Shown: positions 1 to 64,000 of the stretch, in pieces
Numbering within the stretch: position 1 is the stretch's first letter
Layout: the number at the start of each line of letters is the position of its first letter
Assembly (NCBI RefSeq): GCF_004799325.1
Contig: NZ_SSMD01000001.1
Span: 496,001 to 560,000, forward strand
Length of the DNA: 64,000 nucleotides
Direction: 5' to 3'
Source of the DNA: Thalassobius vesicularis
Lineage (GTDB): Bacteria > Pseudomonadota > Alphaproteobacteria > Rhodobacterales > Rhodobacteraceae
Notes under the pieces: model-generated
Seen by the model: the letters and a program-made list of their open reading frames with translations, nothing else
Told to the model about the DNA's origin: nothing
Database searches by the model: none
Made by a program: the position numbers and the translations under genes

Positions 1-1058
1 TGGCCGCGACGGCCCGTCCGCTACGCTCGCTGCGCGCCCATTTCGGGGCGCTGCGGCGCAATCCGGGTGGCTGGTGGCGTGGGCTGAAGCTGGCGTTGAA
101 GACGTCTCCGGGTGGGGTGAAGGCGGGGCTGTATCAGCTGTTCTACTTTGCCGAAGCGGTGGTTCTGGCGGATGAATTGCGCGCACAGGGCGTGCAGCAT
201 TTGCACAACCACATCGCCAAGGCCAGCTGCACCGTCGCCATGCTGTGCCGTGAAATCGGTGGCATCCCCTACAGCTTTACCATGCACGGGCCGGACATCT
301 TCTTTGAACCCATACGGTGGCGTCTGGATGAAAAGATCGCGCGGGCGTCGTTCGTCGCCTGTATCTCGGATTTCTGCCGGTCGCAGGGGATGGTGTTTTC
401 GGACCCAAGCCATTGGGATAAAATGCATATCGTGCATTGCGGGGTTGAGCCTGCGCGCTATCAGCCGCCCTCGGATCGTCCCGGCACGCGGGCGCTGTTC
501 GTCGGGCGGCTGGCGGCGGTGAAGGGCATTCCGGTGCTGTTCCAAGCCATGCAAGGGCTGCTGCGCGACCACCCCGATTTCCGCCTGACCCTGATCGGTG
601 ACGGGCCTGAGCGGCAGGCGCTGGAGGCGCAGGCGCAGCGGATGGGGCTGTCCGATCACGTCGATTTCGTGGGCTACAAGTCGCAGGACGAGGTGGCGCA
701 GGCGCTGACGCAACACGACCTGCTGGTGCTGCCCTCGTTCGCCGAAGGGGTGCCGGTGGTGCTGATGGAGGCGATGGCCGCCGAGCTGCCCGTCGTCACC
801 ACCCAGATCGCGGGTGTGCCGGAACTGGTGCAGAACGGCCTCAGCGGTCGTCTGGTCCCGCCGGGGGATGCCGAGGCGTTGCGCGCCGCGCTGGACGAGG
901 TGCTGCGCGACCCCGCGCGCGCCGCCGAGATGGGTCAGGCCGGGCGCGCCCGTGTGCTCGATCAGTTCGACATCCAGAAAGAGGCCGCATGGCTGGGCAC
1001 CCTGCTGCGTGGCTATATCGCGGGCACCCCGCCCACCACGAAACGAGGTGACGCATGA
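1..1058 (+). CDS. GT4-family glycosyltransferase, 5' end outside window
   Basis: This is a retaining GT-B glycosyltransferase that probably adds one sugar to the lipid-linked EPS repeat unit at the cytoplasmic face of the inner membrane. The reading frame is open to the left edge (codons from base 3), so the true start lies upstream; a TTG at 96 is only an internal candidate. The N-terminal half carries the acceptor-side pattern (TMHGPDIFFEP). The C-terminal half has the donor-binding GT4 core (LFVGRLAAVKG) and the E-x7-E element EGVPVVLME. Its stop overlaps the next gene's ATG by four bases (ATGA), so the two are translationally coupled. The sugar specificity cannot be read from the sequence. 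Confidence 0.88.
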   Translation, partial: AATARPLRSLRAHFGALRRNPGGWWRGLKLALKTSPGGVKAGLYQLFYFAEAVVLADELRAQGVQHLHNHIAKASCTVAMLCREIGGIPYSFTMHGPDIFFEPIRWRLDEKIARASFVACISDFCRSQGMVFSDPSHWDKMHIVHCGVEPARYQPPSDRPGTRALFVGRLAAVKGIPVLFQAMQGLLRDHPDFRLTLIGDGPERQALEAQAQRMGLSDHVDFVGYKSQDEVAQALTQHDLLVLPSFAEGVPVVLMEAMAAELPVVTTQIAGVPELVQNGLSGRLVPPGDAEALRAALDEVLRDPARAAEMGQAGRARVLDQFDIQKEAAWLGTLLRGYIAGTPPTTKRGDA

Positions 1059-2023
1059 GCTCGATCGCCGCCGTCGCCATTGGCCGCAACGAGGGGGAGC
1101 GGTTGCGCCGCTGCCTGACCTCGCTGGTCGCGCAGGCGGAGCGGGTGGTTTACGTCGACTCGGGTAGCACCGATGACAGCGTGCAGATGGCGCGCGGCAT
1201 GGGGGTGCAGGTGGTGGAGCTGGATACCTCGGTCCCGTTTACCGCCGCACGGGCGCGCAATGCGGGGTTCGAGGCGTTGAAGCCCGACCTGCCCGACTAC
1301 GTGCAATTCGTCGATGGCGATTGCGGCGTGCAAGCCGGCTGGCTGGCCATTGCCGCCGCCGAGCTGGACGCCCGGCCCGAGCTGGGCATCGTCACCGGCT
1401 GGCGGCGCGAAATTCACCCCGAGCGCAGCGTCTATAACGCCATCGCCGATTTCGAATGGCACCGCCCGGCAGGCGAGATCGCGGCCTGTGGCGGCGACAT
1501 GATGGTGCGCGCGGCGGAGTTTGACGCCCTGGGTGGGTTCAACCCCGTGGTCATCGCCGCCGAGGATGACGAGTTCTGCGCCCGGATGCGTAAATCCGGC
1601 AAGACCCTGTGGCGACTGCCGCAACAGATGACGATGCATGACGCCAACATGACCCGGTTTTCGGAGTGGTGGCGGCGGGCCGTCCGCTCAGGCCACGGGT
1701 TCGCGCAGGTGGGCGCCCTGCACCCCGAACATTTCGTGGCCGAGCGCAAACGCGTCTGGGTGTTTGGCGCGATCCTACCGGCGGTGACGCTGATCGGGCT
1801 GGCGCTGGGGGTCTGGCCGGTGCTGCTGATCGCAGGGGCCGCCTATGGGCTGTCGTACTTCCGCACGGTTTCCGGGCTGCAACACGAAGGGCTGACGCGG
1901 GCTGAGGCAAAACGTCTGTCCGTCTTGTTGAGCCTGTCGAAAATCCCCAACTTTTGGGGGATGCTGACCTATTACAAACGCCGCATGACCGGCGCTGAAA
2001 TGCGATTGATCGAGTATAAGTGA
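1055..2023 (+). CDS. GT2-family glycosyltransferase with C-terminal membrane segments
   Basis: This is an inverting GT-A glycosyltransferase of 322 residues. The N-terminus has the GT2 nucleotide-binding pattern (VYVDSGSTDDS), followed by an acidic metal-binding motif (FVDGDCG) and a downstream acceptor region with ED (AAEDDEF). One or two hydrophobic segments near residues 230-275 suggest membrane attachment. It sits between a GT4 and an oxidoreductase-epimerase fusion, with only seven bases to the next start, so it probably belongs to the same EPS operon. The sugar donor is unknown. Confidence 0.88.
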   Translation: MSSIAAVAIGRNEGERLRRCLTSLVAQAERVVYVDSGSTDDSVQMARGMGVQVVELDTSVPFTAARARNAGFEALKPDLPDYVQFVDGDCGVQAGWLAIAAAELDARPELGIVTGWRREIHPERSVYNAIADFEWHRPAGEIAACGGDMMVRAAEFDALGGFNPVVIAAEDDEFCARMRKSGKTLWRLPQQMTMHDANMTRFSEWWRRAVRSGHGFAQVGALHPEHFVAERKRVWVFGAILPAVTLIGLALGVWPVLLIAGAAYGLSYFRTVSGLQHEGLTRAEAKRLSVLLSLSKIPNFWGMLTYYKRRMTGAEMRLIEYK

Positions 2024-2030
2024 GGACAAG

Positions 2031-4121
2031 ATGAGCGGAGCCATCAAGGTGGGCCTGATCGGGGCCGGGTATATCGCAACGTGGCACGCGGACGCGATCC
2101 GCGCCTGCCCGGATGCGGAACTGGCATGCATCTGCGACGTGTCCTCGACCGCGGCCAAGGGGATGGCCGAGGGGTATGGCGTGGCGGCTTATACCTCGGT
2201 CGCCGACATGGTTGCGGCTGGGGCCGTGCAGGCGGTACACATCCTGACGCCGCCCAACCTGCACCACGCGATTGCGCTGGAATGCATCGCCGCCGGGCTG
2301 CATGTCATCGTGGAAAAACCAGTGGCGCTGAGCCTGGCCGAGACCCGTGAAATCGTCGAAGCCGCGAAGGAAAAGGGCGTTCAGTTTGCCGCCGGGCATA
2401 ACTTCCTCGGGGTGCCGAGCTATGGCCGGTTGAAGGCAGCGGTGCAGGCGGGCGATCTGGGCAAGGTGTCCAACGTCGAGGTGAACTGGGCACTGCCGAT
2501 GGGGCCGCTGCGGGCGGGGCCGTATAACCTGTGGCTGCTGCGCGACCCGCAGAACATGCTGCTGGAACTGGGCGCGCACCCCTATGCCTTTGCCTGCGAC
2601 CTGCTGGGCGAACTGGAGATTCTGTCCGCCGAGATCGGCCAGACCATCACCCTGCCCGGCGGCGCCGTGCGCCCGCAAAGCTGGCGGGTGCTGGCGCGGG
2701 CGGGGGCTGTGGACGTGGCCTTCAATTTCTCGCTGGTCGAGGTGTTCGACGACCGCTCGGTCACGGTGCGCGGCTCGACCGGGTTGGCGCGGCTGGATTA
2801 CGCGGCGGATACTCTGGTGATCCAGCAGGAAAACACCGCCGATCTGGTGATGAACCCGCTGTTCAAGCAGCTGAATCTCAGCTGGCAGCACCTGCGCGAA
2901 GGCGTGGTGAATGCGGCGCGGCAGACCGTTTCGCTGAACCAGAAATCGCCCTATGGGCTGTCGTTCCGGGGGACGGTGAACGCGATTTACGATTCCATAC
3001 GCCACCGTACGCCGATGGACGCCCGCTATGACGGGGCCGCCGCGCAACAGGTTATGGGCGCGCTAGAGGCGACGCTGGCCAAGGTGAAACTGCCCAAGGA
3101 CCCCAAGCCGAAAAAGGGCACGCCGAAGCCCACCGTGATGGTGATCGGCGGCACCGGGTTTATCGGGCGCAACCTGACGCGCGAACTGGTCGCGCGGGGC
3201 CATGACGTGCGGGTGCTGAGCCGCGGCAAGACCGGCCCGTTCGACGACATCGCGGATCATGTAGAGACGGTCAGCGTCTCGCTTTCCGACAAGGCGGGGC
3301 TGGTCGCCGCGATGGACGGGATCGATGCGGTGTTCAACCTGGCCAAGTCGCTGGACAAAACCTGGGAAGACGCGCTGAAAAACGACGTGGGCGTTGCCGT
3401 GCGCGTGGCCGAAGCCTGCCTTGAGGCGGGCGTGAAACGGCTGATCTACACCGGCACGATTGCGTCCTACGACATGTCCAGCCCGGATGTAAAAATCACC
3501 GAGGACACCGATTTCGGCGAGATGGAGGAGCGGAACCTTTACGCCCGCTCCAAGGCGGAATGCGAACGCCGCCTGCTGGAGATGCACGAGCAGCGCGGCC
3601 TGCCCGTCACCATCGCGCGCCCCGGGATCGTGGTCGGCGAAGGTGGGCCGTTGCAGCATTGGGGCATCGGGCGCTGGCATGGCGCGGGCGCGGTGCGAAT
3701 CTGGGGCCAAGGGCGGCACAACCTGCCCTTCGTGCTGGCCGATGATGTCAGCGACGCGCTGATCCGCATGATGGAGCAGGACGCCGCCGTGGGCCAATCC
3801 TTCAACCTGATCGGAGAGCCGATGATGTCCGCGCAGGACTATTTCAACGCGATCCATCAGGCGACGGGCGCGAAAATCCGCGTGGTGCCGGGCGATCTGA
3901 CCAGCTTTTACGCCGCCGACGGGGTGAAATTCGCGCTCAAGAAATACGTGCTGCGCAAGAAGGGGTTGGTGCGGCCCTCGCTGTCGGATTGGAAGTCGCG
4001 CGCGCATTATGCGCAGTTCGACAACGCCCGGCCCAAGGCCGTTCTGGGCTGGAAACCCGAATCCGACCGGGCGCGGTTTGTTGAAAAAGCGATCAGCAGG
4101 GCCAATCTCTTTGGGATCTAG
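2031..4121 (+). CDS. Fused Gfo/Idh/MocA oxidoreductase and NAD-dependent epimerase/dehydratase (SDR)
   Basis: This single uninterrupted frame of 696 residues holds two NAD(P)-dependent enzymes. Residues about 1-340 are a Gfo/Idh/MocA oxidoreductase: Rossmann motif GLIGAGYIA, the EKP motif with its catalytic lysine, and a conserved LGAHPYAFA region. A lysine/proline-rich linker (about 350-362) leads to an extended SDR at about 363-696 with GGTGFIGRN and a YxxxK pair (YARSKAE). The pair probably modifies a nucleotide sugar or glycoside in the EPS pathway, with oxidation or reduction plus epimerisation or dehydration on one chain. Each family is common in sugar-nucleotide loci, but the fusion is less usual. 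I see no frameshift or internal stop. Confidence 0.85.
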   Translation: MSGAIKVGLIGAGYIATWHADAIRACPDAELACICDVSSTAAKGMAEGYGVAAYTSVADMVAAGAVQAVHILTPPNLHHAIALECIAAGLHVIVEKPVALSLAETREIVEAAKEKGVQFAAGHNFLGVPSYGRLKAAVQAGDLGKVSNVEVNWALPMGPLRAGPYNLWLLRDPQNMLLELGAHPYAFACDLLGELEILSAEIGQTITLPGGAVRPQSWRVLARAGAVDVAFNFSLVEVFDDRSVTVRGSTGLARLDYAADTLVIQQENTADLVMNPLFKQLNLSWQHLREGVVNAARQTVSLNQKSPYGLSFRGTVNAIYDSIRHRTPMDARYDGAAAQQVMGALEATLAKVKLPKDPKPKKGTPKPTVMVIGGTGFIGRNLTRELVARGHDVRVLSRGKTGPFDDIADHVETVSVSLSDKAGLVAAMDGIDAVFNLAKSLDKTWEDALKNDVGVAVRVAEACLEAGVKRLIYTGTIASYDMSSPDVKITEDTDFGEMEERNLYARSKAECERRLLEMHEQRGLPVTIARPGIVVGEGGPLQHWGIGRWHGAGAVRIWGQGRHNLPFVLADDVSDALIRMMEQDAAVGQSFNLIGEPMMSAQDYFNAIHQATGAKIRVVPGDLTSFYAADGVKFALKKYVLRKKGLVRPSLSDWKSRAHYAQFDNARPKAVLGWKPESDRARFVEKAISRANLFGI

Positions 4122-4159
4122 GGCGGTTCACCGGAAATGCTGTGTTTCTGGCTTATTTT

Positions 4160-4186
4160 CGCCTAAGTGTTTTTGTTTGTTAGGCG
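4160..4186. repeat. Inverted repeat in leader of BY-kinase gene
   Basis: Arms CGCCTAA (4160-4166) and TTAGGCG (4180-4186) flank a T-rich 13-base loop in the 143-base gap between the fusion gene and the kinase gene. It could be an operator or a weak terminator for the upstream operon. No clean uridine tract follows the second arm. A second short GC hairpin (five C, ACC, five G) lies at about 4243-4255, close to the kinase start. Confidence 0.35.
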
Positions 4187-4264
4187 TGAACAAAACCCGG
4201 GAAATCCTCGGGTCGTTGACGCGATGACCATGTAACAGGAGCCCCCACCGGGGGTGTTGAGCCA

Positions 4265-5152
4265 ATGGTGAAATACGTTCTGCGCCGGAACCGGACGGAG
4301 ACCGAGCAACCGAAAGAGGCGAAATCCGCGCCTCTGCTGGAACGCGTCGCCCGCCACGCCGCAGAGGCGGAGGCGCAAGAACGCGTCGTGCGCGCCGCGC
4401 TGCGCACGCCCGAGCCCGCGCCGAAACGCGATGTTTGGCACGCTCTGCCGCAGATTCCGGTGGATGGCCGCCTGATGGACGAGCACCTGATCATCACCGC
4501 CACCCGCCATGACCCCGCCCATGCCACGTTCGACGTGCTGCGCACACGGCTGGTGCAGACGCTTTCCGAAAAGGGGTGGCGGCGGGTTGCGATCACCTCG
4601 CCGACCAGCGGGTGCGGCAAAAGCTTTGTCTCGCTGAACCTGGCGATCACGCTGTCGCGCTATGACACGTGCCGGACGGTGCTGATGGATATGGACCTGC
4701 GCAAACCCAGCCTGGCCGGGCTGTTGGGCATTCCCAATCCGGGCAGCATGGGCGACTGGCTGCGCGGAACCCGCCGGACGGACCAGCAATTCCGTCGCTT
4801 TGCCCCCAACGGGCTAAAGATCGGTGACACGCTGGCCGTGGGCCTGAACGATCGCCCCGAACCCTATGCCGCCGAGCTGCTGCAAAGCCCGGACACCCGC
4901 GCCCGCATCGAACAGATGGAGGCAGAACTGGCCCCCGATATCGTGCTGTTCGATCTGCCTCCGGCCTTGGCGCAGGACGATGTGATTGCGTTCCGGCAGA
5001 TGTTCGACGGTGTGCTGATGGTGGCGCGCGGGAACCAGACCAAGTCTGCCGAAATCCGCGAAGTCATGCGCCGACTGGGCGAGGACGTACCGCTGTTGGG
5101 CGTGGTCCTGAACGGGGCCGAAGGCGCCCCGACCGAGGAATACGGCTATTGA
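4265..5152 (+). CDS. CpsD/CapB-type bacterial tyrosine kinase (free-standing)
   Basis: This is a bacterial tyrosine (BY) kinase of 295 residues that probably controls EPS chain length or assembly through autophosphorylation. It has a P-loop (TSPTSGCGKS, about residues 112-121), a Walker A' motif (LMDMDLRKPS) and a Walker B-like LFDLPPA. The N-terminal ~75 residues are charged and resemble no known domain. The C-terminus ends EEYGY with only two tyrosines, a short version of the usual tyrosine cluster. It has no membrane segments, as expected for the split kinase type whose co-polymerase partner is separate. The Wzz-like gene on the opposite strand, abutting at 5153, is the obvious partner. 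Confidence 0.85.
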   Translation: MVKYVLRRNRTETEQPKEAKSAPLLERVARHAAEAEAQERVVRAALRTPEPAPKRDVWHALPQIPVDGRLMDEHLIITATRHDPAHATFDVLRTRLVQTLSEKGWRRVAITSPTSGCGKSFVSLNLAITLSRYDTCRTVLMDMDLRKPSLAGLLGIPNPGSMGDWLRGTRRTDQQFRRFAPNGLKIGDTLAVGLNDRPEPYAAELLQSPDTRARIEQMEAELAPDIVLFDLPPALAQDDVIAFRQMFDGVLMVARGNQTKSAEIREVMRRLGEDVPLLGVVLNGAEGAPTEEYGY

Positions 5153-6478
5153 TCAGCCGCGCTGCGCCCGCGAGGTGCGGCGGAAGACATTCAGCATATC
5201 CACCAGATCCAGCACGCGCCCCTTCATCAGGGCCGATGCGCCGGCGATCAGTGCCAGCAGGCCGGTAATCCAGGCCAGACGGCGACGACGGCGGCCCTTT
5301 TGGCGATCAAGGTTCGGGATCACGACGACCGGGCGGATATCCAGCTCTTTCTCAAGCTGCGCGGCGGTGCGGACACGGGCGTTCATGAACTCCAGCCCCA
5401 GGGCCAGACCCAGCGCCAGCATCAGCGAGGCCATGCCCCCCATCATCGCCAGCTTGCGACGGCCCGACGACACCGGGTATTCCGGCACGATCGCGGTTTC
5501 CAGCACCTCGAAGCGTTCGAACTGGTTCTGGCTTTCCAGCTGGCGGTTCATGGCGGCCTCGGCGCGGCGGGTGGTGACGACGCTCAGCTCGTCCTGCAGC
5601 TGGGTCAGCTCGCGCTCCATCGCGCTCAGCTGGCGCTGAACTTCGGGCGCGGCGGTCAGGGCAGCGGCCAGGATCGAGATCCGCTCCTCCAGCAGCAGTT
5701 TCTGCTGACGCAGCAGGGTGGTCTGGCGGTTCAGGTCCTCGGTGCGCAGGCGGTCGGCGTTGGTTTGCAGGTCCAGCAGCTTGCGCTCGATATCCAGTTG
5801 GTTGTCCTTCAGCCGGGTCAGCTGACCCTGCTGGGACACCAGGTTTTCGGGCAGTGACGCCTGATTCAGGGTCTTGTAATCGGCCAGCTTCTGCTCGGCC
5901 TCGGCGATGGCGGCGCTGACGCGCGCCTCTTCGCCCTCAAAGAAGGCGAGCGTCCGCTCGGCGCGGCTGGCGCGGCGCGATTTGCCCTCGACCAGCACGC
6001 GGGACAGCAGATCGTTGGCCACATCGGCGGCCAGCTGGGCGTCGCCCATGCGGACGGTGATGATCAACCCCGAGGGCTGCACGTCCGGGCGCCAGGCTTG
6101 CTCGGCGTCGATCAGTTCCTGGATGGTGGCGGCGCCACGCAGCAGGCCGACCTTTTGCGCCATCGACATGGCGGCGTCACCGGCGAACAGGTCGAACTTC
6201 TCGATCACCTCGATCAGGCTGTCGCGCGACATCAGCTTTTGTTCGATCAGCTTCAGCCGGGTTTCAACGGCATTGCTACGCTGAGCGCCGGGAACGGCCA
6301 GATTTTCCTCGACCTGCGCCATCTCGATCTGGATGACGGCGGTTGCCTCGTACACGGCCGGACGGCTGAGCGCATACATCACCGCCGCGGCCGAGCCGAT
6401 GACAGTGACCGCAACAATCAGCCAAAAACGACGCAGCACGGCGGCAATGATCGCGGAAATCGAAAACGTCTGGCCCAT
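5153..6478 (-). CDS. Wzz-type polysaccharide co-polymerase (chain-length determinant)
   Basis: This is an inner-membrane co-polymerase of 441 residues. It has an N-terminal transmembrane segment (about 15-38) and a periplasmic region rich in coiled coil (about 165-300, many Leu/Gln/Glu/Arg heptads). The second transmembrane segment lies at about 345-365, following a proline-containing PEYPVSSGRRK stretch. An additional hydrophobic segment near 402-420 follows a basic cluster (RRRRR), so the C-terminus may cross the membrane again; this is not standard for Wzz. There is no kinase domain, fitting a split system with the free-standing BY-kinase at 4265-5152. The two genes are tail-to-tail with no gap. 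Confidence 0.85.
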   Translation of the reverse strand: MGQTFSISAIIAAVLRRFWLIVAVTVIGSAAAVMYALSRPAVYEATAVIQIEMAQVEENLAVPGAQRSNAVETRLKLIEQKLMSRDSLIEVIEKFDLFAGDAAMSMAQKVGLLRGAATIQELIDAEQAWRPDVQPSGLIITVRMGDAQLAADVANDLLSRVLVEGKSRRASRAERTLAFFEGEEARVSAAIAEAEQKLADYKTLNQASLPENLVSQQGQLTRLKDNQLDIERKLLDLQTNADRLRTEDLNRQTTLLRQQKLLLEERISILAAALTAAPEVQRQLSAMERELTQLQDELSVVTTRRAEAAMNRQLESQNQFERFEVLETAIVPEYPVSSGRRKLAMMGGMASLMLALGLALGLEFMNARVRTAAQLEKELDIRPVVVIPNLDRQKGRRRRRLAWITGLLALIAGASALMKGRVLDLVDMLNVFRRTSRAQRG

Positions 6479-6816
6479 GTGGTTCCCTCATACGGTGGAC
6501 GTCGCCAGGCGCAGATAGACTGACCCGGGTCGGTTACAAGAATGAGGCACCTTCCGGCCCCCGACACATGTTTGTGTCTGAAAGCTGCCTTGATTACGTC
6601 ACAATTTAACCCGCCCGCCACATTCTTTCCATCTTTTAGCTGGACGGGTTTGGAAACAATACATTTCACCTGCGGGAACCACCGCCACAGTTTCGCCGCA
6701 TTTGGGCGAAAATGGCCAATTTTGCCCGGATTTGCCCCATTGAATGCGGCAAAAACTCGGCAAAACGCTCGTTTCGGGGCGATTTCAAATGTGGCGAAAT
6801 TGGGGATTTCTCGGGA
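6479..6816. promoter_or_regulatory. Gene-free stretch upstream of wzz-like gene with large imperfect palindrome
   Basis: This 338-base gap lies between the Wzz-like start (6478, minus) and the PPTase stop (6817, minus), so it should hold the Wzz promoter. It is more AT-rich than the flanking genes. At 6704-6727 there is a 24-base imperfect palindrome centred on GG|CC: half-sites GGGCGAAAATGG and CCAATTTTGCCC, with two mismatches. Related GGCCAAT or GCCCCAT words follow at about 6728-6745. I see no convincing terminator for the PPTase operon. Similar words recur in other EPS promoters of this window. Confidence 0.5.
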
Positions 6817-7458
6817 TCAGGCCAACGTGACCGCAGTCACAATGTGGCCCGAATCGATGGCAAAGCGGCCATCCAGCGCGTTGCCCGGCCGGAACGGGCC
6901 AGCCGAGATGCGGAAGCGCGCCGAGAACTGTCCGGCGCGGTCCCAGGTGACCTGCATATCGTGGAACCCATAGAGCGTGCGGCTGATCGGAAACTGCGCC
7001 TTGTAGGCGGCTTCCTTGGCGGAAAACACCAGCTTGGCCATTTGTCCGGGGTGTTGCGCGGTCAGCACGGAGGCACGTTCTTCGGGCAGCAGGATCTCGT
7101 CCCACAGATCCTCGGGCAGATCGGAATCGTCCTCGACATCCAGCCCCAGCGTGCGTGCGGCACGGGTGACGACGGCCAGGCACAGATCATCGCAATGGGT
7201 GATCGAGCCCACATAGCCGCGCGGCCATTGCGGCACACGGTCGGCGTCGGGCAGGATCGGCACCAGCGGTCCGCCAAGGGCCGAGAGCGCCTCGCGCGCG
7301 GCGGTGCGGCCGGCGGTGAATTCCATGCGGCGCTTGGGGACGGCCTGCGTGACGTGGGTCATTTCCTCGGGGTACAGAAACCCCGAAGGGCGCCGGGGGT
7401 CTGATACCCCGACGCCCACCGGGCAATCGAACAAGGATATGATCCGGTCCGGTGTCAT
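6817..7458 (-). CDS. 4'-phosphopantetheinyl transferase (EntD/Sfp type)
   Basis: This 213-residue enzyme transfers the phosphopantetheine arm of CoA to carrier-protein serines. Motifs are present in family order: GSITHCDD, the Mg-binding GLDVED, and FSAKEAAYK (equivalent to WxxKEA). Its ATG overlaps the NRPS stop codon by four bases (ATGA, 7455-7458), so it is co-translated with the NRPS. It presumably activates the PCP of that NRPS (Ser 1422) and the ACP of the PKS (Ser 1767). The start at 7458 is chosen from this overlap and from the alignment of the family core; the frame is open further upstream only through the NRPS C-terminus. Confidence 0.92.
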
Positions 7459-10400
7459 CCGGCACGTGTCATGCGGCGGGCGCGCATCTCGCGCCGGCGG
7501 GCCATCGCGTCGGAACGGTCGGTGTTGTCCGCCTCGGGTGCGGCGGGGCCAGAGTCGCTGGGGCCGCCCGTCATCTCGATCACTTTGGCGGACAGGGCCG
7601 ACAGCACCGGGAAGCGGAAGATGTCGGTGATCGACAGCTTCTCGGCCCCCAGTTTCTGGCGGATTTCCCGGTGCGCCTGAACGGCCAGCAGGGAATGCCC
7701 GCCAAGGGCAAAGAAGTTGTCCTTGCCGCCGATATTGCTGACGCCCAGGATGCGCGACCAGATCGCGGCGATGTCCTGTTCCACGGTGTTTTCGGGTGCG
7801 ACATAGGCGGCCTGCTGCTGGCTGCCCCCTTCGGTCGGCGCGGGCAGGGCCTTGCGGTCGACCTTTTTGTTCGGGGTCAGCGGGAAGGCATCCATCCGCA
7901 CAAAGGCTTGCGGCACCATGTAGTCGGGCAGCGCGGCAGAGAGACGCTCGCGCAGCTTGATCTGACACACGTCGCCCGCGGCGGTGTAGTAGCCGACCAG
8001 ACGCAGGGCACCCGGCGTATCCTCGCGCGGGATGACGACGGCCTGACGGATCGCCGGGTCGGCATCCATCAACGCCTCGATCTCGCCGAGTTCAATCCGG
8101 TAGCCGCGGATTTTGACCTGGTGATCGGCGCGGCCGATGAAGTCCAAACGCCCGTCATCGCGCCAACGGACCAGATCGCCGGTGCGGTACATGCGGTTGC
8201 CCGCGATGAACGGGTCCGCGACAAAGCGTTCCTCGGTCAGGTCGGGGCGCTGCCAGTAGCCGCGGGTGACGCCTGCGCCGCCGATGTAAAGCTCGCCCGC
8301 CGCACCGATGGGCACGGGCTGCATCGCGTGGTCCAGAACATACACCTGCGTATTGGCGATGGGGGTGCCGACGTTCACGATGTTTTCGCCCATGCCTGCC
8401 GTCTGGGTCGTGGACCAGATGGTGGTTTCGGTGGGGCCATACATGTTTTCAATCGTCGCGCGGGTGGTTTCGCGCAGGTCGCTGACCAGCGCACCGGGCA
8501 ACGCCTCGCCCCCGATCATCAGGTGCTTGACGCGGCCAAGGGCAAAGCGCGCCTCGTCGTTCATGGCGATCATGCGGGCCATCGACGGGGTGCATTGCAG
8601 GTGGGTGACGTTGTGGCGGACGATCTGCGCCGCGATCGAGAAGTCGTCGGCGGGCAGGTCCTCGGCCATGTTGGACAGCTCGCGCACCTTGGCCAGATGT
8701 TGCAGCCCGTTCAGCACGGTCTGTTTCTCGATGCCATAGTCGATCAGGCAGGCGATTTCGTCCACGCCGATGCGTTTCAGCTGTTCCACGCGGGTCAGGC
8801 AGTCATCCACGGTGCCGAACAGGCCGGAATCCTCGAAATAGCGCAGGAAGGCGAATTCCAGGATGGCGTCCAGTTCCTCGTCGGACAGGGTGCCGAGGTC
8901 CAGCTCGAACGGGTTCGAGACCCCCTCGGGCCGTTTGAACGCCGGGAAGACCCAGGCGAATTGCTTGATCAGCGCGGCGGCCGAGGCAAGGTACGCCTTC
9001 ATCGGGCCACGGGCGATGTCGCGGGCTTTTTCACGGTCTTCGGCGACGAAGGTGTGCAGCATCAGCGTGACGGTGAAATCGGCCGGGTCATGACCCGCTT
9101 CGCGCAGCGCGTCGTGATACAGGCGGATCTTGCCGCCGACCTCGTCAATCGACTGGCCCAGCAGGTGGGTCAGCACGTTGGCACCGATCTTGCCGGCCTC
9201 GCGCCAGGTGTCGGGGTTGCCCGCGGTGGTGACCCAGACCTCCAGCTTTTTCGAGACGGGGCGCGGCTGCGTGACCACGCCATGCATCGAGCCGTCGGCC
9301 ATCGGGAACTGCACCTCTTCGCCCTTCCACAGCTTGCGCAGGGTTTCGATGCTGTCCAGCATGGCCTGTTTGTTGTTGGGCGGGCTGTTTTCGGGGCGCA
9401 GCACGAAGTCATGCGGCTGCCAGCCCGAGGCGATGCCAAGCCCGGTGCGCCCGTTGGTCAGGTTGTCGATGACGGCCCATTCCTCGGCGATCCTTGCGGG
9501 GTGGTGCAGGGGGGCGACGCAGCTACCGGCACGGACGGCCAGGTTTTTCGTCAGCGCAGCAACGGCAGCACCGGTGACGGACGGGTTCGGATAGGGGCCA
9601 CCGAAGGCGTGGAAGTGGCGCTCGGGCGTCCAGACGGCGACGAAGCCGTTGTTGTCGGCGAATTTCGCGCCCTCGAACAGCATCTCGTACTTGTCGCGAC
9701 CGACGCCATCGTCATTGCCCCAGTAATACAGGCTGAACTCCATCTCCTTGCCGGTGACATTCATCGCGCCGGACGACACCAGCGCGCGGCTTTCATCCCC
9801 GCTGACCACCAGCTTGAAGCCACGGGCGAGGGTATAGAACAGCTCCAGCACCGAGATGTCGAAGGACAGGCTGGTTACGGCCAGCCAGGTGCCGCCGTCA
9901 TGCGCGATACGGTCGTCCATGCCGGTGAAGAAGTTGGACACGTTGCGGTGTTCCACCATCACGCCCTTGGGCCGCCCGGTCGAACCCGAGGTGTAGATCA
10001 TATAGGCCAGGTCCGCGCCCTGAACACCGCTATCCAGATTGTCGGTCGGCGCGGACAGGATCGCGGGGTCGGTGTCGATGCTGACGACCTGGGCATTGCC
10101 TGCGGGCAGGTCCGCGATCAGCGCCTGTTGGGCGACGATGACGGGGCAGGCGGAATCCTCGATATAGAGCGCGATGCGATCCGCCGGAAAGGCCGGGTCC
10201 AGCGGGACATAGGCGCCGCCCGCCTTCAGGATACCCAGCGCGCCGATCAGCAGGTGGGTCGAGCGTTTGGTGTGCAGCCCCACCAGCGTGCCGGGCTGGA
10301 CGCCCTTGGATTTCAGCACATGGGCCAGCTGGTTGGCGCGCAGGTTCAGCTCGGCATAGGTCAGGGTTTCGCCCTCGAACACCAGCGCGGTGGCGTCGGG

Positions 10401-11957
10401 GGTCTTGGCAACCTGGCGTTCGAACATCTGATGGATGCAGGCGTTGGCGTCATAGTCCGCAGCGGTGGCGTTCCAGTCGGTCAGGACCAGTTGGCGTTCC
10501 GCATCCGGCATGATGTCCAGATCGGCGACCGGGCCGGAGGGCGCGGTCAGCTTGGCCAGACGGGCGGCCATACGCTCCAGCGCGTCCTGCGAGACACGGG
10601 CGGCGTCGGCGATCAGCTTGGCCTGACCATCGGCCATGAACAGGGTCATCGCCGCGCCGGGGGCCTGGGAAGGGACCAGCGAGAGCGCCACATCCGGCGC
10701 GGCGATATCTGCCAGATCGGGGCGGCGGATCAGGGCATCGCGCGGAAAGCCGCCCTTGTCCTGCGCCTTGGCGATCTGCTTGCATACGGTAGCGTATTGT
10801 TCGGCGGCGTCGGCATGCAGATCCACGCGGATCGGCGCCCAGCCGGTGACATGCGGCGTGCCCGCGCCCAGCACCAGCGCCACATCGGTGGCGTCGGTTC
10901 CGGCCAGCCGCGCGGCGATCAGCGCCATCGCGGGGAACAGGCCGTCATGGGCGGTCAGCGCCAACTCGCGCACGCCGGTGTCACGAGTCGGCGTGAAGGC
11001 CAGACGCGCAGGGGTGTAGCTGTCCAGCGTGGCGCGATAGGCAAGTTCAGCCGCGATGGCGGGTTTCATCGCCTCGGTCAGCGCGGCATCGGGCGTATCA
11101 AGCACCTCGCCCGCCTTGGGCAGGCGGTTTTGGTTCAGGAAGGTCAGCCCGGTCAGGCAGATCGCGCCGTCCGCAGTGGCGACGGTCAGCATGTCCTTGG
11201 TGGTTTCCAGAACGGTGCCGGGGGTACCTGCGCCCTCAGCCGGTTCGGCGTGACGCACGGCAATCACGGTGTCGCCTTGCTGCACCTTGGGCAGGAACAG
11301 CGGGTTGCGGAATGTGTCGTGGTCCAGCGCCTTGACGGTGCGGGTCAGGTCCGCCGTGGGGCGGGCAAAATCCAGCACGGCGGCAGCGGCGGGCCGGTCC
11401 TTCAGCGCGAAATAGCTGCGCTGCGACAGGTCCTGTTTCTGGCGGCGCAGCCCGTGTTCCAGCTGGTCGACAAGGCCGGGGAAAGTATCGATCGCGGCCT
11501 CGTAGCAGCGAGTGTTCAGGGTCAGCGCGGTGTCGTCGGGGTGGATGACGAACGTGGCCTGCGAGAGGATGTCGCCCTCGTCGATCCCGCCTTCGATCAG
11601 GTGCCAGGTGATGCCGTGCTGTGCCTCGCCGTTCAGCTGCGCCCAGACCGGGGCATTCAGGCCGGCATAGCGCGGCAGCGGGCCGTCGTGGAAGTTCACC
11701 GCCCCCTTGGCCGCTCGATCCAGCAGCGGCTGCGGGATGATGTCCAGGTTCGCGACGGACAGCAGCCAGTCATAGGTCAGCGCCTCGGGGACATCCGCCA
11801 GCGCGGCCACGGGCAGCCCCTTGCCTGCCGCCCATCCGGCGACGGCGGGGTTGCGGGTCACGACGGTGGCAATCTGGTGCCCCTTGCTCAGCAGCACCTC
11901 GCCACATTGGATGGCAAGCGATTCATTCCCGATCAACAGCGTGGAAAACTTGGACAT
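7455..11957 (-). CDS. NRPS: formyltransferase, degenerate C remnant, A domain interrupted by luciferase-like monooxygenase, PCP
   Basis: This is a 1500-residue assembly-line protein. Residues 1 to about 300 are a formyl_trans domain with catalytic Asn 88, His 90 (FHDGPLP) and Asp 129. About 310-470 resembles the C-terminal half of a condensation domain but lacks HHxxxDG. The adenylation domain starts at about 485 ([11 protein letters not shown] core; A4 at FDISVLELF). It is interrupted at about 735-1095 by an FMN luciferase-like monooxygenase of the MupA/Atu3671 kind, then resumes at about 1100 with A5 NMYGPTETT and A8 [19 protein letters not shown] follows (LGGHSL, Ser 1422). There is no thioesterase. 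My reading of the specificity residues (D-I-L-Q-M-G-M-I-W-K) matches the known glycine code. The ATG at 11957 has GGAG eight bases upstream, better placed than for the in-frame GTG at 11963. The lack of a C domain makes this a loading module. Confidence 0.92.
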
Positions 11958-11978
11958 AGTCACAACTCCGGTAAGCCG

Positions 11979-12998
11979 TCAGACGTTCGAGCGGTCAGCC
12001 GGAACCGCACGTCTGGGGCTGGTTTCGCGCGCCCCACCCAGGGCACGCAGGGCGAATTTCAGATCATGGCGCAGCAGCGTCCGCAGGAAATGCGGCGGCG
12101 TGCCGGTTGGTTTACGCTCTAGCGTGCGGCGCAGCCAGTTCAAGCCGCCCCCCAGCAGATGGGCGCAGGTCGCGGCGGCCGCATAGGCGACGCCATGGTT
12201 TTTCACGAAATAATGCAGGCGCGAGTCGTACCAGTAATCCGGCACGCGCGCCCATTCCTTCATCCCCGTCGAGACCGAGCCGATATGCATCACGTGGCTA
12301 TCCCGGACATAAAGCGACTGATGCCCGGCGCGGTGGGCGCGCAGGAACAGGTCGGTTTCCTCGAAATAGAGGAAGAACGTCTCGTCGAACGTGCCCATCT
12401 GGTCCAGCACCGATTGGCGCATCAGGATGCTGGCCCCGGAAATCCAGTCGGCCCGGGTGTCCTGATCGGGCAGCGGGCAGGCGATGGTACGGTCGCGCAG
12501 CAGACGCGTCACCGGGCCAAAGCGGATCGCGCTTTCGAACTCGGACGCGATCGAGGGGAAGCGGAACAGCGTCTCGTGCGGCTCGCCCTCGGGGCCGTGG
12601 ATGTAGCTGCCGGCGCACCACAGCGTCGGGTCGGCCAGCAGGGGCCGCAGCAACAGCTGGATCGCGTCGGGCGCGGGGAAGGCGTCGGAGTTCAGCACGT
12701 AGACGAATTCGGGCTTGCTGCCGTCGCTCAGGCCCGCGCGGATGCCGACGTTATTGCCCGCGCCAAAGCCGCCGTTGCGGCCCGATTGCACGACGCGGAC
12801 GCGGTTGCCCTTGGTCCAACCCTGCGCTGCCGCATGGTCTGCCATCTTCTGGAACGACCCGTCGCCCGAGTCGTTGTCCACGACGATGATTTCTCCGGCA
12901 AGGCCCTGCATGGCGCGCAGGGCATAATCCACCGCGCGCAGGGTCATGTCAGGCGTGCGCCAGTTCAGCACGACGGTCAGGATACGGGGCTGGCTCAT
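11979..12998 (-). CDS. GT2-family glycosyltransferase (rhamnosyltransferase-like) inside PKS/NRPS operon
   Basis: This 339-residue GT-A enzyme resembles the WbbL/rhamnosyltransferase group. It has an N-terminal TVVLNWRTPD strand, the GT2 acidic motif VDNDSGDG, a VLNSDAFPAP metal-site region and a downstream acceptor motif (FLYFEETDLFLRA). Its ATG overlaps the PKS stop by four bases, and its stop lies 15-21 bases before the NRPS start, so it is embedded in the biosynthetic operon. It either glycosylates the PKS/NRPS product or ties that product to the EPS pathway. The sequence cannot distinguish these. A short hydrophobic stretch near residues 275-290 may be a membrane contact. Confidence 0.87.
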   Translation of the reverse strand: MSQPRILTVVLNWRTPDMTLRAVDYALRAMQGLAGEIIVVDNDSGDGSFQKMADHAAAQGWTKGNRVRVVQSGRNGGFGAGNNVGIRAGLSDGSKPEFVYVLNSDAFPAPDAIQLLLRPLLADPTLWCAGSYIHGPEGEPHETLFRFPSIASEFESAIRFGPVTRLLRDRTIACPLPDQDTRADWISGASILMRQSVLDQMGTFDETFFLYFEETDLFLRAHRAGHQSLYVRDSHVMHIGSVSTGMKEWARVPDYWYDSRLHYFVKNHGVAYAAAATCAHLLGGGLNWLRRTLERKPTGTPPHFLRTLLRHDLKFALRALGGARETSPRRAVPADRSNV

Positions 12999-15900
12999 TC
13001 TGCGGCCTCCTTCAGCGGGAGGGGGTCTGGCTGCGCCTCGGCGCGGGTGATGCAGTCGCGGATGCGGGCTGCCAGAACGCGGACGTTCGGCTCCAGCACC
13101 ATCGAGTCGTGGTCGCCCGGCACCTCGTAGACCTCGATCTGCGGGGCGTGCCCGGTCCAGTCGTTATCGTCCAGCACATAGGCGCGTTCCGAGTTCACCC
13201 AGCGCCCCGGCCCGACCTGCCACTTGCCGACCAACGGCGGGCGGAACAGGGCCAGCGGGCCGTCCCACGGGCGGACCTGGTACTTGGCGACAGCGGCGAG
13301 GAACGCCGCCTCGATCTGTGCATTGTGGAACGAATGGCTGGGCTGCGGCGCGTCCTGCGTACCGCGGCGCTTGGCCAGCTCCCACTTGATGCGGTTGGTG
13401 GCCCAGCGGGCGATGTAGCCCAGACCGCCGGCCTTGAGTTCCTGTTTCTGGATCTCCATCCGGTCCGCCTTGGACAGCGGGCGGCGCACCGGCAGCGGCG
13501 TGTCGAGCATGACCAGCAAAGACACCTCCTCGCCCGCCGCGCGCAGTTGCTGCGCGATCTCGTAGGCGGTGATGCCGCCACCCGAGAAGCCGCCGACCAT
13601 GTAGGGCCCGTGCGGCTGCACTTGGCGCATCTCGGCGATGTAATCGGCGGCGGCCTGGGTCAGGTCGTCATGCGGCGCGTCCTCGCCATACAGACCGCGC
13701 GCTTGCAGGCCGTAGAAGGGGCGGTCGTGGCCCAGAAGGTGCGCCAGATGGCGCAGATTCAGCACGTTGCCGAACATGCCCGCGACCAGGAAGAACGGCG
13801 TGTTCGGACCGCCCTCGCCCGCGTGCATCGGCACGATATGGGTAAAGCGGCGCTGCGGTTTCGCGGCTTTGGGCGCGTCCTCGGGCTGGACGCCTGCGGC
13901 GATGCCACCTGCATCCGCGATCAGGGCGGCACATTTGCGGATCGTCGGGGCCTCGAACAGGACGGAAATCGGGAAATCGACGCCGAACGCCTTTTTCACC
14001 TTGGCGAACAGGCGCACCGCGACCAGCGAGTGACCACCGAGGTCAAAGAAGCTGTCCTCGGCCCCGATCTGTCCGACCCCCAGCAGGTCCTCCCAGATCT
14101 CGGCTAGCTGCGCTTCCAGCCCCGGCTCGGGCGCGACGTAATCGCTGTCCAGCTCGGGGCGGTCGAATTTCTGCTCGGTCGAGGGCGCGGCCTCGGTCAC
14201 GGCGGTTTGCGCGATCAGCCCGTGCAGGTCCATCGAGCTGATGACCACCTGCGGCAGACCCGAGGCGAGCGCGGCCATGAACGCCTGCGCGCCTTCCTCT
14301 GGCCGGATGCCCTGCGAGAGGTTGTGTTGCAGGCGCAGTTCGGCCGGCGACAGCGGGCGATGCGCGGATTGCGCGGGTTTGGGCTCGGGCGCGCGGGCAA
14401 ACTCGGCACCGCGTTCCAGTCTGCGGATGGTAAAGCCCTGCACCTCGACACATACGGTGCCGTCTGGTTTGCAGATCGTCACGTCAAAGCTGGCGGTCTG
14501 GCTGTCGGCAGCGTTGGCCCCGGCGTTGCGCACATGGCTGACGATCTCGCGCCCAATCGGCGCATGGACACGGACGCGGGCATAGGACATCGGCACCCAC
14601 AGGTGGGTCGGCTGGTAGCCCTCGATCAGTTCCATCGCCCAGCCGGTGGCCAGGTCCATCAGGCCGGGATGCAGGCCGCAATCGTCTTTGTATGCCGCGG
14701 ATAGCGACAGCCGCGCGATCCCCTCGCCCTGCCCCAGCGCGGTCTCGCGCAGGACGTGCCAGCGCGGGCCGAAATTCAGGTGCGCCTCTTGCGGCGAACG
14801 CAGGTGCGTGTCCGAGCGCTGCACACGCGGGCAACGGGCGGTGATCGCGGTCAGGTCCAGCGGCGCGGGCTGCGTCAGGGGCAGCAGCGACAGCTCGGCC
14901 TGCGCGTTCAGATCAGGCGCGGCACCAGCGGCGGCGCTTTCCACGCGGAAATCATACCCGATGTCCGAGCGCGGCAGCGTCACCGTCACCTGACGCCCGG
15001 CCCCGTCCACTTGCAGCGGCTGGAGGAAGGTCAGGTTGCGGATCTCGAACGCGCCGGGTTCACCTTGGGCGCGCAGCGCCTCGTACGCCAGTTCCAGATA
15101 ACCGGTGCCGGGCAGCAGCGCGTCGCCTGCGCGGGTCTTGTGGTCGTGCAGAACCCAGCGGTCAGCGACGGTGTAATCGGCGCCAAAGGTGCGTGCACCC
15201 TCGGCGTCGAAGCTGGCCCAATCCAGCAGGGTTGCGGTGATCGGCTGTTGCGGCGCGGGGTCGTGGCCGGTGCGGGCGGCCATCGCCTCGGCCGCCATGC
15301 CGACGCCCGTCCAGATGCCCCAGTCGATGGCCAGCACGCGGGTCTTGCCGCCCTGACGGGCCTTGGCAAAGGCGTTCAGGTATTCGTTGGCAGCAACGTA
15401 ATCGACCTGACCGGCGGGGGCCGTGACGGTGGACGACGAGGAGAACAGCACCATCCAGTCCAGCGCCCCATCGGGGAACAGCGCGTCCAGCACCTGGGTG
15501 CCGTGGATTTTCGGGGTGAACACGTCCTCGATATCCGACAGGGATTTGCCCAGGATCGGCGCGTCGCTGATGACGCCGGCGGCGTGGACGACGCCCTTGA
15601 TCGGGCCAAGCGCGGCTTCGGCCTGCGCCTTGGCGGCCTTCATCTCTTCGACGTTGGAGACATCGGCGGCGATGACCATGACCTGCGCGCCCGAGGCTTC
15701 CAAATCGCGGACGGCCTGAATGCGGCGGACAATCGCGGCATGGGGCGCGGTCTTGGCGATCACGTCATCCCATTCCGCACGATCCGGCAGGGCCGAGCGG
15801 GACAGCAGCACGATCGGCGTCTTGTGTTGCGCGATCAGCGCCTTGGCGACGGTCAAGCCAATGCCGCCGAAGCCGCCGGTGATCAGCACCGGCGCGTTGG

Positions 15901-18900
15901 TGATGTCCGGCTGCGCCTCCAGCGGGGCGGCGCGCCAGATCTGGGCGAACCGCTTGTCGCCACGCAGCGCCGCGACCGAGTTCGAGGGGTTCGCCAGCAT
16001 CTCCTCCAGGATCGGCAGGATATCCATACGCTTGCGTTTGGTGTCCACGTCCAGCACGGCGCAGGTCAGGCCCGGGAATTCCCGCGGGATGACGCGGGCG
16101 GGGCCCATGACGGTGGATTTCTCGGGGTAGGGCAGCACTTCCTGGCGGACCTGCGCGGCGCCCGAGGTAAAGACGGACAGGTGCGCCTGTTCCAGCCCCT
16201 CATCGGCCAGCGCCTGCGCCAGGAACATCAGGCTGTAGAACCCCTGTTCCACATTGCGGTGGAAAAAGCTGGAGCCGGGGCGGAACGTTTCCCGATCCGT
16301 CACCAGCCAGAAATGCGCGATGCGATCGGGCAACGCGCCCTCGACCGCCAGCGCCTGAATCAGGTGGTCGTAATCCTCGCGCCCGCGTTCGGGGGACAGG
16401 ACGTAATCGTCGCCCGACAGCTTGCCGAACCCGTCACCGGGAATGACGGTGACGACGCGGTGCCCGCCGTCGCGCAGGCGGGTGACGGCCTGCTCGGCCA
16501 GCCCGGTGTCGTCCTTGAAGACCAGCCAGGTTTGCGGCGCGCCCAGCTCGGTTTCCACGTCCAGATCAATGTCCGCGAATTGCGGCTTCCAGAACGGCCG
16601 ATAACCCCAGCTTTCGGGGTTGTCCGAGCGCATGAGGAACTCCTCGCCCTCGTCCGCCCGCGCCTTGCCGGGTTCGATGAAATAGTCGCTGCGCTGGAAG
16701 GCATAGGTCGGCAGCGGCACGCGGTTTCGCCGCCCCTCGCCCCAGATTTGCGCCCAGTCGAAATCCACACCCACGGCCCAGACGCGGCCCAGCATGGCCA
16801 TGAAATACTTGTCGTCAAAGATCGCGTCGTCGGGGTGGCGCAGGGTGCCGATGACCTGATTGGCCTGCACATTCGGGTGCTGCCCGGTCAGCGAGGACAG
16901 CGCCTTGCCGGGGCCGACCTCGATATAGATACGCTCGGGCGTCTCGGACAGCGCGGTGATGCAATCCGCGAAATGCACGGTGCCGCGCAGGTGTTGCACC
17001 CAGTAATCGGGGCTGGTGGCCTGCTGGGGCGTGATATACGCACCCGTACGGTTCGACACGAAGGGGATCTTCGGCGCGCTGAGTTTGATGCTGCGCAGGT
17101 AGTCGCCAAAGCGTCCCAGGATCGGCTCCAGCATCGCGGAATGCGCGGCGATGTCGATCGGGATGCGCTGCGCCTGAATGTCCATCTTTGCCAGCGTCTC
17201 GGCCAGCCGATCCAGCGCGGCCTGTGGACCCGAGGCGACGCTGAGGCCGGGCGCATTGACCGCCGCCAGATCCAGATCATCGCCCAGCAGCGGGCTCAGT
17301 TCGGCGGCGTCCATCGGGACGCTCAGCATCCCACCAGACGGCACCGTATCGAACAGAGAGCCGCGCAGATGCACCAGCCCGATGCAATCCTCGAACGACA
17401 TCACGCCGGCCAGACAGGCGGCGGTGTTTTCGCCCATCGAATGACCGACCAGAGCGGCCGGTTTGACACCCCAGGACATCCACAGCTGCGCCAGCGCGTA
17501 TTCGGTGATCATGATCAGCGGCAGTTGCAGGCTGGGACGGCGCAGGGCCTCGTCGGCCCTTGCCCGGTCGGCCTCCTCGGGCAGCCACAGCGCGCGGATG
17601 TCGGCGTCGGTCAGAGTGTCCAGATGGGTCAGGCCGCGATCCATCCATTCAGCGAAAACCGGCTCTGTCTCATACAAATCCCGCGCCATGCCCGCGTATT
17701 GCGCACCGCCGCCGGGGAACATGAACACCACGTCGGGCGCGTCGCCCACGACCTGATGCTGGAACACGCGGCGGGGGTCGTTGTCGCGCAGCAGTTGGGC
17801 GGCTTCTGCATGACTGTCGGCCACCACGACCATACGGCGATCAAACGCACGGCGACCGTGTTTCAGGGTCCAGGCGATGTCGGCCAGCGGCTGATCGGTG
17901 GCCTCCAGATGCTCGGCCAGTTTGGCGGCGCTCCCCTCCAGCGCCTTTTTCGAGCGCGCGGATAGCGTCAGTAGTTGAAACGGAAAATCCGCCTCGTCCG
18001 AGGCGGCGCGTTGAGGGGCTTCCTCCAGCACGACATGGGCGTTGGTGCCGCCAACCCCAAGCGAGTTCACACCGGCCCGACGCGGGCCTTTGTGGCTGAT
18101 CCAATCCGTCAGCCGGTCGTTCACCCGGAACGGCGAGCCGTCGAAATCAATCGCCGGGTTCGCGGCCTCATAGTTCAGCGAGGGCGGCATTTGTTTATGC
18201 ATCAGCGCTAGGCTGGCCTTGATCAGGCTGGCCACACCTGCCGCCGTATCCAAGTGGCCGATGTTAGTTTTCACCGAGCCAATCCGGCAGAACCCCACCT
18301 CATCCGTGGTTTCGCGGAAGGCGCTGGTCAGGGCGGCAACCTCGATCGGGTCGCCCAGATAGGTGCCGGTGCCGTGGCATTCGACGTAGTCAATCGTGTC
18401 GGCCGGGATGTTCCCCAGCGCGTGCGCGTCGGCAATTGCGGCGGCTTGGCCCTCGACGCTGGGGGCCAGATACCCGGCCTTGTCGGCGCCATCGTTGTTG
18501 ACGGCCGAGCTTTTGATGACCGACCAGATGTGATCGCCATCGCGGATCGCGTCCTCCAGCCGGCGCAGCACGACAACACCGGCGCCCGAACCGAACACCG
18601 TCCCCTGCGCGCGATGGTCAAACGCGTGGCAATGACCGTCGGGCGACAAGATCTCGCCCTCTTTGTACAGATACCCGCGGGCGTGGGGCAGCTCGATGGT
18701 GACCCCCCCGGCCAGCGCCATGTCGCATTCGCCGTTCAGCAGCGACTGGCAGGCGTAATGCGTCGCCACCAGCGAGGTCGAGCACGCCGTCTGCACGTTC
18801 ACCGACGGCCCTTTGAGGTTCAGGATGTGGCTCAGCCGGGTGGACAGGAAATCCTTGTCGTTGCCGGTATGGCGCAGCAGGAACATGCCCACGTTCTGCA

Positions 18901-19327
18901 CCATGTCGGGGTTCGAGCAGATGTTGAAATAGAAATAGCTGCCCATGCCGCAGCCCGCGAAAACCCCGATAGGGCCGTCGAAATGTTCGGGCATATGCCC
19001 GGCGTTTTCCAGCGCCTCCCAGGCGACCTCCAGGAACTGGCGGTGCTGCGGGTCCATGATCGCGGCGTCCTGCGGGCCAAGGCCCCAGAAATCGGCGTCA
19101 AAGCCCTTGAACCCGTCCAGCACGGCGGCGGCGGGCACGTAATCGGGGCGGTCGATCAGATGCGCGGCCTCGCCTGCCTCGATCAGGTCATCCCGAGTCA
19201 GGTGACGGATGGATTCGACGCCATCGCGCAGGTTCTGCCAGTACTGCTGAACCGTCTGCGCGCCCGGAAGGTGCGCAGCCATGCCGACGATCGCAATATC
19301 GGCGCTGGAATGCTGTTCGTCCGTCAT
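12995..19327 (-). CDS. Type I modular PKS: KS-AT-KR-DH-ACP-TE
   Basis: This is a 2110-residue single-module polyketide synthase. Domains in order: KS (about 8-440) with Cys 182 (TACSTS) and histidines in ECHGTGT and KTNIGH; AT (about 540-840) with GHSMG Ser 630 and an IAAHS specificity segment, malonyl-like by inference; a KR structural half and KR (about 900-1390) with GGFGGIG and Tyr 1310 (DYVAANEYL); DH hotdog domain (about 1390-1660) with His 1396 and Asp 1558; ACP Ser 1767 (LGGHSL); and a type I TE with Ser 1915 (GFSGGG), Asp 1942 and His 2073. KR before DH is the reverse of the common order. There is no loading domain, so the NRPS PCP is the likely donor. The ATG at 19327 is preferred over the in-frame GTG at 19336. 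It is the first gene of the four-gene operon. Confidence 0.93.
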   Translation of the reverse strand: MTDEQHSSADIAIVGMAAHLPGAQTVQQYWQNLRDGVESIRHLTRDDLIEAGEAAHLIDRPDYVPAAAVLDGFKGFDADFWGLGPQDAAIMDPQHRQFLEVAWEALENAGHMPEHFDGPIGVFAGCGMGSYFYFNICSNPDMVQNVGMFLLRHTGNDKDFLSTRLSHILNLKGPSVNVQTACSTSLVATHYACQSLLNGECDMALAGGVTIELPHARGYLYKEGEILSPDGHCHAFDHRAQGTVFGSGAGVVVLRRLEDAIRDGDHIWSVIKSSAVNNDGADKAGYLAPSVEGQAAAIADAHALGNIPADTIDYVECHGTGTYLGDPIEVAALTSAFRETTDEVGFCRIGSVKTNIGHLDTAAGVASLIKASLALMHKQMPPSLNYEAANPAIDFDGSPFRVNDRLTDWISHKGPRRAGVNSLGVGGTNAHVVLEEAPQRAASDEADFPFQLLTLSARSKKALEGSAAKLAEHLEATDQPLADIAWTLKHGRRAFDRRMVVVADSHAEAAQLLRDNDPRRVFQHQVVGDAPDVVFMFPGGGAQYAGMARDLYETEPVFAEWMDRGLTHLDTLTDADIRALWLPEEADRARADEALRRPSLQLPLIMITEYALAQLWMSWGVKPAALVGHSMGENTAACLAGVMSFEDCIGLVHLRGSLFDTVPSGGMLSVPMDAAELSPLLGDDLDLAAVNAPGLSVASGPQAALDRLAETLAKMDIQAQRIPIDIAAHSAMLEPILGRFGDYLRSIKLSAPKIPFVSNRTGAYITPQQATSPDYWVQHLRGTVHFADCITALSETPERIYIEVGPGKALSSLTGQHPNVQANQVIGTLRHPDDAIFDDKYFMAMLGRVWAVGVDFDWAQIWGEGRRNRVPLPTYAFQRSDYFIEPGKARADEGEEFLMRSDNPESWGYRPFWKPQFADIDLDVETELGAPQTWLVFKDDTGLAEQAVTRLRDGGHRVVTVIPGDGFGKLSGDDYVLSPERGREDYDHLIQALAVEGALPDRIAHFWLVTDRETFRPGSSFFHRNVEQGFYSLMFLAQALADEGLEQAHLSVFTSGAAQVRQEVLPYPEKSTVMGPARVIPREFPGLTCAVLDVDTKRKRMDILPILEEMLANPSNSVAALRGDKRFAQIWRAAPLEAQPDITNAPVLITGGFGGIGLTVAKALIAQHKTPIVLLSRSALPDRAEWDDVIAKTAPHAAIVRRIQAVRDLEASGAQVMVIAADVSNVEEMKAAKAQAEAALGPIKGVVHAAGVISDAPILGKSLSDIEDVFTPKIHGTQVLDALFPDGALDWMVLFSSSSTVTAPAGQVDYVAANEYLNAFAKARQGGKTRVLAIDWGIWTGVGMAAEAMAARTGHDPAPQQPITATLLDWASFDAEGARTFGADYTVADRWVLHDHKTRAGDALLPGTGYLELAYEALRAQGEPGAFEIRNLTFLQPLQVDGAGRQVTVTLPRSDIGYDFRVESAAAGAAPDLNAQAELSLLPLTQPAPLDLTAITARCPRVQRSDTHLRSPQEAHLNFGPRWHVLRETALGQGEGIARLSLSAAYKDDCGLHPGLMDLATGWAMELIEGYQPTHLWVPMSYARVRVHAPIGREIVSHVRNAGANAADSQTASFDVTICKPDGTVCVEVQGFTIRRLERGAEFARAPEPKPAQSAHRPLSPAELRLQHNLSQGIRPEEGAQAFMAALASGLPQVVISSMDLHGLIAQTAVTEAAPSTEQKFDRPELDSDYVAPEPGLEAQLAEIWEDLLGVGQIGAEDSFFDLGGHSLVAVRLFAKVKKAFGVDFPISVLFEAPTIRKCAALIADAGGIAAGVQPEDAPKAAKPQRRFTHIVPMHAGEGGPNTPFFLVAGMFGNVLNLRHLAHLLGHDRPFYGLQARGLYGEDAPHDDLTQAAADYIAEMRQVQPHGPYMVGGFSGGGITAYEIAQQLRAAGEEVSLLVMLDTPLPVRRPLSKADRMEIQKQELKAGGLGYIARWATNRIKWELAKRRGTQDAPQPSHSFHNAQIEAAFLAAVAKYQVRPWDGPLALFRPPLVGKWQVGPGRWVNSERAYVLDDNDWTGHAPQIEVYEVPGDHDSMVLEPNVRVLAARIRDCITRAEAQPDPLPLKEAAE

Positions 19328-19404
19328 TCGACCCACTCACGCAAAAATCTTCGACCTTATGTGCCAAGAAAATAAGGTCTGAATAGGGCGAAGGCATGAA
19401 TTTC

Positions 19405-19414
19405 TGGCCAATTT
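19405..19414. promoter_or_regulatory. TGGCCAATTT word in PKS promoter gap
   Basis: The 124-base gap upstream of the PKS operon (19328-19451) is AT-enriched and contains this word, shared with other EPS promoter regions here. No clear -35/-10 pair could be fixed. The upstream flippase stop at 19452 has no obvious terminator, so read-through from the flippase into the PKS operon is possible. Confidence 0.3.
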
Positions 19415-19451
19415 CCGAGTTTTCGCGGAATTGTCCACGAATCGACGCAAG

Positions 19452-20810
19452 CTACTGAATCAGCTTCGATATATCGGCCCAGTGCATCCAGAACACGGCC
19501 GCACCCACGCTGCCACCCGCCACAAAGAATACCAGATCGTGCAGCGGATCCCATGCGCCTTGGGCGCGCGCCAGCCACACCACCACGGGATAAATCACCA
19601 ACATGCTTATGCCTTGGGCGATCAGGGCACCGAACAGGCCCGCGACCTGGAAACCGATCAGCAGGCCCAGCGTCATCGCCAGCGCCTTTGACAGCGACAG
19701 CACGAAAAACCGCTGCGAGTCGCCCTCGGCCAGCGCGGCCTGATCGTAGGACACGACGATGATCTGCACGACCTGCATGCAGGCCAGCGTCACCACAACC
19801 GGCCCGGCCATCAGATAGCGTTCGTCATACAGGAAATCGACCAGCCAGACGCCCAGAGCGGCGATGCCCAGCACCATGCACAGCAGCACCGTGGTGGCGT
19901 AGAACCGCATCTTGCGCAGCCGCAAAAAGTTTTCGCGCGACTGGCGCGGCGGGCTTTCGCGGTGCACCGGGATCACCACGCGGCGGATCACCATCTGGCC
20001 CAGCATCAGCGGGAACGAGGCCAGGAAAAAGCCGATGTTGTAGATGCCGAACTGCTCTAGCCCCAGGTATTTGCCCAAGATCACCTTGTCGCCCTGCATG
20101 ATCAGGAACCCGCACAGGGTGGACAGGAAGATCCACTTGCCGAAATGCATCAGCTCTTTCGCGGCGGCGGGCTCCAGCCGGAACCGGTTGCGCGGGCCGG
20201 GGATCAGGACGTGCATCAGCACCAGTTGCGACAAGGCGCTGACGATCCCCGAGATCACCAAAGCCCAGACCGAGCGCGTCAGGTAGGCCAGCGTGACCGC
20301 CGCGATCAGGCCCAGAACCTGCGTGCCGATCTCGACCAGCGTCACGCGCCCGGTGCGCAGGTGGCGGTTGGCGGTTTCGAACTTGGTCGGGTTGAACCCC
20401 GAGATCAGCAGCGTCACCGCCGAGACGGGCAGATACCAGGCCAGCTCGGGCTCGGCGTAGATCAGCGACAGCGGATAGGCCAGCGCACTGGCGGCCAGGA
20501 ACAGCACGCCACCCCGGAGGATATGCAGCGACCACGCGGTGTCCAGAAACTCGGGCTCATCCCCGCGCTTGCTTTGCATGATGGCCGGGCCCACGCCCAT
20601 GTCCGAGAACATGCTCAGCCCGACCAGGAACACCGTGACCAGCGCCATCATCCCGAACGCCTCGGGGAACAGGATGCGGGTCAGCACCAGGTTCGACAGC
20701 AGGCGCAGGCCCTGATACGCGCCGAATCCCAGCACGGTCAGCGCCGAGCTGCGGATCGCGCGCTCGATCAGGCTGCTGCCACGGGTCAGGCGGTTCAGCA
20801 GGGCCAGCAT
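19452..20810 (-). CDS. Wzx-type oligosaccharide flippase (MOP superfamily), EPS system 1
   Basis: This 452-residue polytopic membrane protein belongs to the WzxC/AmsL-like polysaccharide transporters. It has about twelve hydrophobic segments across its length and the family N-terminus (GFGAYQGLRLLSNLVLTRIL followed by PEAFG). It would flip the undecaprenyl-linked repeat unit to the periplasm. It lies 42 bases downstream of a GT2 on the same strand. It is distinct from the second flippase at 49072-50424, one of several signs that the window carries two EPS assembly machines. Confidence 0.88.
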   Translation of the reverse strand: MLALLNRLTRGSSLIERAIRSSALTVLGFGAYQGLRLLSNLVLTRILFPEAFGMMALVTVFLVGLSMFSDMGVGPAIMQSKRGDEPEFLDTAWSLHILRGGVLFLAASALAYPLSLIYAEPELAWYLPVSAVTLLISGFNPTKFETANRHLRTGRVTLVEIGTQVLGLIAAVTLAYLTRSVWALVISGIVSALSQLVLMHVLIPGPRNRFRLEPAAAKELMHFGKWIFLSTLCGFLIMQGDKVILGKYLGLEQFGIYNIGFFLASFPLMLGQMVIRRVVIPVHRESPPRQSRENFLRLRKMRFYATTVLLCMVLGIAALGVWLVDFLYDERYLMAGPVVVTLACMQVVQIIVVSYDQAALAEGDSQRFFVLSLSKALAMTLGLLIGFQVAGLFGALIAQGISMLVIYPVVVWLARAQGAWDPLHDLVFFVAGGSVGAAVFWMHWADISKLIQ

Positions 20811-20852
20811 GTCAAATCATTCCAAAACGGAGCTGCAAAGACTCGTTCCATT

Positions 20853-21683
20853 CTACCTGCCGCGGCTCCAGTCCGAGGCGTTCCTGCCCTGCGTCAGCTT
20901 TACGACAAGGGCCACACCGGCGTACACGGCAAATCCTGCCGGATCGCGCAAAAATAGGCCACACAGCATCGGGATAGACATGCGCGGCTTGGTATCGTTG
21001 CGGGTCAAATCCGGATAGAGGCGGTCCACCTGATCCACCCCGATATTCTGGCGCCGGCGCACTTTGACCAGGTTCTCGAACCCCTCGACGATGGGCCAAT
21101 CGTACCCGGCCTGCGTCTTGACCCGCTCGCCCGGCGCAAAGCTGAGCCGCACGAACGTGTCGTCCGAGATGATGTCGGGAAACGTCCCCCACCGCTTGCG
21201 CCCCGCGGCGTTCACCGCGAACAGCCCGCAGCCGGGAACATCCTGCGTAAAGAACGGCACGCGCCCGTAGATGCGCCGATAGGCCCGGCTGGCGAATGTC
21301 CGCGCCGGGGCGATCCGCACGTCGCCGCTGGCATAGCGGGCCTCGGGTGTCGCCAGCGCCCGCGACAGCTGCGCCAGCAGGTCCGGGTCCACCGTCACAT
21401 CGGCATCCAGATAAATCCGTTTGTCCCCGCTTGCAGCCGCGTCACCCTGGTTCATGGCGTTCATCTTGCCGCCCTCGGGCAGGTCCAGCACGATCAGGCT
21501 CCAGCCGTTCGCCTCGATCCCGTCCCGCCAGGACAGCGCGCCCTGAACCGTGCGATCCGTGCAGGCATTGGCGGCGACGATCACCTCGACCGGCTCAGGC
21601 ACGGCCGAGGACGCAGCCAGCGACCCCAGGCAACGGCTGATCATCGATTCCTCGTTGTTGGCGGGGATGATGATACTGATCAA
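20853..21683 (-). CDS. GT2-family glycosyltransferase
   Basis: This 276-residue GT-A enzyme starts with the typical SIIIPANNEE strand, followed by a nucleotide-binding segment (VIVAANACTDRT), GGKMNAMNQG and a DxD-type motif (YLDADVTVDP). A hydrophobic C-terminal segment (about 245-262) may anchor it. It is probably co-transcribed with the Wzx at 19452-20810 and diverges from the GT4 at 21795. The 111-base space between them would hold both promoters and contains an AATTGGGCC word at 21740-21748. Confidence 0.87.
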   Translation of the reverse strand: MISIIIPANNEESMISRCLGSLAASSAVPEPVEVIVAANACTDRTVQGALSWRDGIEANGWSLIVLDLPEGGKMNAMNQGDAAASGDKRIYLDADVTVDPDLLAQLSRALATPEARYASGDVRIAPARTFASRAYRRIYGRVPFFTQDVPGCGLFAVNAAGRKRWGTFPDIISDDTFVRLSFAPGERVKTQAGYDWPIVEGFENLVKVRRRQNIGVDQVDRLYPDLTRNDTKPRMSIPMLCGLFLRDPAGFAVYAGVALVVKLTQGRNASDWSRGR

Positions 21684-21794
21684 GCGTGTCTCCTGGGTGG
21701 ACTGGTACGAGTTTCGAAATATCGACGGTTTATGTTTTTAATTGGGCCGGAACAGGGTTTATGTTGCAAGCGCAAACAGATGCAGGACGCTCTC

Positions 21795-22988
21795 ATGCCC
21801 CGTAAAATCGCTTATCTGGTGCCCCAGTTTCCCGGGCAGACGCATATCTTCTTTTGGCGCGAAATCCGGCATCTGGAACAGATGGGCGTCGAGGTGCACC
21901 TGTTTTCCACCCGTCCGCCGCCCAAGGGGCTGATCTCTCATTCGTGGTCGGAAAAGGCGATGGCGCGCACCACCTATCTGGGTCATGCCTCGGTGCCTGA
22001 TCTGCTGGCCGGCCTGCCCCGCGTCCCGTTCGGCGAACTGGCGGCCGAGGTGCGGCGCGACGGCAAAGAGGTCGCCAAGGACGCGCTGATCTGCATCCCC
22101 GCCGCGCGCCGTCTGGTGCGCGAATGCCGCGCGCGCGGGATCACCCATATCCACGCCCATTCCTGCGGCCGCGCGGCGATGATCGCCGCACTGGCGAACC
22201 GGTTTGGCGGCATCGACTATTCGGTCACGCTGCACGGGCCGATGCAGGATTACGGCCCCGGCCAGCACTTCAAATGGCGCCGCGCGAAATTCGCCACGAT
22301 CATCACCCACAAGATCCACGCCGAGGTGATCCGCGATCTGGGCCCCGACCTGCCCGAACGCATCCGCATCCAGCCGATGGGCGTGGACGCCGCCACGCTG
22401 CGCCGCAAGGCCCCCTACAAGCCCCCCCGCCCCGGCGAGGCGCTGCGCATTTTCACCTGCGCGCGACTGCATTTCGTCAAGGGTCATCAGGACTTGATGG
22501 AGGCCGTCCGCCTGTTGCTGGACCGTGGCCACAAGGTCAATCTGGACATCGCAGGCGAGGATGACGACGGCGGCACCGGCTTCCGCCATGTGCTAGAGGA
22601 GAAGATCCGCGATCTGAACCTCTCGGGCCACGTCACCCTGCTGGGCGCGATCGACGCCGACGAGGTGAAGCGCCGCTTGTGCGACGCGCATCTGTTCATT
22701 TTGGCCAGCTGGGCCGAGCCCCTCGGCGTGGCCTATATGGAGGCGATGAGCTGCGCCACCCCCACCATCGGCACCGATGCCGGCGGCGTGCCCGAGCTGA
22801 TCCAGAACGGCGTCGACGGCGTGCTGGTCCCGCCCAAAGACCCGCAGGCGATGGCCGACGCCGTGGCCGCACTGGCCGCCGATCCGCATCGCCTGACCCG
22901 CCTCAGCGAGGCTGGGCGACACACGATCGAAACGCGGTTTGATTCCCGTCTGGGCGCGGAAACGCTGGTGCAGGAAATCTGGGGTTAA
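21795..22988 (+). CDS. GT4-family glycosyltransferase (EPS)
   Basis: This is a GT-B retaining glycosyltransferase of 397 residues. It has an N-terminal acceptor half (HIHAHSCGRAAM, SVTLHGPMQDYG), the donor-half start FTCARLHFVKGH, and E-x7-E as EPLGVAYME. The frame is open back to an ATG at 21732, but the ATG at 21795 has AGGA eight bases upstream and begins the conserved region (MPRKIAYLVPQF), so it is preferred. The last four bases overlap the tail of the secreted SGNH/GH protein on the other strand. Confidence 0.86.
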   Translation: MPRKIAYLVPQFPGQTHIFFWREIRHLEQMGVEVHLFSTRPPPKGLISHSWSEKAMARTTYLGHASVPDLLAGLPRVPFGELAAEVRRDGKEVAKDALICIPAARRLVRECRARGITHIHAHSCGRAAMIAALANRFGGIDYSVTLHGPMQDYGPGQHFKWRRAKFATIITHKIHAEVIRDLGPDLPERIRIQPMGVDAATLRRKAPYKPPRPGEALRIFTCARLHFVKGHQDLMEAVRLLLDRGHKVNLDIAGEDDDGGTGFRHVLEEKIRDLNLSGHVTLLGAIDADEVKRRLCDAHLFILASWAEPLGVAYMEAMSCATPTIGTDAGGVPELIQNGVDGVLVPPKDPQAMADAVAALAADPHRLTRLSEAGRHTIETRFDSRLGAETLVQEIWG

Positions 22989-25717
22989 ATCCCCAGATCC
23001 ATCTTGGCCCCCGGCGCGCCCTCGAATTCCAGCACCTCGATGCTGCGCAGCGCGACCTCTCCGTCCGGGCCGACGGCCAGCCAGGTGTCGCCCCACAGCG
23101 CCAGCGCGTAATCCTCGGCCCGGCCCGGCAGAACGGCGGTATCCACGCCCTCGCCACCATGCAGGTAATCCCCGCCCCCGCCCGAGGTGATGCGGTCATT
23201 CCCGCCCCGCCCAAGGATCACGTCGGACCATTTCGTGCCCACGAACGCCTGATCCTGATCCGTCCCCGTCAGGAACAGCCCGTCGTCAAACGCATCCGGC
23301 GTGCGGTCCTCCCAGTCACTGGGGCCGCTGGCGTTATAGGCCATCAGCGCGTCCCAGCGCGGCGACTGGTCCGCCAGATGCCGTTTCGCCCCCCAGCTAC
23401 CCCATTTCGAGGGTTTGGCCACGTCCACGAACCCGTTGAACAGCACGCCCCCGGCGGCCTGCCAGCCCTCTAGCAGTTGCTGATACAGCGCGCCGATCTG
23501 GGCCGAGTAATTGTAGGCCGTCAGCACCTGCGTCAGCTCCTCGTTATCGACCCATTCGTTCAGGCCAACCAGATGGGTGCCGCCCTCGTACATGATCAGC
23601 CGCAGCCCGGCCTGCTGCGCGGCCTTGGCGTGGTAGGGGAACACCTCTTGCGTCAGGTTGCGGATGGGGCCGTCGCGCAGATATTCCGTCAGCTTGTCCT
23701 GCACGATGCCCTGCCGCGCCCAGCGCAGGATGCGGGCGGGCATTTCAGGGTCGTCCCCGTCCAACCCGAAATAGCCGGTGACGGCATAAGCATCGAAACT
23801 GTCTACCGGAGGTCGCCGCCCCTCGGCCACGGCCAGCGGCGCGTTCAGCAGCGCGTCCTCCAACCCAGGCCAGCCGGTATGCACGCCCGCGACCCGCACC
23901 AGCCGCTCTGTGCCATAGACCCGCGTCCAGATGTCCATCACCTCGGCCGCGCGCATCCCGGTCCATTGCATCCAGGCATCGCCCTCCGCACCCCAGCGGT
24001 CCTTGGCCTGCGCGGCGGCCCAGCGGGCTTGCTCGAACAAGAAGTTCCACATCTCGTTCGAGTATTCTACATAAGCCACCCGCCGCTGTTCCAGATGGTC
24101 GCGCACGTAAGTGGCAAACGCCTCGACATAGGCATCATCGGCGGCATGGGGCATGGTGAACCACGGGTCCGCGCCGATCTGGTTGGCCAGTTGGACCATC
24201 ACCTCGACCGGCACGCCACGGCGGGCAAAGGTGTAGTCCTGCGGCACCGGCCGGTCCTGCCAGCGCGACACGAAGGATCCGTTGGTGATCATCCAGTCCA
24301 TGAATCGCACCGCCCGCAGATCACGCACCAGCCCCAGCCACAGCGGGTTAAAGGTGACGCCCATGTCGTACAGCTCGGTCATGTCCTCGTGGACGATGGC
24401 GATGTTGCGGATGTGGTCGCCCGGATCGGTGGCCAGGATCGCCACGGCGACCGGCCCCTCGCCCGGCTCAAAGGTAAAGGTCACTTGCCCATCCGAGTAG
24501 CGCGCATTCCGCGCCCGCCCGCCCACCCGCAGCGTGCCCGTGCCCTCGTACGTCAGCCGGTAGCGCCCGGTGAAATACTGCGCCTCGCGCGGCAGGTCGG
24601 TCAGCAGGTAGCTTTCCAGCTTTTCGACCCCTTCGGGGATCTCCATCGGCCAGCCGTGTTCGTCCAGATAACCCTCGGCCTCCAGCTGCTCGGCCTCCAT
24701 CCCGCCGTACTGGCCTTTCTTATGCCCCAGCCAGGGCCGCGCGGATTTCATCACGTTGAGGAACGGATACTGGGTCGACCAATCATGAATGCCGTCCAGC
24801 CCCATCGCCAGCGCCGGTTGCGCCACGGGTTTCGCCGGGGGCTGCAGCAACGCCGCCCGCTCTGTCCCGGTGGCTTGGGCGACCAGCGCGGCGATCTCGC
24901 CGTAATTGGCGCGCACCAGCGGATGGACCGAGGACGGCAGCACCAGCGCAGCAGGCGGCGCTTCCTCGTACAGCATGGCATAGGTGACCAGCGCGGCCAG
25001 GAAATAGGTGGTGGGCGTGCCATGCGGCGCGTCGTCCAGGTACAGGTCGGTGCCTGTCAGCTCTTTCAGCCCCGGCAGCTCATACACCTGCGCCATCGTG
25101 CTGGCGACGGGGATCAGCTGCACCTGATGCTGGGGATAGGCGGCCTTCACCCCTTGGGTCAGCGTGACGTACCATTCGTGATAAGACCCACGGTTTTCGC
25201 GGTGATACCGGCGCAGTTGCCGGGCCGAGGGCGGGTAGTTCCCGACCACCACGCCCATGTCGGCCCAGCCCTCGTAGATGAACAACCGCGCCTGCGGCCC
25301 CGCCGTATCAAAGGCCAGCCCCGCCGCGCCCAGCGCCGTCAGGCCGTCGTCGTTGAACACCTCGTCCGGGCGCAGGTACTGGATGAAATTCGTCGGCGTC
25401 AGAACCACGGCGTCGTAGCCGTCCACGCCACCACCCCACCCCGAGGTCACGCCCGGCACGCTCCATTCCGGCTGCGGCGGCAGCTTGCCCTTGATATCCT
25501 GCAGGAAGACCCAGGTGCCATCCGCGCGCAGCCCCTTGCCCGCCGCCCGGGCAATGTAATTCAGCCAATACACAGCCGAAGTTTCGTGCGTGTCCGACGG
25601 ATGCTCGACCAGACTATTGCCGAAAAAGTAAGCCGAGACATCCGACTGGCCGGCTCGCGCCGGGCTTTGGAACAGCAGGGCAAGACACAGCATCACCCAC
25701 AAACTCGGCCGGACCAT
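22985..25717 (-). CDS. Secreted multidomain protein: SGNH-like esterase, clan-A-like glycosidase, RTX calcium repeats
   Basis: This 910-residue protein has an N-terminal signal peptide (cleavage near PARAGQ). About 25-320 looks like an SGNH/GDSL hydrolase: GNSL with Ser 35 and a late D-x-x-H (DDAPH, His 232). About 400-800 looks like a clan GH-A TIM barrel: NE motif YSNEMWN (acid/base Glu 555) and a second glutamate in MYEGG (Glu 711). About 835-868 has two glycine/aspartate nonapeptide-like repeats (GRGGNDRI, HGGEGVDT) of the RTX type. The role is inferred: removing acyl groups from and cleaving the locus EPS outside the cell. Start ATG 25717 has GGGGG five bases upstream; an in-frame GTG at 25723 is the alternative. 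The family assignment of the middle domain is by motif only. Confidence 0.72.
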   Translation of the reverse strand: MVRPSLWVMLCLALLFQSPARAGQSDVSAYFFGNSLVEHPSDTHETSAVYWLNYIARAAGKGLRADGTWVFLQDIKGKLPPQPEWSVPGVTSGWGGGVDGYDAVVLTPTNFIQYLRPDEVFNDDGLTALGAAGLAFDTAGPQARLFIYEGWADMGVVVGNYPPSARQLRRYHRENRGSYHEWYVTLTQGVKAAYPQHQVQLIPVASTMAQVYELPGLKELTGTDLYLDDAPHGTPTTYFLAALVTYAMLYEEAPPAALVLPSSVHPLVRANYGEIAALVAQATGTERAALLQPPAKPVAQPALAMGLDGIHDWSTQYPFLNVMKSARPWLGHKKGQYGGMEAEQLEAEGYLDEHGWPMEIPEGVEKLESYLLTDLPREAQYFTGRYRLTYEGTGTLRVGGRARNARYSDGQVTFTFEPGEGPVAVAILATDPGDHIRNIAIVHEDMTELYDMGVTFNPLWLGLVRDLRAVRFMDWMITNGSFVSRWQDRPVPQDYTFARRGVPVEVMVQLANQIGADPWFTMPHAADDAYVEAFATYVRDHLEQRRVAYVEYSNEMWNFLFEQARWAAAQAKDRWGAEGDAWMQWTGMRAAEVMDIWTRVYGTERLVRVAGVHTGWPGLEDALLNAPLAVAEGRRPPVDSFDAYAVTGYFGLDGDDPEMPARILRWARQGIVQDKLTEYLRDGPIRNLTQEVFPYHAKAAQQAGLRLIMYEGGTHLVGLNEWVDNEELTQVLTAYNYSAQIGALYQQLLEGWQAAGGVLFNGFVDVAKPSKWGSWGAKRHLADQSPRWDALMAYNASGPSDWEDRTPDAFDDGLFLTGTDQDQAFVGTKWSDVILGRGGNDRITSGGGGDYLHGGEGVDTAVLPGRAEDYALALWGDTWLAVGPDGEVALRSIEVLEFEGAPGAKMDLGI

Positions 25718-25733
25718 CGGCACCCCCTTTGGC

Positions 25734-27116
25734 TTACATCACACTCTTCAGCTTGTGCTTGGCCGGACGGACATAGATGTCGTCACGCTCGGCGTAGCCC
25801 AGCAAGGCGCCCGCCCACAGCCATGTCAGCGGCGTCAGGGTGGCGTTGGGCAACAGGTCGAACACGTTCAGCGCCAGCAGCAGGCTCATGCCCGTCACAT
25901 ATGGGGACGCGTTGACCAGAACGGAACCTTTCAGTTTGTGCCACAGCAGGGCGATCGGCCACAGCAGCAGGCCCAGTTGGGCCAGCCAGCCGACCCAGCC
26001 GAACATGCCCAGCGCGATCACCCAGTAACCATCGGAAACAGTCTGGCTGACCCCGGTGACCGGATCAAGAATCTGGTTGCGCCCCCAGCTGCCCCACCCG
26101 AACAAGGGCTTCTCCATTGCCCGATCCAGCAGCACATTCTCGTTTTCCAAGCGATAGCGCAGCGATCCCGCGCGATCCGCGCTGACCTTTTCGGCCTGCG
26201 CCAGAATCTGCCGCTCGGGCACCAGGTGGGCGCCCTTCAGCACCGGGTAGCTGACCGTCAGCAGCGCCAGCGCCAGCGCGACCCACAATTGCAGGCGGCG
26301 CGGCAGGAACAGCACCAGCGGCACCAGCAGCACCGCGTACATGAACGAGGCCAGCGATTTACACAGCACCAGCACGCCGAACAGATAGGCCGCGATGATC
26401 AGCGCATAGGTCCGGTGCTTTCCGGTTTCCCCCCGCAGCAGCGTCACCGCCGCGACCACGCAGACCATCATGAAGAACGCCGCCCAAAGCCCGTGATACA
26501 GGAACACGATGGGCCGGAACCCCCCGTCGCGCATCATCTGCTCAAAGCTGTGCTGGAAGAACCCGTAGACCCAGATGTTGATCTGCGGTGACAGGCGCAC
26601 CTCCAGCAGCATGGGGATTGAATAGACCAGCCCCGCGAACACGAAGGCCAGCAACAGGTCGCGCTGATCCATCCGGGTGCGCAACAGGCAGCGCGCCAGC
26701 AGGAACGGCGCGATGATCGACACCTGCCGGAACATGGTCGAGACCATGTCCTTGATCCCCATCCCCGGCAGGCCGATCCGGCCAAAGAACACCGGCTCCA
26801 GGTTGGTGATGGTGGTGCCCAACGGGCTGAGGATGAACAGGATCAGGAACACCCGCGCCGCACGGGATTCGGGCAGCAGCTTTACCTGATCCGCATACAG
26901 CGCCAGGCACAGCGCCAGCACGGTCAGGTTCGGCAGCGACTCCTTGTTCAGCGGCGGCAGCAACGGCGGGTCAAACGCGGTGGGCTGCGGCGGCAGGAAC
27001 AGGTACGACCCCAGCAGGCACGCAATCAGCGCCCGACCGGCTGGCATGGATCGAAAGATCACCAGACAAATCAGGGGCGTCAGGGCCAAGACCAGAAATG
27101 CGAAGCTATTGGGCAT
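25734..27116 (-). CDS. Wzy-like O-antigen/EPS polymerase, EPS system 1
   Basis: This integral membrane protein of 460 residues has about ten or more hydrophobic segments and a larger polar loop in the C-terminal half (about 275-340). That loop includes RLENENVLLDRAMEKPLFG, a pattern like the WzyC/ligase-type periplasmic loop. It would polymerise flipped repeat units at the periplasmic face. The frame is open upstream to 27185, but the ATG at 27116 begins directly before the first hydrophobic helix and is preferred. It lies 16 bases upstream of the secreted SGNH/GH protein, so the two are likely co-transcribed. Sequence identity in this family is low, so the assignment rests on topology and context. 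Confidence 0.75.
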   Translation of the reverse strand: MPNSFAFLVLALTPLICLVIFRSMPAGRALIACLLGSYLFLPPQPTAFDPPLLPPLNKESLPNLTVLALCLALYADQVKLLPESRAARVFLILFILSPLGTTITNLEPVFFGRIGLPGMGIKDMVSTMFRQVSIIAPFLLARCLLRTRMDQRDLLLAFVFAGLVYSIPMLLEVRLSPQINIWVYGFFQHSFEQMMRDGGFRPIVFLYHGLWAAFFMMVCVVAAVTLLRGETGKHRTYALIIAAYLFGVLVLCKSLASFMYAVLLVPLVLFLPRRLQLWVALALALLTVSYPVLKGAHLVPERQILAQAEKVSADRAGSLRYRLENENVLLDRAMEKPLFGWGSWGRNQILDPVTGVSQTVSDGYWVIALGMFGWVGWLAQLGLLLWPIALLWHKLKGSVLVNASPYVTGMSLLLALNVFDLLPNATLTPLTWLWAGALLGYAERDDIYVRPAKHKLKSVM

Positions 27117-27255
27117 CGGTTGGATTCTAGCGCCGAATGGCGCGGCTGCTCTGCTTTTTAGAGTTGTTGCCAAGGGGTTTACCAAAGAGTTTCGGCAAAA
27201 TCATGGCTTTCCTGCCTTGGCAGCGATAAACAATGGCCGCAATTTACCAGTACCT

Positions 27256-28500
27256 ATGAATTCCAACAGTAATCGAGGCACCCCGTTTCCCGTCATGGCC
27301 GTAAGCGCCCCGCATCAACCCAGGACAGACATTCGCATCGCCTATCTGTGCGATATGACTCCGCTTGACCCGTGGCCCTATTCCGGCGGCAACACCCGTA
27401 TTTTCAAAGCCCTGTCCCGGGAATTTGCCGACATCACGATCCTCAGCCAATCGTGGGGCCTGGCCGAGCCGATCCGCCGCGCCCTGTACCGCCTGCCCGA
27501 CGCGCTGCAACTGCGGTTGCGCTGGCGGCTGCACCTGTTGCTGTCGCCCATCATCCGCCGTCAGGTCGAGCGTGAGCTGCGCAAGGGACAGTACGACGTG
27601 CTGTTCAGCGCCTACAGCTACCATTCGCTCTACCGGGTGCGCGCGCCGCAGGGCACCTGCGTGGTCTACACCTCGGACGCGACCCCGACGACCTACAAGA
27701 ACTCGGTGATCGGGCGTCAGTTCGGATCGTATATCCGGCTGTCGCGCCGTCTGGACCCGCTGGTGTTGAAGACGGAAACCGACACGTTCCGCGCCGCCGA
27801 TCTGTTGCTCTGGCCCTCCAAATGGCTGAAGAACCGCGCCGATCCGCTGTACGAGCTGGACCCCGACAAATCCCGCGTCGTGCCGTGGGGCGCCAACATC
27901 CCCGAACCGACCCTGCGCCTGGAACCGCCGCACCTGTCGCCCGACTCCACCGTCCGCATCCTGTTCGTCGGCCGAAATTGGGAGGCAAAGGGCGGCCCCA
28001 TCACTGCCGCTACCGTCCTTGCCCTGCGCGAAGCGGGGATCGAAACGCACCTGACCGTTGTCGGCTGCCAGCCCCCCGACACCGGCCTGCCACCCGAAGC
28101 GCTGACGGTCTATCGCTCGCTCGACAAGACCGACCCGGCCGAGCTGGCGCTGTTCCAGTCGCTCTATGAACGCTCGCATTTCATCCTGATGCCGTCGTTC
28201 GAATCCTACGGTTTCGCCTTCTGCGAGGCGTCCGCCTTCGGCCTGCCCTCGCTGTGCCTGAACGCGGGTGGCGTCCCGATCGAAGAGGGCGTGAACGGCC
28301 ACGCCCTGCCGCTGAACGCCACCGCCGATGATTACCGCGACGTGATCCGCGGCTACATGGACGCCCCGCAGAAATACGACAAACTGCGCCGCACGACCCG
28401 CGAAACCTATGTCCAGAAATTGAATTGGCCCGCCTGGGCAAGAACCGTGGCGGGCCTGATCGTCGAATGTGTAGCTGCGAAAAGGGGTGGCCGGTCCTGA
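27256..28500 (+). CDS. GT4-family glycosyltransferase
   Basis: This 414-residue GT-B enzyme has an N-terminal IAYLCDMTPLDPWPYSGG segment, the donor-half start ILFVGRNWEAKGG, and E-x7-E as ESYGFAFCE. The start at 27256 avoids overlap with the divergent Wzy gene; another ATG at 27295 begins closer to the conserved domain. It is convergent with the ExoY-type gene, with only ten bases between stops. It probably contributes a sugar to the system 1 repeat unit. Confidence 0.86.
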   Translation: MNSNSNRGTPFPVMAVSAPHQPRTDIRIAYLCDMTPLDPWPYSGGNTRIFKALSREFADITILSQSWGLAEPIRRALYRLPDALQLRLRWRLHLLLSPIIRRQVERELRKGQYDVLFSAYSYHSLYRVRAPQGTCVVYTSDATPTTYKNSVIGRQFGSYIRLSRRLDPLVLKTETDTFRAADLLLWPSKWLKNRADPLYELDPDKSRVVPWGANIPEPTLRLEPPHLSPDSTVRILFVGRNWEAKGGPITAATVLALREAGIETHLTVVGCQPPDTGLPPEALTVYRSLDKTDPAELALFQSLYERSHFILMPSFESYGFAFCEASAFGLPSLCLNAGGVPIEEGVNGHALPLNATADDYRDVIRGYMDAPQKYDKLRRTTRETYVQKLNWPAWARTVAGLIVECVAAKRGGRS

Positions 28501-28510
28501 CGGCCAGTCC

Positions 28511-29203
28511 TTAGTGGCCAGTGGCTTTCAGAACCACACCAAAGGTCTTAGCGACGACTTTCAGATCCGTGCCCAGCGACAGGTCCCCGAAATACTCGGC
28601 ATCAAAGCCTGCGCGCTGGCGGAAGCTGCTTTCGTTACGAACCGAGATCTGCCAGTAGCCGGTGATGCCCGGACGCATCGCATAGTACTCGGTGCCCGGA
28701 TAGATCACGCGCTGGGTTGCCATGATCGGGCGCGGACCGACCAGCGACATGTCACCGATCAGCACGTTGAACAGCTGCGGCAGCTCGTCCAGCGAGGTGG
28801 CGCGGATCAGCTTGCCGATACGGGTGATGCGCGGGTCGTTCTTCAGCTTCTGATCGCGGTCCCACTCGGCGCGGGCCTCGGGGTTGGTGTTCAGATAGCC
28901 TTCCAGCACCGCGTCGGCATTCGTCACCATCGAGCGCAGTTTCCACATGCGGAACACGCGACCGTTCAGGCCCACACGGTTCTGGGAATAAAAGGGCGAT
29001 TTGCCGTCGCTCATGACCATCAGGGCCAGAACCAGCGTGACCAGCGCAACCACGGGGGCGGCGATCAGCACAACGGCGATATCCAGGGCGCGTTTGCCGT
29101 GGTCGCGGTAAAACGCATAGCCCGTGGCAAAACGAGGCTCAGGGGCGGCAACGGCAAGGCCGGCACCGGCAATTTCATAAGCTGTATCAACGCGAATATT
29201 CAC
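28511..29203 (-). CDS. exoY: ExoY/WcaJ-type initiating sugar-phosphate transferase, EPS system 1
   Basis: This polyisoprenyl-phosphate hexose-1-phosphate transferase starts the EPS repeat unit on undecaprenyl phosphate. It is about 230 residues, the short ExoY form with one N-terminal hydrophobic helix (about 40-65). Conserved elements are MWKLRSM, the DELPQLFNVL segment, GDMSLVGPRP and RPGITGYWQ. The GTG at 29203 has GGGGAAAG five bases upstream; an ATG at 29221 in the same frame lacks a ribosome site. It begins after a gene-free leader with three hairpins. A second paralogue occurs at 32583-33242. Confidence 0.9.
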   Translation of the reverse strand: MNIRVDTAYEIAGAGLAVAAPEPRFATGYAFYRDHGKRALDIAVVLIAAPVVALVTLVLALMVMSDGKSPFYSQNRVGLNGRVFRMWKLRSMVTNADAVLEGYLNTNPEARAEWDRDQKLKNDPRITRIGKLIRATSLDELPQLFNVLIGDMSLVGPRPIMATQRVIYPGTEYYAMRPGITGYWQISVRNESSFRQRAGFDAEYFGDLSLGTDLKVVAKTFGVVLKATGH

Positions 29204-29221
29204 AGGACTTTCCCCATACAT

Positions 29222-30055
29222 TCATTACGCAGATGCCGGAGGAATCCGGCACGATACACCCATCTGTCGAGAAGCCCCGACAGCTACAGCCCTTGGTCTT
29301 CGGTAACTCCAGAGGCGCGGCAGCTGCGCATCCGGATCTCTTGACGCCGACAACGGTTTTGTCGGTGGCGCCGCCTGATCCCGGTACCCATCCGTGATCC
29401 GCTCGCCTTGATTAGAGTTTCTCGCTCTTTCTTTATTGTTTTTACGAAATTGGGCATTTCTCCGTCAATTGAGCCCATGAAAATGCAACTGCCGCACGAT
29501 CCTCAAATCAGCCAGTTTCAGCCTATTTCCAGGGGGTCCGTGATCGCGCTTCGGACTCGCCCCGCACTCGGGTCGGCCGGACTAAGGCACCGCATTTGGC
29601 CTTCGCGGCGAGGTGGTCCAAATCCGCCATCATTGTACAACAGAACGATACAAAAGTGACGCCGCACCCGCTAAACAACCCAAAGCGCGAACAATCCTGC
29701 CCCAATTGGCCCCGTTTCTGCCCCAAATCGGGCGTCCTAAATATGGCCAAATCCGGCCAAATCCGGGCGGAAATCCTGAAATCCCGGCCAATTATGTCCA
29801 GATTGTGGCAGCACTTTGCCGAACTTGTGCAGCTCCTGTGCGGAATTTTTGACGCGATCACATTTTTTGGAGTCACAACTTAAAGGCGATCAAAGGGCGA
29901 TAACAATTCATGCAAATTCTGGAAATTGTCCCGAATAGTCACCCAATGTATTCAAAAACCTGATTCGCGGCCTCGATCCGGGCCTGCCACGGCTATTGAT
30001 CCGTGGGCCGTTATTGCCGATAAGCCTTTGACCCTGCTGCCGGAGCCGCAAACGC
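29222..30055. promoter_or_regulatory. 834-base gene-free divergent region with hairpins and GGCCAAT/GCCCCAA words
   Basis: No credible gene is present between exoY and the MarR gene; short open frames lack ribosome sites and family-like sequence. On the exoY side are three short perfect hairpins: GCCGGA/TCCGGC (29235-29250), CTGTCG/CGACAG (29264-29283) and CCGACAA/TTGTCGG (29347-29365). In the middle, a cluster of related words includes CCAATTGG (29702-29709), TGGCCAAATC (29744-29753), GGCCAAATCC (29755-29764) and CGGCCAATTA (29785-29794). This looks like a large regulatory region with several sites for one DNA-binding protein. Confidence 0.5.
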
Positions 30056-30538
30056 ATGAGCGACCACGACAAAGTCGAGAAAACCGTCGGGCTGATTTTC
30101 CAACACGTGGCGCGACTGCGCTCTCGCCTGTTCGATCAGAAACTGTCGCCCCACGGTCTGACCTCGGCGCAGGTATTTGCCCTGAACTACCTGATCCGCG
30201 AGGACGGCCTGACCCAGGTCGAGCTGGCCCGCTATCTGGGCATCGGCACCGTCGCCGTCAGCGGCCTGATCGACCGGCTTGAAGCCGCGCAATGGGTCGT
30301 CCGCAAACCCGACCCGCGCGATCGCCGGTCCAACCGGATCTGGCTGCTACCCGCTGCCGAGGAAAAGAAGCAGGTCCTGCGCGAGGCCGCCCGCGCCGTC
30401 AACGCCGCCACGCTGTCCGGCTTCTCGCCCGAAGAGGTCGATCAACTGCTGTCGCTGATGCACCGCGCCCGCCGCAACCTGATCGACACCATGAAAGACG
30501 ACCCTGAACTGGTCCTGCCCCCCTCGGCCCGCAAATAA
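30056..30538 (+). CDS. MarR-family transcriptional regulator
   Basis: This 160-residue regulator has a winged helix-turn-helix at about 45-105: TQVELARYLGIGTVAVSGLI recognition region followed by a wing with DPRDRRSNRIWL. That is the DxR...R pattern of MarR proteins. N- and C-terminal helices would dimerise. A hotdog thioesterase starts ten bases downstream, so the two form a small operon. It may regulate the thioesterase gene, or act at the long upstream gene-free region; the ligand is unknown. Confidence 0.9.
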   Translation: MSDHDKVEKTVGLIFQHVARLRSRLFDQKLSPHGLTSAQVFALNYLIREDGLTQVELARYLGIGTVAVSGLIDRLEAAQWVVRKPDPRDRRSNRIWLLPAAEEKKQVLREAARAVNAATLSGFSPEEVDQLLSLMHRARRNLIDTMKDDPELVLPPSARK

Positions 30539-30548
30539 GGAACGCCCC

Positions 30549-30956
30549 ATGTCCCGACTGGACGAGATCACGCAGGTCATGAGCGGCTTCAACCGCGAGA
30601 TGGGCTTTCGCCTTGTGGACTGGTCCGCCGAATGCGCCCGGACCGAGGTGGCGATCCAGCCCCAGCACCTGAACTCGCAAGGGATCGTGCATGGCGGCCT
30701 CTACTGCGCCTTTCTGGATTTCAACTGCGGCATCGCCGGCAATTACCATGACGAGGACGAGCCCGCGAAATCCTGCATCACCCTGTCGCTGACCACCAAC
30801 TTCGTCAGCTCGGCCCGGGGCGGCAAGCTGCTGGGCATCGGCCGCAAGATCGGCGGCGGGCGCAATATCTTCTACGCCGAGGCCGAGATCCGCGACGAGG
30901 CCGGCACCCTTCTGGCCACCGCGATGGGCACGTTCAAATACAGCCACCAGCGCTGA
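30549..30956 (+). CDS. PaaI-like hotdog-fold acyl-CoA thioesterase
   Basis: This 135-residue single hotdog domain carries the PaaI/YbgC-type motif (QGIVHGGLYCAFLD) with an HGG turn and the later strand (TLSLTTNFVSSARGGKLLG). It likely hydrolyses a small acyl- or aryl-CoA. AAGGA lies upstream of the ATG. Its pairing with a MarR regulator suggests a small detoxification or aromatic-acid function, not EPS synthesis. The substrate cannot be inferred from sequence. Confidence 0.86.
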   Translation: MSRLDEITQVMSGFNREMGFRLVDWSAECARTEVAIQPQHLNSQGIVHGGLYCAFLDFNCGIAGNYHDEDEPAKSCITLSLTTNFVSSARGGKLLGIGRKIGGGRNIFYAEAEIRDEAGTLLATAMGTFKYSHQR

Positions 30957-31061
30957 AAATCCCGGCTTCGCACCGAAATCGTCATTTTCTTGCCCAGCTT
31001 CCCCCCTATCGGGGCGCTCAAACCCGCGTATAGTCGGGCAAACAGGCGAAAAGGCTGACCA

Positions 31062-32354
31062 GTGGCACAGGGCAAATTGCGCATTCTGATCCTTGCGGAC
31101 GAGTTTAACCCCGAGTGGCCCTCGCTGCCGATCGTCGCCTATAAATACGCGCTGGAGCTGGCCAAGCATTGCGACCTGACCATCGCCACCCATGTCCGCA
31201 ACCGCGAGAACGTGGAAAAGGCAGGCGCGGGTCTGAACATCACCTATATCGACAACGAGTATATCGCCGCGCCGATGTTCAAGATCGCCCGCCTTCTGCG
31301 TGGAGGGGAGGAGGTCGCCTGGTCCACCTCGCAGATCATGAACTACATCCCCTACCTGGCGTTCGAACGGGGCGTCTGGCAGCACTTCAAGGCCGACCTG
31401 AAGGCGGGCAAGTTCGACATCGTGCACCGCATCACGCCAATGTCGCCCACGATGCCCAGCTATATCGCGCATAAATCCCCGGTGCCGTTTGTCATCGGCC
31501 CGCTGAACGGCGCCCTGCCCTGGCCCGCCGCCTTCACCGCCGAACAGACCCGCGAGAAAGAGCGCCTGCGCGCCCTGCGGGATTTCTACAAATACCTGCC
31601 CTATGCGCGTTCGACCTATGACGATGCCGCCTGCGTGCTGACCGGCTTCAGCCACACTCGCGCCGATCTGGCCCGCGTGCCGGACGACCGCATCGTCATG
31701 TTCCCCGAGATCGGCTTTGACCCCGCGATCTTCCACGACACCGGCTCGAAACCTGCCGGACGCCGCGCCGACCACGTGCGGTTCATGTTTGCCGGCCGTC
31801 TGGTGCCTTACAAACTGCCCGAGCTGCCGCTCCACGCCTTCGCCAACTCGCCGCTGTTGCGCCAGCACCACCTGCATATCCTTGGCGACGGCCCCGAACT
31901 GCCCAGGATGCAGGCCTTCATCACCCAGCATAACCTTCAGGACTGCGTCACCCTCGAAGGCCGCAAGACCCAGGCCGAGGTGGCACAATGGATGCGTGAC
32001 TGCGACGTCTTCGTCTTCCCCTCGATCCGCGAGTTGGGCGCGGGGGTGGTGATTGAATCGATGGCCTGCGGTCAGCACCTGATCTGCGCCGATTACGGTG
32101 CCCCCGGCGATCTGACCGGCCACGGCACCCGCGGCGACGCCATCCCGATGGCCCCCTTCCCGCAGCTCGCCCAAGGCTTCCAAACCGCGATGGAGCGTGC
32201 CGTCACCGACCGCGACCGCTCAACCGCGCTGGCCGCAGCCGCCCGTGATTACGCCGTCCAGCTGTTCCCCTGGGCCGTCAAAGGCGCGCGCACGGCGGAT
32301 CTGTACCACGCGATTCTGAACGGCCAGAACATGCAGGCCTTTGCCTACGACTGA
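31062..32354 (+). CDS. GT4-family glycosyltransferase
   Basis: This 430-residue GT-B enzyme begins at a GTG. It has an N-terminal ILILADEFNPEWPS segment, PFVIGPLNGALPWP acceptor-side loop, donor-half start MFAGRLVPYK and E-x7-E as ELGAGVVIE. It stands alone between the MarR/thioesterase pair and the second initiating transferase. It probably belongs to EPS system 2. A long inverted repeat follows its stop codon (32382-32425). Confidence 0.86.
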   Translation: MAQGKLRILILADEFNPEWPSLPIVAYKYALELAKHCDLTIATHVRNRENVEKAGAGLNITYIDNEYIAAPMFKIARLLRGGEEVAWSTSQIMNYIPYLAFERGVWQHFKADLKAGKFDIVHRITPMSPTMPSYIAHKSPVPFVIGPLNGALPWPAAFTAEQTREKERLRALRDFYKYLPYARSTYDDAACVLTGFSHTRADLARVPDDRIVMFPEIGFDPAIFHDTGSKPAGRRADHVRFMFAGRLVPYKLPELPLHAFANSPLLRQHHLHILGDGPELPRMQAFITQHNLQDCVTLEGRKTQAEVAQWMRDCDVFVFPSIRELGAGVVIESMACGQHLICADYGAPGDLTGHGTRGDAIPMAPFPQLAQGFQTAMERAVTDRDRSTALAAAARDYAVQLFPWAVKGARTADLYHAILNGQNMQAFAYD

Positions 32355-32381
32355 CCCCTCGCATCAGCCCGACCTCATACT

Positions 32382-32425
32382 CGCCCAAAAGATGTCCGAT
32401 CCGAAAACTGATCACCTCTTGGGCG
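32382..32425. repeat. 13-base inverted repeat after GT4 gene
   Basis: Arms CGCCCAAAAGATG (32382-32394) and CACCTCTTGGGCG (32413-32425) pair at 11 of 13 positions around an 18-base loop. No uridine tract follows, so it may be an operator or a processing hairpin and not a classical terminator. The GCCCAA core resembles the words in other EPS promoters of the window. Confidence 0.45.
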
Positions 32426-32514
32426 ATTTACCTTAGGGTCATGCCGCAAAACACTCATTTTCATCAATTTTTCTTTGGTAATTGCAAAAACTTGCGGTAA
32501 TTAAATCTCAATAT

Positions 32515-32530
32515 GGGCAAAAAATTGCCC
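32515..32530. promoter_or_regulatory. Perfect GGGCAA-4-TTGCCC palindrome upstream of second initiating transferase
   Basis: Half-sites GGGCAA (32515-32520) and TTGCCC (32525-32530) are separated by AAAA and lie about 52 bases upstream of the start at 32583. The spacing and AT-rich surroundings (32430-32580) suggest an operator in the promoter of the initiating transferase/wzc unit. It is similar in kind to the 24-base palindrome at 6704-6727. Confidence 0.5.
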
Positions 32531-32582
32531 CAAAGGCTCAATAAGCCTAAACGAGCAGATCATTCACCGAGGCAGGTGTAAC

Positions 32583-33242
32583 GTGTACGACTTTGGTAAC
32601 CAGGGCGCCCTTGGGGACGCTTTTTATGCGCAATTGCGCCTTCCCGACTCTTTCCGCTGGACCCTTTTTGGTTGGGTCAAACGGACCTTCGATATCCTTC
32701 TCAGCCTGTACCTGTTGCCCGTCCTGATCATTCTGGGCGTCGGCCTGCTGGTGCTGAACCCGTTCTTCAACCGTGGCAGCCTGCTGTTCGTGCAGCCCAG
32801 AATGGGCCGCGATTGCAGAGCCTTCAGGGCGTACAAATTCCGCACCATGGTTGCCTCGAACGTCAAGCGCGGCCCCAATGACCCGCTAGAGCGTCACCGC
32901 ATCACCCGCCTGGGCGGTTTCCTGCGCCGCACCCGCCTGGACGAGCTGCCCCAGATCCTCAACGTGCTGAAGGGCGACATGAGCCTGATCGGCCCCCGCC
33001 CCGACTATTACGACCACGCCGTCGCCTTTCTGGACACGATCCAGGGCTACCGCGAACGCCACATGGTCCGCCCCGGCATTTCCGGCCTGGCCCAGACCGA
33101 AATCGGCTATGTCGAGGGCACCGAAGCCACCAAACGCAAGGTTCAGGCCGATCTTTTCTACATCACCAACACGGGTTTTGCGTTGGAAGCGTGGATTTTC
33201 TGGCGTACTCTGCTGACCGTATTCGGGCGCGCAGGGGCCTGA
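32583..33242 (+). CDS. ExoY-type initiating sugar-phosphate transferase, EPS system 2
   Basis: This 219-residue polyisoprenyl-phosphate sugar transferase primes undecaprenyl phosphate. It has one N-terminal helix (about 32-58), YKFRTMV, RLDELPQILNVLKGD, LIGPRPDYY and RPGISGLAQTE. It starts with GTG behind GAGG. It differs clearly from the exoY paralogue at 28511-29203, so the two probably attach different first sugars or serve different polymers. It is followed after 75 bases by the Wzc-like gene. Confidence 0.9.
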   Translation: MYDFGNQGALGDAFYAQLRLPDSFRWTLFGWVKRTFDILLSLYLLPVLIILGVGLLVLNPFFNRGSLLFVQPRMGRDCRAFRAYKFRTMVASNVKRGPNDPLERHRITRLGGFLRRTRLDELPQILNVLKGDMSLIGPRPDYYDHAVAFLDTIQGYRERHMVRPGISGLAQTEIGYVEGTEATKRKVQADLFYITNTGFALEAWIFWRTLLTVFGRAGA

Positions 33243-33317
33243 TCGTTTCTGCGCAATTCAGGCGGTGCTTTGCACCCTAATCAGACCGCCCGCAAAGGGC
33301 GGCACGGGCAGTAGTGA

Positions 33318-35477
33318 ATGGCGCAATCGGTTCATCGTGACCCGGCTTCGACGGCCGGGCAGTCTCATCGCAAGCAGGACGACGAAGGGCTCGACCTGCT
33401 GCATCTTCTTTCCACGCTCTGGCAGGGGAAGTGGTTCATCGCGGGCTGTGTCGCCGTCGCGTTGCTGATCGCGGGCTATTATGCCTTCCGCGTCGCCGTG
33501 CCGCGCTACTCGGCCACCGCGAACCTGGCGCTGCAAATGCGCAGCCAACTGGTCAACGAGGTGGACAACGCCGCCGCCACGATCGCCCCCGAATTTTCCG
33601 CCATGTATACCGAGCTGGAGGTCATCACCTCGCGCCGGATCATCGAGGAAACCGTCCGCAAGCTGGAGCTGACCAAAGACCCCGAGTTCAACCCCCTGCT
33701 GCGCGAACCCCCTGCCCTGTCGGTCGAGGGGATGAAACGCGGCCTGCGGGCCCTGATCGGCTCGGACCTGCCCAGCGCGCCCGAGAACCTGATCACCGAT
33801 GATGAAGCCGCGTTTTCGGCCACCGTCTCGGCGGTGCGTGGTGCGGTGGCGGCGGATACCAAGCGGTACACCTACATCTTCAACATCACCGCCACCTCCG
33901 AAGACCCGCGCAAATCCGCGCTGATCGCCAATTCCGTGGCCGAGACCTACATCGAGAACCAGATCGCCGTGAAATACGAAGCGGTCGAGCAGGCCATCAG
34001 TTGGCTGTCCGAACGCGTCGTCGCGCTGGAATCCGAACTGAAGGACAAAGAGGACGCGATCAAGGCGCTGCGCTCGGAAACCGACCTGATCAACGCCGAC
34101 ACGCTTGAGGCGCTGAACCGTCAGGCCAAGGACAACCGCGACCGGCTGCAGGAAACCCGCATCTCCGCGACCGAGGCGCACGCCCGTCTGGGCCGCCTGC
34201 TGGCGATGCGCGACGCCGCCGATCTGGACACGCTGACCAAAACGCTGAACGACCCGACCCTGACCCGCCTTCTGGCCGAGGTCAAAGCCGGCACCGAGAA
34301 CGGCCGCCACCTGTACGACTCGCGGCTGGAGCTGCTGCTGACCCGCGCCCGCACCGCCGCCGAGCGTCTGGACGCACAGGCCGGCGCGCTGGAACAGGCG
34401 CTGGAGCGGCTTCAGACCCAGATCGCCACGCAGGCCGACGACCTGACCAAGCTGGTCCAGATGGAGCGTGACGCGCAGGCGACCAGCGTCCTCTACGACA
34501 CCTTCCTGTCGCGGCTGAAGGAAACCACCGTGCAGCGCGGCCTGCAGCAGGCGGACGTGCGGGTAATCTCGGAGGCCACCCGTGGCCGCTACGTCGAGCC
34601 GCGCAAATCCATGATCCTTGGCATCGCGATGGTCCTTGGCGCGGTGCTGGGCACGATGGTGATCCTGCTGCGGCAATTCCTGTTCAAGGGCTTCCGCACC
34701 GCCGACGAGTTGTCCAAATTCTCGGGTGTGGCCGTGCTGGGGCAGATCCCGCGCATCCCGATCAAATCCCGGTCTGAACTGATCCCCTATCTGGTCGACA
34801 AACCCACATCCGCCGCCGCCGAGGCCGTGCGCAACCTGCGCACCTCGATCCTGCTGTCGGATCTGGACAACCCGCCCAAGGTGATCATGTCCACTTCCTC
34901 GATCCCGGCCGAGGGCAAGACCACGCAAGCCATCGCGCTGGCGCACAACCTGTCCGGTCTGGGCAAGCGGGTGCTGCTGGTCGAGGGCGACATTCGCCGC
35001 CGCACCTTTACCAAGTACTTCACCAAGGCCAGCCCCCACGGCGTGCTGTCCGTGCTGGCGGGCTCGGTCCCGTTGGCGGATGCGGTCGTGCATGACGACC
35101 TGGTGAATGCCGACGTGCTGATGGGCGAAAAGACCAACGTGAACGCCGCCGACGTGTTCAGCTCGGAAACCTTCCACGCCTTCGTGCGGGATGCGCGCCA
35201 GCACTACGACTTCATCATCATCGACACGCCCCCCGTTCTGGTCGTGCCGGATGCCCGCGTGATCGCGCAGTCGGTCGATGCGGTCGTGTTCTCGGTCAGC
35301 TGGGACAGCACCACCAAGGCGCAGGTCGCCGAAGGGCTGGAGCAGTTCCGCATCGTCAACCAGAAGGTCACCGGCCTGGTGCTGTCGCAGATCGATCCGG
35401 TCCGGATGAAGCGTTACGGCTACGGCGGCAAATACGGCGCCTACTCGCAATACGGCAACGCCTATTACGGGCTGTAA
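33318..35477 (+). CDS. wzc: Wzc-type polysaccharide co-polymerase with C-terminal BY-kinase, EPS system 2
   Basis: This 719-residue inner-membrane protein has a transmembrane helix at about 38-58, a long periplasmic coiled-coil region (about 190-400) and a second helix at about 430-450. A cytoplasmic tyrosine-kinase domain starts at about 500, with P-loop SIPAEGKTT, Walker A' (LLVEGDIRRRTF) and Walker B (IIIDTPP). The last 21 residues contain seven tyrosines, the usual autophosphorylation cluster. It controls polymer length and export together with Wza, encoded convergently at 35575-36936. Contrast the split Wzz and kinase of system 1. Confidence 0.93.
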   Translation: MAQSVHRDPASTAGQSHRKQDDEGLDLLHLLSTLWQGKWFIAGCVAVALLIAGYYAFRVAVPRYSATANLALQMRSQLVNEVDNAAATIAPEFSAMYTELEVITSRRIIEETVRKLELTKDPEFNPLLREPPALSVEGMKRGLRALIGSDLPSAPENLITDDEAAFSATVSAVRGAVAADTKRYTYIFNITATSEDPRKSALIANSVAETYIENQIAVKYEAVEQAISWLSERVVALESELKDKEDAIKALRSETDLINADTLEALNRQAKDNRDRLQETRISATEAHARLGRLLAMRDAADLDTLTKTLNDPTLTRLLAEVKAGTENGRHLYDSRLELLLTRARTAAERLDAQAGALEQALERLQTQIATQADDLTKLVQMERDAQATSVLYDTFLSRLKETTVQRGLQQADVRVISEATRGRYVEPRKSMILGIAMVLGAVLGTMVILLRQFLFKGFRTADELSKFSGVAVLGQIPRIPIKSRSELIPYLVDKPTSAAAEAVRNLRTSILLSDLDNPPKVIMSTSSIPAEGKTTQAIALAHNLSGLGKRVLLVEGDIRRRTFTKYFTKASPHGVLSVLAGSVPLADAVVHDDLVNADVLMGEKTNVNAADVFSSETFHAFVRDARQHYDFIIIDTPPVLVVPDARVIAQSVDAVVFSVSWDSTTKAQVAEGLEQFRIVNQKVTGLVLSQIDPVRMKRYGYGGKYGAYSQYGNAYYGL

Positions 35478-35537
35478 GCTGGCGTACGAAAAAGCCCGAG
35501 AATCTTACAATTTCGCCGGTTAAACGGATGTCAAAGC

Positions 35538-35566
35538 AACGGCCCCATCACGGGGCCGTTGGTCTT
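35538..35566. terminator. Intrinsic terminator between wzc and wza (convergent)
   Basis: A perfect nine-base stem, AACGGCCCC (35538-35546) and GGGGCCGTT (35552-35560), with a five-base loop ATCAC is followed by GGTCTTT on the plus strand. It is placed 60 bases after the wzc stop and just past the wza stop on the other strand. It probably serves both converging transcripts. Confidence 0.8.
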
Positions 35567-35574
35567 TGCGCCGA

Positions 35575-36936
35575 TCAGTTGACCGCGCTCGCCGACCCCA
35601 GGATCGTGGGGAACATCTGCTGCAGCGCGCGGCCCCACTTGGTAATCGGTTGTTCTTCAATGAAAATCACGTCGTTGGGACGCATTTCCATCCGCGTGGC
35701 CAGGGTGATGTTGATGGCGTTGCGCGCATCCAGATGCCAAGCCGTTACCGCACCGAATTCCTCGGGGTCCGAGGACGCCCGCAACACGTAAATCTGCGCC
35801 GGATTGCCAGTCGCCGTGTTGAACCCGCCCTTGTCATACAGCACGTCTGCCAGCGTAACCTGTTGATTATACGGCAAAACAAAGCGCCCCTGGTTGCGAA
35901 CCTCGCCCGCCAGATAGACATAGTCGCGCTTGTTGCCGCCCATCTCTTCGCGGGTGCGATAGTTGTCGCGCAGGTCCATCTGGACCTGTCGGCGCATCGA
36001 CATTTCCGCCTGCAACTCTTGCAGCGCGGTGTGACGCGCGTTGCGTTTCAGCTCGGTCGCGCGCAGCGTCTGGGTGTAATATTCCATAGCGCGATCAAGG
36101 TCATAGCTGGTGTCGACAAAGATCGCGTCGCCATCCGTCAGCAGCGTTTTGCCCAGTTCCGGGCGCTTGACGAAGGTCTCCAGCGGGATCTGGTACAGCG
36201 TCCCGTTGCGGTACAACCGGATCGAGGCATATTCCCTGTCCTTCGCCGTCAGCCCACCAACGGCGGCCAGAGCTTCGGACAAATTCAATGGATTCAAGGT
36301 GATAGGCACCACAGCCGGGTTACGCACCGCACCACCCACCGACACGCGGCGCGAGTTGAACTCGGACACTTCCAGCGAAAACGCCGGGTCGATCTGGTTT
36401 TCGACCAGCACCTGGAACAGCTTCGCCTCGGCCTCGTCCAGCGTCATGCCCGCCAGCGTCACCGGCCCGATATCCGGGATCGCGATCGCGCCATCGTCGC
36501 GGACGGTATAGCCCTGACGCTGGTTCTGCGCGGCCAGCAGGCCGGTCAGCTGTTCCACCGTGGACGCGGCAGATTTAGTGGCTAGCAGCAGCACGTCCCC
36601 TACACCTATGCGGTACGGCTCGGGGTTCAGCGAGGGCGGCAGCCGGGTTTCCAGCGCGAGGCCGGCATTGCCGGGGTGCATCGGCGGCTCGGGCAGGGCG
36701 CCCAGCCCCTTCATCTGGCCGGGATAGGCGACCTGCGAGAACACGTCCGGCAGGCTGCGCGGGGTATAGGCCGCACGGTTGGCAACCAGCACGGTCTGCG
36801 CGGTCAAGGCCACGACACGCACCTCGGCCCCCTGCGCCTGCTGCTTCACCGAGGGACTGTGATACGTCACCCCGCATGCGCCAGTGGCCAGAAAAGTGCC
36901 CAGAAGCAATGCCTTAGCCAGTTTTTTTGCAGCCAT
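35575..36936 (-). CDS. wza: Wza-type outer-membrane polysaccharide export lipoprotein
   Basis: This 453-residue export protein has a lipoprotein signal peptide with lipobox LATGAC (Cys 21). It is followed by a poly-export domain (YRIGVGDVLLLAT) and SLBB-type segments (RVSVGGAVRNPAV; YVYLAGEVRNQGRF). It would form the outer-membrane channel that receives polymer from the Wzc co-polymerase encoded convergently. It is the last gene of the long minus-strand EPS run, 36 bases after the YjbF-like gene. No second Wza is visible, so system 1 either uses this one or has its own outside the window. Confidence 0.92.
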   Translation of the reverse strand: MAAKKLAKALLLGTFLATGACGVTYHSPSVKQQAQGAEVRVVALTAQTVLVANRAAYTPRSLPDVFSQVAYPGQMKGLGALPEPPMHPGNAGLALETRLPPSLNPEPYRIGVGDVLLLATKSAASTVEQLTGLLAAQNQRQGYTVRDDGAIAIPDIGPVTLAGMTLDEAEAKLFQVLVENQIDPAFSLEVSEFNSRRVSVGGAVRNPAVVPITLNPLNLSEALAAVGGLTAKDREYASIRLYRNGTLYQIPLETFVKRPELGKTLLTDGDAIFVDTSYDLDRAMEYYTQTLRATELKRNARHTALQELQAEMSMRRQVQMDLRDNYRTREEMGGNKRDYVYLAGEVRNQGRFVLPYNQQVTLADVLYDKGGFNTATGNPAQIYVLRASSDPEEFGAVTAWHLDARNAINITLATRMEMRPNDVIFIEEQPITKWGRALQQMFPTILGSASAVN

Positions 36937-36972
36937 GTGCTCGTCCTCGTTGGGGCGCCAGTTGCACCCGTA

Positions 36973-37566
36973 TTACCGCACCAGAAGTTCGGTTTCCATA
37001 TACCCCAGTCCGGGGCTGATCCATTGTTTCGACTTCCAGATCGTGCCATCGGCCCCGATCCAGAAGGTATTCGCGATGCTGCCTTGGGGTCCAAAGCAGG
37101 TTTCCTCGACCCGCGTCGTATCGTGTTGACGTTCGACGATCTCAATCCGGTCGGCGGCGCGCAGTTCCTCGCGGCAACGGAAGGCCTTGAAAACAGGCTG
37201 ATATTCGCCGTCCAGATAGGTGTGGATGCGGGTGTATTCGGCCCCGTCCTGCCCGTCCAGCATCGCCAGCGTATCGCGGACATCGGCGGCCATCAGGTCG
37301 TCACCCATGCCCCGCGTCGCCACCAGCAGCCCCTGCTGCAACGAAATACTGACCCCATCGCCCGAGCGCCAAGTCACGACATCGCCGTTCCGGCCAGCGG
37401 GAATCATGGTTGCCAGCGTGCCCGCCCCGGTCAGACGCGCCGCGATCAGCGGGGTTTCCACCGTGTCCAGCTGCCTCCGCGACACGATGCTGTCCAGGCT
37501 GACGTAAATCCCCTTCGGCTGCGTACAGCCAGCCAACAGCAGCAAGAGGGCGAGGGTGCGGATCAT
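36973..37566 (-). CDS. yjbF: YjbF/GfcB-family lipoprotein
   Basis: This 197-residue lipoprotein has signal peptide MIRTLALLLLLAGC with lipobox cysteine at residue 14 and the YjbF/GfcB-type body. Proteins of this family accompany YjbH in E. coli EPS and group 4 capsule operons and are thought to act in periplasmic or outer-membrane export. Its ATG overlaps the YjbH stop by four bases, so they are translationally coupled. Its exact biochemical function is not known in the family. Confidence 0.82.
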   Translation of the reverse strand: MIRTLALLLLLAGCTQPKGIYVSLDSIVSRRQLDTVETPLIAARLTGAGTLATMIPAGRNGDVVTWRSGDGVSISLQQGLLVATRGMGDDLMAADVRDTLAMLDGQDGAEYTRIHTYLDGEYQPVFKAFRCREELRAADRIEIVERQHDTTRVEETCFGPQGSIANTFWIGADGTIWKSKQWISPGLGYMETELLVR

Positions 37567-39707
37567 CTCCAGAACCTCCCCCAGCCAGCGCGCAGGTCTT
37601 CTTGTTGCAGGCCGCGCACGGTTTCATACAGCCGCCCCGAAACGTTCAACCGCGCGCCGCCGTCCCGCGTGACGGGGCGGATGACGGTCGTGTATTGCTC
37701 GGTCGAGGGCTGGCCCGACACCCAGTTCAACGGCACCGTGATGCGCAGGCCCTTGTCGAACGAGCCTTCGCCGAAATCGTCAAAGCTGACGTCAGTGAAC
37801 GTGGCGAAAAAGCCGACCTTCCAGCCGTTCAGGAATTCCCGATCCAGCGACATGGTGGCGCCCCAGTCGCCCGCCAGATAGCGGCCCGCATCGACCTGCC
37901 CGTGATAGCCGTTGCCGATATCCCAGTAGGCCGAAACATGGCCCGAGGTGACCTCGTAATCGCGGAACCCGAACAGCTGGTCAAAGTCGCGCTGCTTGAC
38001 GTGGTTGACCTCTAGCCCGATGGCCAGATCGCTGTTCGCAGGCTTCCACAGAAGTTCCCCGGACACGCCGCCGAACATCGTCTCCAGATAGCCCGCAGTG
38101 ACGCGACCGTACATGTTCGCGGCGGGCTGGAAGTAATACGCGCCGGTCAGCTCGGTCAGCGAGGGGTCGCCCTCGCGTTCGTAGATGTTGAAGTCGGACC
38201 GGACATGCGGCAGCACCGAGGTCGAGGGCCGGTTGGAGTCGTCGAGGTTACCCAACAGCTTTTTGCGCACGGCCCCGCGGAACACCAGCCCCGGCGCGGG
38301 CTCGTACTTGCCCTTTAGTTCCATGCCCAAATCGGCTCTGATTGGCGCATCAGGGTCGAAAAAGCTGGGCGACAGGTAGGGCTTGAAGCTCCAGTCGAAC
38401 AGTGGATAGCGGCCGGTGATCGGCGTCAGCTGCGCCTGCGCGGTGTCGAACTGGGCACGCGCGTAGCTGCGCCAAGCCCCGTCCGTGTCGAACTCCAGCT
38501 TCTCCATATCCGCGCGACGCAGGGTGACTGCGCTGCCCCGGATCCCGGCCGAGACCGGGACGATCACAAAGGTCTCGACCTGCGGCGGCACGATCCCAGT
38601 CAGGTGACGCGCGGTGCGGCCGATCGCCTGGGCGGTGGTGGCGTAACGCTCGTTCTCGATCTCGACGGTGACGGTGACGGTGCGCGGGCCGATGTCGATG
38701 GCGTGCAGCCGGATGCCATCGTTCATCAACGCCTGACTGATCCGGCCCGTCTGGACGTTGGGATTGACCATGTCCGCAGTCCAGCCCAGCTTGGCCAGCT
38801 CGGCGCGGGGCACCACGGGCGGCGGAGCCTTATCCTGACCGGCCGCGGCGGGCGGCGTTTTGGGGTTCAGGCCAAGGGTCACGTTCGCCCCGATCTCGGA
38901 CCCGTACAGATAGCTAAGGCCGACGATGACATGCGGACGCCAGGCGTAGGACACCCCAAAATTCAGCGGGGACTTGCGGTCGAACGCGCTGCCATCCTCG
39001 GACGGGTAAGCATCCGAGGAATACTCGGCGATCACGCGCAGCTTGTCGGTCGCCTGCCACTCGACCCCGCCGAAAAACGCTGCATCACCCCGGAACCAGT
39101 TGTTGGTGCGCACGACCCCGCCATTGTCGCTGCCACGCCCGGGCCGGGTGTCGAAATGCCCCGACAGCGTGGACAGCGGATTGCGGAAAGAATTAATGCC
39201 AGCCAGACGCCCCCAACCGATCCCGCCGGTCAGCCGCAGCGACGGCGACACCGATTTCGAGGCGACCACGTATTCCGACGAATACAGGCCCGTCCCCAGG
39301 AAATCGTTCAGACCGACCGCAACAGCGGGGCGGCGCTGATCCTCGTCCAGAATGCGGTAATGGACCGAGAAGCTACGGTCGAACCTGTAATCCGAGACCG
39401 GCCCGCTGGGGTTCGGCCGCACATGATACAGCAGGGCATAGCGGAAACTGCCGGACAGACGGTCGGAAATCTGGAACGTCAGCGTGTTCCGGGTCTGGTT
39501 CTTGAAGTGGCTGCTGGTAAAGGCAAGCTCTCCGTCCGGGCGCGAATGCGCTGCGGGCATGTCGATCAGACCGGAAAACCCGTAGCTGTTATACCCGGCA
39601 TACCCCGAAAACCCACCCGCCTGTTGCGGGATCGCCGGCCCCGCGGAAAGCAGAGCCAAACAGGATACGGTCATCCCGCACCAGTAGTGGATAGGTCGGC
39701 GTTTCAT
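37563..39707 (-). CDS. yjbH: YjbH/GfcD-family outer-membrane protein
   Basis: This 714-residue secreted protein has an N-terminal signal peptide (about 1-28) and a long region of alternating aromatic and polar residues, as expected for an outer-membrane beta-barrel. Family features include the early FSGLIDMPAAHSRPDGEL segment, the barrel strands, and the C-terminal DREFLNGWKVGFF region. It is paired with YjbF and Wza. In group 4 capsule systems the homologue takes part in export, although the mechanism is not established. It may form an alternative or accessory outer-membrane pore. Confidence 0.85.
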   Translation of the reverse strand: MKRRPIHYWCGMTVSCLALLSAGPAIPQQAGGFSGYAGYNSYGFSGLIDMPAAHSRPDGELAFTSSHFKNQTRNTLTFQISDRLSGSFRYALLYHVRPNPSGPVSDYRFDRSFSVHYRILDEDQRRPAVAVGLNDFLGTGLYSSEYVVASKSVSPSLRLTGGIGWGRLAGINSFRNPLSTLSGHFDTRPGRGSDNGGVVRTNNWFRGDAAFFGGVEWQATDKLRVIAEYSSDAYPSEDGSAFDRKSPLNFGVSYAWRPHVIVGLSYLYGSEIGANVTLGLNPKTPPAAAGQDKAPPPVVPRAELAKLGWTADMVNPNVQTGRISQALMNDGIRLHAIDIGPRTVTVTVEIENERYATTAQAIGRTARHLTGIVPPQVETFVIVPVSAGIRGSAVTLRRADMEKLEFDTDGAWRSYARAQFDTAQAQLTPITGRYPLFDWSFKPYLSPSFFDPDAPIRADLGMELKGKYEPAPGLVFRGAVRKKLLGNLDDSNRPSTSVLPHVRSDFNIYEREGDPSLTELTGAYYFQPAANMYGRVTAGYLETMFGGVSGELLWKPANSDLAIGLEVNHVKQRDFDQLFGFRDYEVTSGHVSAYWDIGNGYHGQVDAGRYLAGDWGATMSLDREFLNGWKVGFFATFTDVSFDDFGEGSFDKGLRITVPLNWVSGQPSTEQYTTVIRPVTRDGGARLNVSGRLYETVRGLQQEDLRAGWGRFWR

Positions 39708-39804
39708 CCCAGGTTTTGGTAATCGTCACGAGAACAGAGCAGCTTCCCCATGTATGACACAACATATAGGGGGTCTTTAAGGGTTTTTTGCACCTCAAAG
39801 CAGA

Positions 39805-40566
39805 TTATGTGGTCAGGAAGCGTACTTTGCCGTCCGCAATCAACGCCGCCGTCAGCCGGCCTGTTGCATATGCTCCGGTATCAACCGCGATCCGCCCCAT
39901 CGCGGCCTTGGGCTGATCCACGATTACGTGGCCATAGACCACCCATTGCCCGTCTGTCCGGGCTTTCTCGGCAAAGTTCTTGTGCCCCCAGGTCAGGTTC
40001 CGGGTCGGCTGATCCGGGATCGGGCGGGCGGGATCAGCGCCTGCATGGGTGACGTGGATGTTGCCGCTGCTCCAATGGACCGGCCGGGCACGCAGCCAGT
40101 CGATCACCCGATCGCCCATCGCCAGCGCAAGGGCATCCCGCATCCGCTGCATCGACATCGGGTCGGTCCCCGCCATCGACACGCCATAGCTGGACAGCGT
40201 TTGCAGACCGCCGAATTTCAGCCACCGTTCGCCATTGTCGATCGGGTTGTCCAGAAAGTTCAGGCACATTTCCTCGTGGTTGCCACGCAGGCAGAACACG
40301 GGTTGGTTGCCTTCTTCCGAGGCGGACATCATCAACTCCAGCACTTGCGCGCTGTTTTCGCCCCGGTCGATGTAATCCCCAACAAAAACGGCGGGCAGGC
40401 CGGGGGCGTTGGTCAGGATGATCTGCTCTAACTTCTCGACCAGATCGACGCGGCCATGTACATCACCGATGGCCAGAAACGGCTGCTGCGGCGCGATAGG
40501 GTGCGTGAACCCTTTCGCATCGCCCGTGTCCGATTTACGCCCGAATATGCCCATCAGCTTTGCCAT
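39805..40566 (-). CDS. PPP-family metallophosphatase (serine/threonine or tyrosine protein phosphatase)
   Basis: This 253-residue enzyme has the three PPP metal-site signatures: GDVHGR, GDYIDRGE and RGNHEE. A later VTHAG and VYGHV supply the remaining histidines. The ATG at 40566 is chosen because the upstream in-frame extension to 40746 would run into the YdcF gene and has poor sequence. It lies within the EPS operon, and no Wzb (low-molecular-weight) or PHP-type tyrosine phosphatase is visible in the window. It is therefore a candidate to dephosphorylate the Wzc or CpsD tyrosine cluster, although serine/threonine activity is more usual for PPP enzymes. Confidence 0.86.
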   Translation of the reverse strand: MAKLMGIFGRKSDTGDAKGFTHPIAPQQPFLAIGDVHGRVDLVEKLEQIILTNAPGLPAVFVGDYIDRGENSAQVLELMMSASEEGNQPVFCLRGNHEEMCLNFLDNPIDNGERWLKFGGLQTLSSYGVSMAGTDPMSMQRMRDALALAMGDRVIDWLRARPVHWSSGNIHVTHAGADPARPIPDQPTRNLTWGHKNFAEKARTDGQWVVYGHVIVDQPKAAMGRIAVDTGAYATGRLTAALIADGKVRFLTT

Positions 40567-40613
40567 CAAGCCATGAATACCGACCCCTCGGACAAAGGCA
40601 AGGGCTCGCCCGG

Positions 40614-41399
40614 TCAGCGCCCCGTCAAACGGTAAACGATCGAACCCACGGTCTCTTTGATGGCGATGTTGAACAGGCGCAGGTTGCGGGACAGGTCCCA
40701 GCCAAGGCCACCCCGGAACGAGCCCGACCGGAAATCGACCGGCCAAGCCACCACATTCGGCCAGCCTGCCGCCTCGAAACTACGCATGGCGCGCGGCATG
40801 TGCCAGGCAGAGGTGACCAGGACCCAGACCTCCTCGGGCTGAGGGGCGACGAGTTGCAGGGAATTGCGGGCGTTTTCTGCCGTGTTGCGCGACCGCCCTT
40901 CCAGCAGGATACGCCCCGGCGCGATGCCAAGCGATGTGAACAGACGCTGCGCCATCCCGGCTTGGGGCAAGTTGGTCCGCCCCAGATCCCCCAGCGCGCC
41001 ACTGCCACCGGTGAACAACAGCTTGGCGTTCGGATGTGCCAGGGCCAAGGCGGCGCCCTCGATAAACCGTTCGGCGGCTTCGTTGACCTGCGGCTGATTG
41101 CGATCACGGGCCAGACCGGCCTGCTCGGCCCCGCCAAGAACGATGATGCCGTCGACCCGCGTAAGGTTGGGGGCGACCGGATAGGTATCCTCCAGCGGCC
41201 TGAGGAGCATGTCGCCCAGTGGCAAGCTGGTCAGCGCCACCAAGGCCACCAGCCCCAGACCCGAGGCAACACGCGCCGCCAAAACCCGCCCGCGCCACCG
41301 CATCAGGGCCGCCAGAAGGAACAGGCAGATGATCCAGCTTTCGGCCTTCAGCCCCGCGCCGGCCAGCTTTGACAGGATGAAAAAGCCGGTGTCCATCAT
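40614..41399 (-). CDS. YdcF/ElyC-family (DUF218) membrane protein
   Basis: This 261-residue protein has two N-terminal hydrophobic helices (about 18-36 and 45-62), followed by the DUF218 domain with VDGIIVLGGA, LLFTGGSG and WVLVTSAWHMPRA. The family includes ElyC and SanA, linked to cell-envelope and lipid-carrier homeostasis, but the reaction is unsettled. Its ATG overlaps the stop of the neighbouring GT4 by four bases. Here it may influence availability of undecaprenyl carriers for EPS synthesis; this is an inference from family and context. Confidence 0.83.
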   Translation of the reverse strand: MMDTGFFILSKLAGAGLKAESWIICLFLLAALMRWRGRVLAARVASGLGLVALVALTSLPLGDMLLRPLEDTYPVAPNLTRVDGIIVLGGAEQAGLARDRNQPQVNEAAERFIEGAALALAHPNAKLLFTGGSGALGDLGRTNLPQAGMAQRLFTSLGIAPGRILLEGRSRNTAENARNSLQLVAPQPEEVWVLVTSAWHMPRAMRSFEAAGWPNVVAWPVDFRSGSFRGGLGWDLSRNLRLFNIAIKETVGSIVYRLTGR

Positions 41400-42505
41400 C
41401 GGCCCAGAAGGTCCAGCAACGCCGCCCTGTATGCCTCGACCACGACCGACTGATCGAACTCACGCTCCATCTTGGCGCGGCCGGCCAGCCCCATGGCGTG
41501 TCTTTGTTCCGGCGCAAGAGCGATGAAATTCAGGCAGGAGCGGGCCAAACTCTCTCCATCCTGAGGCGCACACAACAGGCCGGTGATGCCATGCTGCACG
41601 ACCGAGCGACAGCCCGGCACGTCGGTCGCGATCAGGGGGCGGGCCATCGCGGCGGCCTCGATCAACGTGCGCGGCGCGCCCTCGCGGTAGGACGGCAGGA
41701 CGACGCAATCCGCCTGTGCGATTTGGGGGCGCACGTCGCTGGTTTCGCCCAGATAATCCAGATCAATGGCGGGATCCCAACCCGCGACAACCTCGGGCGG
41801 GATGGCGGACCGGTTTTCGGACCCAACCGGGCCAAGGATACGGAACTGCGCCTGCGGGTGCTGCTGCTTCACGATCCGGGCGGCCTGGGCATATTCCAGC
41901 ACGCCCTTGTCGCGGATCAGGCGGGCGATCATCAGGAACACGGGTGCCGTGTCACCGGGCAGTGGCGCCGGCTGAAAGCGCGACAGATCAATGCCCGAGC
42001 CCGGCAGAATACGCGCTTGGTCAGGCTGGATCAGGCGGCGCTGCAGGAACAGGTCAAGGTCATCCGGATTCTGGAAAAAGACGACCGGCAGATCGCGAAA
42101 ACAATAGCGGTAAAGCGCCTCGGCCACGCGTTGCAACAGGCGCGACGACAGAAAGGCGGTGCCCAAGCCAGTCACATTGGGAACGAACGGAATCTCCAGA
42201 CGGCGCGCAGCCAATGCGCCGAACAGGTTGTTCTTGATCGTAAAGCTTAGCACCGCGTCGGGGGCGAGGTCGCGCAGGCACCGCCGCATCTGGCGATAAA
42301 GGGACCAACCGCCGATCGGGGACAGGCCCTTGGTATCCATCTCCAGCGGCACGAAATCACAGCCCATCTGGCGCAGCTTATCCTCGGCCCCGTCCGGGGG
42401 GGCCAGAACGGTGACCTGGTGCCCTTGCTTCAGCAGGAAATGGACCAGCGGGAAGCGGAAATTGGTGATGTTCCAGGCCGCGTTGACTGTCATCACGATA
42501 TGCAT
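41396..42505 (-). CDS. GT4-family glycosyltransferase (PglA/WbpX-like)
   Basis: This 369-residue GT-B enzyme has an N-terminal VNAAWNITNFRFPLV segment typical of the PglA/CapM group of N-acetylgalactosaminyl or related transferases. It also has PNVTGLGTAF, donor-half start FLMIARLIRDKG and E-x7-E as EGAPRTLIE. It is the last glycosyltransferase of the minus-strand EPS 2 operon, three bases from the EpsG-like gene. The sugar is not certain. Confidence 0.87.
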   Translation of the reverse strand: MHIVMTVNAAWNITNFRFPLVHFLLKQGHQVTVLAPPDGAEDKLRQMGCDFVPLEMDTKGLSPIGGWSLYRQMRRCLRDLAPDAVLSFTIKNNLFGALAARRLEIPFVPNVTGLGTAFLSSRLLQRVAEALYRYCFRDLPVVFFQNPDDLDLFLQRRLIQPDQARILPGSGIDLSRFQPAPLPGDTAPVFLMIARLIRDKGVLEYAQAARIVKQQHPQAQFRILGPVGSENRSAIPPEVVAGWDPAIDLDYLGETSDVRPQIAQADCVVLPSYREGAPRTLIEAAAMARPLIATDVPGCRSVVQHGITGLLCAPQDGESLARSCLNFIALAPEQRHAMGLAGRAKMEREFDQSVVVEAYRAALLDLLGR

Positions 42506-42508
42506 GGG

Positions 42509-43573
42509 TCAGGCCCCGCTCAGCATGAGGAAGCTGAAGCTGCGGTACGGATCATAGCATTCGGCCGCATGCGAGGAGGTCATGAACCAGAACACCTGAT
42601 ACAGGCCGTACAACAGCGGCGGCAACGCACGGATCAGCAGCGTCTGCTGCCGGGGCGCGATGGCCAGCGACAGGTAGACGAAGGTCAGGATACTGAAGGG
42701 CATCACGTAGAAATTGATCCGGTGCAGCGCGATCGACGAATACAGCGCCACGGGCAACAGGGCGAAACAGATGATCGCGAACAGCTTCAGAAGGTTGTAA
42801 GCCTCAGGGAATGCGGCGCGCAAGTCTCTGTAATAGCGCAGGAAAAACAGGTAAGGCAGCATGATCAGCGCGTATCGGATCAGCGCCCCGCGCGAGGTAA
42901 TCTCGCCATAGGCCTGCTCGACATAGCGTTCCGAGTAGACCTCTAGCCGGTCGCTCAGCAGGTAAACGGCCAACGGGCTGAGCAGCAGAACACCGGCGAT
43001 GATCCGCCCCGCGTTGATCCGCCGACCGGCCAGAAACGCGATTGGCAGGAACACGTAGGCCGAGCTGTGGAATTGCGCGCCAAGGATGATGATCAGCCCG
43101 GTCATCAGGCGATTGCCCTTCAGAAACGCGACCGAGGCCAGCATCAACGCGGACGTAGCCACGCCCTGACGAATACCCGACATGCCAAGCTGCACAACGA
43201 TCACCGGGAACAGCAGCGCCATAATCATCACCGGGCTGCGGTTCGCGCGGGCAAAGACATAATAGCCGATCACCATCAGGATGGCCGTGGTGATATTCAG
43301 CCACATGTAATGCGCGCCCATGGTTTTCAGCAGGCTTGCCAGCAGTTCGAACCCCGGCTCTTGCCGCGAGAAGATCTCGTCGAAATGCAGGCCCGGCAGG
43401 ATTTCGACATAGCGCAGGTAGTACGCCTTGAAGTCGCACCCGACGATGTAACGCGTGCCCATGAACCAGATCAGGAACAAGGCGATGCCGATCATCGTCG
43501 GCAGGTTGCGGCGATCGGGGATCGACAGCCCCAACAAGGCCAGGCCGGTGAAGATGCCGACATAGGTGATCAT
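42509..43573 (-). CDS. EpsG-family membrane protein (probable EPS polymerase, system 2)
   Basis: This 354-residue protein is mostly transmembrane (about ten helices) and carries EpsG-like features: an N-terminal RYIVGCDFKAYY after the second helix, FSRQEPGFELL, and the SGIRQGVATSALML segment. EpsG proteins replace Wzy in many EPS loci and are thought to polymerise repeat units. It is the only polymerase candidate in EPS system 2. It overlaps the deacetylase start by four bases. Confidence 0.83.
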   Translation of the reverse strand: MITYVGIFTGLALLGLSIPDRRNLPTMIGIALFLIWFMGTRYIVGCDFKAYYLRYVEILPGLHFDEIFSRQEPGFELLASLLKTMGAHYMWLNITTAILMVIGYYVFARANRSPVMIMALLFPVIVVQLGMSGIRQGVATSALMLASVAFLKGNRLMTGLIIILGAQFHSSAYVFLPIAFLAGRRINAGRIIAGVLLLSPLAVYLLSDRLEVYSERYVEQAYGEITSRGALIRYALIMLPYLFFLRYYRDLRAAFPEAYNLLKLFAIICFALLPVALYSSIALHRINFYVMPFSILTFVYLSLAIAPRQQTLLIRALPPLLYGLYQVFWFMTSSHAAECYDPYRSFSFLMLSGA

Positions 43574-44541
43574 GTCAGGCCCTCCTCTTTGGCGATGTCT
43601 GCCATGTTGACGCTGAGCATCCCGTATTGGTCACGCAACCGGGCGAAATTCTTAAGGATCGCCTCAAGCTGAGACAGGTTCTGTTCAAGGTTCCGACCCA
43701 TATTATGCGGGTGCCACCACAGGTGATAGTCCTGTTGCCGCCGGGCCGCCAAACGCATTTCGCGCTGTATTCGGGTCTGATGCAGGCTCGAATACGCGGG
43801 AAACCGGGCCGACCACGGGCGCAGGAACCGCGACGCTGGGACATCCAGCGCACCACCTGCTGCGCGGGCTGGTTCATGCACCTGATCGCCCAGCAACGGA
43901 ATCGCCCCATCAGCAAATCGCAAAGCGCGCACCGGTAGCGACAGGTCCGCGTCCGACCGGCTGCGATACACCCTGCCCTTCGGCATGCCGCGATAGGCGA
44001 CCAGCCCGATTTCTCGGGCAATCCGGATATGCTCTGGCCCGACCTGATTGCGCGGAAACACCAGGCTGCTCGGCGTGTGGCCAGCATCCTTGGCAATCTG
44101 AACGGCGGCTTGCAGGTCAGCGCGCCATGCCTCGTCCGTCATGCCGTCTTCAAGCGCGTAAACATGCCCGAACGTGTGCGAGGCGACCTCTTGCCCCGGG
44201 GTCTGCGCAATCTGATTCAGCAATGAGCGGCCGAAATGCAAAGGGTCGTCCTGCTCATCCCGCCCTAGCGTCGAAATTGCCGGATAGGGGGACAGCGACA
44301 TGTCGGTATAGGCGGGCTTGATAGCAGGGGAATAGTCCCGAATTTCGTCTCTGTTCCGGGCGAAAAGCAGGCCCACGGTCGCCCATGTCACCCGAATTTG
44401 GTACTTGCCGAACATCGCCAGCATCAACGGAATGGCAGCGCGCCCACCCATGATCGCGTCGCCATAATTGGCAACGCTGCGGCGATCGCGGACGCCCCAC
44501 ATCAGCTCGAAATCCAGTGAGATGATCAGCCTACCGGGCAT
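43570..44541 (-). CDS. NodB-like polysaccharide deacetylase family protein
   Basis: This 323-residue cytoplasmic-looking protein has deacetylase metal motifs: SLDFELMWG near the N-terminus and the H-x3-H element SHTFGHVY. There is no signal peptide, so it probably acts on a lipid-linked or nucleotide-linked intermediate inside the cell and not on the exported polymer. It overlaps both neighbours (ATP-grasp by 11 bases, EpsG by 4). Removal of an N-acetyl group would expose an amine that the adjacent ATP-grasp enzyme or acyltransferase could use; this is an inference. Confidence 0.83.
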   Translation of the reverse strand: MPGRLIISLDFELMWGVRDRRSVANYGDAIMGGRAAIPLMLAMFGKYQIRVTWATVGLLFARNRDEIRDYSPAIKPAYTDMSLSPYPAISTLGRDEQDDPLHFGRSLLNQIAQTPGQEVASHTFGHVYALEDGMTDEAWRADLQAAVQIAKDAGHTPSSLVFPRNQVGPEHIRIAREIGLVAYRGMPKGRVYRSRSDADLSLPVRALRFADGAIPLLGDQVHEPARAAGGALDVPASRFLRPWSARFPAYSSLHQTRIQREMRLAARRQQDYHLWWHPHNMGRNLEQNLSQLEAILKNFARLRDQYGMLSVNMADIAKEEGLT

Positions 44542-45706
44542 GGCACCTCCGGCTTAGTCTTTGCATCGCTTTGGCCGCGAACGTGCGAAGTTCGGCAAAG
44601 GCGGGCAGCGGATCATCCCAGGCAAAAACCGCGCGCACACTGGCCGACGCAGGGCCAGTTGCTGACGTGTCAGGCGCAGGCAGAATGAAATCCGGCTTTC
44701 GCCAGTAAAACAGTCTCGAATACAGGTCTTTTGGCCCGTATTTCCAGCGGACACCCTGGGTTTGGGGTTGCTCGACCAACGGCGGCAACCCGGCCAGATC
44801 TCGGTACGCAGCCAGCACGACCGGCTTGCCGGATGCCTCACTGAGAGAGAACCATAGCGACGGGCGAACGTTGATCTCGATGATCTTCAGTTGGCCGGTT
44901 TTCGGATCGCGCTTGAACTCGGCCGCGGCAATCCCGGTGTAGCCAAGCGTCGCCAACAGGGTCTCTGCGATCCGTGCCGTCTCGGCCTCGTCATGGCTTT
45001 GCACCAGCGAGGCAGAGCCGAACCCGGGCGGAAACTGCCGCAACTTGCGCGCGGTGAAACCTTGCTGAACCCCGTTGCCCAGGTAGCCGCACCACAAAGT
45101 GATGTCGCTTTCGGGGCCCGGAACTATTTCCTGCACCAACAAGGTGCCCGCACCATCGGGAATGCGGGCGACCTGCTGCGCAAAATCCTCGCCATTGCGC
45201 GCGATCCACCCCTTTTGGCCCCGCATCTGGTCTTTGACCAGTTGGATCAGGGCTGGCTTGATCATGCAGGGAAAGGTGATCTGCCCAGCCAATCCGGCGA
45301 TCTGGTCACGGGTGCCAGACCAAAGCTGCGGGTAGGCCACGCCATACTGTTGGCACAGGGCGTAAAAGCTGGCCTTGTCCATGATCCGGCCAGCCAGGCC
45401 ATCCTTGTAGCTGTCCTGAAAACGATAGTGCCGAGACAGGCGTTCTGAATGCGCCAGCACGAAGTCAATGTCCTGATCCGAGGTCGGGATCAGCACGGGC
45501 TTGACCTCGGATTGAGGAAATAGATCGCACAGCGCAGACAGCTTTTGCGATGAATTAGAAACTGAAATCACCCGGCTGCAGAACCGCGAGGCGGCGCCCG
45601 GTTGTCGACCGTCGCTGACCCCGATTACTGGCACACCTGCGCGCCCCAAAGTTCGGACCACGTGCAATCCGGTTGGCGACAGGCCCATGACAACGGCGGG
45701 GATCAT
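44531..45706 (-). CDS. ATP-grasp ligase (carboxylate-amine ligase type)
   Basis: This 391-residue enzyme has a pre-ATP-grasp Rossmann-like N-terminus (AVVMGLSPTGLHVVRTLGRA), an ATP-binding lysine segment (FPCMIKPAL), acidic clamp LLVQEIVPG and the metal site region EINVRPSLW. ATP-grasp enzymes join a carboxylate to an amine or thiol through an acyl phosphate. In this locus, with a uronate-making dehydrogenase, it could amidate a uronic acid carboxyl with an amino compound. It overlaps its neighbours by 4 and 11 bases. The substrate is unknown. Confidence 0.83.
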   Translation of the reverse strand: MIPAVVMGLSPTGLHVVRTLGRAGVPVIGVSDGRQPGAASRFCSRVISVSNSSQKLSALCDLFPQSEVKPVLIPTSDQDIDFVLAHSERLSRHYRFQDSYKDGLAGRIMDKASFYALCQQYGVAYPQLWSGTRDQIAGLAGQITFPCMIKPALIQLVKDQMRGQKGWIARNGEDFAQQVARIPDGAGTLLVQEIVPGPESDITLWCGYLGNGVQQGFTARKLRQFPPGFGSASLVQSHDEAETARIAETLLATLGYTGIAAAEFKRDPKTGQLKIIEINVRPSLWFSLSEASGKPVVLAAYRDLAGLPPLVEQPQTQGVRWKYGPKDLYSRLFYWRKPDFILPAPDTSATGPASASVRAVFAWDDPLPAFAELRTFAAKAMQRLSRRCHAR

Positions 45707-46797
45707 GCGCGCGCCTCCAACACCTGGTCAAAGATGGCGCGCATGGCGGCGGCCTGTTTTGCCGGGTCGAACCGAGCCTGTACTTCGGCACGAGCGGTGA
45801 CGGCGATGCGCTGGCGCAGGTCTGCATCCAGGATCAGCGCGTCCAGCGCATCCTCCCAGTCCTGCTTGGTCTGGCACAGGAACCCGGTTTCGCCGTGGCG
45901 CAGCAGCTCGTTGTTATAACCGATTGCGCTACAGACGGGGACCACCCCAGCCGCCATATAGGTGCGCGCCTTGCCGCCGGATTTGCCCTGTGCCCAATCC
46001 TCGGACGGCAGGGGCATCAGGCCGATGTCATAGCGCGCCAGCGCCGCCAGTTCGTCCTGCAGGGACCAGTCGTGACCCCGCCAAGGCACGCCGGGCATTT
46101 CGAACGTACCGCCGCCCATGATCTCCCACCGGAGGTTGGGGTGCCGCGCGGCGATTTTCTGCAAAATGGGCTGGATTAGAGACAGATATTTCACCGTCGA
46201 TGGCGAGCCCAGCCATCCGATTGTCACGGGCTGTTCGTTCGTATGCGGGGCGTGCATCGGGATGCGCGCGGTGTCCTCGGCCACCTCCAGCGTCACCGCG
46301 TGGCCGCCTTCCGCGGTCGCGGCGTCCCTCAGCCAGTTGTTCCCGGCGACCGTGCAGTCGACCAGCCGGAACAACTCTCGCACTTTGCCGGGCGCGCGCA
46401 GCAGGCTGGCGAGAGGGGAATATCGGCTGCGCTTGTGGATGAACAGCGCGTCGTCGTAGTCGAAAAGCAGCACCGCGCCGCGCGCTTTCAGCCAACGTTC
46501 GATCACCGGAGGGCCGAAGGGCAACAACTCGCGCTGCATGTAGACGATGTCGTAGTCCCGCCAACGGCGCAGTGCCCACAAGCGGCGTACCACAGCCCGC
46601 AAGGTCGCGCCGATCTTGGACAGCGTCCGGCCGTGTTGGGTGGACAGGCGGTACATGTCGCTGTCCATCAGGCTTTGCACCTCGGCCTTGACCCCCAGTG
46701 CCTGCAAATGCGGCAGGTACTGGTAGACGCGATAGCGAGAGGAGGCCCCCTCGACCGGGTAGCGCGTCATAAACAGGACCGAAAGGGGGCGCGTCAT
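45703..46797 (-). CDS. GT4-like glycosyltransferase
   Basis: This 364-residue GT-B-like enzyme has an N-terminal VLFMTRYPVEGASSRYRVYQ segment and the donor-half VTIGWLGSPSTVKYL. In place of the standard E-x7-E it has SEDWAQGKSGGKARTYMAAG, a known variant of some EPS transferases. The ATG at 46797 overlaps the upstream stop (TGATG) and is preferred to the in-frame extension to 46881. It probably adds a sugar in EPS system 2. Confidence 0.82.
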   Translation of the reverse strand: MTRPLSVLFMTRYPVEGASSRYRVYQYLPHLQALGVKAEVQSLMDSDMYRLSTQHGRTLSKIGATLRAVVRRLWALRRWRDYDIVYMQRELLPFGPPVIERWLKARGAVLLFDYDDALFIHKRSRYSPLASLLRAPGKVRELFRLVDCTVAGNNWLRDAATAEGGHAVTLEVAEDTARIPMHAPHTNEQPVTIGWLGSPSTVKYLSLIQPILQKIAARHPNLRWEIMGGGTFEMPGVPWRGHDWSLQDELAALARYDIGLMPLPSEDWAQGKSGGKARTYMAAGVVPVCSAIGYNNELLRHGETGFLCQTKQDWEDALDALILDADLRQRIAVTARAEVQARFDPAKQAAAMRAIFDQVLEARA

Positions 46798-47996
46798 CAG
46801 CCGGCGAGCCTCCGGTAGATGGCATCGTATTCGGCAATGGCTGCGGACAGGGCGAACCGCTCTTCGGCGGCCAAGCGGCATTTGGTCTGCATCCGGGGAT
46901 CGCGCGCCAGCTGGATCAGCTGGTTCAGAGCCTCATCCAGACCCGACATATCAACCGACCCATTGGGCAACGACGGCAGGGTGACGCCCGTGCCGGTCTC
47001 GGCCAGATCCTCCCTCACGTCGCCGCAGCCGGTGTTGGCCAGAACCGGTTTTCCGCAGGCCAGAAACTCGCCCATCCGCGTCGGGCACGAGGCGCGCTTG
47101 GACCAGACCGGCTTGATAAAGAAGATACCGGCGTCCATGCGGCCCACTTGCTCGGCGACCTGATCGAATGGGGCCTCCCGGATTTCAACCCGGGCCATAT
47201 CGACCCCAACCTTGCCCAGCTCGGCCCGGATCAGATCGTGACCGCCCTTGTTGATCACCAGAAACTTCGCGTCATCGCGCAGTTCAAACAGCCGCGCGAC
47301 AGCCTGCGCAACCTCGGCAAACATGTACCAACTGCCGACCGAGCCGACATATCCCAGCGTGAACCCCGAATGCGGTACGGGGACGGGGTGGAACATGTCC
47401 AGATTGGTGCAGGTCGGGATCACCGAGACCGGAGGCGTCTTGCCCCGCAGATAGGGCATCTGCTGGATTTCCCGCACCCCTGCCCGGGTCAGCGAGACCA
47501 CGTGATCGGCATTCAGGAACAGCCGCCGCTCGACCCGTTTGAAGTAGCGATAGACCAGACTGCCGGCCCGCCAAATCCCGCCCTCGACTCGCTCGTCAGG
47601 CCAGAAACCGCGCATGTCGAAAACCAGCTTCACGCCGGTGCGACGTTTGACGGCAAGGCCGATCATCGTGCCGATATAGCTGCGGCAATGCACGATCTGG
47701 ATGTCGTTCTGGCGCACGATCCGCGTTGCCTGCGCGATACCTCGGGTGATGTCCCAAACCGTCGCCGGAATGCCCGGTTTGCGGTGCCAGACACGGTGGT
47801 GCCAAGTAACCCCGGCGTCCTGCAACCGGCGTTTCAGGGCGTCAACACGCGCCTCATCGGCCAGGTTTGCGGGCTTCTCGAAACTCAGAACGGTCATCTT
47901 GTGCTTGGGCGCAAGGCCCAGCACGTATTGCAGCACCTGGCTTTGGCCCAGCGGGTCCAGCAGACCCGTGTAGGTGATGTACAGCGCCTGCGTCAT
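46797..47996 (-). CDS. GT4-like glycosyltransferase
   Basis: This 399-residue GT-B enzyme has an N-terminal ITYTGLLDPLGQSQVLQYV segment, VHCRSYIGTMIGL, and the donor-half start FTLGYVGSVGSWY. The E-x7-E is not standard (around KPVWSKRASCPTRMGEFLA). It overlaps the previous gene's stop by four bases and the next start by one. It is a member of the EPS 2 sugar-adding set. Confidence 0.84.
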   Translation of the reverse strand: MTQALYITYTGLLDPLGQSQVLQYVLGLAPKHKMTVLSFEKPANLADEARVDALKRRLQDAGVTWHHRVWHRKPGIPATVWDITRGIAQATRIVRQNDIQIVHCRSYIGTMIGLAVKRRTGVKLVFDMRGFWPDERVEGGIWRAGSLVYRYFKRVERRLFLNADHVVSLTRAGVREIQQMPYLRGKTPPVSVIPTCTNLDMFHPVPVPHSGFTLGYVGSVGSWYMFAEVAQAVARLFELRDDAKFLVINKGGHDLIRAELGKVGVDMARVEIREAPFDQVAEQVGRMDAGIFFIKPVWSKRASCPTRMGEFLACGKPVLANTGCGDVREDLAETGTGVTLPSLPNGSVDMSGLDEALNQLIQLARDPRMQTKCRLAAEERFALSAAIAEYDAIYRRLAG

Positions 47997-49072
47997 AACT
48001 GCCCCTCTTTTGGATGCCCGTGATAGTAACCCAACAGCCGAGCGGCAATAACCGGTGCGGAAAATTGCTGCGCGCGGGCCTGTGCCTGACTGCCCAAACT
48101 GGCGCGCAAATCGGAGTCCGACAGGAGGGTTTCGATGGCGTTTGCCAAAACTGCCGGGTCTTCAGACGGGACCAGCAGGCCGGAGTCCCCGATCACCTCT
48201 GGCAGGCCCCCAACGTTTGTGGCCACGATTGGGCGCGCCAGTGCCATCGCCTCTAACGTTGCCAAGCCGAAGCCCTCGTAGCGCGAGGGCACGACGACTA
48301 GATCCGCTTGCGCCACTTGGTCCAGCAGTTCGGCATGGTCTAGCGTTCCCGTGATGCGGACGGCGGGGTTGTCCCGCGCCAGTCGATCTTGCAGCGGCCC
48401 GCCACCGGCAAACACCACATCCACAGGCGTTTTCAGCTTGGTTAGAGCCTGATTGAGCACATCATGCCCCTTCTCCGACACCAGTCGGCCGGGAACCACA
48501 ATCCGTGGCACGGCTTGCCCTGACCCACGCCCAATTGGCAGCTTCGACAGATCGATTGGGTTGTTCAGAACCTCGACCCGAGACAGGTTCAGAGCGTACT
48601 GGTAATGGTCCGCCACAGCACGCGAGCAGCCGAACATCGTCTCGAAACCGCGCGGATACAGCCATGACGCCAATGCTTTCTTGGCGCTCAAACCAAGACC
48701 AGCCCGATTTGCCCCGGCATAGGCCAAATTGTGAAACGTCACAAAGCATTTGGCCCGAGACAGCCCCAAACGGCGCATCAACGCGACACTGACAGCGGGA
48801 AAGTACAGGTGCGCGTGCACGACGTCAGCGCCCAGAGACCGCGCCAACTTGGCGATCTGCACCGCCCGGCGGGGCAGGTTCCATTTGTGGCAGGCCCCCA
48901 GCCGGTAGACGGATATGCCAGCGGCCTGCAACTCGTCCTGCAGATCATAGGGTGCACGCAGGACGGCCACATCCGCAGGGCAGCCTTGGCGCGCCAACTC
49001 GGGCAGCAGCGTTGTCAGGACCTGTTCGGCCCCGCCGCGTCCCAGCGTGTCGATGACGTGTAGCGCGCGCAT
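47993..49072 (-). CDS. GT4-family glycosyltransferase
   Basis: This 359-residue GT-B enzyme starts with MRALHVIDTLGRGGAEQVL, the classical GT4 N-terminus. It has VVHAHLYFPAVSVAL, the donor-half start RIVVPGRLVSEKGHD and E-x7-E as EGFGLATLE. The ATG at 49072 overlaps the flippase stop by one base (TGATG). The frame stays open upstream to 49714, but that stretch lies inside the flippase and has no family-like sequence. Confidence 0.88.
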   Translation of the reverse strand: MRALHVIDTLGRGGAEQVLTTLLPELARQGCPADVAVLRAPYDLQDELQAAGISVYRLGACHKWNLPRRAVQIAKLARSLGADVVHAHLYFPAVSVALMRRLGLSRAKCFVTFHNLAYAGANRAGLGLSAKKALASWLYPRGFETMFGCSRAVADHYQYALNLSRVEVLNNPIDLSKLPIGRGSGQAVPRIVVPGRLVSEKGHDVLNQALTKLKTPVDVVFAGGGPLQDRLARDNPAVRITGTLDHAELLDQVAQADLVVVPSRYEGFGLATLEAMALARPIVATNVGGLPEVIGDSGLLVPSEDPAVLANAIETLLSDSDLRASLGSQAQARAQQFSAPVIAARLLGYYHGHPKEGQL

Positions 49073-50424
49073 CAGGACCGGACCCACAGTATCGCCAGGG
49101 CCGAGCTGTCCGCGCCAAGGCGCCGACGCGCCTGCCACCACATCAGCACATTCCCCAGCAGGGTCGACGCCAGCGTCGCCACCGCCGCGCCGATGGCGCC
49201 CAACGCAGGGATCAGCAATGCGTTCAGCGCCACATTCGCCACCATCGCCACGACAGAGCCATGCATGGCCAAACGCTCGTACCCCGTCATGTTCAGCAGA
49301 CCGGTGCAAGGGCCGAAGAACGCATTCGCCGCTTGGGCTGCCGTCAGGATCAACAGCAGGGGGTAGGCAGGGCGAAACGGTTCCCCGTACGCGATGGCCA
49401 GGATCGGTTCGCCCCACAGACCGAAGGCAAGAACAACCGGCAGTGCCAGGCCAAATCCGGCGGCGGCTGATACGGCGACTTGCCGGGACAGCTCTGACAT
49501 CTCGCCGGTTCGGTGCAGGGCGGCAAAGCGCGGGTTCATCACCATCGCGACGATACCCAGACCGACCGATGTCATCATCGCGCCAGCTGTGGCCACCTTG
49601 TACAGACCCACCTGCTGGGCGTCCCGCCACCAGCCCAACATCAGGAAATCCGCGTTGGCGATGATGCTTTGCGACCCCGCGATCAGAGCCAACGGCCAGA
49701 TCGCGCGACGCCAATCGCGGGTCAGGTTGCGGCGGCTGTCCAAACCCGCAAGCGCTGCCGGACGGAACCGCAAAAGCAGGGCAGAGCCAGCTGCAAAGGC
49801 CAGCGCGGAGGCCAAAAGATGCACTCCCATCATCACATCCGGACGGATCGCCTGCCCCGCCACAATGTAAAACCCAGCCCCAACCAGCATCAACATGCCG
49901 GGGCGCAACAGCATTTCCGGCAACATCGCCGCCGGAGCCTTGCCCAGACCCTGCAACGCGCCTGCACGGGCCGCAGACAGCGCAATCAGGGGCACCAACG
50001 GCAGGCCGATCAGCAGAGCGGCCCGGAACTCATCATGCAGGACTTCGGGGATGCTCAGCACCGCGACAAGGGCGACCAAAACGATGAACCCCGAGATCAC
50101 CAGCGTCCGCCGCACCGCCCAGACCCAAAGCCCCTGCATCAACGGCCAGTCCTGCGTCGCGTTCGCTTTGGCGGTTTCCCGCAACACCAGCGCGGGAAGG
50201 CCCATCTGGACCGGCAGCCCCAGCAGGCTGATGATCGCAAAAGCCAGGGTGTAATGGCCCAGCCCCTCGGCCCCCATGACGCGGGCCAGAAACACCGACA
50301 GCAGGAACGTCAGCCCCAACCCCGTGATGCGGATTCCGGCCGTTCCCAGACCAGACCGAAACAGCCCGGAACGCAGGACCGACCCGATCGTGCGGTCTTG
50401 GGTCCGTTGGACTGGAGCAGTCAT
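49072..50424 (-). CDS. Wzx-type oligosaccharide flippase, EPS system 2
   Basis: This 450-residue membrane protein has about twelve to fourteen hydrophobic segments and the Wzx/MOP N-terminus (GTAGIRITGLGLTFLLSVFL followed by ARVMGAEGLGHY). It would flip the lipid-linked unit of the second EPS. It is placed 18 bases downstream of the TviB-type dehydrogenase. It differs from the Wzx at 19452-20810, which supports two separate assembly lines. Confidence 0.88.
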   Translation of the reverse strand: MTAPVQRTQDRTIGSVLRSGLFRSGLGTAGIRITGLGLTFLLSVFLARVMGAEGLGHYTLAFAIISLLGLPVQMGLPALVLRETAKANATQDWPLMQGLWVWAVRRTLVISGFIVLVALVAVLSIPEVLHDEFRAALLIGLPLVPLIALSAARAGALQGLGKAPAAMLPEMLLRPGMLMLVGAGFYIVAGQAIRPDVMMGVHLLASALAFAAGSALLLRFRPAALAGLDSRRNLTRDWRRAIWPLALIAGSQSIIANADFLMLGWWRDAQQVGLYKVATAGAMMTSVGLGIVAMVMNPRFAALHRTGEMSELSRQVAVSAAAGFGLALPVVLAFGLWGEPILAIAYGEPFRPAYPLLLILTAAQAANAFFGPCTGLLNMTGYERLAMHGSVVAMVANVALNALLIPALGAIGAAVATLASTLLGNVLMWWQARRRLGADSSALAILWVRS

Positions 50425-50442
50425 CCGTTTGCCTTTCCCGGC

Positions 50443-51711
50443 TCAGAGCCTGAGATCGCTGGAGGTAATGTCGAAGACGTTCTTCAGGTCGAAAAACACG
50501 CTGTTCTGGTTCGCCAGTTCCCGAATGCCCGGCGCGCCCATCTCGCGGAACGCTTGGTGCGCAACCGCAAGGATAACACCGTCATACTGGCCGGGTTCCA
50601 GAACCTCGACCGGGGTAATCCCGTATTCGTGCTGCGCCTCGGCGGCGTCGACCCAAGGGTCGTGCACGGCGACATCGACGCCAAAGGTCTCAAGCTCGTG
50701 GATCATGTCGACGACGCGGGTGTTGCGCAGGTCGGGGCAGTTTTCCTTGAAGGTCAGGCCCATGACCAGCACGCGCGCGCCGTTCACCTGGATCTTCTTG
50801 CGCAGCATAGCCTTGACCATCTGGCCCGCCGCATAGGCGCCCATCCCGTCATTGATGCGACGGCCCGCCAGAATGACCTGCGGGTGGTAGCCCTCGGCCT
50901 CGGCCTTGTGGGTCAGATAGTACGGGTCCACGCCGATGCAGTGGCCGCCGACCAGACCGGGGCGGAAGGGCAGAAAGTTCCACTTGGTTCCGGCGGCTTT
51001 CAGAACGGCTTCGGTGTCGATGCCCATCTTGTTGAAAATGATGGCCAATTCGTTGACCAATGCGATGTTCAGGTCGCGCTGCGTGTTCTCGATCACCTTG
51101 GCGGCCTCGGCCACGCGGATCGATTCAGCCATGTAGGTGCCGGCCTTGACCACCTGCGCGTAAAGCGCGTTCACCTTCTGCGCCACCTCGGGGGTCGAGC
51201 CCGACGTGACCTTCAGGATATCCGGCAGGCGGTGCAGCTTGTCGCCGGGGTTGATCCGCTCGGGGCTGTATCCGGCAAAGAAATCTACGTTGAATTTCAG
51301 ACCCGAGACACGCTCCAGCACCGGCACACAGTCTTCCTCGGTCGCGCCGGGGTAGACGGTGCTTTCGTAGATCACGATGTCGCCCTTCTTCAGCACGCTG
51401 CCAACGGTTTCCGAGGCGCGGATCAGCGGCGTCAGGTTGGGGCGTTTATGGGCGTCGATCGGCGTCGGCACGGTGACGATGAAGATCGTGCAATCGGCCA
51501 TGTCCTTGGGATCGGCCGAGTAGGTCAGATGCTTCGCCTGCGCCAGCTCTTCGGCGTCGACCTCCAGCGTGCTGTCCACTCCCGCCTGCAACGCGGCGAT
51601 GCGGCCCAAATTGATGTCGAAGCCGACGACGGGGCGCTGTTTGCCGAACTCCACCGCCAGGGGCAAACCGACGTAGCCCAGACCGATGATGGCAATCCTA
51701 CTCTCACTCAT
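50443..51711 (-). CDS. tviB: TviB-type UDP-N-acetylglucosamine 6-dehydrogenase
   Basis: This 422-residue nucleotide-sugar dehydrogenase carries out the two-step NAD-dependent oxidation of C6 to a carboxylate. It has the Rossmann motif [21 protein letters not shown], the [17 protein letters not shown] block and the catalytic Cys 258 in [11 protein letters not shown]. These blocks match Salmonella TviB closely from memory, suggesting UDP-GlcNAc to UDP-GlcNAcA; UDP-GalNAc or UDP-Glc remain possible. An epimerase is encoded in the same operon. It overlaps the acyltransferase gene by eight bases. Confidence 0.9.
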
Positions 51712-52732
51712 TTACGCACGCCTTTCCGAAAGAGGAGTCACGGCGCGACACAGGGGTCAGAACCCGCAGCGCCGGAATTTCATACAGCAGATGATAGGCA
51801 AGCCCGACCGCAAGTCCGCTGAAACAACAGGCGGCGAAGGTCAGGCTCCAGCCGGCCGGGCCAAACACCCGGGCGACCAGCGACATCAAGGGGTTATGCA
51901 CCAGGTAGATCGCATAGGACGCCGCTCCCAGCAGTAACAGAGCCCGGGGAATCGGGATCCGGCTGCTTTGTTCCAGCAAGGCGGCGGACAGGATGCCACC
52001 GGCGAAGGCCAGACCCATCAGGACGCGGTGCGCCTCGGGGATGGTCAGATAGAGCGCCCACAGCGCGGCCCCGGCCAGCGCGGGCCATAGTGCCATTCGG
52101 CTCGGCAAGCGACGAAAGAGCCAAGCGGCAGTCATGCCGGACAGAAACTCAAGCACCAGCGGGTTCAGCAGGTAGGTGCTCAGGGCCTTGGGCAGTGCGA
52201 TATGCGTCACCCAGGCCAGGCACACCGCAAAAGCCCAGCCAGCCGCCAGAACGCGCAAGGTGCCACTGAAATGGCCGATCAGGAAGAACAGGTAGAAGCA
52301 GATCTCGAACACTAGGGTCCAGGCCACCGACAGCGCCGGCGGTTGTGCACTGGGCAGCAACGTCAGCGAGGTCAGCCACCCCCAGTCACGATTGGCCTGC
52401 GACAGGCCCGGCACCAGCAGATACGCGGCGATCATGGCCAGCGCGACCGGGTAATAGGGCACAAAGATGCGCCGCAGCCGCTTCAGCAGATAAGAACGTG
52501 CCGCCTCGGTCGTGCCGGGATCTGATCCATGCACGAAGTAGATGATGAACCCACTAAGAACAAAGAAGAAATCAACACCATTGGCGCCCCATTCCAGAGC
52601 CTCTCCAAGGTTGTTGTTGGCAAAGGCATCACTGGCCTGCCCGGCGTGATGCAAGACAACCGCCAGCGCCGCCAGACCCCTGCCCGCTTGCAAGGTCAGC
52701 AGAGGCCCGTGCGGATGTCCATCATTTGCCAT
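51704..52732 (-). CDS. Acyltransferase 3 family membrane protein (EPS O-acyltransferase)
   Basis: This 342-residue protein has about ten transmembrane helices and the acyltransferase-3 N-terminus ([16 protein letters not shown]) with the conserved histidine pair, followed by [15 protein letters not shown]. Such enzymes usually O-acetylate EPS or lipid-linked intermediates from the cytoplasmic acyl-CoA pool. The ATG at 52732 overlaps the epimerase stop by 11 bases; an in-frame upstream ATG at 52765 would extend further into that gene. Confidence 0.88.
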
Positions 52733-53732
52733 GATAGTCCCGGAACCATTGGACAAAATTCGCAATACCTTCGCGGAAATCCGTCTGGGGCTGATAGCCG
52801 GTCAGGCTGCGCAGCAAGGACGTGTCCGCCCACGCATCCGGCACATCGCCCATCTGCATTCCCATGTAATTGCGGATCGCCTTTTTCCCCAGGCAATTCT
52901 CGATCTCGTCGATGAAATCCAGCAGCTTGATTCGGTCCGAGTTGCCAATATTCACGATCCGATACGGCGCAACCGGGCTGAGGCTGTCGCCCTCGGGCAC
53001 CACTCCATCGGCGGGGCGCACCGGAACCGCATCGACCAGCAGGCGGATCGCGCGGACCAGATCGTCCACATAGGTGAAATCGCGGCTCATCTGGCCGTTG
53101 TTGTAGATGTTGATCGGGCGGCCATCCAGGATCGCATCGACGAACATGAACAGCGCCAGATCGGGGCGGCCCCAAGTGCCGTAGACGCTGAAGAAGCGGA
53201 ACATCGTCACCGGCAGGCCCCAGAGGTGGGCGTAGGAATGGCCCATGCTCTCGGTGGCCTTCTTGGTAGCCGAGTAAATCGTCAGCTGGGTGTCGGCCTT
53301 GGCGGTCTCGACAAAGGGCATATCCTCGTTCGCGCCGTAGACCGAACTGGTGGATGCCATCAAAAGATGCTGCACATTCAGGCGCTTGGACATCTCGAGG
53401 ATGTTGAACGTGCCGACGACATTCGCGTCGATATAGGTGCGCGGATGCTCCAGGCTGTGGCGAACGCCGGCCTGCGCGGCCAAGTGAACGACGATCTCGG
53501 GCTGGAATTCATCCGAGACGCGGTTCAGCAGGGCGTCATCCTCCAACATCCCGACGGTGGCCGAAAAGTTGGGGTTTTCCAACAGGATCTGGTGGCGGCG
53601 GTTCTTCAGATTGACGTCGTAATAGTCGGTCACACCGTCATAGCCGTGAACACGAAACCCCTCTTGCAACAGTAGTTTCGCCAAGTGGAAGCCGATGAAT
53701 CCGGCCGTGCCGGTAATGAGCACGCGACGCAT
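52722..53732 (-). CDS. UDP-glucuronate 4-epimerase-like SDR
   Basis: This 336-residue extended SDR has the NAD motif ITGTAGFIGFHLAK, YYDVNLKNRR and QAGVRHSLEHPRTYIDANV (typical of UDP-GlcA 4-epimerases). It also has the serine region ASTSSVYG and the YxxxK pair in YSATKKA. The partner TviB-type dehydrogenase suggests the substrate is UDP-GlcNAcA or UDP-GlcA, giving the galacto form. The start at 53732 (MRRVLITG) is chosen from family alignment over the longer frame to 53846. It is the first gene of the long minus-strand EPS 2 operon. Confidence 0.87.
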   Translation of the reverse strand: MRRVLITGTAGFIGFHLAKLLLQEGFRVHGYDGVTDYYDVNLKNRRHQILLENPNFSATVGMLEDDALLNRVSDEFQPEIVVHLAAQAGVRHSLEHPRTYIDANVVGTFNILEMSKRLNVQHLLMASTSSVYGANEDMPFVETAKADTQLTIYSATKKATESMGHSYAHLWGLPVTMFRFFSVYGTWGRPDLALFMFVDAILDGRPINIYNNGQMSRDFTYVDDLVRAIRLLVDAVPVRPADGVVPEGDSLSPVAPYRIVNIGNSDRIKLLDFIDEIENCLGKKAIRNYMGMQMGDVPDAWADTSLLRSLTGYQPQTDFREGIANFVQWFRDYHGK

Positions 53733-53765
53733 ATGTGAACCGTTTGCTAATGTTGCCTGATACAG

Positions 53766-53780
53766 CCCCGCAGTCCGGGG
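53766..53780. repeat. GC hairpin in the leader of the EPS 2 operon
   Basis: A CCCCG/CGGGG stem with loop CAGTC lies 34-48 bases upstream of the epimerase start. On the plus strand it is followed by a T-rich stretch, giving a terminator-like look, but no plus-strand gene precedes it. On the minus strand it would be in the mRNA leader and might affect translation. Confidence 0.35.
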
Positions 53781-53911
53781 ACGTTGTTTTTGTGGCGACA
53801 GAATCGCACAGACGTCAGGGGAAAAGCAATCGCGGATTCCCGGCAAATGACCATTTGATCAAAGAAAAAACGACACAGTCGGCAGAATTTTCCGCAGGCG
53901 GGAAGGTTTCA

Positions 53912-53940
53912 TTCAACCTGTCCGTTTATCGTGCTATGAT
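53912..53940 (+). promoter_or_regulatory. Possible sigma-70-like promoter for small secreted protein
   Basis: TTCAAC (53912-53917) and TATGAT (53935-53940) are separated by 17 bases and lie 26 bases before the ATG at 53967. The -10 is close to consensus; the -35 matches at only three of six positions. Confidence 0.35.
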
Positions 53941-53966
53941 TTCGGCAATAATAATGGAGATCGAGC

Positions 53967-54296
53967 ATGTTTTTCAGAGTTTTGGCCATTCTGGCCGCGG
54001 GAAGTGCCGCCCTGCCCGCGCTGGCTGGCCCGCGCGAGGACGAGGCGATGCGCATCGCCAAGGCGAGCCGCATGTGTGGTGACCAGAAAATCCTGCGGGC
54101 CGAGTTCCGCCGTCATGGCAACGTTGGCGTGTTGTGCGATGGCGCCGTCCTGCCGTCCGCAGAGGCCGCAGACATGGGCGAGGCGACCAACTTTGTCCCG
54201 CTGATCGGCGGTCTGGTGCCCCTGCTGGGGCTGGGCGGCGGCGCGCTGGTGATTGGTGCGCTTGGTGGCGGGTCCAGCACGTCTGACACGCAGTAA
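53967..54296 (+). CDS. Small secreted or membrane protein of unknown function
   Basis: This 109-residue protein has an N-terminal signal peptide (cleavage near PALAGP) and a short mature domain with two cysteines (RMCGDQKIL, VLCDGAV). A glycine-rich hydrophobic C-terminal segment (about 78-100, GGLVPLLGLGGGALVIGALGG) could be a membrane helix. GGAGA lies upstream of the ATG. I do not recognise the family. It is convergent with the next small secreted protein, with only 30 bases between stops. Confidence 0.7.
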   Translation: MFFRVLAILAAGSAALPALAGPREDEAMRIAKASRMCGDQKILRAEFRRHGNVGVLCDGAVLPSAEAADMGEATNFVPLIGGLVPLLGLGGGALVIGALGGGSSTSDTQ

Positions 54297-54326
54297 CGCG
54301 TAAGTCACTCGATTAGTTGAGATTTT

Positions 54327-54815
54327 TTAGCACTGCTGCACGCCGTAATGGATCAGCTGCGCGCCGGTCAGGGTATAATAGCCGTCCGCTTTGTAGCGGC
54401 CCGTGCTCATGTACCAGTCGCGCAACCGGTCGGGGTAGTACGAGGCGATGACCTTCGACCAATACTCGAACTGTTTCGGTTTCAGCGGGCGGCCGTAATA
54501 GCTGGGGCCGTGGAAACCGAATTTCGTGGCGGGATGAACGCAGACGTCACCGGCGCCCAGATACATCGTGCAGGTGGACAGGCAGACCTTGCCGCGGATT
54601 TCGACACGTTGCTGACGCCGCTGGATCGTAGCGATTTCCTGGGCGCGCGCGCCGACGACTCCGCCCCGATCATTATGCACAACGCGCACCAGCATCGAGG
54701 ACGTCCCCGCCTGAACCGGCGAGTAACCAATTGAAATCATAGCACAAACACAGACGAATAGGCGTAGAAAATACACCATCGTCATGCGCAGGCAGCTGTG
54801 CGCAGTCTTTGTCAT
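54327..54815 (-). CDS. Secreted protein resembling COG3904 (ClpP-like periplasmic) family
   Basis: This 162-residue protein has a hydrophobic signal-like segment at about 13-36. The conserved stretch CLSTCTMYLGAG...HPATKFGFHGPSYYG resembles the active-site region of COG3904 ClpP-fold proteins (CxSACt...GfH). In that family a serine follows the first cysteine; here it reads C-L-S-T-C. The protein is shorter than typical members, so the N-terminal half of the fold may be missing. The start at 54815 has GGAAAGA upstream. Confidence 0.55.
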   Translation of the reverse strand: MTKTAHSCLRMTMVYFLRLFVCVCAMISIGYSPVQAGTSSMLVRVVHNDRGGVVGARAQEIATIQRRQQRVEIRGKVCLSTCTMYLGAGDVCVHPATKFGFHGPSYYGRPLKPKQFEYWSKVIASYYPDRLRDWYMSTGRYKADGYYTLTGAQLIHYGVQQC

Positions 54816-55179
54816 TGTCGTGTCTTTCCACGGAACCCATTATGCGATCCCCATCGCGACGGTCCCGTTTCTATAAACGGCTAAGCAGATACCCTGACCT
54901 TAGGGAATTAAGGCCAAGCTTGCCAATATTTTGTCACAGTCTGGCTGCGGTGAAATCAATTAGTATATTGTTTTTAAACAGTATTTTATTTATTCTCGTT
55001 TTTCGAGAGTGCCCAATTTTCGCCACAATCTGGCCGATTTTCGGCCAAAAGGCCCCAATCTGGAACGAATCCGGAAACAAATCACCCCGCCGGGTCAATC
55101 GACCGGACGGGGTGTTCAGATCTGCTTCATCCCGGAAATTGTAAGATTTCTGGCGGAAATCGTACGCCGGATTCGGGCC
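54816..55179. promoter_or_regulatory. Gene-free stretch between meta-cleavage operon and COG3904-like gene
   Basis: This 364-base gap is AT-rich at about 54890-55060. It holds the palindrome GGCCGA-TTT-TCGGCC (55032-55046), a CGGCCAAAAGG word at 55042-55052 and a GCCCAATTTT word at 55011-55020, the same words found upstream of EPS genes. It should contain the promoter of the 54327-54815 gene and the end of the meta-cleavage transcript. I see no gene in it. Confidence 0.45.
55083..55114 (-). terminator. Probable terminator of the meta-cleavage operon
   Basis: CACCCCGCCGG (55083-55093) pairs with CCGGACGGGGTG (55103-55114), with a single bulged base and a nine-base loop. On the minus strand it is followed by ATTTGTTT. 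It lies 66 bases past the last gene of the operon. The T-tract is interrupted, so termination may be partial. Confidence 0.5.
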
Positions 55180-55746
55180 TCAGGCGAACAGCCAGCCGCG
55201 CAGGGCGCGGGTGACGCGGGGCATTACCAGATAGGTCATCAACAATACCTGGATCACCGCGATCAGCAGGGTGCGCGACCAGTGCGGCCAGTCGGTCGTC
55301 AGGGGCAGGATCGTCAGCTGCAACGGGAAGACGATCACGAAAACGACGACGATCAGCGTCACCGCCATCTTCCACTGCGGGGCGTGCTTGGCGGCGGGCA
55401 CCTCGGGCAGGTCGAACCATGCCTCAAGGCCGGTGACGCGGCGGGTTTCCGCCTCGCCCACGACGATGCCGTCCAGCTGCGCGACCCAGGTCTGGCGGGT
55501 TTCCGAGCGTTCCCACGCCTGACAATGCGCCCAGCTGTCGAAACGGTAGATCAGCACATAGCGCCCGTCGGTCGAGCCCGAGGGCCGCAGGATGTTCACG
55601 CCCATATGGCCGGGGAAATCGGCGGCGGCGGCGGTGATGCCGTGCAGCCAATCCTCGTACTCGGCCTCGTGCCCGGCGATCACCCGGCGCGAGATCGAGA
55701 CGGTAACCGGGCCTTCCTGGCCCGGTTCGACGGTCAGGTCCGACAT
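55180..55746 (-). CDS. ABM-domain protein with C-terminal membrane helices
   Basis: This 188-residue protein has an antibiotic-biosynthesis-monooxygenase-type ferredoxin-like domain (about 12-110; VTVSISRRVIAGHEAEYEDW, RYVLIYRFDS). Two transmembrane helices follow in the last 65 residues (about 125-147 and 158-178). ABM domains can oxidise aromatic or quinone substrates without cofactor, but membrane-anchored versions are poorly understood. It is the last gene of the meta-cleavage operon, two bases after the tautomerase stop, so it is probably co-expressed with it. A role in handling quinoid by-products is only a guess. Confidence 0.82.
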   Translation of the reverse strand: MSDLTVEPGQEGPVTVSISRRVIAGHEAEYEDWLHGITAAAADFPGHMGVNILRPSGSTDGRYVLIYRFDSWAHCQAWERSETRQTWVAQLDGIVVGEAETRRVTGLEAWFDLPEVPAAKHAPQWKMAVTLIVVVFVIVFPLQLTILPLTTDWPHWSRTLLIAVIQVLLMTYLVMPRVTRALRGWLFA

Positions 55747-55748
55747 GG

Positions 55749-55943
55749 TCAGCTTCCCTTGATCGGGCCCTTCGGCTTGCCCGCGATGCCCCAGTTTTCG
55801 CCGGGGATTTCGCGGATGCAGACGCGGATGGTCTCGATCGGGGCGCCGACAGCCTCGACGGCGGCGTCGGTGAGTTTGGCGATGAGGGCGGCCTTTTGTT
55901 CGGTCGTGCGGCCCTCGACCATGGTGACTTCGATCAGCGGCAT
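55749..55943 (-). CDS. dmpI: 4-oxalocrotonate (2-hydroxymuconate) tautomerase
   Basis: This 64-residue subunit converts 2-hydroxymuconate to 2-oxo-3-hexenedioate. The mature protein begins with the catalytic Pro 1 (MPLIEV), and Arg 11, Arg 39 and an aromatic residue at position 50 (Trp; often Phe) are all present, so the active site is complete. The ATG lies four bases after the decarboxylase stop. Length is typical (about 62 residues). The longer in-frame open stretch to 56042 is rejected because Pro 1 must follow the start methionine. Confidence 0.93.
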   Translation of the reverse strand: MPLIEVTMVEGRTTEQKAALIAKLTDAAVEAVGAPIETIRVCIREIPGENWGIAGKPKGPIKGS

Positions 55944-55947
55944 GTTG

Positions 55948-56715
55948 TTACTCCACCACGTTGAAAGCGACGGTGCCCATGTTCTGGACATCCAGGGTGA
56001 CGGCCTGACCTGCGGCCATCGGAATGGCGGCGGTTGCCCCACCGGCCAGCACGATGTCGCCGGGGTTCAGCGTTTCGCCGGCCGAGGCGACCATGCGCGC
56101 GGCGGACACCAGCGAACGCACGGGATGACCCAGGATCGCGGCGGTGGAGCCGATTTCGCCAGCCACACCGTTGATCGACAGGATCATGCCGAGGTTCGAG
56201 ATGTCAATGTCGGGCGCGTGCCAGTTGCCGATGATGAAACCCGACGAGGACGAGTTGTCAGCGATCACGTCGCCCACGTCGAACTTGAACGCCTTGTAGC
56301 GGCTGTCGATGATCTCCAGCGCGGGGGCGACGGCCTGAACGGCGGCCATTGCCTCGAGCGCCGAGACGTTGCCGGACAGGGGTTTGCCGATCAGGAAGGC
56401 GATCTCGGGCTCAACGCGGGGATGGACGTATTTGGCCATGCTGACCTCTCCGCCTTCTTCCTCGCGCATGGCGTCGGTCAGACGGCCCCAGAGCACGTCA
56501 TCGACGCCGACCTGCAGCTGCTTGGCGCGGCTGGTCAGGCCCATCTTGATGCCGACGCGACGCTCGCCGCGGGCATAGCGGCGCTGTATGGACTGGGCCT
56601 GCACGGCATAGGCTTCGTCCACGCTCAGCGGTTTGGTGTCGGAGAATTGCGGGATCTCGGTCGCGGTGCGCGCGGCCTCGTCCACGATTTCGGCGAGTTT
56701 GGCGATGTCGGTCAT
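55948..56715 (-). CDS. dmpH: 2-oxo-3-hexenedioate (4-oxalocrotonate) decarboxylase
   Basis: This 255-residue enzyme of the hydratase/decarboxylase (FAH-like) family has VKMGLTSR-type ([12 protein letters not shown]), PRVEPEIAF and [20 protein letters not shown] segments. It decarboxylates 2-oxo-3-hexenedioate to 2-hydroxypenta-2,4-dienoate. The paralogue at 58679-59473 is the hydratase. This one is assigned as the decarboxylase because it lies next to the tautomerase, the dmpH-dmpI order. Its ATG overlaps the aldolase stop by four bases. The two paralogues would need functional testing to tell apart with certainty. Confidence 0.87.
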
Positions 56716-57731
56716 TCCGCTGCCTCCTTGGCTTTGATCATGTCCAGAGCCACGTCGACGATCATGTCCTCTTGCCCGCCGACCATCTTGCGGCGGCCCA
56801 GCTCGACCAGGATTTCGCGAGTGTCCAGACCGTAGAGATTGGCGGCCTTTTCGGCGTGACGCAGGAAGGACGAGTAGACCCCGGCATAGCCCAGCGTCAT
56901 GGTTTCGCGGTCGACGCGGACGGGGCGGTCTTGCAGCGGGCGGACCAGTTCCTCGGCGGCGTCTTGCAGTTTGAACACGTCGCAGCCGTGTTCCCAGCCG
57001 TAGAGATCGGCAACGGCGACGAACGCTTCGATCGGGGTGTTGCCGGCACCGGCACCCATCCCGGCCAGCGAGGCATCGACGCGGAAGGCACCGTGTTCCA
57101 CCGCGACGACCGAGTTGGCGACGGACAGCGACAGGTTTTCATGCATGTGTGCGCCGCGCTGGGTTTCGGGCTTCAGCACCTTGTTATAGGCGTCGAAACG
57201 CTCGGCCACGTCCTTCATGGTCAGACGGCCGCCCGAGTCGGTGCAGTAGACGCAATCAGCGCCGTAGCTTTCCATCAGCTTGGCCTGCTGGGCCAGCTTT
57301 TCGGGGGTGTTCATGTGGGACATCATCAGAAAGCCCGACACGTCCATGCCCATGTCCTTGGCTGCCGCGATGTGCTGGGCGGCGACGTCGGCCTCGGTGC
57401 AGTGGGTGGCGACGCGGACGGACTGAACGCCCAGATCGCGGACGCGCTTCAGGTCTTCGATGGTACCGATGCCGGGCAGCAGCAGGGTGGTCAGCTTGGC
57501 GGTCTTGCAGACCTTGGCGGCCTCGGAGATCCACGCCTCGTCGGTGCATTTGCCGAAACCGTAGTTGAAGGTGGAGCCGGTGATACCGTCGCCGTGGGCG
57601 ACCTCGATCGCGTCGACGCCAGCCTCGTCCAGAGCCTGAGCGATGGCGCGGACATGGCCCAGATCGTATTGGTGACGGACGGCGTGCATGCCGTCGCGCA
57701 GGGTCACGTCCTGGATATAGAGCTTGGTCAT
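56712..57731 (-). CDS. dmpG: 4-hydroxy-2-oxovalerate aldolase
   Basis: This 339-residue class II aldolase splits 4-hydroxy-2-oxovalerate to pyruvate and acetaldehyde. It has the DRE-TIM-type metal start ([15 protein letters not shown]), the HxH metal site in [13 protein letters not shown], and a C-terminal region that contacts the dehydrogenase ([20 protein letters not shown]). It normally channels acetaldehyde to the DmpF subunit, encoded one base upstream in the same operon. Length is typical. Confidence 0.94.
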
Positions 57732-57732
57732 G

Positions 57733-58674
57733 TCAGGCGGCCTCCACCCAGTTGCGTTTGATCGACAGGCGTTCGGCGGTTTTCATCGCCGCGCTGGTCA
57801 TGATGTCCAGATTGCCGGCATAGGCGGGCAGGTAGTGGGCCGCGCCTTCGACCTCGAGGAAGATCGAGACCTTCAGCCCGGTGAAATCACCGCCCATTTC
57901 GGGGATGTGCAGCGGGCTGTTCGAGCCGATATGCTCGAACTGCACTTCCTGCTTCAGACGGTAGCCGGGGACGTAGGATTGCACGTCTTCCACCATCTGG
58001 TGGATGGAGGCGCGGATTTCCTCGGGGTCGGCTTCGTCGCACAGGCAATAGACCGTGTCGCGCATGATCATCGGCGGCTCGGCGGGGTTCAGGATGATGA
58101 TCGCCTTGCCGCGACCAGCGCCGCCGACGGCCTGAATGGCGTAGGCGGTGGTTTCGGTGAACTCGTCAATATTCGCGCGGGTGCCGGGACCGGCCGAGCG
58201 CGAACTGATCGAGGCGACGATTTCGCCATAGCGCACGGGGCTGACGCGGTTCACGGCGGCGACCATCGGGATGGTGGCCTGACCGCCGCACGTCACCATG
58301 TTCACATTCGATTCAGTCAGGTTGGCGTCGATGTTCACGGCAGGCACGGTGAAGGGGCCGATGGCGGCGGGGGTCAGGTCGATGACTTGCTTGCCGTCCT
58401 TTTGCAGCACCTCGTTGTGGCGCTTGTGGGCACCGGCGCTGGTGGCGTCGAACACGATGCGGATGTCGGCGTAGTTGGGCAGCTTGGTCAGCCCTTCGAT
58501 GCCTTCGTGGGTGGTGGGCACACCCAGACGCTTGGCGCGGGCCAGCCCGTCCGAGTCGGGGTCGATTCCGACCATGGCACCCATTTCCAGCACCTTGGAC
58601 ATCCGCATGATCTTGATCATCAGGTCGGTACCGATATTGCCCGAACCGATGATGGCGCATTTGATTTTGCTCAT
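57733..58674 (-). CDS. dmpF: Acetaldehyde dehydrogenase (acylating)
   Basis: This 313-residue enzyme converts acetaldehyde, NAD and CoA to acetyl-CoA. It has the Rossmann motif [11 protein letters not shown] and the catalytic cysteine in [12 protein letters not shown]. The ATG at 58674 ([10 protein letters not shown]) has AGGA upstream and begins four bases after the hydratase stop; the longer frame to 58791 is not used. It forms a channelling complex with DmpG. It is complete and typical. Confidence 0.95.
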
Positions 58675-58678
58675 CTGC

Positions 58679-59473
58679 TTATTCCTTCGCAAAAGCGGCG
58701 CGGACCGAGCCGAGGCAGTTGATCCGTGCTTCGAAAACGTCACCGGGATTGGCGGGAACCATCGGCCCCAAAGCGCCCGACAGAACCACATCGCCCGGAC
58801 CCAAAGCGCGACCAGCCTTGGCCATCGTGCGGGCCAGCCACAGGGTGGCGTTCAGGGGGCTGCCCATGCAGGCGGCACCGGCGCCGACGCTGACGGGCTG
58901 GTTGTTGCGGGTCATCACCATGCCGCACATGCGCTGATCGAAATCACCGACGCGCTTGGGCGACTGGCCCAGCACGTAGACCCCGGACGAGGCATTGTCG
59001 GCGATCGTGTCGGTGATGCGGATATCCCAGCCAGCGACGCGGCTGCCCACGATCTCCAACGCCGGGACGACGTAACCGATGGAGGCCATCAGATCGACCA
59101 TCGTGATGTGCTGCCCGGTCAGGGGGGCGGCGATGACATAGGCGATCTCGGCCTCGACCTTGGGCTGGTGCAGGCGCGACAGCGGGATTTCCTCCCCGTC
59201 CATATACTCCATGTCTGCGAACAGCATGCCGTAGTCGGGCTGGCCGACGCCCAGCTGGTTTTGCACGGCCTTAGAGGTCAGGCCGATCTTGCGGCCCGAC
59301 AGGATGCGTTCCTCGCCGCCCAGCCAGCGCTTGGTGTTGATTTCCTGCACGGCATAGGCGGCGTCCACGTCGCCCTCGGCCAGCAGATCACGGATGGGCG
59401 CGCCGGGCACGCCGGTTTCCCAGGCCTGCCACAGACGGTCGGCGGCCTCGTGGATTTTGGATTGGTCGGTCAT
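58679..59473 (-). CDS. dmpE: 2-oxopent-4-enoate (2-hydroxypentadienoate) hydratase
   Basis: This 264-residue enzyme is the second member of the hydratase/decarboxylase family in the operon ([39 protein letters not shown]). It adds water to 2-hydroxypenta-2,4-dienoate to give 4-hydroxy-2-oxovalerate. The assignment as hydratase rests on its position between the semialdehyde dehydrogenase and dmpF, as in the dmp operon. It is a paralogue of the 55948-56715 gene. Confidence 0.87.
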
Positions 59474-59482
59474 TGGTCGTCC

Positions 59483-60967
59483 TTAGAGTTTCACGCAGAC
59501 GTTGGTGAGTTCGGAGTAGAATTCGAGGCCATGCACGCCGCCCTCGCGGCCGATGCCCGAGTGTTTCGAGCCGCCGAACGCGGTGCGCAGGTCGCGCAGG
59601 AACCACGAGTTCACCCATGCCAGACCCACATCGATCTGACGGGCGACGCGGTGGGCGCGGGTCAGGTCTTCGGTCCAGATGGCGGTGGCGAGGCCATAGT
59701 CGGTGTCGTTGGCCATCTTGATCACCTCGTCTTCTGTGTCGAAGGGGGCGATATGGCAGACCGGGCCGAAGATCTCCTCGCGCACGGCGCGGGCGGTTTC
59801 GGGCAGGCCGGTGAAGATGGTGGGCTGCACCCAAGCGCCGCCTTTCAGATCGTCGGGCATGTCGGGGACGCCGCCGCCGGTGATGACGGTGGCCCCTTCG
59901 GCCTTGGCGATCTCGTAATAGGACAGCACCTTGGATTTGTGTTCCTGGCTGATCAGCGGGCCCATGTTGGTCTCGGGATCAGCCGAGGCACCCAGTTTCA
60001 TGCCCTCGGCACCGGCCTTCAGGCGGGCGACGAATTCGTCGAAGATCGGGCGCTGGACGTAGACACGCTCGGTGCCCAGGCAGACCTGACCGCAGTTGGC
60101 GAAGACCGAGCGCATGGTGCCCTCGATCGCCTTGTCCATGTCGGCGTCGGCGAACACGATCCCGGCGTTTTTCCCGCCGCATTCCATCGAGACCTGACGC
60201 AACCCCTTGGCCGCCGATTGCATGATGATCTCACCCGTGCGGGTTTCGCCGGTGAAGGTGATCGCGTCCACATCCGGGTGCGCGGTCAGGTAAGCGCCCG
60301 CGCTGTCGGGGCCGAAACCGTGGACCACGTTGAACACACCCTTGGGGATGCCCACGGTGTTCATGACCTCGCCCAGCAGGGTGGTGGTCAGGGGGGTTTC
60401 CTCGGACGGTTTGACGATCACGGTGTTGCCGGTTGCCAGCGCCGGGCCGACCTTCCACGTCATCAGCAGAAGCGGCAGGTTCCACGGGCTGATGACGGCG
60501 ACCACGCCCTTGGGCCGGCGCACGCCATAGTTCAGCGCGCCGTTGCCGTCGGGGGTGTCGAGCATGAAGCTTTCGGTCGGGACGTTTTTCACCAGATCGG
60601 CGAAGATCTTGAAGTTCGCAGCCCCGCGCGGGATGTCGATATGCGAGGCCAGCGATTTGGGCTTGCCGGTGTCCAGAATCTCGGCCTCGAGGAATTCATC
60701 GAAGCGGCGGTTGATCTCGTCGGCGACGGCGTGCAGCAGGGCGGCGCGTTCGGCCTGGGGCATGTAGCCCCACGGGCCGGTCAGCGCGGCACGGGCGGCG
60801 GCAACGGCGGCGTCGATCTCGGGCTTGAGCCCCTCATGCACGACGCCGATCTTCTGCCCGGTGGCGGGCGAGATGTTGTCGAAGGTCCGCCCCGAAGTGC
60901 CGGCGGTAAACTCGCCATTGATGAAGTGAAGTGCGTCCCTGGCCATGGTTGTCAGCCCGTCTTTCAT
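59483..60967 (-). CDS. dmpC: 2-hydroxymuconic semialdehyde dehydrogenase
   Basis: This 494-residue NAD aldehyde dehydrogenase oxidises 2-hydroxymuconic semialdehyde to 2-hydroxymuconate (oxalocrotonate branch). It has the ALDH glutamate in MECGGKNAGIV and the catalytic cysteine in ANCGQVCLGTERVYV. The ATG at 60967 has GAGGAT upstream; a TTG at 60982 and an internal ATG at 60946 (MARDALHF) are less likely. No 2-hydroxymuconic semialdehyde hydrolase (dmpD) is present, so the oxidative branch is the encoded route. Confidence 0.92.
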   Translation of the reverse strand: MKDGLTTMARDALHFINGEFTAGTSGRTFDNISPATGQKIGVVHEGLKPEIDAAVAAARAALTGPWGYMPQAERAALLHAVADEINRRFDEFLEAEILDTGKPKSLASHIDIPRGAANFKIFADLVKNVPTESFMLDTPDGNGALNYGVRRPKGVVAVISPWNLPLLLMTWKVGPALATGNTVIVKPSEETPLTTTLLGEVMNTVGIPKGVFNVVHGFGPDSAGAYLTAHPDVDAITFTGETRTGEIIMQSAAKGLRQVSMECGGKNAGIVFADADMDKAIEGTMRSVFANCGQVCLGTERVYVQRPIFDEFVARLKAGAEGMKLGASADPETNMGPLISQEHKSKVLSYYEIAKAEGATVITGGGVPDMPDDLKGGAWVQPTIFTGLPETARAVREEIFGPVCHIAPFDTEDEVIKMANDTDYGLATAIWTEDLTRAHRVARQIDVGLAWVNSWFLRDLRTAFGGSKHSGIGREGGVHGLEFYSELTNVCVKL

Positions 60968-60978
60968 GTGTCCAATCC

Positions 60979-61410
60979 TCAATCCTGCGCCAGACCGATG
61001 GCCGACAGGCCCGCCTTGGCGCAGATCTCATCCTGCTGGGCCGAGGCACCGGACACGCCGATGCCTCCGACCAGTTCACCCTTGCTGCGAATGGGCAGCC
61101 CGCCCTGAAACAGGGCCACGCCGGGTTGCGCGGAAATGCCCGCCAGCACCGGTGCATCGCCCGAAAGCGCGTCATAGAGCGCCCCGGTGGGGGCACCGAA
61201 ACCCGCGGCGGTATACGCCTTGTCGCGGGCGATCCTGCCCGAAGGCAGAAAGGCCCCGTCGCCACGCAGGAACGCGATCTGGTTGCCGCCCGCGTCCACG
61301 ACGCAGACGTTGATGGCGACCCCCAGTTCGGTGGCCTTGGCCACGGCGGCGCCCACGGCGGCATGGGCCGCCGCAGCCGTCAGCACCTGTGCGGGACGGA
61401 GCACCTGCAT
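60979..61410 (-). CDS. GlcG/HbpS-like protein (heme-binding-like fold)
   Basis: This 143-residue protein of the GlcG/HbpS family has INVCVVDAGGNQIAFLRGDG, SGRIARDKAYTAAGFG and GGLPIRSKGELVGGIGVSG, and no signal peptide. Members are often found beside oxidative or aromatic catabolic genes; some bind heme or sense oxidative stress, while most are uncharacterised. Its ATG overlaps the dioxygenase stop by one base (TGATG), so it is co-translated with the ring-cleaving enzyme. A helper role for that iron enzyme is only an inference. Confidence 0.85.
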   Translation of the reverse strand: MQVLRPAQVLTAAAAHAAVGAAVAKATELGVAINVCVVDAGGNQIAFLRGDGAFLPSGRIARDKAYTAAGFGAPTGALYDALSGDAPVLAGISAQPGVALFQGGLPIRSKGELVGGIGVSGASAQQDEICAKAGLSAIGLAQD

Positions 61411-62330
61411 CAGGTCACCACCGACAGGAAGGCATCGTTCAGCTGGCGTTCGTAGTAGAAGATGCCTCGGCCGACGTTGTTGTGATCCCAGACGCGGACC
61501 GGGTGGTCCTTGTAGGCGGTGTAGCCACCGGCGAAGACCTCGTTACGGTTACCCGACGGGTCGAAGAAATAGATCGTCTGACCACGGGTGATGCCGTGAC
61601 GGGTCGGGCCGACATCGCGGCTGATGTCATAGCGCGACATCAGGTCGGCGGCGTGGCCGATGTCGTTCCAGTTCTCAAGGAAGAACGCCAGATGGTGCAG
61701 CTTGCCCGGCTCGGGGTGGTTCACGAAGGCGATGTCGTGGGCCTTGTTCGAGACGGTCATCCAGATCGCCAGAGTGCCGTCGGGCAGGTCCACGCGCTCG
61801 GGCAGGTGGAAGTCCAGCACCTGGGTGAAGAATTCCTCGACCTTGTCGATGTTCGGGCCGTACAGCAGGCAGTGGTCCATCCGCTGGGCGCGCATGCCGC
61901 GCGGCTCGGATTTCCAGATGTAGGGGTTGCGGGTGTCGGGCGCCTGATCGGACAGGTCCATATGGGCGAACAGTTCGATCCGGTGGCCCGAGGGAACGGT
62001 GAACCCGATGCGCGCACCGGTGCCGGGCTGTTCGCCGGCGGGGACATCATCGACCTCCAGCCCGTAGGCCTCGATCCGCTTGCGGAAGGCGTCGACGCTT
62101 TGCTGGCTGTCGGCCTTGAACGCGAAGAAGTCGATGCCGGCGGTGTCCGCCTCGCGCAGGACGACCGAGTGGTGATGGAATTCGTCGTACCCTTTCAGGT
62201 ACACGCGGCCATCTTCGCCCTTGCCGACCATATCCAGGCCAATACGTTCGACGTAGTGGGTGATCGCTTCGTCCATATCCAGAACGCGGATCTGGGCGAT
62301 CCCCGGACGCAGCAGTCCTTCTTGAGACAT
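61410..62330 (-). CDS. dmpB: Catechol 2,3-dioxygenase (extradiol)
   Basis: This 306-residue extradiol dioxygenase cleaves catechol to 2-hydroxymuconic semialdehyde. Iron ligands are visible at His 153 (MDHCLLYG), His 212 or 213 (LHHLAFF) and Glu 264 (NRNEVFAGG). His 198, His 245 and Tyr 254 match the second-shell residues of XylE. Length equals XylE. It follows the ferredoxin gene after 24 bases. No phenol hydroxylase or other upstream ring-activating enzyme is in the window. Confidence 0.95.
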   Translation of the reverse strand: MSQEGLLRPGIAQIRVLDMDEAITHYVERIGLDMVGKGEDGRVYLKGYDEFHHHSVVLREADTAGIDFFAFKADSQQSVDAFRKRIEAYGLEVDDVPAGEQPGTGARIGFTVPSGHRIELFAHMDLSDQAPDTRNPYIWKSEPRGMRAQRMDHCLLYGPNIDKVEEFFTQVLDFHLPERVDLPDGTLAIWMTVSNKAHDIAFVNHPEPGKLHHLAFFLENWNDIGHAADLMSRYDISRDVGPTRHGITRGQTIYFFDPSGNRNEVFAGGYTAYKDHPVRVWDHNNVGRGIFYYERQLNDAFLSVVT

Positions 62331-62354
62331 TGGTAATCCTCCTACCCTTGGTTC

Positions 62355-62699
62355 TCAGTTTTGCCCTTTGGGTGCCCGGCGGGGCCCCAGAAAGGCGGAT
62401 TCAATTTCCATGTCGCTTTGCGGGTAAATCCGGCAGGCCAAGGCATAGCCCTGAGCCTGTTCGGCCTCGGTCACGTGGGCGCGGCTCATCTTGGCCGTGG
62501 TGTAATCGCCCTTGGTCACCTTTACCCGGCAGGCGCCGCAGCCGCCCTGCCGACAGCCGACGCGCACCGGCTGCAGCCGGGAGTCGGGAAATGCCTGCTC
62601 CATCGCGATCAGCACCTTCTGCGATTCATCGCAGGTGACGGGGCGATCGGCCCCTTTGAAACGGATGGTAAAGCTACGGGTCATGGTTCCATCGGCCAT
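62355..62699 (-). CDS. XylT/DmpQ-like 2Fe-2S ferredoxin
   Basis: This 114-residue plant-type ferredoxin has the cluster motif CRQGGCGAC (C-x4-C-x2-C) and a distal cysteine (LACRIYP). In TOL/dmp operons this protein reduces oxidatively inactivated catechol 2,3-dioxygenase iron, and it is encoded immediately upstream of that enzyme, as here. The ATG at 62699 has AAGGAGG eight bases upstream, a strong ribosome site. It is the first gene of the operon. The longer in-frame start at 62747 lacks such a site. Confidence 0.92.
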   Translation of the reverse strand: MADGTMTRSFTIRFKGADRPVTCDESQKVLIAMEQAFPDSRLQPVRVGCRQGGCGACRVKVTKGDYTTAKMSRAHVTEAEQAQGYALACRIYPQSDMEIESAFLGPRRAPKGQN

Positions 62700-62745
62700 C
62701 GCGTCCCCCTCCTTCGCTTGGCGTTGGGGGATCATGGTCTTGGGC

Positions 62746-62776
62746 AATATCGTTTGTCAAATAAAAAAACGATATT
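62746..62776. promoter_or_regulatory. Perfect 10-base inverted repeat, candidate GntR operator
   Basis: AATATCGTTT (62746-62755) and AAACGATATT (62767-62776) are perfect inverted arms with an 11-base spacer, in the AT-rich divergent region between the ferredoxin and the GntR regulator. A partial copy of the right arm (AAAACGAGATTTT) follows at about 62796-62808. The placement suits a repressor that controls both the meta-cleavage operon and its own gene. Confidence 0.6.
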
Positions 62777-62875
62777 TCTATTGGTGATCATAAAAAAACG
62801 AGATTTTAAGTTTTTGACGTTGTTTTTTGAATGGTGATAAGTTTATGTGAACATGGAGGAATGCAGGGGGAAGCC

Positions 62876-63589
62876 GTGAGTTTTCTGAAAGATATTAACG
62901 ACCTGGACGGCGAATCGCAGAGCCGGACCACCATCGAGGCGGTCTATGAAGCCCTGCGCGGCGCGATCCTGTCGGGCGAAATCGAGCCGGAATCGCGGCT
63001 GCGGGTCGAGGTGCTGCGCAAGACATTCGGGGTGGGTGCCTCGACCGTGCGCGAGGCGCTGTCGCGGCTGCTGGTCGAGAATCTGGTGACCACCGAAGGC
63101 CAACGCGGGTTCCGCGCGGCGCTGGTATCAGTCGCGGATTTCAAGAACATCGTCGAGATGCGCGCCCTGCTGGAGGCGAAAGCCGTCCGCGAGTCGATCC
63201 AGAAAGGCGATGACGAGTGGGAGAGCGCCTTTGTCGCCGCCCATCACCGCCTGGCCAAGATCGAGACGGAAATGGAAGGCCGCGAGGAACAGGCCGTCGC
63301 CGAGTGGGAGCGCCGCAACCGCGCCTTTCACAACGCGATGATCGGGGCCTGCACAAATGCCTGGCTGCTGAACTTCCGCGAGATTCTGTACAGCCACTCG
63401 ATCCGGTATCTGCATATCGCGATCACGGATCGCTCGATCCCGCGTGACGTGCGCAGCGAACATCAGGCGATCTTTGACGCGGTAATCGCGCGCAACGCCG
63501 ACTTGGCCGAGAAGCTGACGATCGAACACATCTACCGCTCGGTCCCCGTGATCGAGGCGCGGCTGTCCGCGCTGGAAGCGAAGGGGTAA
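62876..63589 (+). CDS. GntR-family (FadR/VanR type) transcriptional regulator
   Basis: This regulator of about 237 residues has an N-terminal winged helix (about 15-75; YEALRGAILSGEIEPESRLR, GVGASTVREALSRLL) and an FCD-type C-terminal effector domain (E-H residues in FVAAHHRL, RAFHNAMIG, SEHQAIFDAVI). It is divergent from the meta-cleavage operon and is the likely regulator, with a pathway intermediate as effector. The GTG at 62876 has GGGGGA upstream with good spacing. ATGs at 62861 (ribosome site too close) and 62831 are alternatives. Confidence 0.88.
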   Translation: MSFLKDINDLDGESQSRTTIEAVYEALRGAILSGEIEPESRLRVEVLRKTFGVGASTVREALSRLLVENLVTTEGQRGFRAALVSVADFKNIVEMRALLEAKAVRESIQKGDDEWESAFVAAHHRLAKIETEMEGREEQAVAEWERRNRAFHNAMIGACTNAWLLNFREILYSHSIRYLHIAITDRSIPRDVRSEHQAIFDAVIARNADLAEKLTIEHIYRSVPVIEARLSALEAKG

Positions 63590-63593
63590 CGCG

Positions 63594-64000
63594 ATGGCGA
63601 CCCGTCTGTTCCCCGGCCAACCCGTACCGGCGCTGCGCTTTGCGGTAATGGGCCACGGCGGCGCAGATCTGGGCCAGTATGACGTGGGGCAGGATGCGCC
63701 TCCGGGCGGGACGCATGTGGTGTTTCACCGCGGGCGGCACTGCAAATGGACGCGCCTGATGCTGAAGGAACTGGACGACCGCATCGGCGATTTCGCGATC
63801 CGGGGTATCCGGGTGGTGGCCGTCTCGGCCGAGGATCGGGACACCACCGCGCGTCTGAAGGACGAGATGCAGCTGATCCGCCTGCCGCTGGGCCACTCGG
63901 TCGATGCAACGGCAGTTGCGCAGGAATGGGGTCTGTTTTTGACCCGCAACAGCACCGAACCCGACGCGCCCGCGCTGCATTTCGAGCCCGCGCAAATCTG
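63594..64000 (+). CDS. Thioredoxin-fold (AhpC/TSA-like) protein, 3' end outside window
   Basis: The first 135 residues of a redoxin-like protein are visible. They show the peroxiredoxin-style order: FPGQPVPALRF, VVFHRGRHCKWTRLML at the usual active-site position, then RVVAVSAEDRDTTARLKDEM. A single cysteine (HCKWT) replaces the usual CPxC, so it may be a one-cysteine peroxidase or a divergent member. It starts four bases after the GntR stop, so the two are probably one operon. The frame runs off the right edge. Confidence 0.75.
   Translation, partial: MATRLFPGQPVPALRFAVMGHGGADLGQYDVGQDAPPGGTHVVFHRGRHCKWTRLMLKELDDRIGDFAIRGIRVVAVSAEDRDTTARLKDEMQLIRLPLGHSVDATAVAQEWGLFLTRNSTEPDAPALHFEPAQI

Follow-up and report, generated by a model that had tools for sequence, protein, structure and literature searches.

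A PKS-NRPS block linked to exopolysaccharide gene clusters in Rhodobacteraceae, with a predicted N-formylated C4 product

A four-gene block encoding a type I PKS, a GT2-family glycosyltransferase, an NRPS starter module and a phosphopantetheinyl transferase (PPTase) is tightly linked to exopolysaccharide (EPS) gene clusters in many Rhodobacteraceae. This linkage points to natural-product chemistry that either decorates the polysaccharide or goes along with it, and we consider it somewhat probable that the NRPS-PKS line is dedicated to an EPS pathway of the Wzx/Wzy type, to which it would supply a C4 acyl group or a glycoside. Here we describe the block in a 64,000-nucleotide stretch of Thalassobius vesicularis DNA (the window), its neighborhood in other genomes, and the chemistry that its domains would allow.

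The block and the polysaccharide genes around it

All four genes lie on the minus strand with open reading frames, and the block is intact: the PKS (12995-19336 from a GTG start, or to 19327 from an ATG; 2113 aa), the GT2 enzyme (11979-12998; 339 aa), the NRPS (7455-11963; 1502 aa) and an Sfp/EntD-type PPTase (6817-7458; 213 aa from its ATG). The original prediction spoke of four overlapping minus-strand genes, of which the strand and two overlaps of 4 bases hold (the start of the GT2 gene with the stop of the PKS gene, and NRPS with PPTase), but the GT2 and NRPS genes are 15 bases apart. A PPTase of 383 aa was rejected, as only the 213 aa from the ATG at 7458 are PPTase and the rest is an extension of the open frame. 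No gene of the block in the window has an internal stop, which disposes of a broken or pseudogenised block, and chance reading frames were rejected because the catalytic residues checked are invariant across genera in the aligned relatives (40 PKS and 37 NRPS proteins, window included). Promoter-like sites are no more frequent than the chance level.

Polysaccharide genes occupy both flanks, which together with the domains described below confirms the earlier picture of a complete PKS module, a GT2 enzyme, a loading-type NRPS module and a PPTase set amid such genes. Directly upstream of the PKS, on the minus strand, is a Wzx-type flippase (19452-20810) that co-occurs with the NRPS, followed by a GT2 glycosyltransferase (20853-21683, minus; a conserved neighbor, in 24 of the 40 loci compared below), a GT4 glycosyltransferase (21732-22988, plus), a 912-aa protein with C-terminal RTX-like repeats (22985-25723, minus; also conserved, 26/40), a candidate polymerase (family c; 25734-27185, minus; 22/40) and a polyprenyl glycosylphosphotransferase of the WbaP/EPS_sugtrans type, which starts repeat units (28511-29221, minus; below the curated cut-offs). 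On the other side are a Wzz chain-length protein (5153-6478, minus), a CpsD/BY-kinase-like ATPase (4265-5152, plus), a Gfo-epimerase fusion (2031-4121, plus), a GT2 (1055-2023, plus) and a GT4 (96-1058, plus). The window thus holds an initiating sugar-phosphate transferase, Wzx, Wzz, BY-kinase and glycosyltransferases, as family matches with NCBIfam scores below the curated cut-offs. The family c protein is Wzy-like by eye and gave no Pfam or NCBIfam match, and no known domain was found in the N-terminal part of the RTX protein.

Linkage to EPS genes in other genomes

Of 390 Rhodobacterales genomes, 160, among them the window's, hold an NRPS homologue (E<=1e-150), and exactly the same 160 give a PKS match at E<=1e-288; the culturable genera Ruegeria, Leisingera, Salipiger and Paracoccus are among those holding relatives. 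We compared 40 loci, namely the first 40 of the 64 positive genera by table numbering with one genome each, picked for contig room (another genome represents the window's genus). In 39 of them a GT homologue separates PKS from NRPS, the exception being G171, and a PPTase is downstream in 37. The expectation that EPS genes flank the same block elsewhere held up: 38 of the 40 loci had one or more of eight core EPS assembly families within 20 kb, 35 had two or more, and the linkage was not broken. Control stretches of 20 kb, 40 arbitrary ones from 33 of the 40 genomes rather than other NRPS loci, held at least one core family in a single case and two or more in none, the test loci being up to 40 kb long. 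Like for like, 66 of 80 locus halves of 20 kb carried a core family compared with 1 of 40 controls, the two halves of one locus not being independent. The query proteins were taken from the window and other (plasmid) loci with the block, and for this reason EPS families were likelier to be found in the test loci. Four loci are short on one side at a contig end (G064, G289, G096, G089); G096 and G253 showed none of the core families in the stretch fetched, and both genomes hold a Wzx relative.

The flippase follows the block more widely. A relative of the window's Wzx at E<=1e-125 occurs in 125 of the 160 NRPS-positive genomes and in 0 of the 230 NRPS-negative ones, at a cut-off chosen after the data were seen and in an association that shares ancestry; at E<=1e-115, 24 of the 160 lack such a relative. 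At least 21 NRPS-positive genomes, a hand-picked lower bound, have their best Wzx (E<=1e-115) apart from the NRPS: in 18 it is on a different contig and, in drafts, not necessarily distant, and in the others it lies roughly 68 kb away or farther. The PKS position served as the NRPS position in the distance for G203, and G185, among these unlinked cases, has a second, weaker Wzx near the NRPS.

Among plasmids, 17 records cover 80% of the NRPS, of which nine were inspected (H1, H3, H4, H7, H9, H11, H14, H16 and H17). Four Hyphomicrobiales plasmids, from Aminobacter, Shinella, Neorhizobium and Rhizobium BG6, have a rearranged gene order and keep EPS neighbors, so that an accident of Rhodobacterales was rejected as the source of the linkage. 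The neighbors in the Neorhizobium and Rhizobium BG6 records, which lack annotation, were labelled by tblastn only, and those of Rhizobium BG6 amount to a flippase plus a weak match to WecB. In these four, and in Methylobacterium, PKS and NRPS are not separated by the GT. The starter-module relatives of Aliiroseovarius and Methylobacterium lacked all eight core EPS families in the 34 kb inspected; the former, on a plasmid, accompanies a PKS-NRPS megasynthase with an exosortase gene, xrtD, about 14 kb on, and the latter, in Methylobacterium bullatum, has GT4, epimerase and UDP-sugar dehydrogenase matches beside it. EPS queries gave no match in 30 kb around a Planktothrix PKS relative.

A free acid is the default outcome of a TE-terminated line. 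The product might accordingly be a diffusible small molecule (a signal, metallophore or defence compound), for instance 4-formamido-4-hydroxybutenoate or a lactone of it, with the EPS genes as co-regulated neighbors in surface-attached life. The Aliiroseovarius relative, beside a megasynthase and without core EPS families, would fit such a product, as do the monooxygenase-bearing glycine modules that yield free metabolites in the published descriptions available. We judge this unlikely, however, as the EPS linkage is kept through differing gene orders in two orders of bacteria and one flippase type co-occurs even where it is unlinked. Furthermore, 12 unlabelled neighbor families recur in at least six of the 40 loci (one of them is apparently an antisense artefact of the GT gene), and no dedicated exporter, receptor or regulator is among the eight that were annotated.

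Domain architecture and predicted product

Pfam orders the PKS, on the minus strand, as KS (18026-19300), AT (16826-17728), a KR region (15308-16528), DH (14402-15202), ACP (13919-14110) and TE (about 12998-13786), that is, as a type I modular PKS with a TE and with its catalytic residues in place. The residues checked in all six domains are invariant in the 40 aligned proteins (the window's and those of 39 of the 40 fetched loci), except for one KR serine that is threonine in 12. The KR lies N-terminal of the DH, which is an unusual order, and the DH motif exceeds the textbook HxxxGxxxxP by one residue. Neither an ER domain among the Pfam matches nor a loading module was found on the PKS. Identity with the solanimycin synthetase SolG was rejected, the NF041803 score of 553.8 bits standing against a cut-off of 2200.

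The NRPS (minus strand) begins with a formyltransferase domain (11103-11963; residues 1-287) whose Asn90-His92-Asp128 triad is intact and is invariant in 37 of 37 aligned proteins (the window's and those of 36 of the 40 loci). Residues 1-510, as modelled by AlphaFold, match Met-tRNA formyltransferase, with TM up to 0.79 by target. A linker of about 220 aa (10434-11102) contains no confident Pfam family, the condensation domain included, and is possibly a worn condensation C-lobe. The A domain is in two pieces, the N-terminal one (9792-10424; residues 514-724) with motif A4 at 701-704 and the C-terminal one (7845-8648) with motif A5 at about residue 1173; inserted between A4 and A5 is an FMN-dependent luciferase-like monooxygenase (8682-9737; residues 743-1094) that matches TIGR04020 at 476.7 bits (curated cut-off 244.45). 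Last comes the T (carrier) domain (7587-7775), behind which the protein ends in a basic tail that is conserved as RRx[ML]R in 36 of 37 sequences. The window's code DILQMGMIW predicts glycine, and the codes read DILQ[MLFY]GM[IV]W in 37/37, eight of them DILQLGMIW. The available text of PMC12283262 gives DILQLGMIWK for each of four published A domains of this monooxygenase-bearing glycine kind, which the window's A domain resembles, and a TIGR04020 insert together with a predicted glycine code would make it a glycine module with a MupA/Atu3671-type monooxygenase. The formyltransferase with its Asn/His/Asp and the T domain, with no C domain, would in turn mark an F-A-T initiation module. As the NRPS showed neither a C domain nor a TE, and the PKS no loading module, the natural colinear order runs from NRPS to PKS; in Aliiroseovarius a related starter module stands directly upstream of a PKS. 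The assignment of the NRPS as starter and of the TE-ended PKS as last step therefore stands as first proposed.

From these domains a route can be proposed. The PPTase would prime both carriers, the A domain, by analogy with published modules, would load glycine onto T, and the formyltransferase domain, to judge from its identity, would N-formylate it there. The inserted monooxygenase, by the same analogy, may then hydroxylate the alpha carbon, the formyl group stabilising the resulting carbinolamide. The basic tail of the NRPS would dock to the PKS, whose KS would accept the unit and add one malonyl, after which KR and DH would give 4-formamido-4-hydroxybut-2-enoyl-ACP. The TE would release this by transfer to a sugar, or free it for glycosylation by the neighboring GT2, before Wzx flips the modified repeat unit for polymerisation. 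On sequence grounds the 4-formamido-4-hydroxybut-2-enoyl group is the most likely product, and we infer that it is attached to the polysaccharide. A C4 acid, N-formylated and oxidised once, had been foreseen, and the A code and the TIGR04020 insert now refine it, by prediction, to glycine with alpha-hydroxylation. We found no acyltransferase common to the loci, and the TE would therefore have to do the acyl transfer itself. An exported SGNH-like family, a weak fold match, follows the block in 15 of 40 loci and was found in 36 of 80, and neither the window nor the 20 kb to its left has it; in part of the lineages this exported, probably SGNH-type enzyme may edit or transfer the acyl group outside the cell.

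The monooxygenase also allows a different fate for the glycine unit. According to the available parts of PMC10204066, solanimycin B carries an alpha-hydroxyglycine reported from a monooxygenase-bearing glycine module, and in myxothiazol and melithiazol, whose monooxygenase likewise interrupts the A domain between A4 and A5, cleavage comes after hydroxylation. Cleavage of the carbinolamide as in myxothiazol would leave glyoxylyl-T, which the PKS would extend to 4-oxobut-2-enoyl (or a reduced form), giving an EPS substituent without nitrogen. The shared insertion point speaks for this route, yet it makes a formyltransferase triad invariant in 37/37 hard to explain, and we think it quite unlikely.

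Compared by their published descriptions, the modules of myxothiazol, melithiazol and solanimycin (SolF) share the glycine code DILQxGM[IV]W and a luciferase-like monooxygenase in the A domain with the window NRPS, and those of the first two share its insertion point, but all three belong to longer lines, in internal or terminal position, whereas the window's is a starter with a formyltransferase. LgrA of linear gramicidin (F-A-T) likewise has a formyltransferase with Asn-His-Asp N-terminal to A and T and no C domain. The likeness is remote (E about 1e-6), the window's formyltransferase being nearer to Met-tRNA and ArnA formyltransferases, and unlike LgrA the window NRPS has a 220-aa linker and a monooxygenase and hands over to a PKS. 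Type I PKS genes within polysaccharide clusters are known from rkpA and wcbR of rhizobial and Burkholderia capsule clusters, a likeness by description only, and the available text of PMC3908369 mentions no NRPS there. By analogy, an iterative PKS could make a polysaccharide anchor or carrier moiety in a lipid or primer role, but the Pfam matches include no ER, a TE is present, and N-formylation and hydroxylation by the starter NRPS fit a small polar unit and not a lipid, which leaves this role very improbable.

Implications for Rhodobacteraceae

In the available text of PMC4062626, PMC11225332 and PMC8383342, Roseobacter-group T1PKS/NRPS clusters are listed as secondary-metabolite genes with no product and no EPS link, and in some strains these are possibly the same genes. 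We found no description of such a block in EPS loci in the open-licence papers searched. More tentatively than the dedication to EPS itself, we suggest that the NRPS-PKS line is a standing component of the EPS pathway and makes a new substituent, an N-formyl carbinolamide group, with a Wzx inherited alongside it as flippase and an exported SGNH enzyme dedicated to editing it in some lineages. If so, many Rhodobacteraceae, including several marine ones, would use natural-product machinery for their bulk polysaccharide, and genes for cell-surface chemistry may be misfiled in genome mining as 'unknown T1PKS/NRPS'. The matrix polymer would then carry, in its N-acyl carbinolamide or enoyl group, a reactive or metal-binding handle.

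Architecture of the block and its predicted product

The block consists of four minus-strand genes, encoding a PKS (12995-19336), a GT2 enzyme (11979-12998), an NRPS (7455-11963) and a PPTase (6817-7458). Coordinates and Pfam domains confirm this four-gene set of the original prediction, which had all four genes overlapping, but only the PKS/GT and NRPS/PPTase junctions do so, by 4 bases each, and a gap of 15 bases separates the GT from the NRPS. Using Pfam, we found the PKS domain order to be KS-AT-KR-DH-ACP-TE, and the NRPS to comprise a formyltransferase, a split adenylation (A) domain with a luciferase-like monooxygenase (MOX) inside it, and a carrier (T) domain. The insert belongs to TIGR04020, the MupA/Atu3671 family of NCBIfam, scoring 476.7 bits where the cut-off is 244.45. 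An AlphaFold model of NRPS residues 1-510 (mean pLDDT 93) resembles Met-tRNA, ArnA and sugar formyltransferases, with TM-scores of up to 0.79 by target; residues 290-510 have no confident Pfam family. The linker of about 220 aa (10434-11102, minus strand) that joins the formyltransferase and A domains is well folded in the model and matches no family.

The A-domain code of the window NRPS is DILQMGMIW, and all 37 aligned NRPS proteins carry DILQ[MLFY]GM[IV]W, eight of them as DILQLGMIW. In excerpts of a published survey, four glycine-activating A domains with MOX all have DILQLGMIWK, and every MOX module lies in a glycine domain (PMC12283262). Excerpts of the solanimycin work assign alpha-hydroxyglycine to a glycine module whose flavin monooxygenase is inserted between a8 and a9; the myxothiazol and melithiazol modules carry theirs between a4 and a5, and there a cleavage step comes after hydroxylation (PMC10204066). 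The insert in the window NRPS falls between A4 (701-704) and A5 (around 1173), as in the latter pair. The formyltransferase triad does not vary in the 37 NRPS proteins, and the KS, AT, KR, DH, ACP and TE catalytic residues checked are invariant in 40 of 40 PKS proteins, except that one neighbouring KR serine is threonine in 12. A basic RRx[ML]R tail ends 36 of the 37 NRPS proteins (RRKEMR in the other), which we read as a putative docking element. The PKS extender unit would be malonyl; the AT motif is IAAH, which we take to be neither textbook form. The predicted product is 4-formamido-4-hydroxybut-2-enoyl-ACP, whose carbinolamide would be kept stable by the formyl group. To the extent that domain content can show it, the anatomy of the block is that of a module making a small N-formylated C4 acid.

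We recognised no published description of the block in the open-licence literature searched. In the parts of these sources consulted, PKS genes are known from rkp/wcb capsule clusters (PMC3908369), and roseobacter genome papers give PKS/NRPS genes without a product (PMC4062626, PMC8383342, PMC11225332).

Polysaccharide genes around the block

The left-side neighbours of the block are GT4, GT2, a Gfo-epimerase fusion, a BY-kinase-like ATPase and Wzz, with WecB some 3 kb beyond the left edge of the window; beyond the PKS lie Wzx, GT2, GT4, an RTX-repeat protein, a Wzy-like protein and an initiating sugar-phosphate transferase. The block is thus flanked on both sides by exopolysaccharide (EPS)-type genes and occupies the centre of what looks like a complete Wzx/Wzy cluster.

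The RTX-repeat protein (22985-25723, minus strand, 912 aa) has its RTX-like repeat at the C-terminus and no known domain in its N-terminal part; its family occurs in 26 of 40 loci, and it may be a secreted protein that binds or processes EPS. A long minus-strand ORF without a Pfam match (30399-32183) overlaps a plus-strand GT4-like stretch (31713-32324) and may be a shadow; a sugar-phosphate transferase-like stretch (32727-33002, plus strand) follows the latter. A second polysaccharide cluster (35575-53846, minus strand, about 35.5-54 kb) adjoins the PKS-linked one, with an SLBB-type export protein, YjbF, YjbH, EpsG, a UDP-sugar dehydrogenase, an acyltransferase-3, another flippase and several GT4 genes.

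Distribution and linkage to EPS genes

Taking a relative at E<=1e-150 as NRPS-positive, we found the NRPS in 160 of 390 Rhodobacterales genomes and 64 of 139 genera, the window's own genome included (89% identity in the nearest same-genus genome), and in 7 of 385 genomes of a class draw and 16 of 398 of a phylum draw, both of which count the window's relatives. The formyltransferase-linker part has at least 570 relatives in a named collection; all but 2 of the best 80 bear Rhodobacteraceae or Rhodobacterales names in their record titles. For the PKS, 159 of the 160 NRPS-positive genomes give a match with E=0 and the remaining one a match with 9.6e-289; 19 NRPS-negative genomes have weaker matches (1e-203 to 1e-273). 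On a Planktothrix agardhii plasmid (L254, 2914-19557), a full-length PKS relative (34%) is divergent from a multimodular NRPS.

The original prediction asked whether EPS genes flank the block elsewhere. We compared 40 genera, taking a single genome per genus and at most 20 kb of flanking DNA per side. In 39 loci the PKS and NRPS genes enclose a GT homologue (in genome G171 it is elsewhere within the locus, and in G134 an additional 0.9 kb separates PKS from GT), and 37 loci have a PPTase match behind the NRPS (exceptions G053, G064 and G334). Counting eight core EPS families (Wzx, Wzz, CpsD, sugar-phosphate transferase, WecB, SLBB, polysaccharide export and ligase), flanking held for 38 of the 40 loci with at least one family, 35 with at least two and 32 with at least three, against one family in 1 and two families in 0 of 40 control stretches of 20 kb. 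Like for like at 20 kb, 66 of 80 locus halves have an EPS family compared to 1 of 40 controls, with queries drawn from block-bearing loci and arbitrary stretches as controls, which give a background level only. Named plasmids of Ruegeria, Parasedimentitalea (no PPTase match in the stretch) and Paracoccus also carry block and EPS genes.

Of the 160 NRPS-positive genomes, 125 have a relative of the window Wzx at E<=1e-125, and of the 230 NRPS-negative ones 0; the corresponding counts are 136 and 3 at E<=1e-115, and 144 and 23 at E<=1e-50. The Fisher value for this association (3e-70) overstates independence, because the genomes share ancestry and the thresholds were considered with the results already in view. 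In at least 21 NRPS-positive genomes (E<=1e-115) the best Wzx is on another contig (18) or at least about 68 kb off on the same contig (3); in G002 it is about 1.9 Mb from the NRPS.

The main rival explanation is a diffusible metabolite, its genes co-localised with EPS genes. Two records outside the 40 loci are exceptions to the EPS linkage. In Aliiroseovarius sp. M344 (plasmid stretch L042, 14992-28731), a 42%-identical formyl-Gly-monooxygenase starter stands before a PKS-NRPS megasynthase; the 34 kb covered contain none of the core EPS families, and the exosortase gene xrtD lies about 14 kb on. This is perhaps a stand-alone natural-product version. In Methylobacterium bullatum, also without a core family, the NRPS adjoins the PKS, with only GT4, epimerase and UDP-sugar dehydrogenase matches, farther off. 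Four Hyphomicrobiales (Aminobacter, Shinella, Neorhizobium and Rhizobium BG6) have a PKS that diverges from NRPS-PPTase with no GT in between, yet they keep flippase, WecB, sugar-phosphate transferase or export genes nearby in varying combination; that EPS neighbours are kept despite rearrangement is evidence for a functional tie.

An exported family and the possible fate of the product

Directly behind NRPS-PPTase, 15 of the 40 loci carry a member of a family that Pfam does not place with confidence. Members were found in 36 of 80 named loci (for example L186:15309-16247); the window has none. It has a signal-like hydrophobic N-terminal stretch, and GHSL and D-I-H residues are invariant in 33 aligned proteins. 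With its model (mean pLDDT 91), Foldseek ranks SGNH/GDSL esterases, carbohydrate esterases and O-acetyltransferase domains highest, at E 9e-4 to about 2e-2 and a probability of 0.77-1.0. Rossmann-type dehydrogenases/reductases match at similar E with probabilities a little below these (0.4-0.96), and the TM-scores by query, about 0.2-0.4, are low. From the probability ranking and the GHSL and D-x-x-H motifs, the exported protein is probably of SGNH type, at superfamily level only. An extracytoplasmic enzyme of this type would form or cleave an ester, consistent with an acylated polysaccharide. The comparative evidence strongly supports a module dedicated to the EPS pathway, and the most economical reading is that its product would be attached to the EPS repeat unit.
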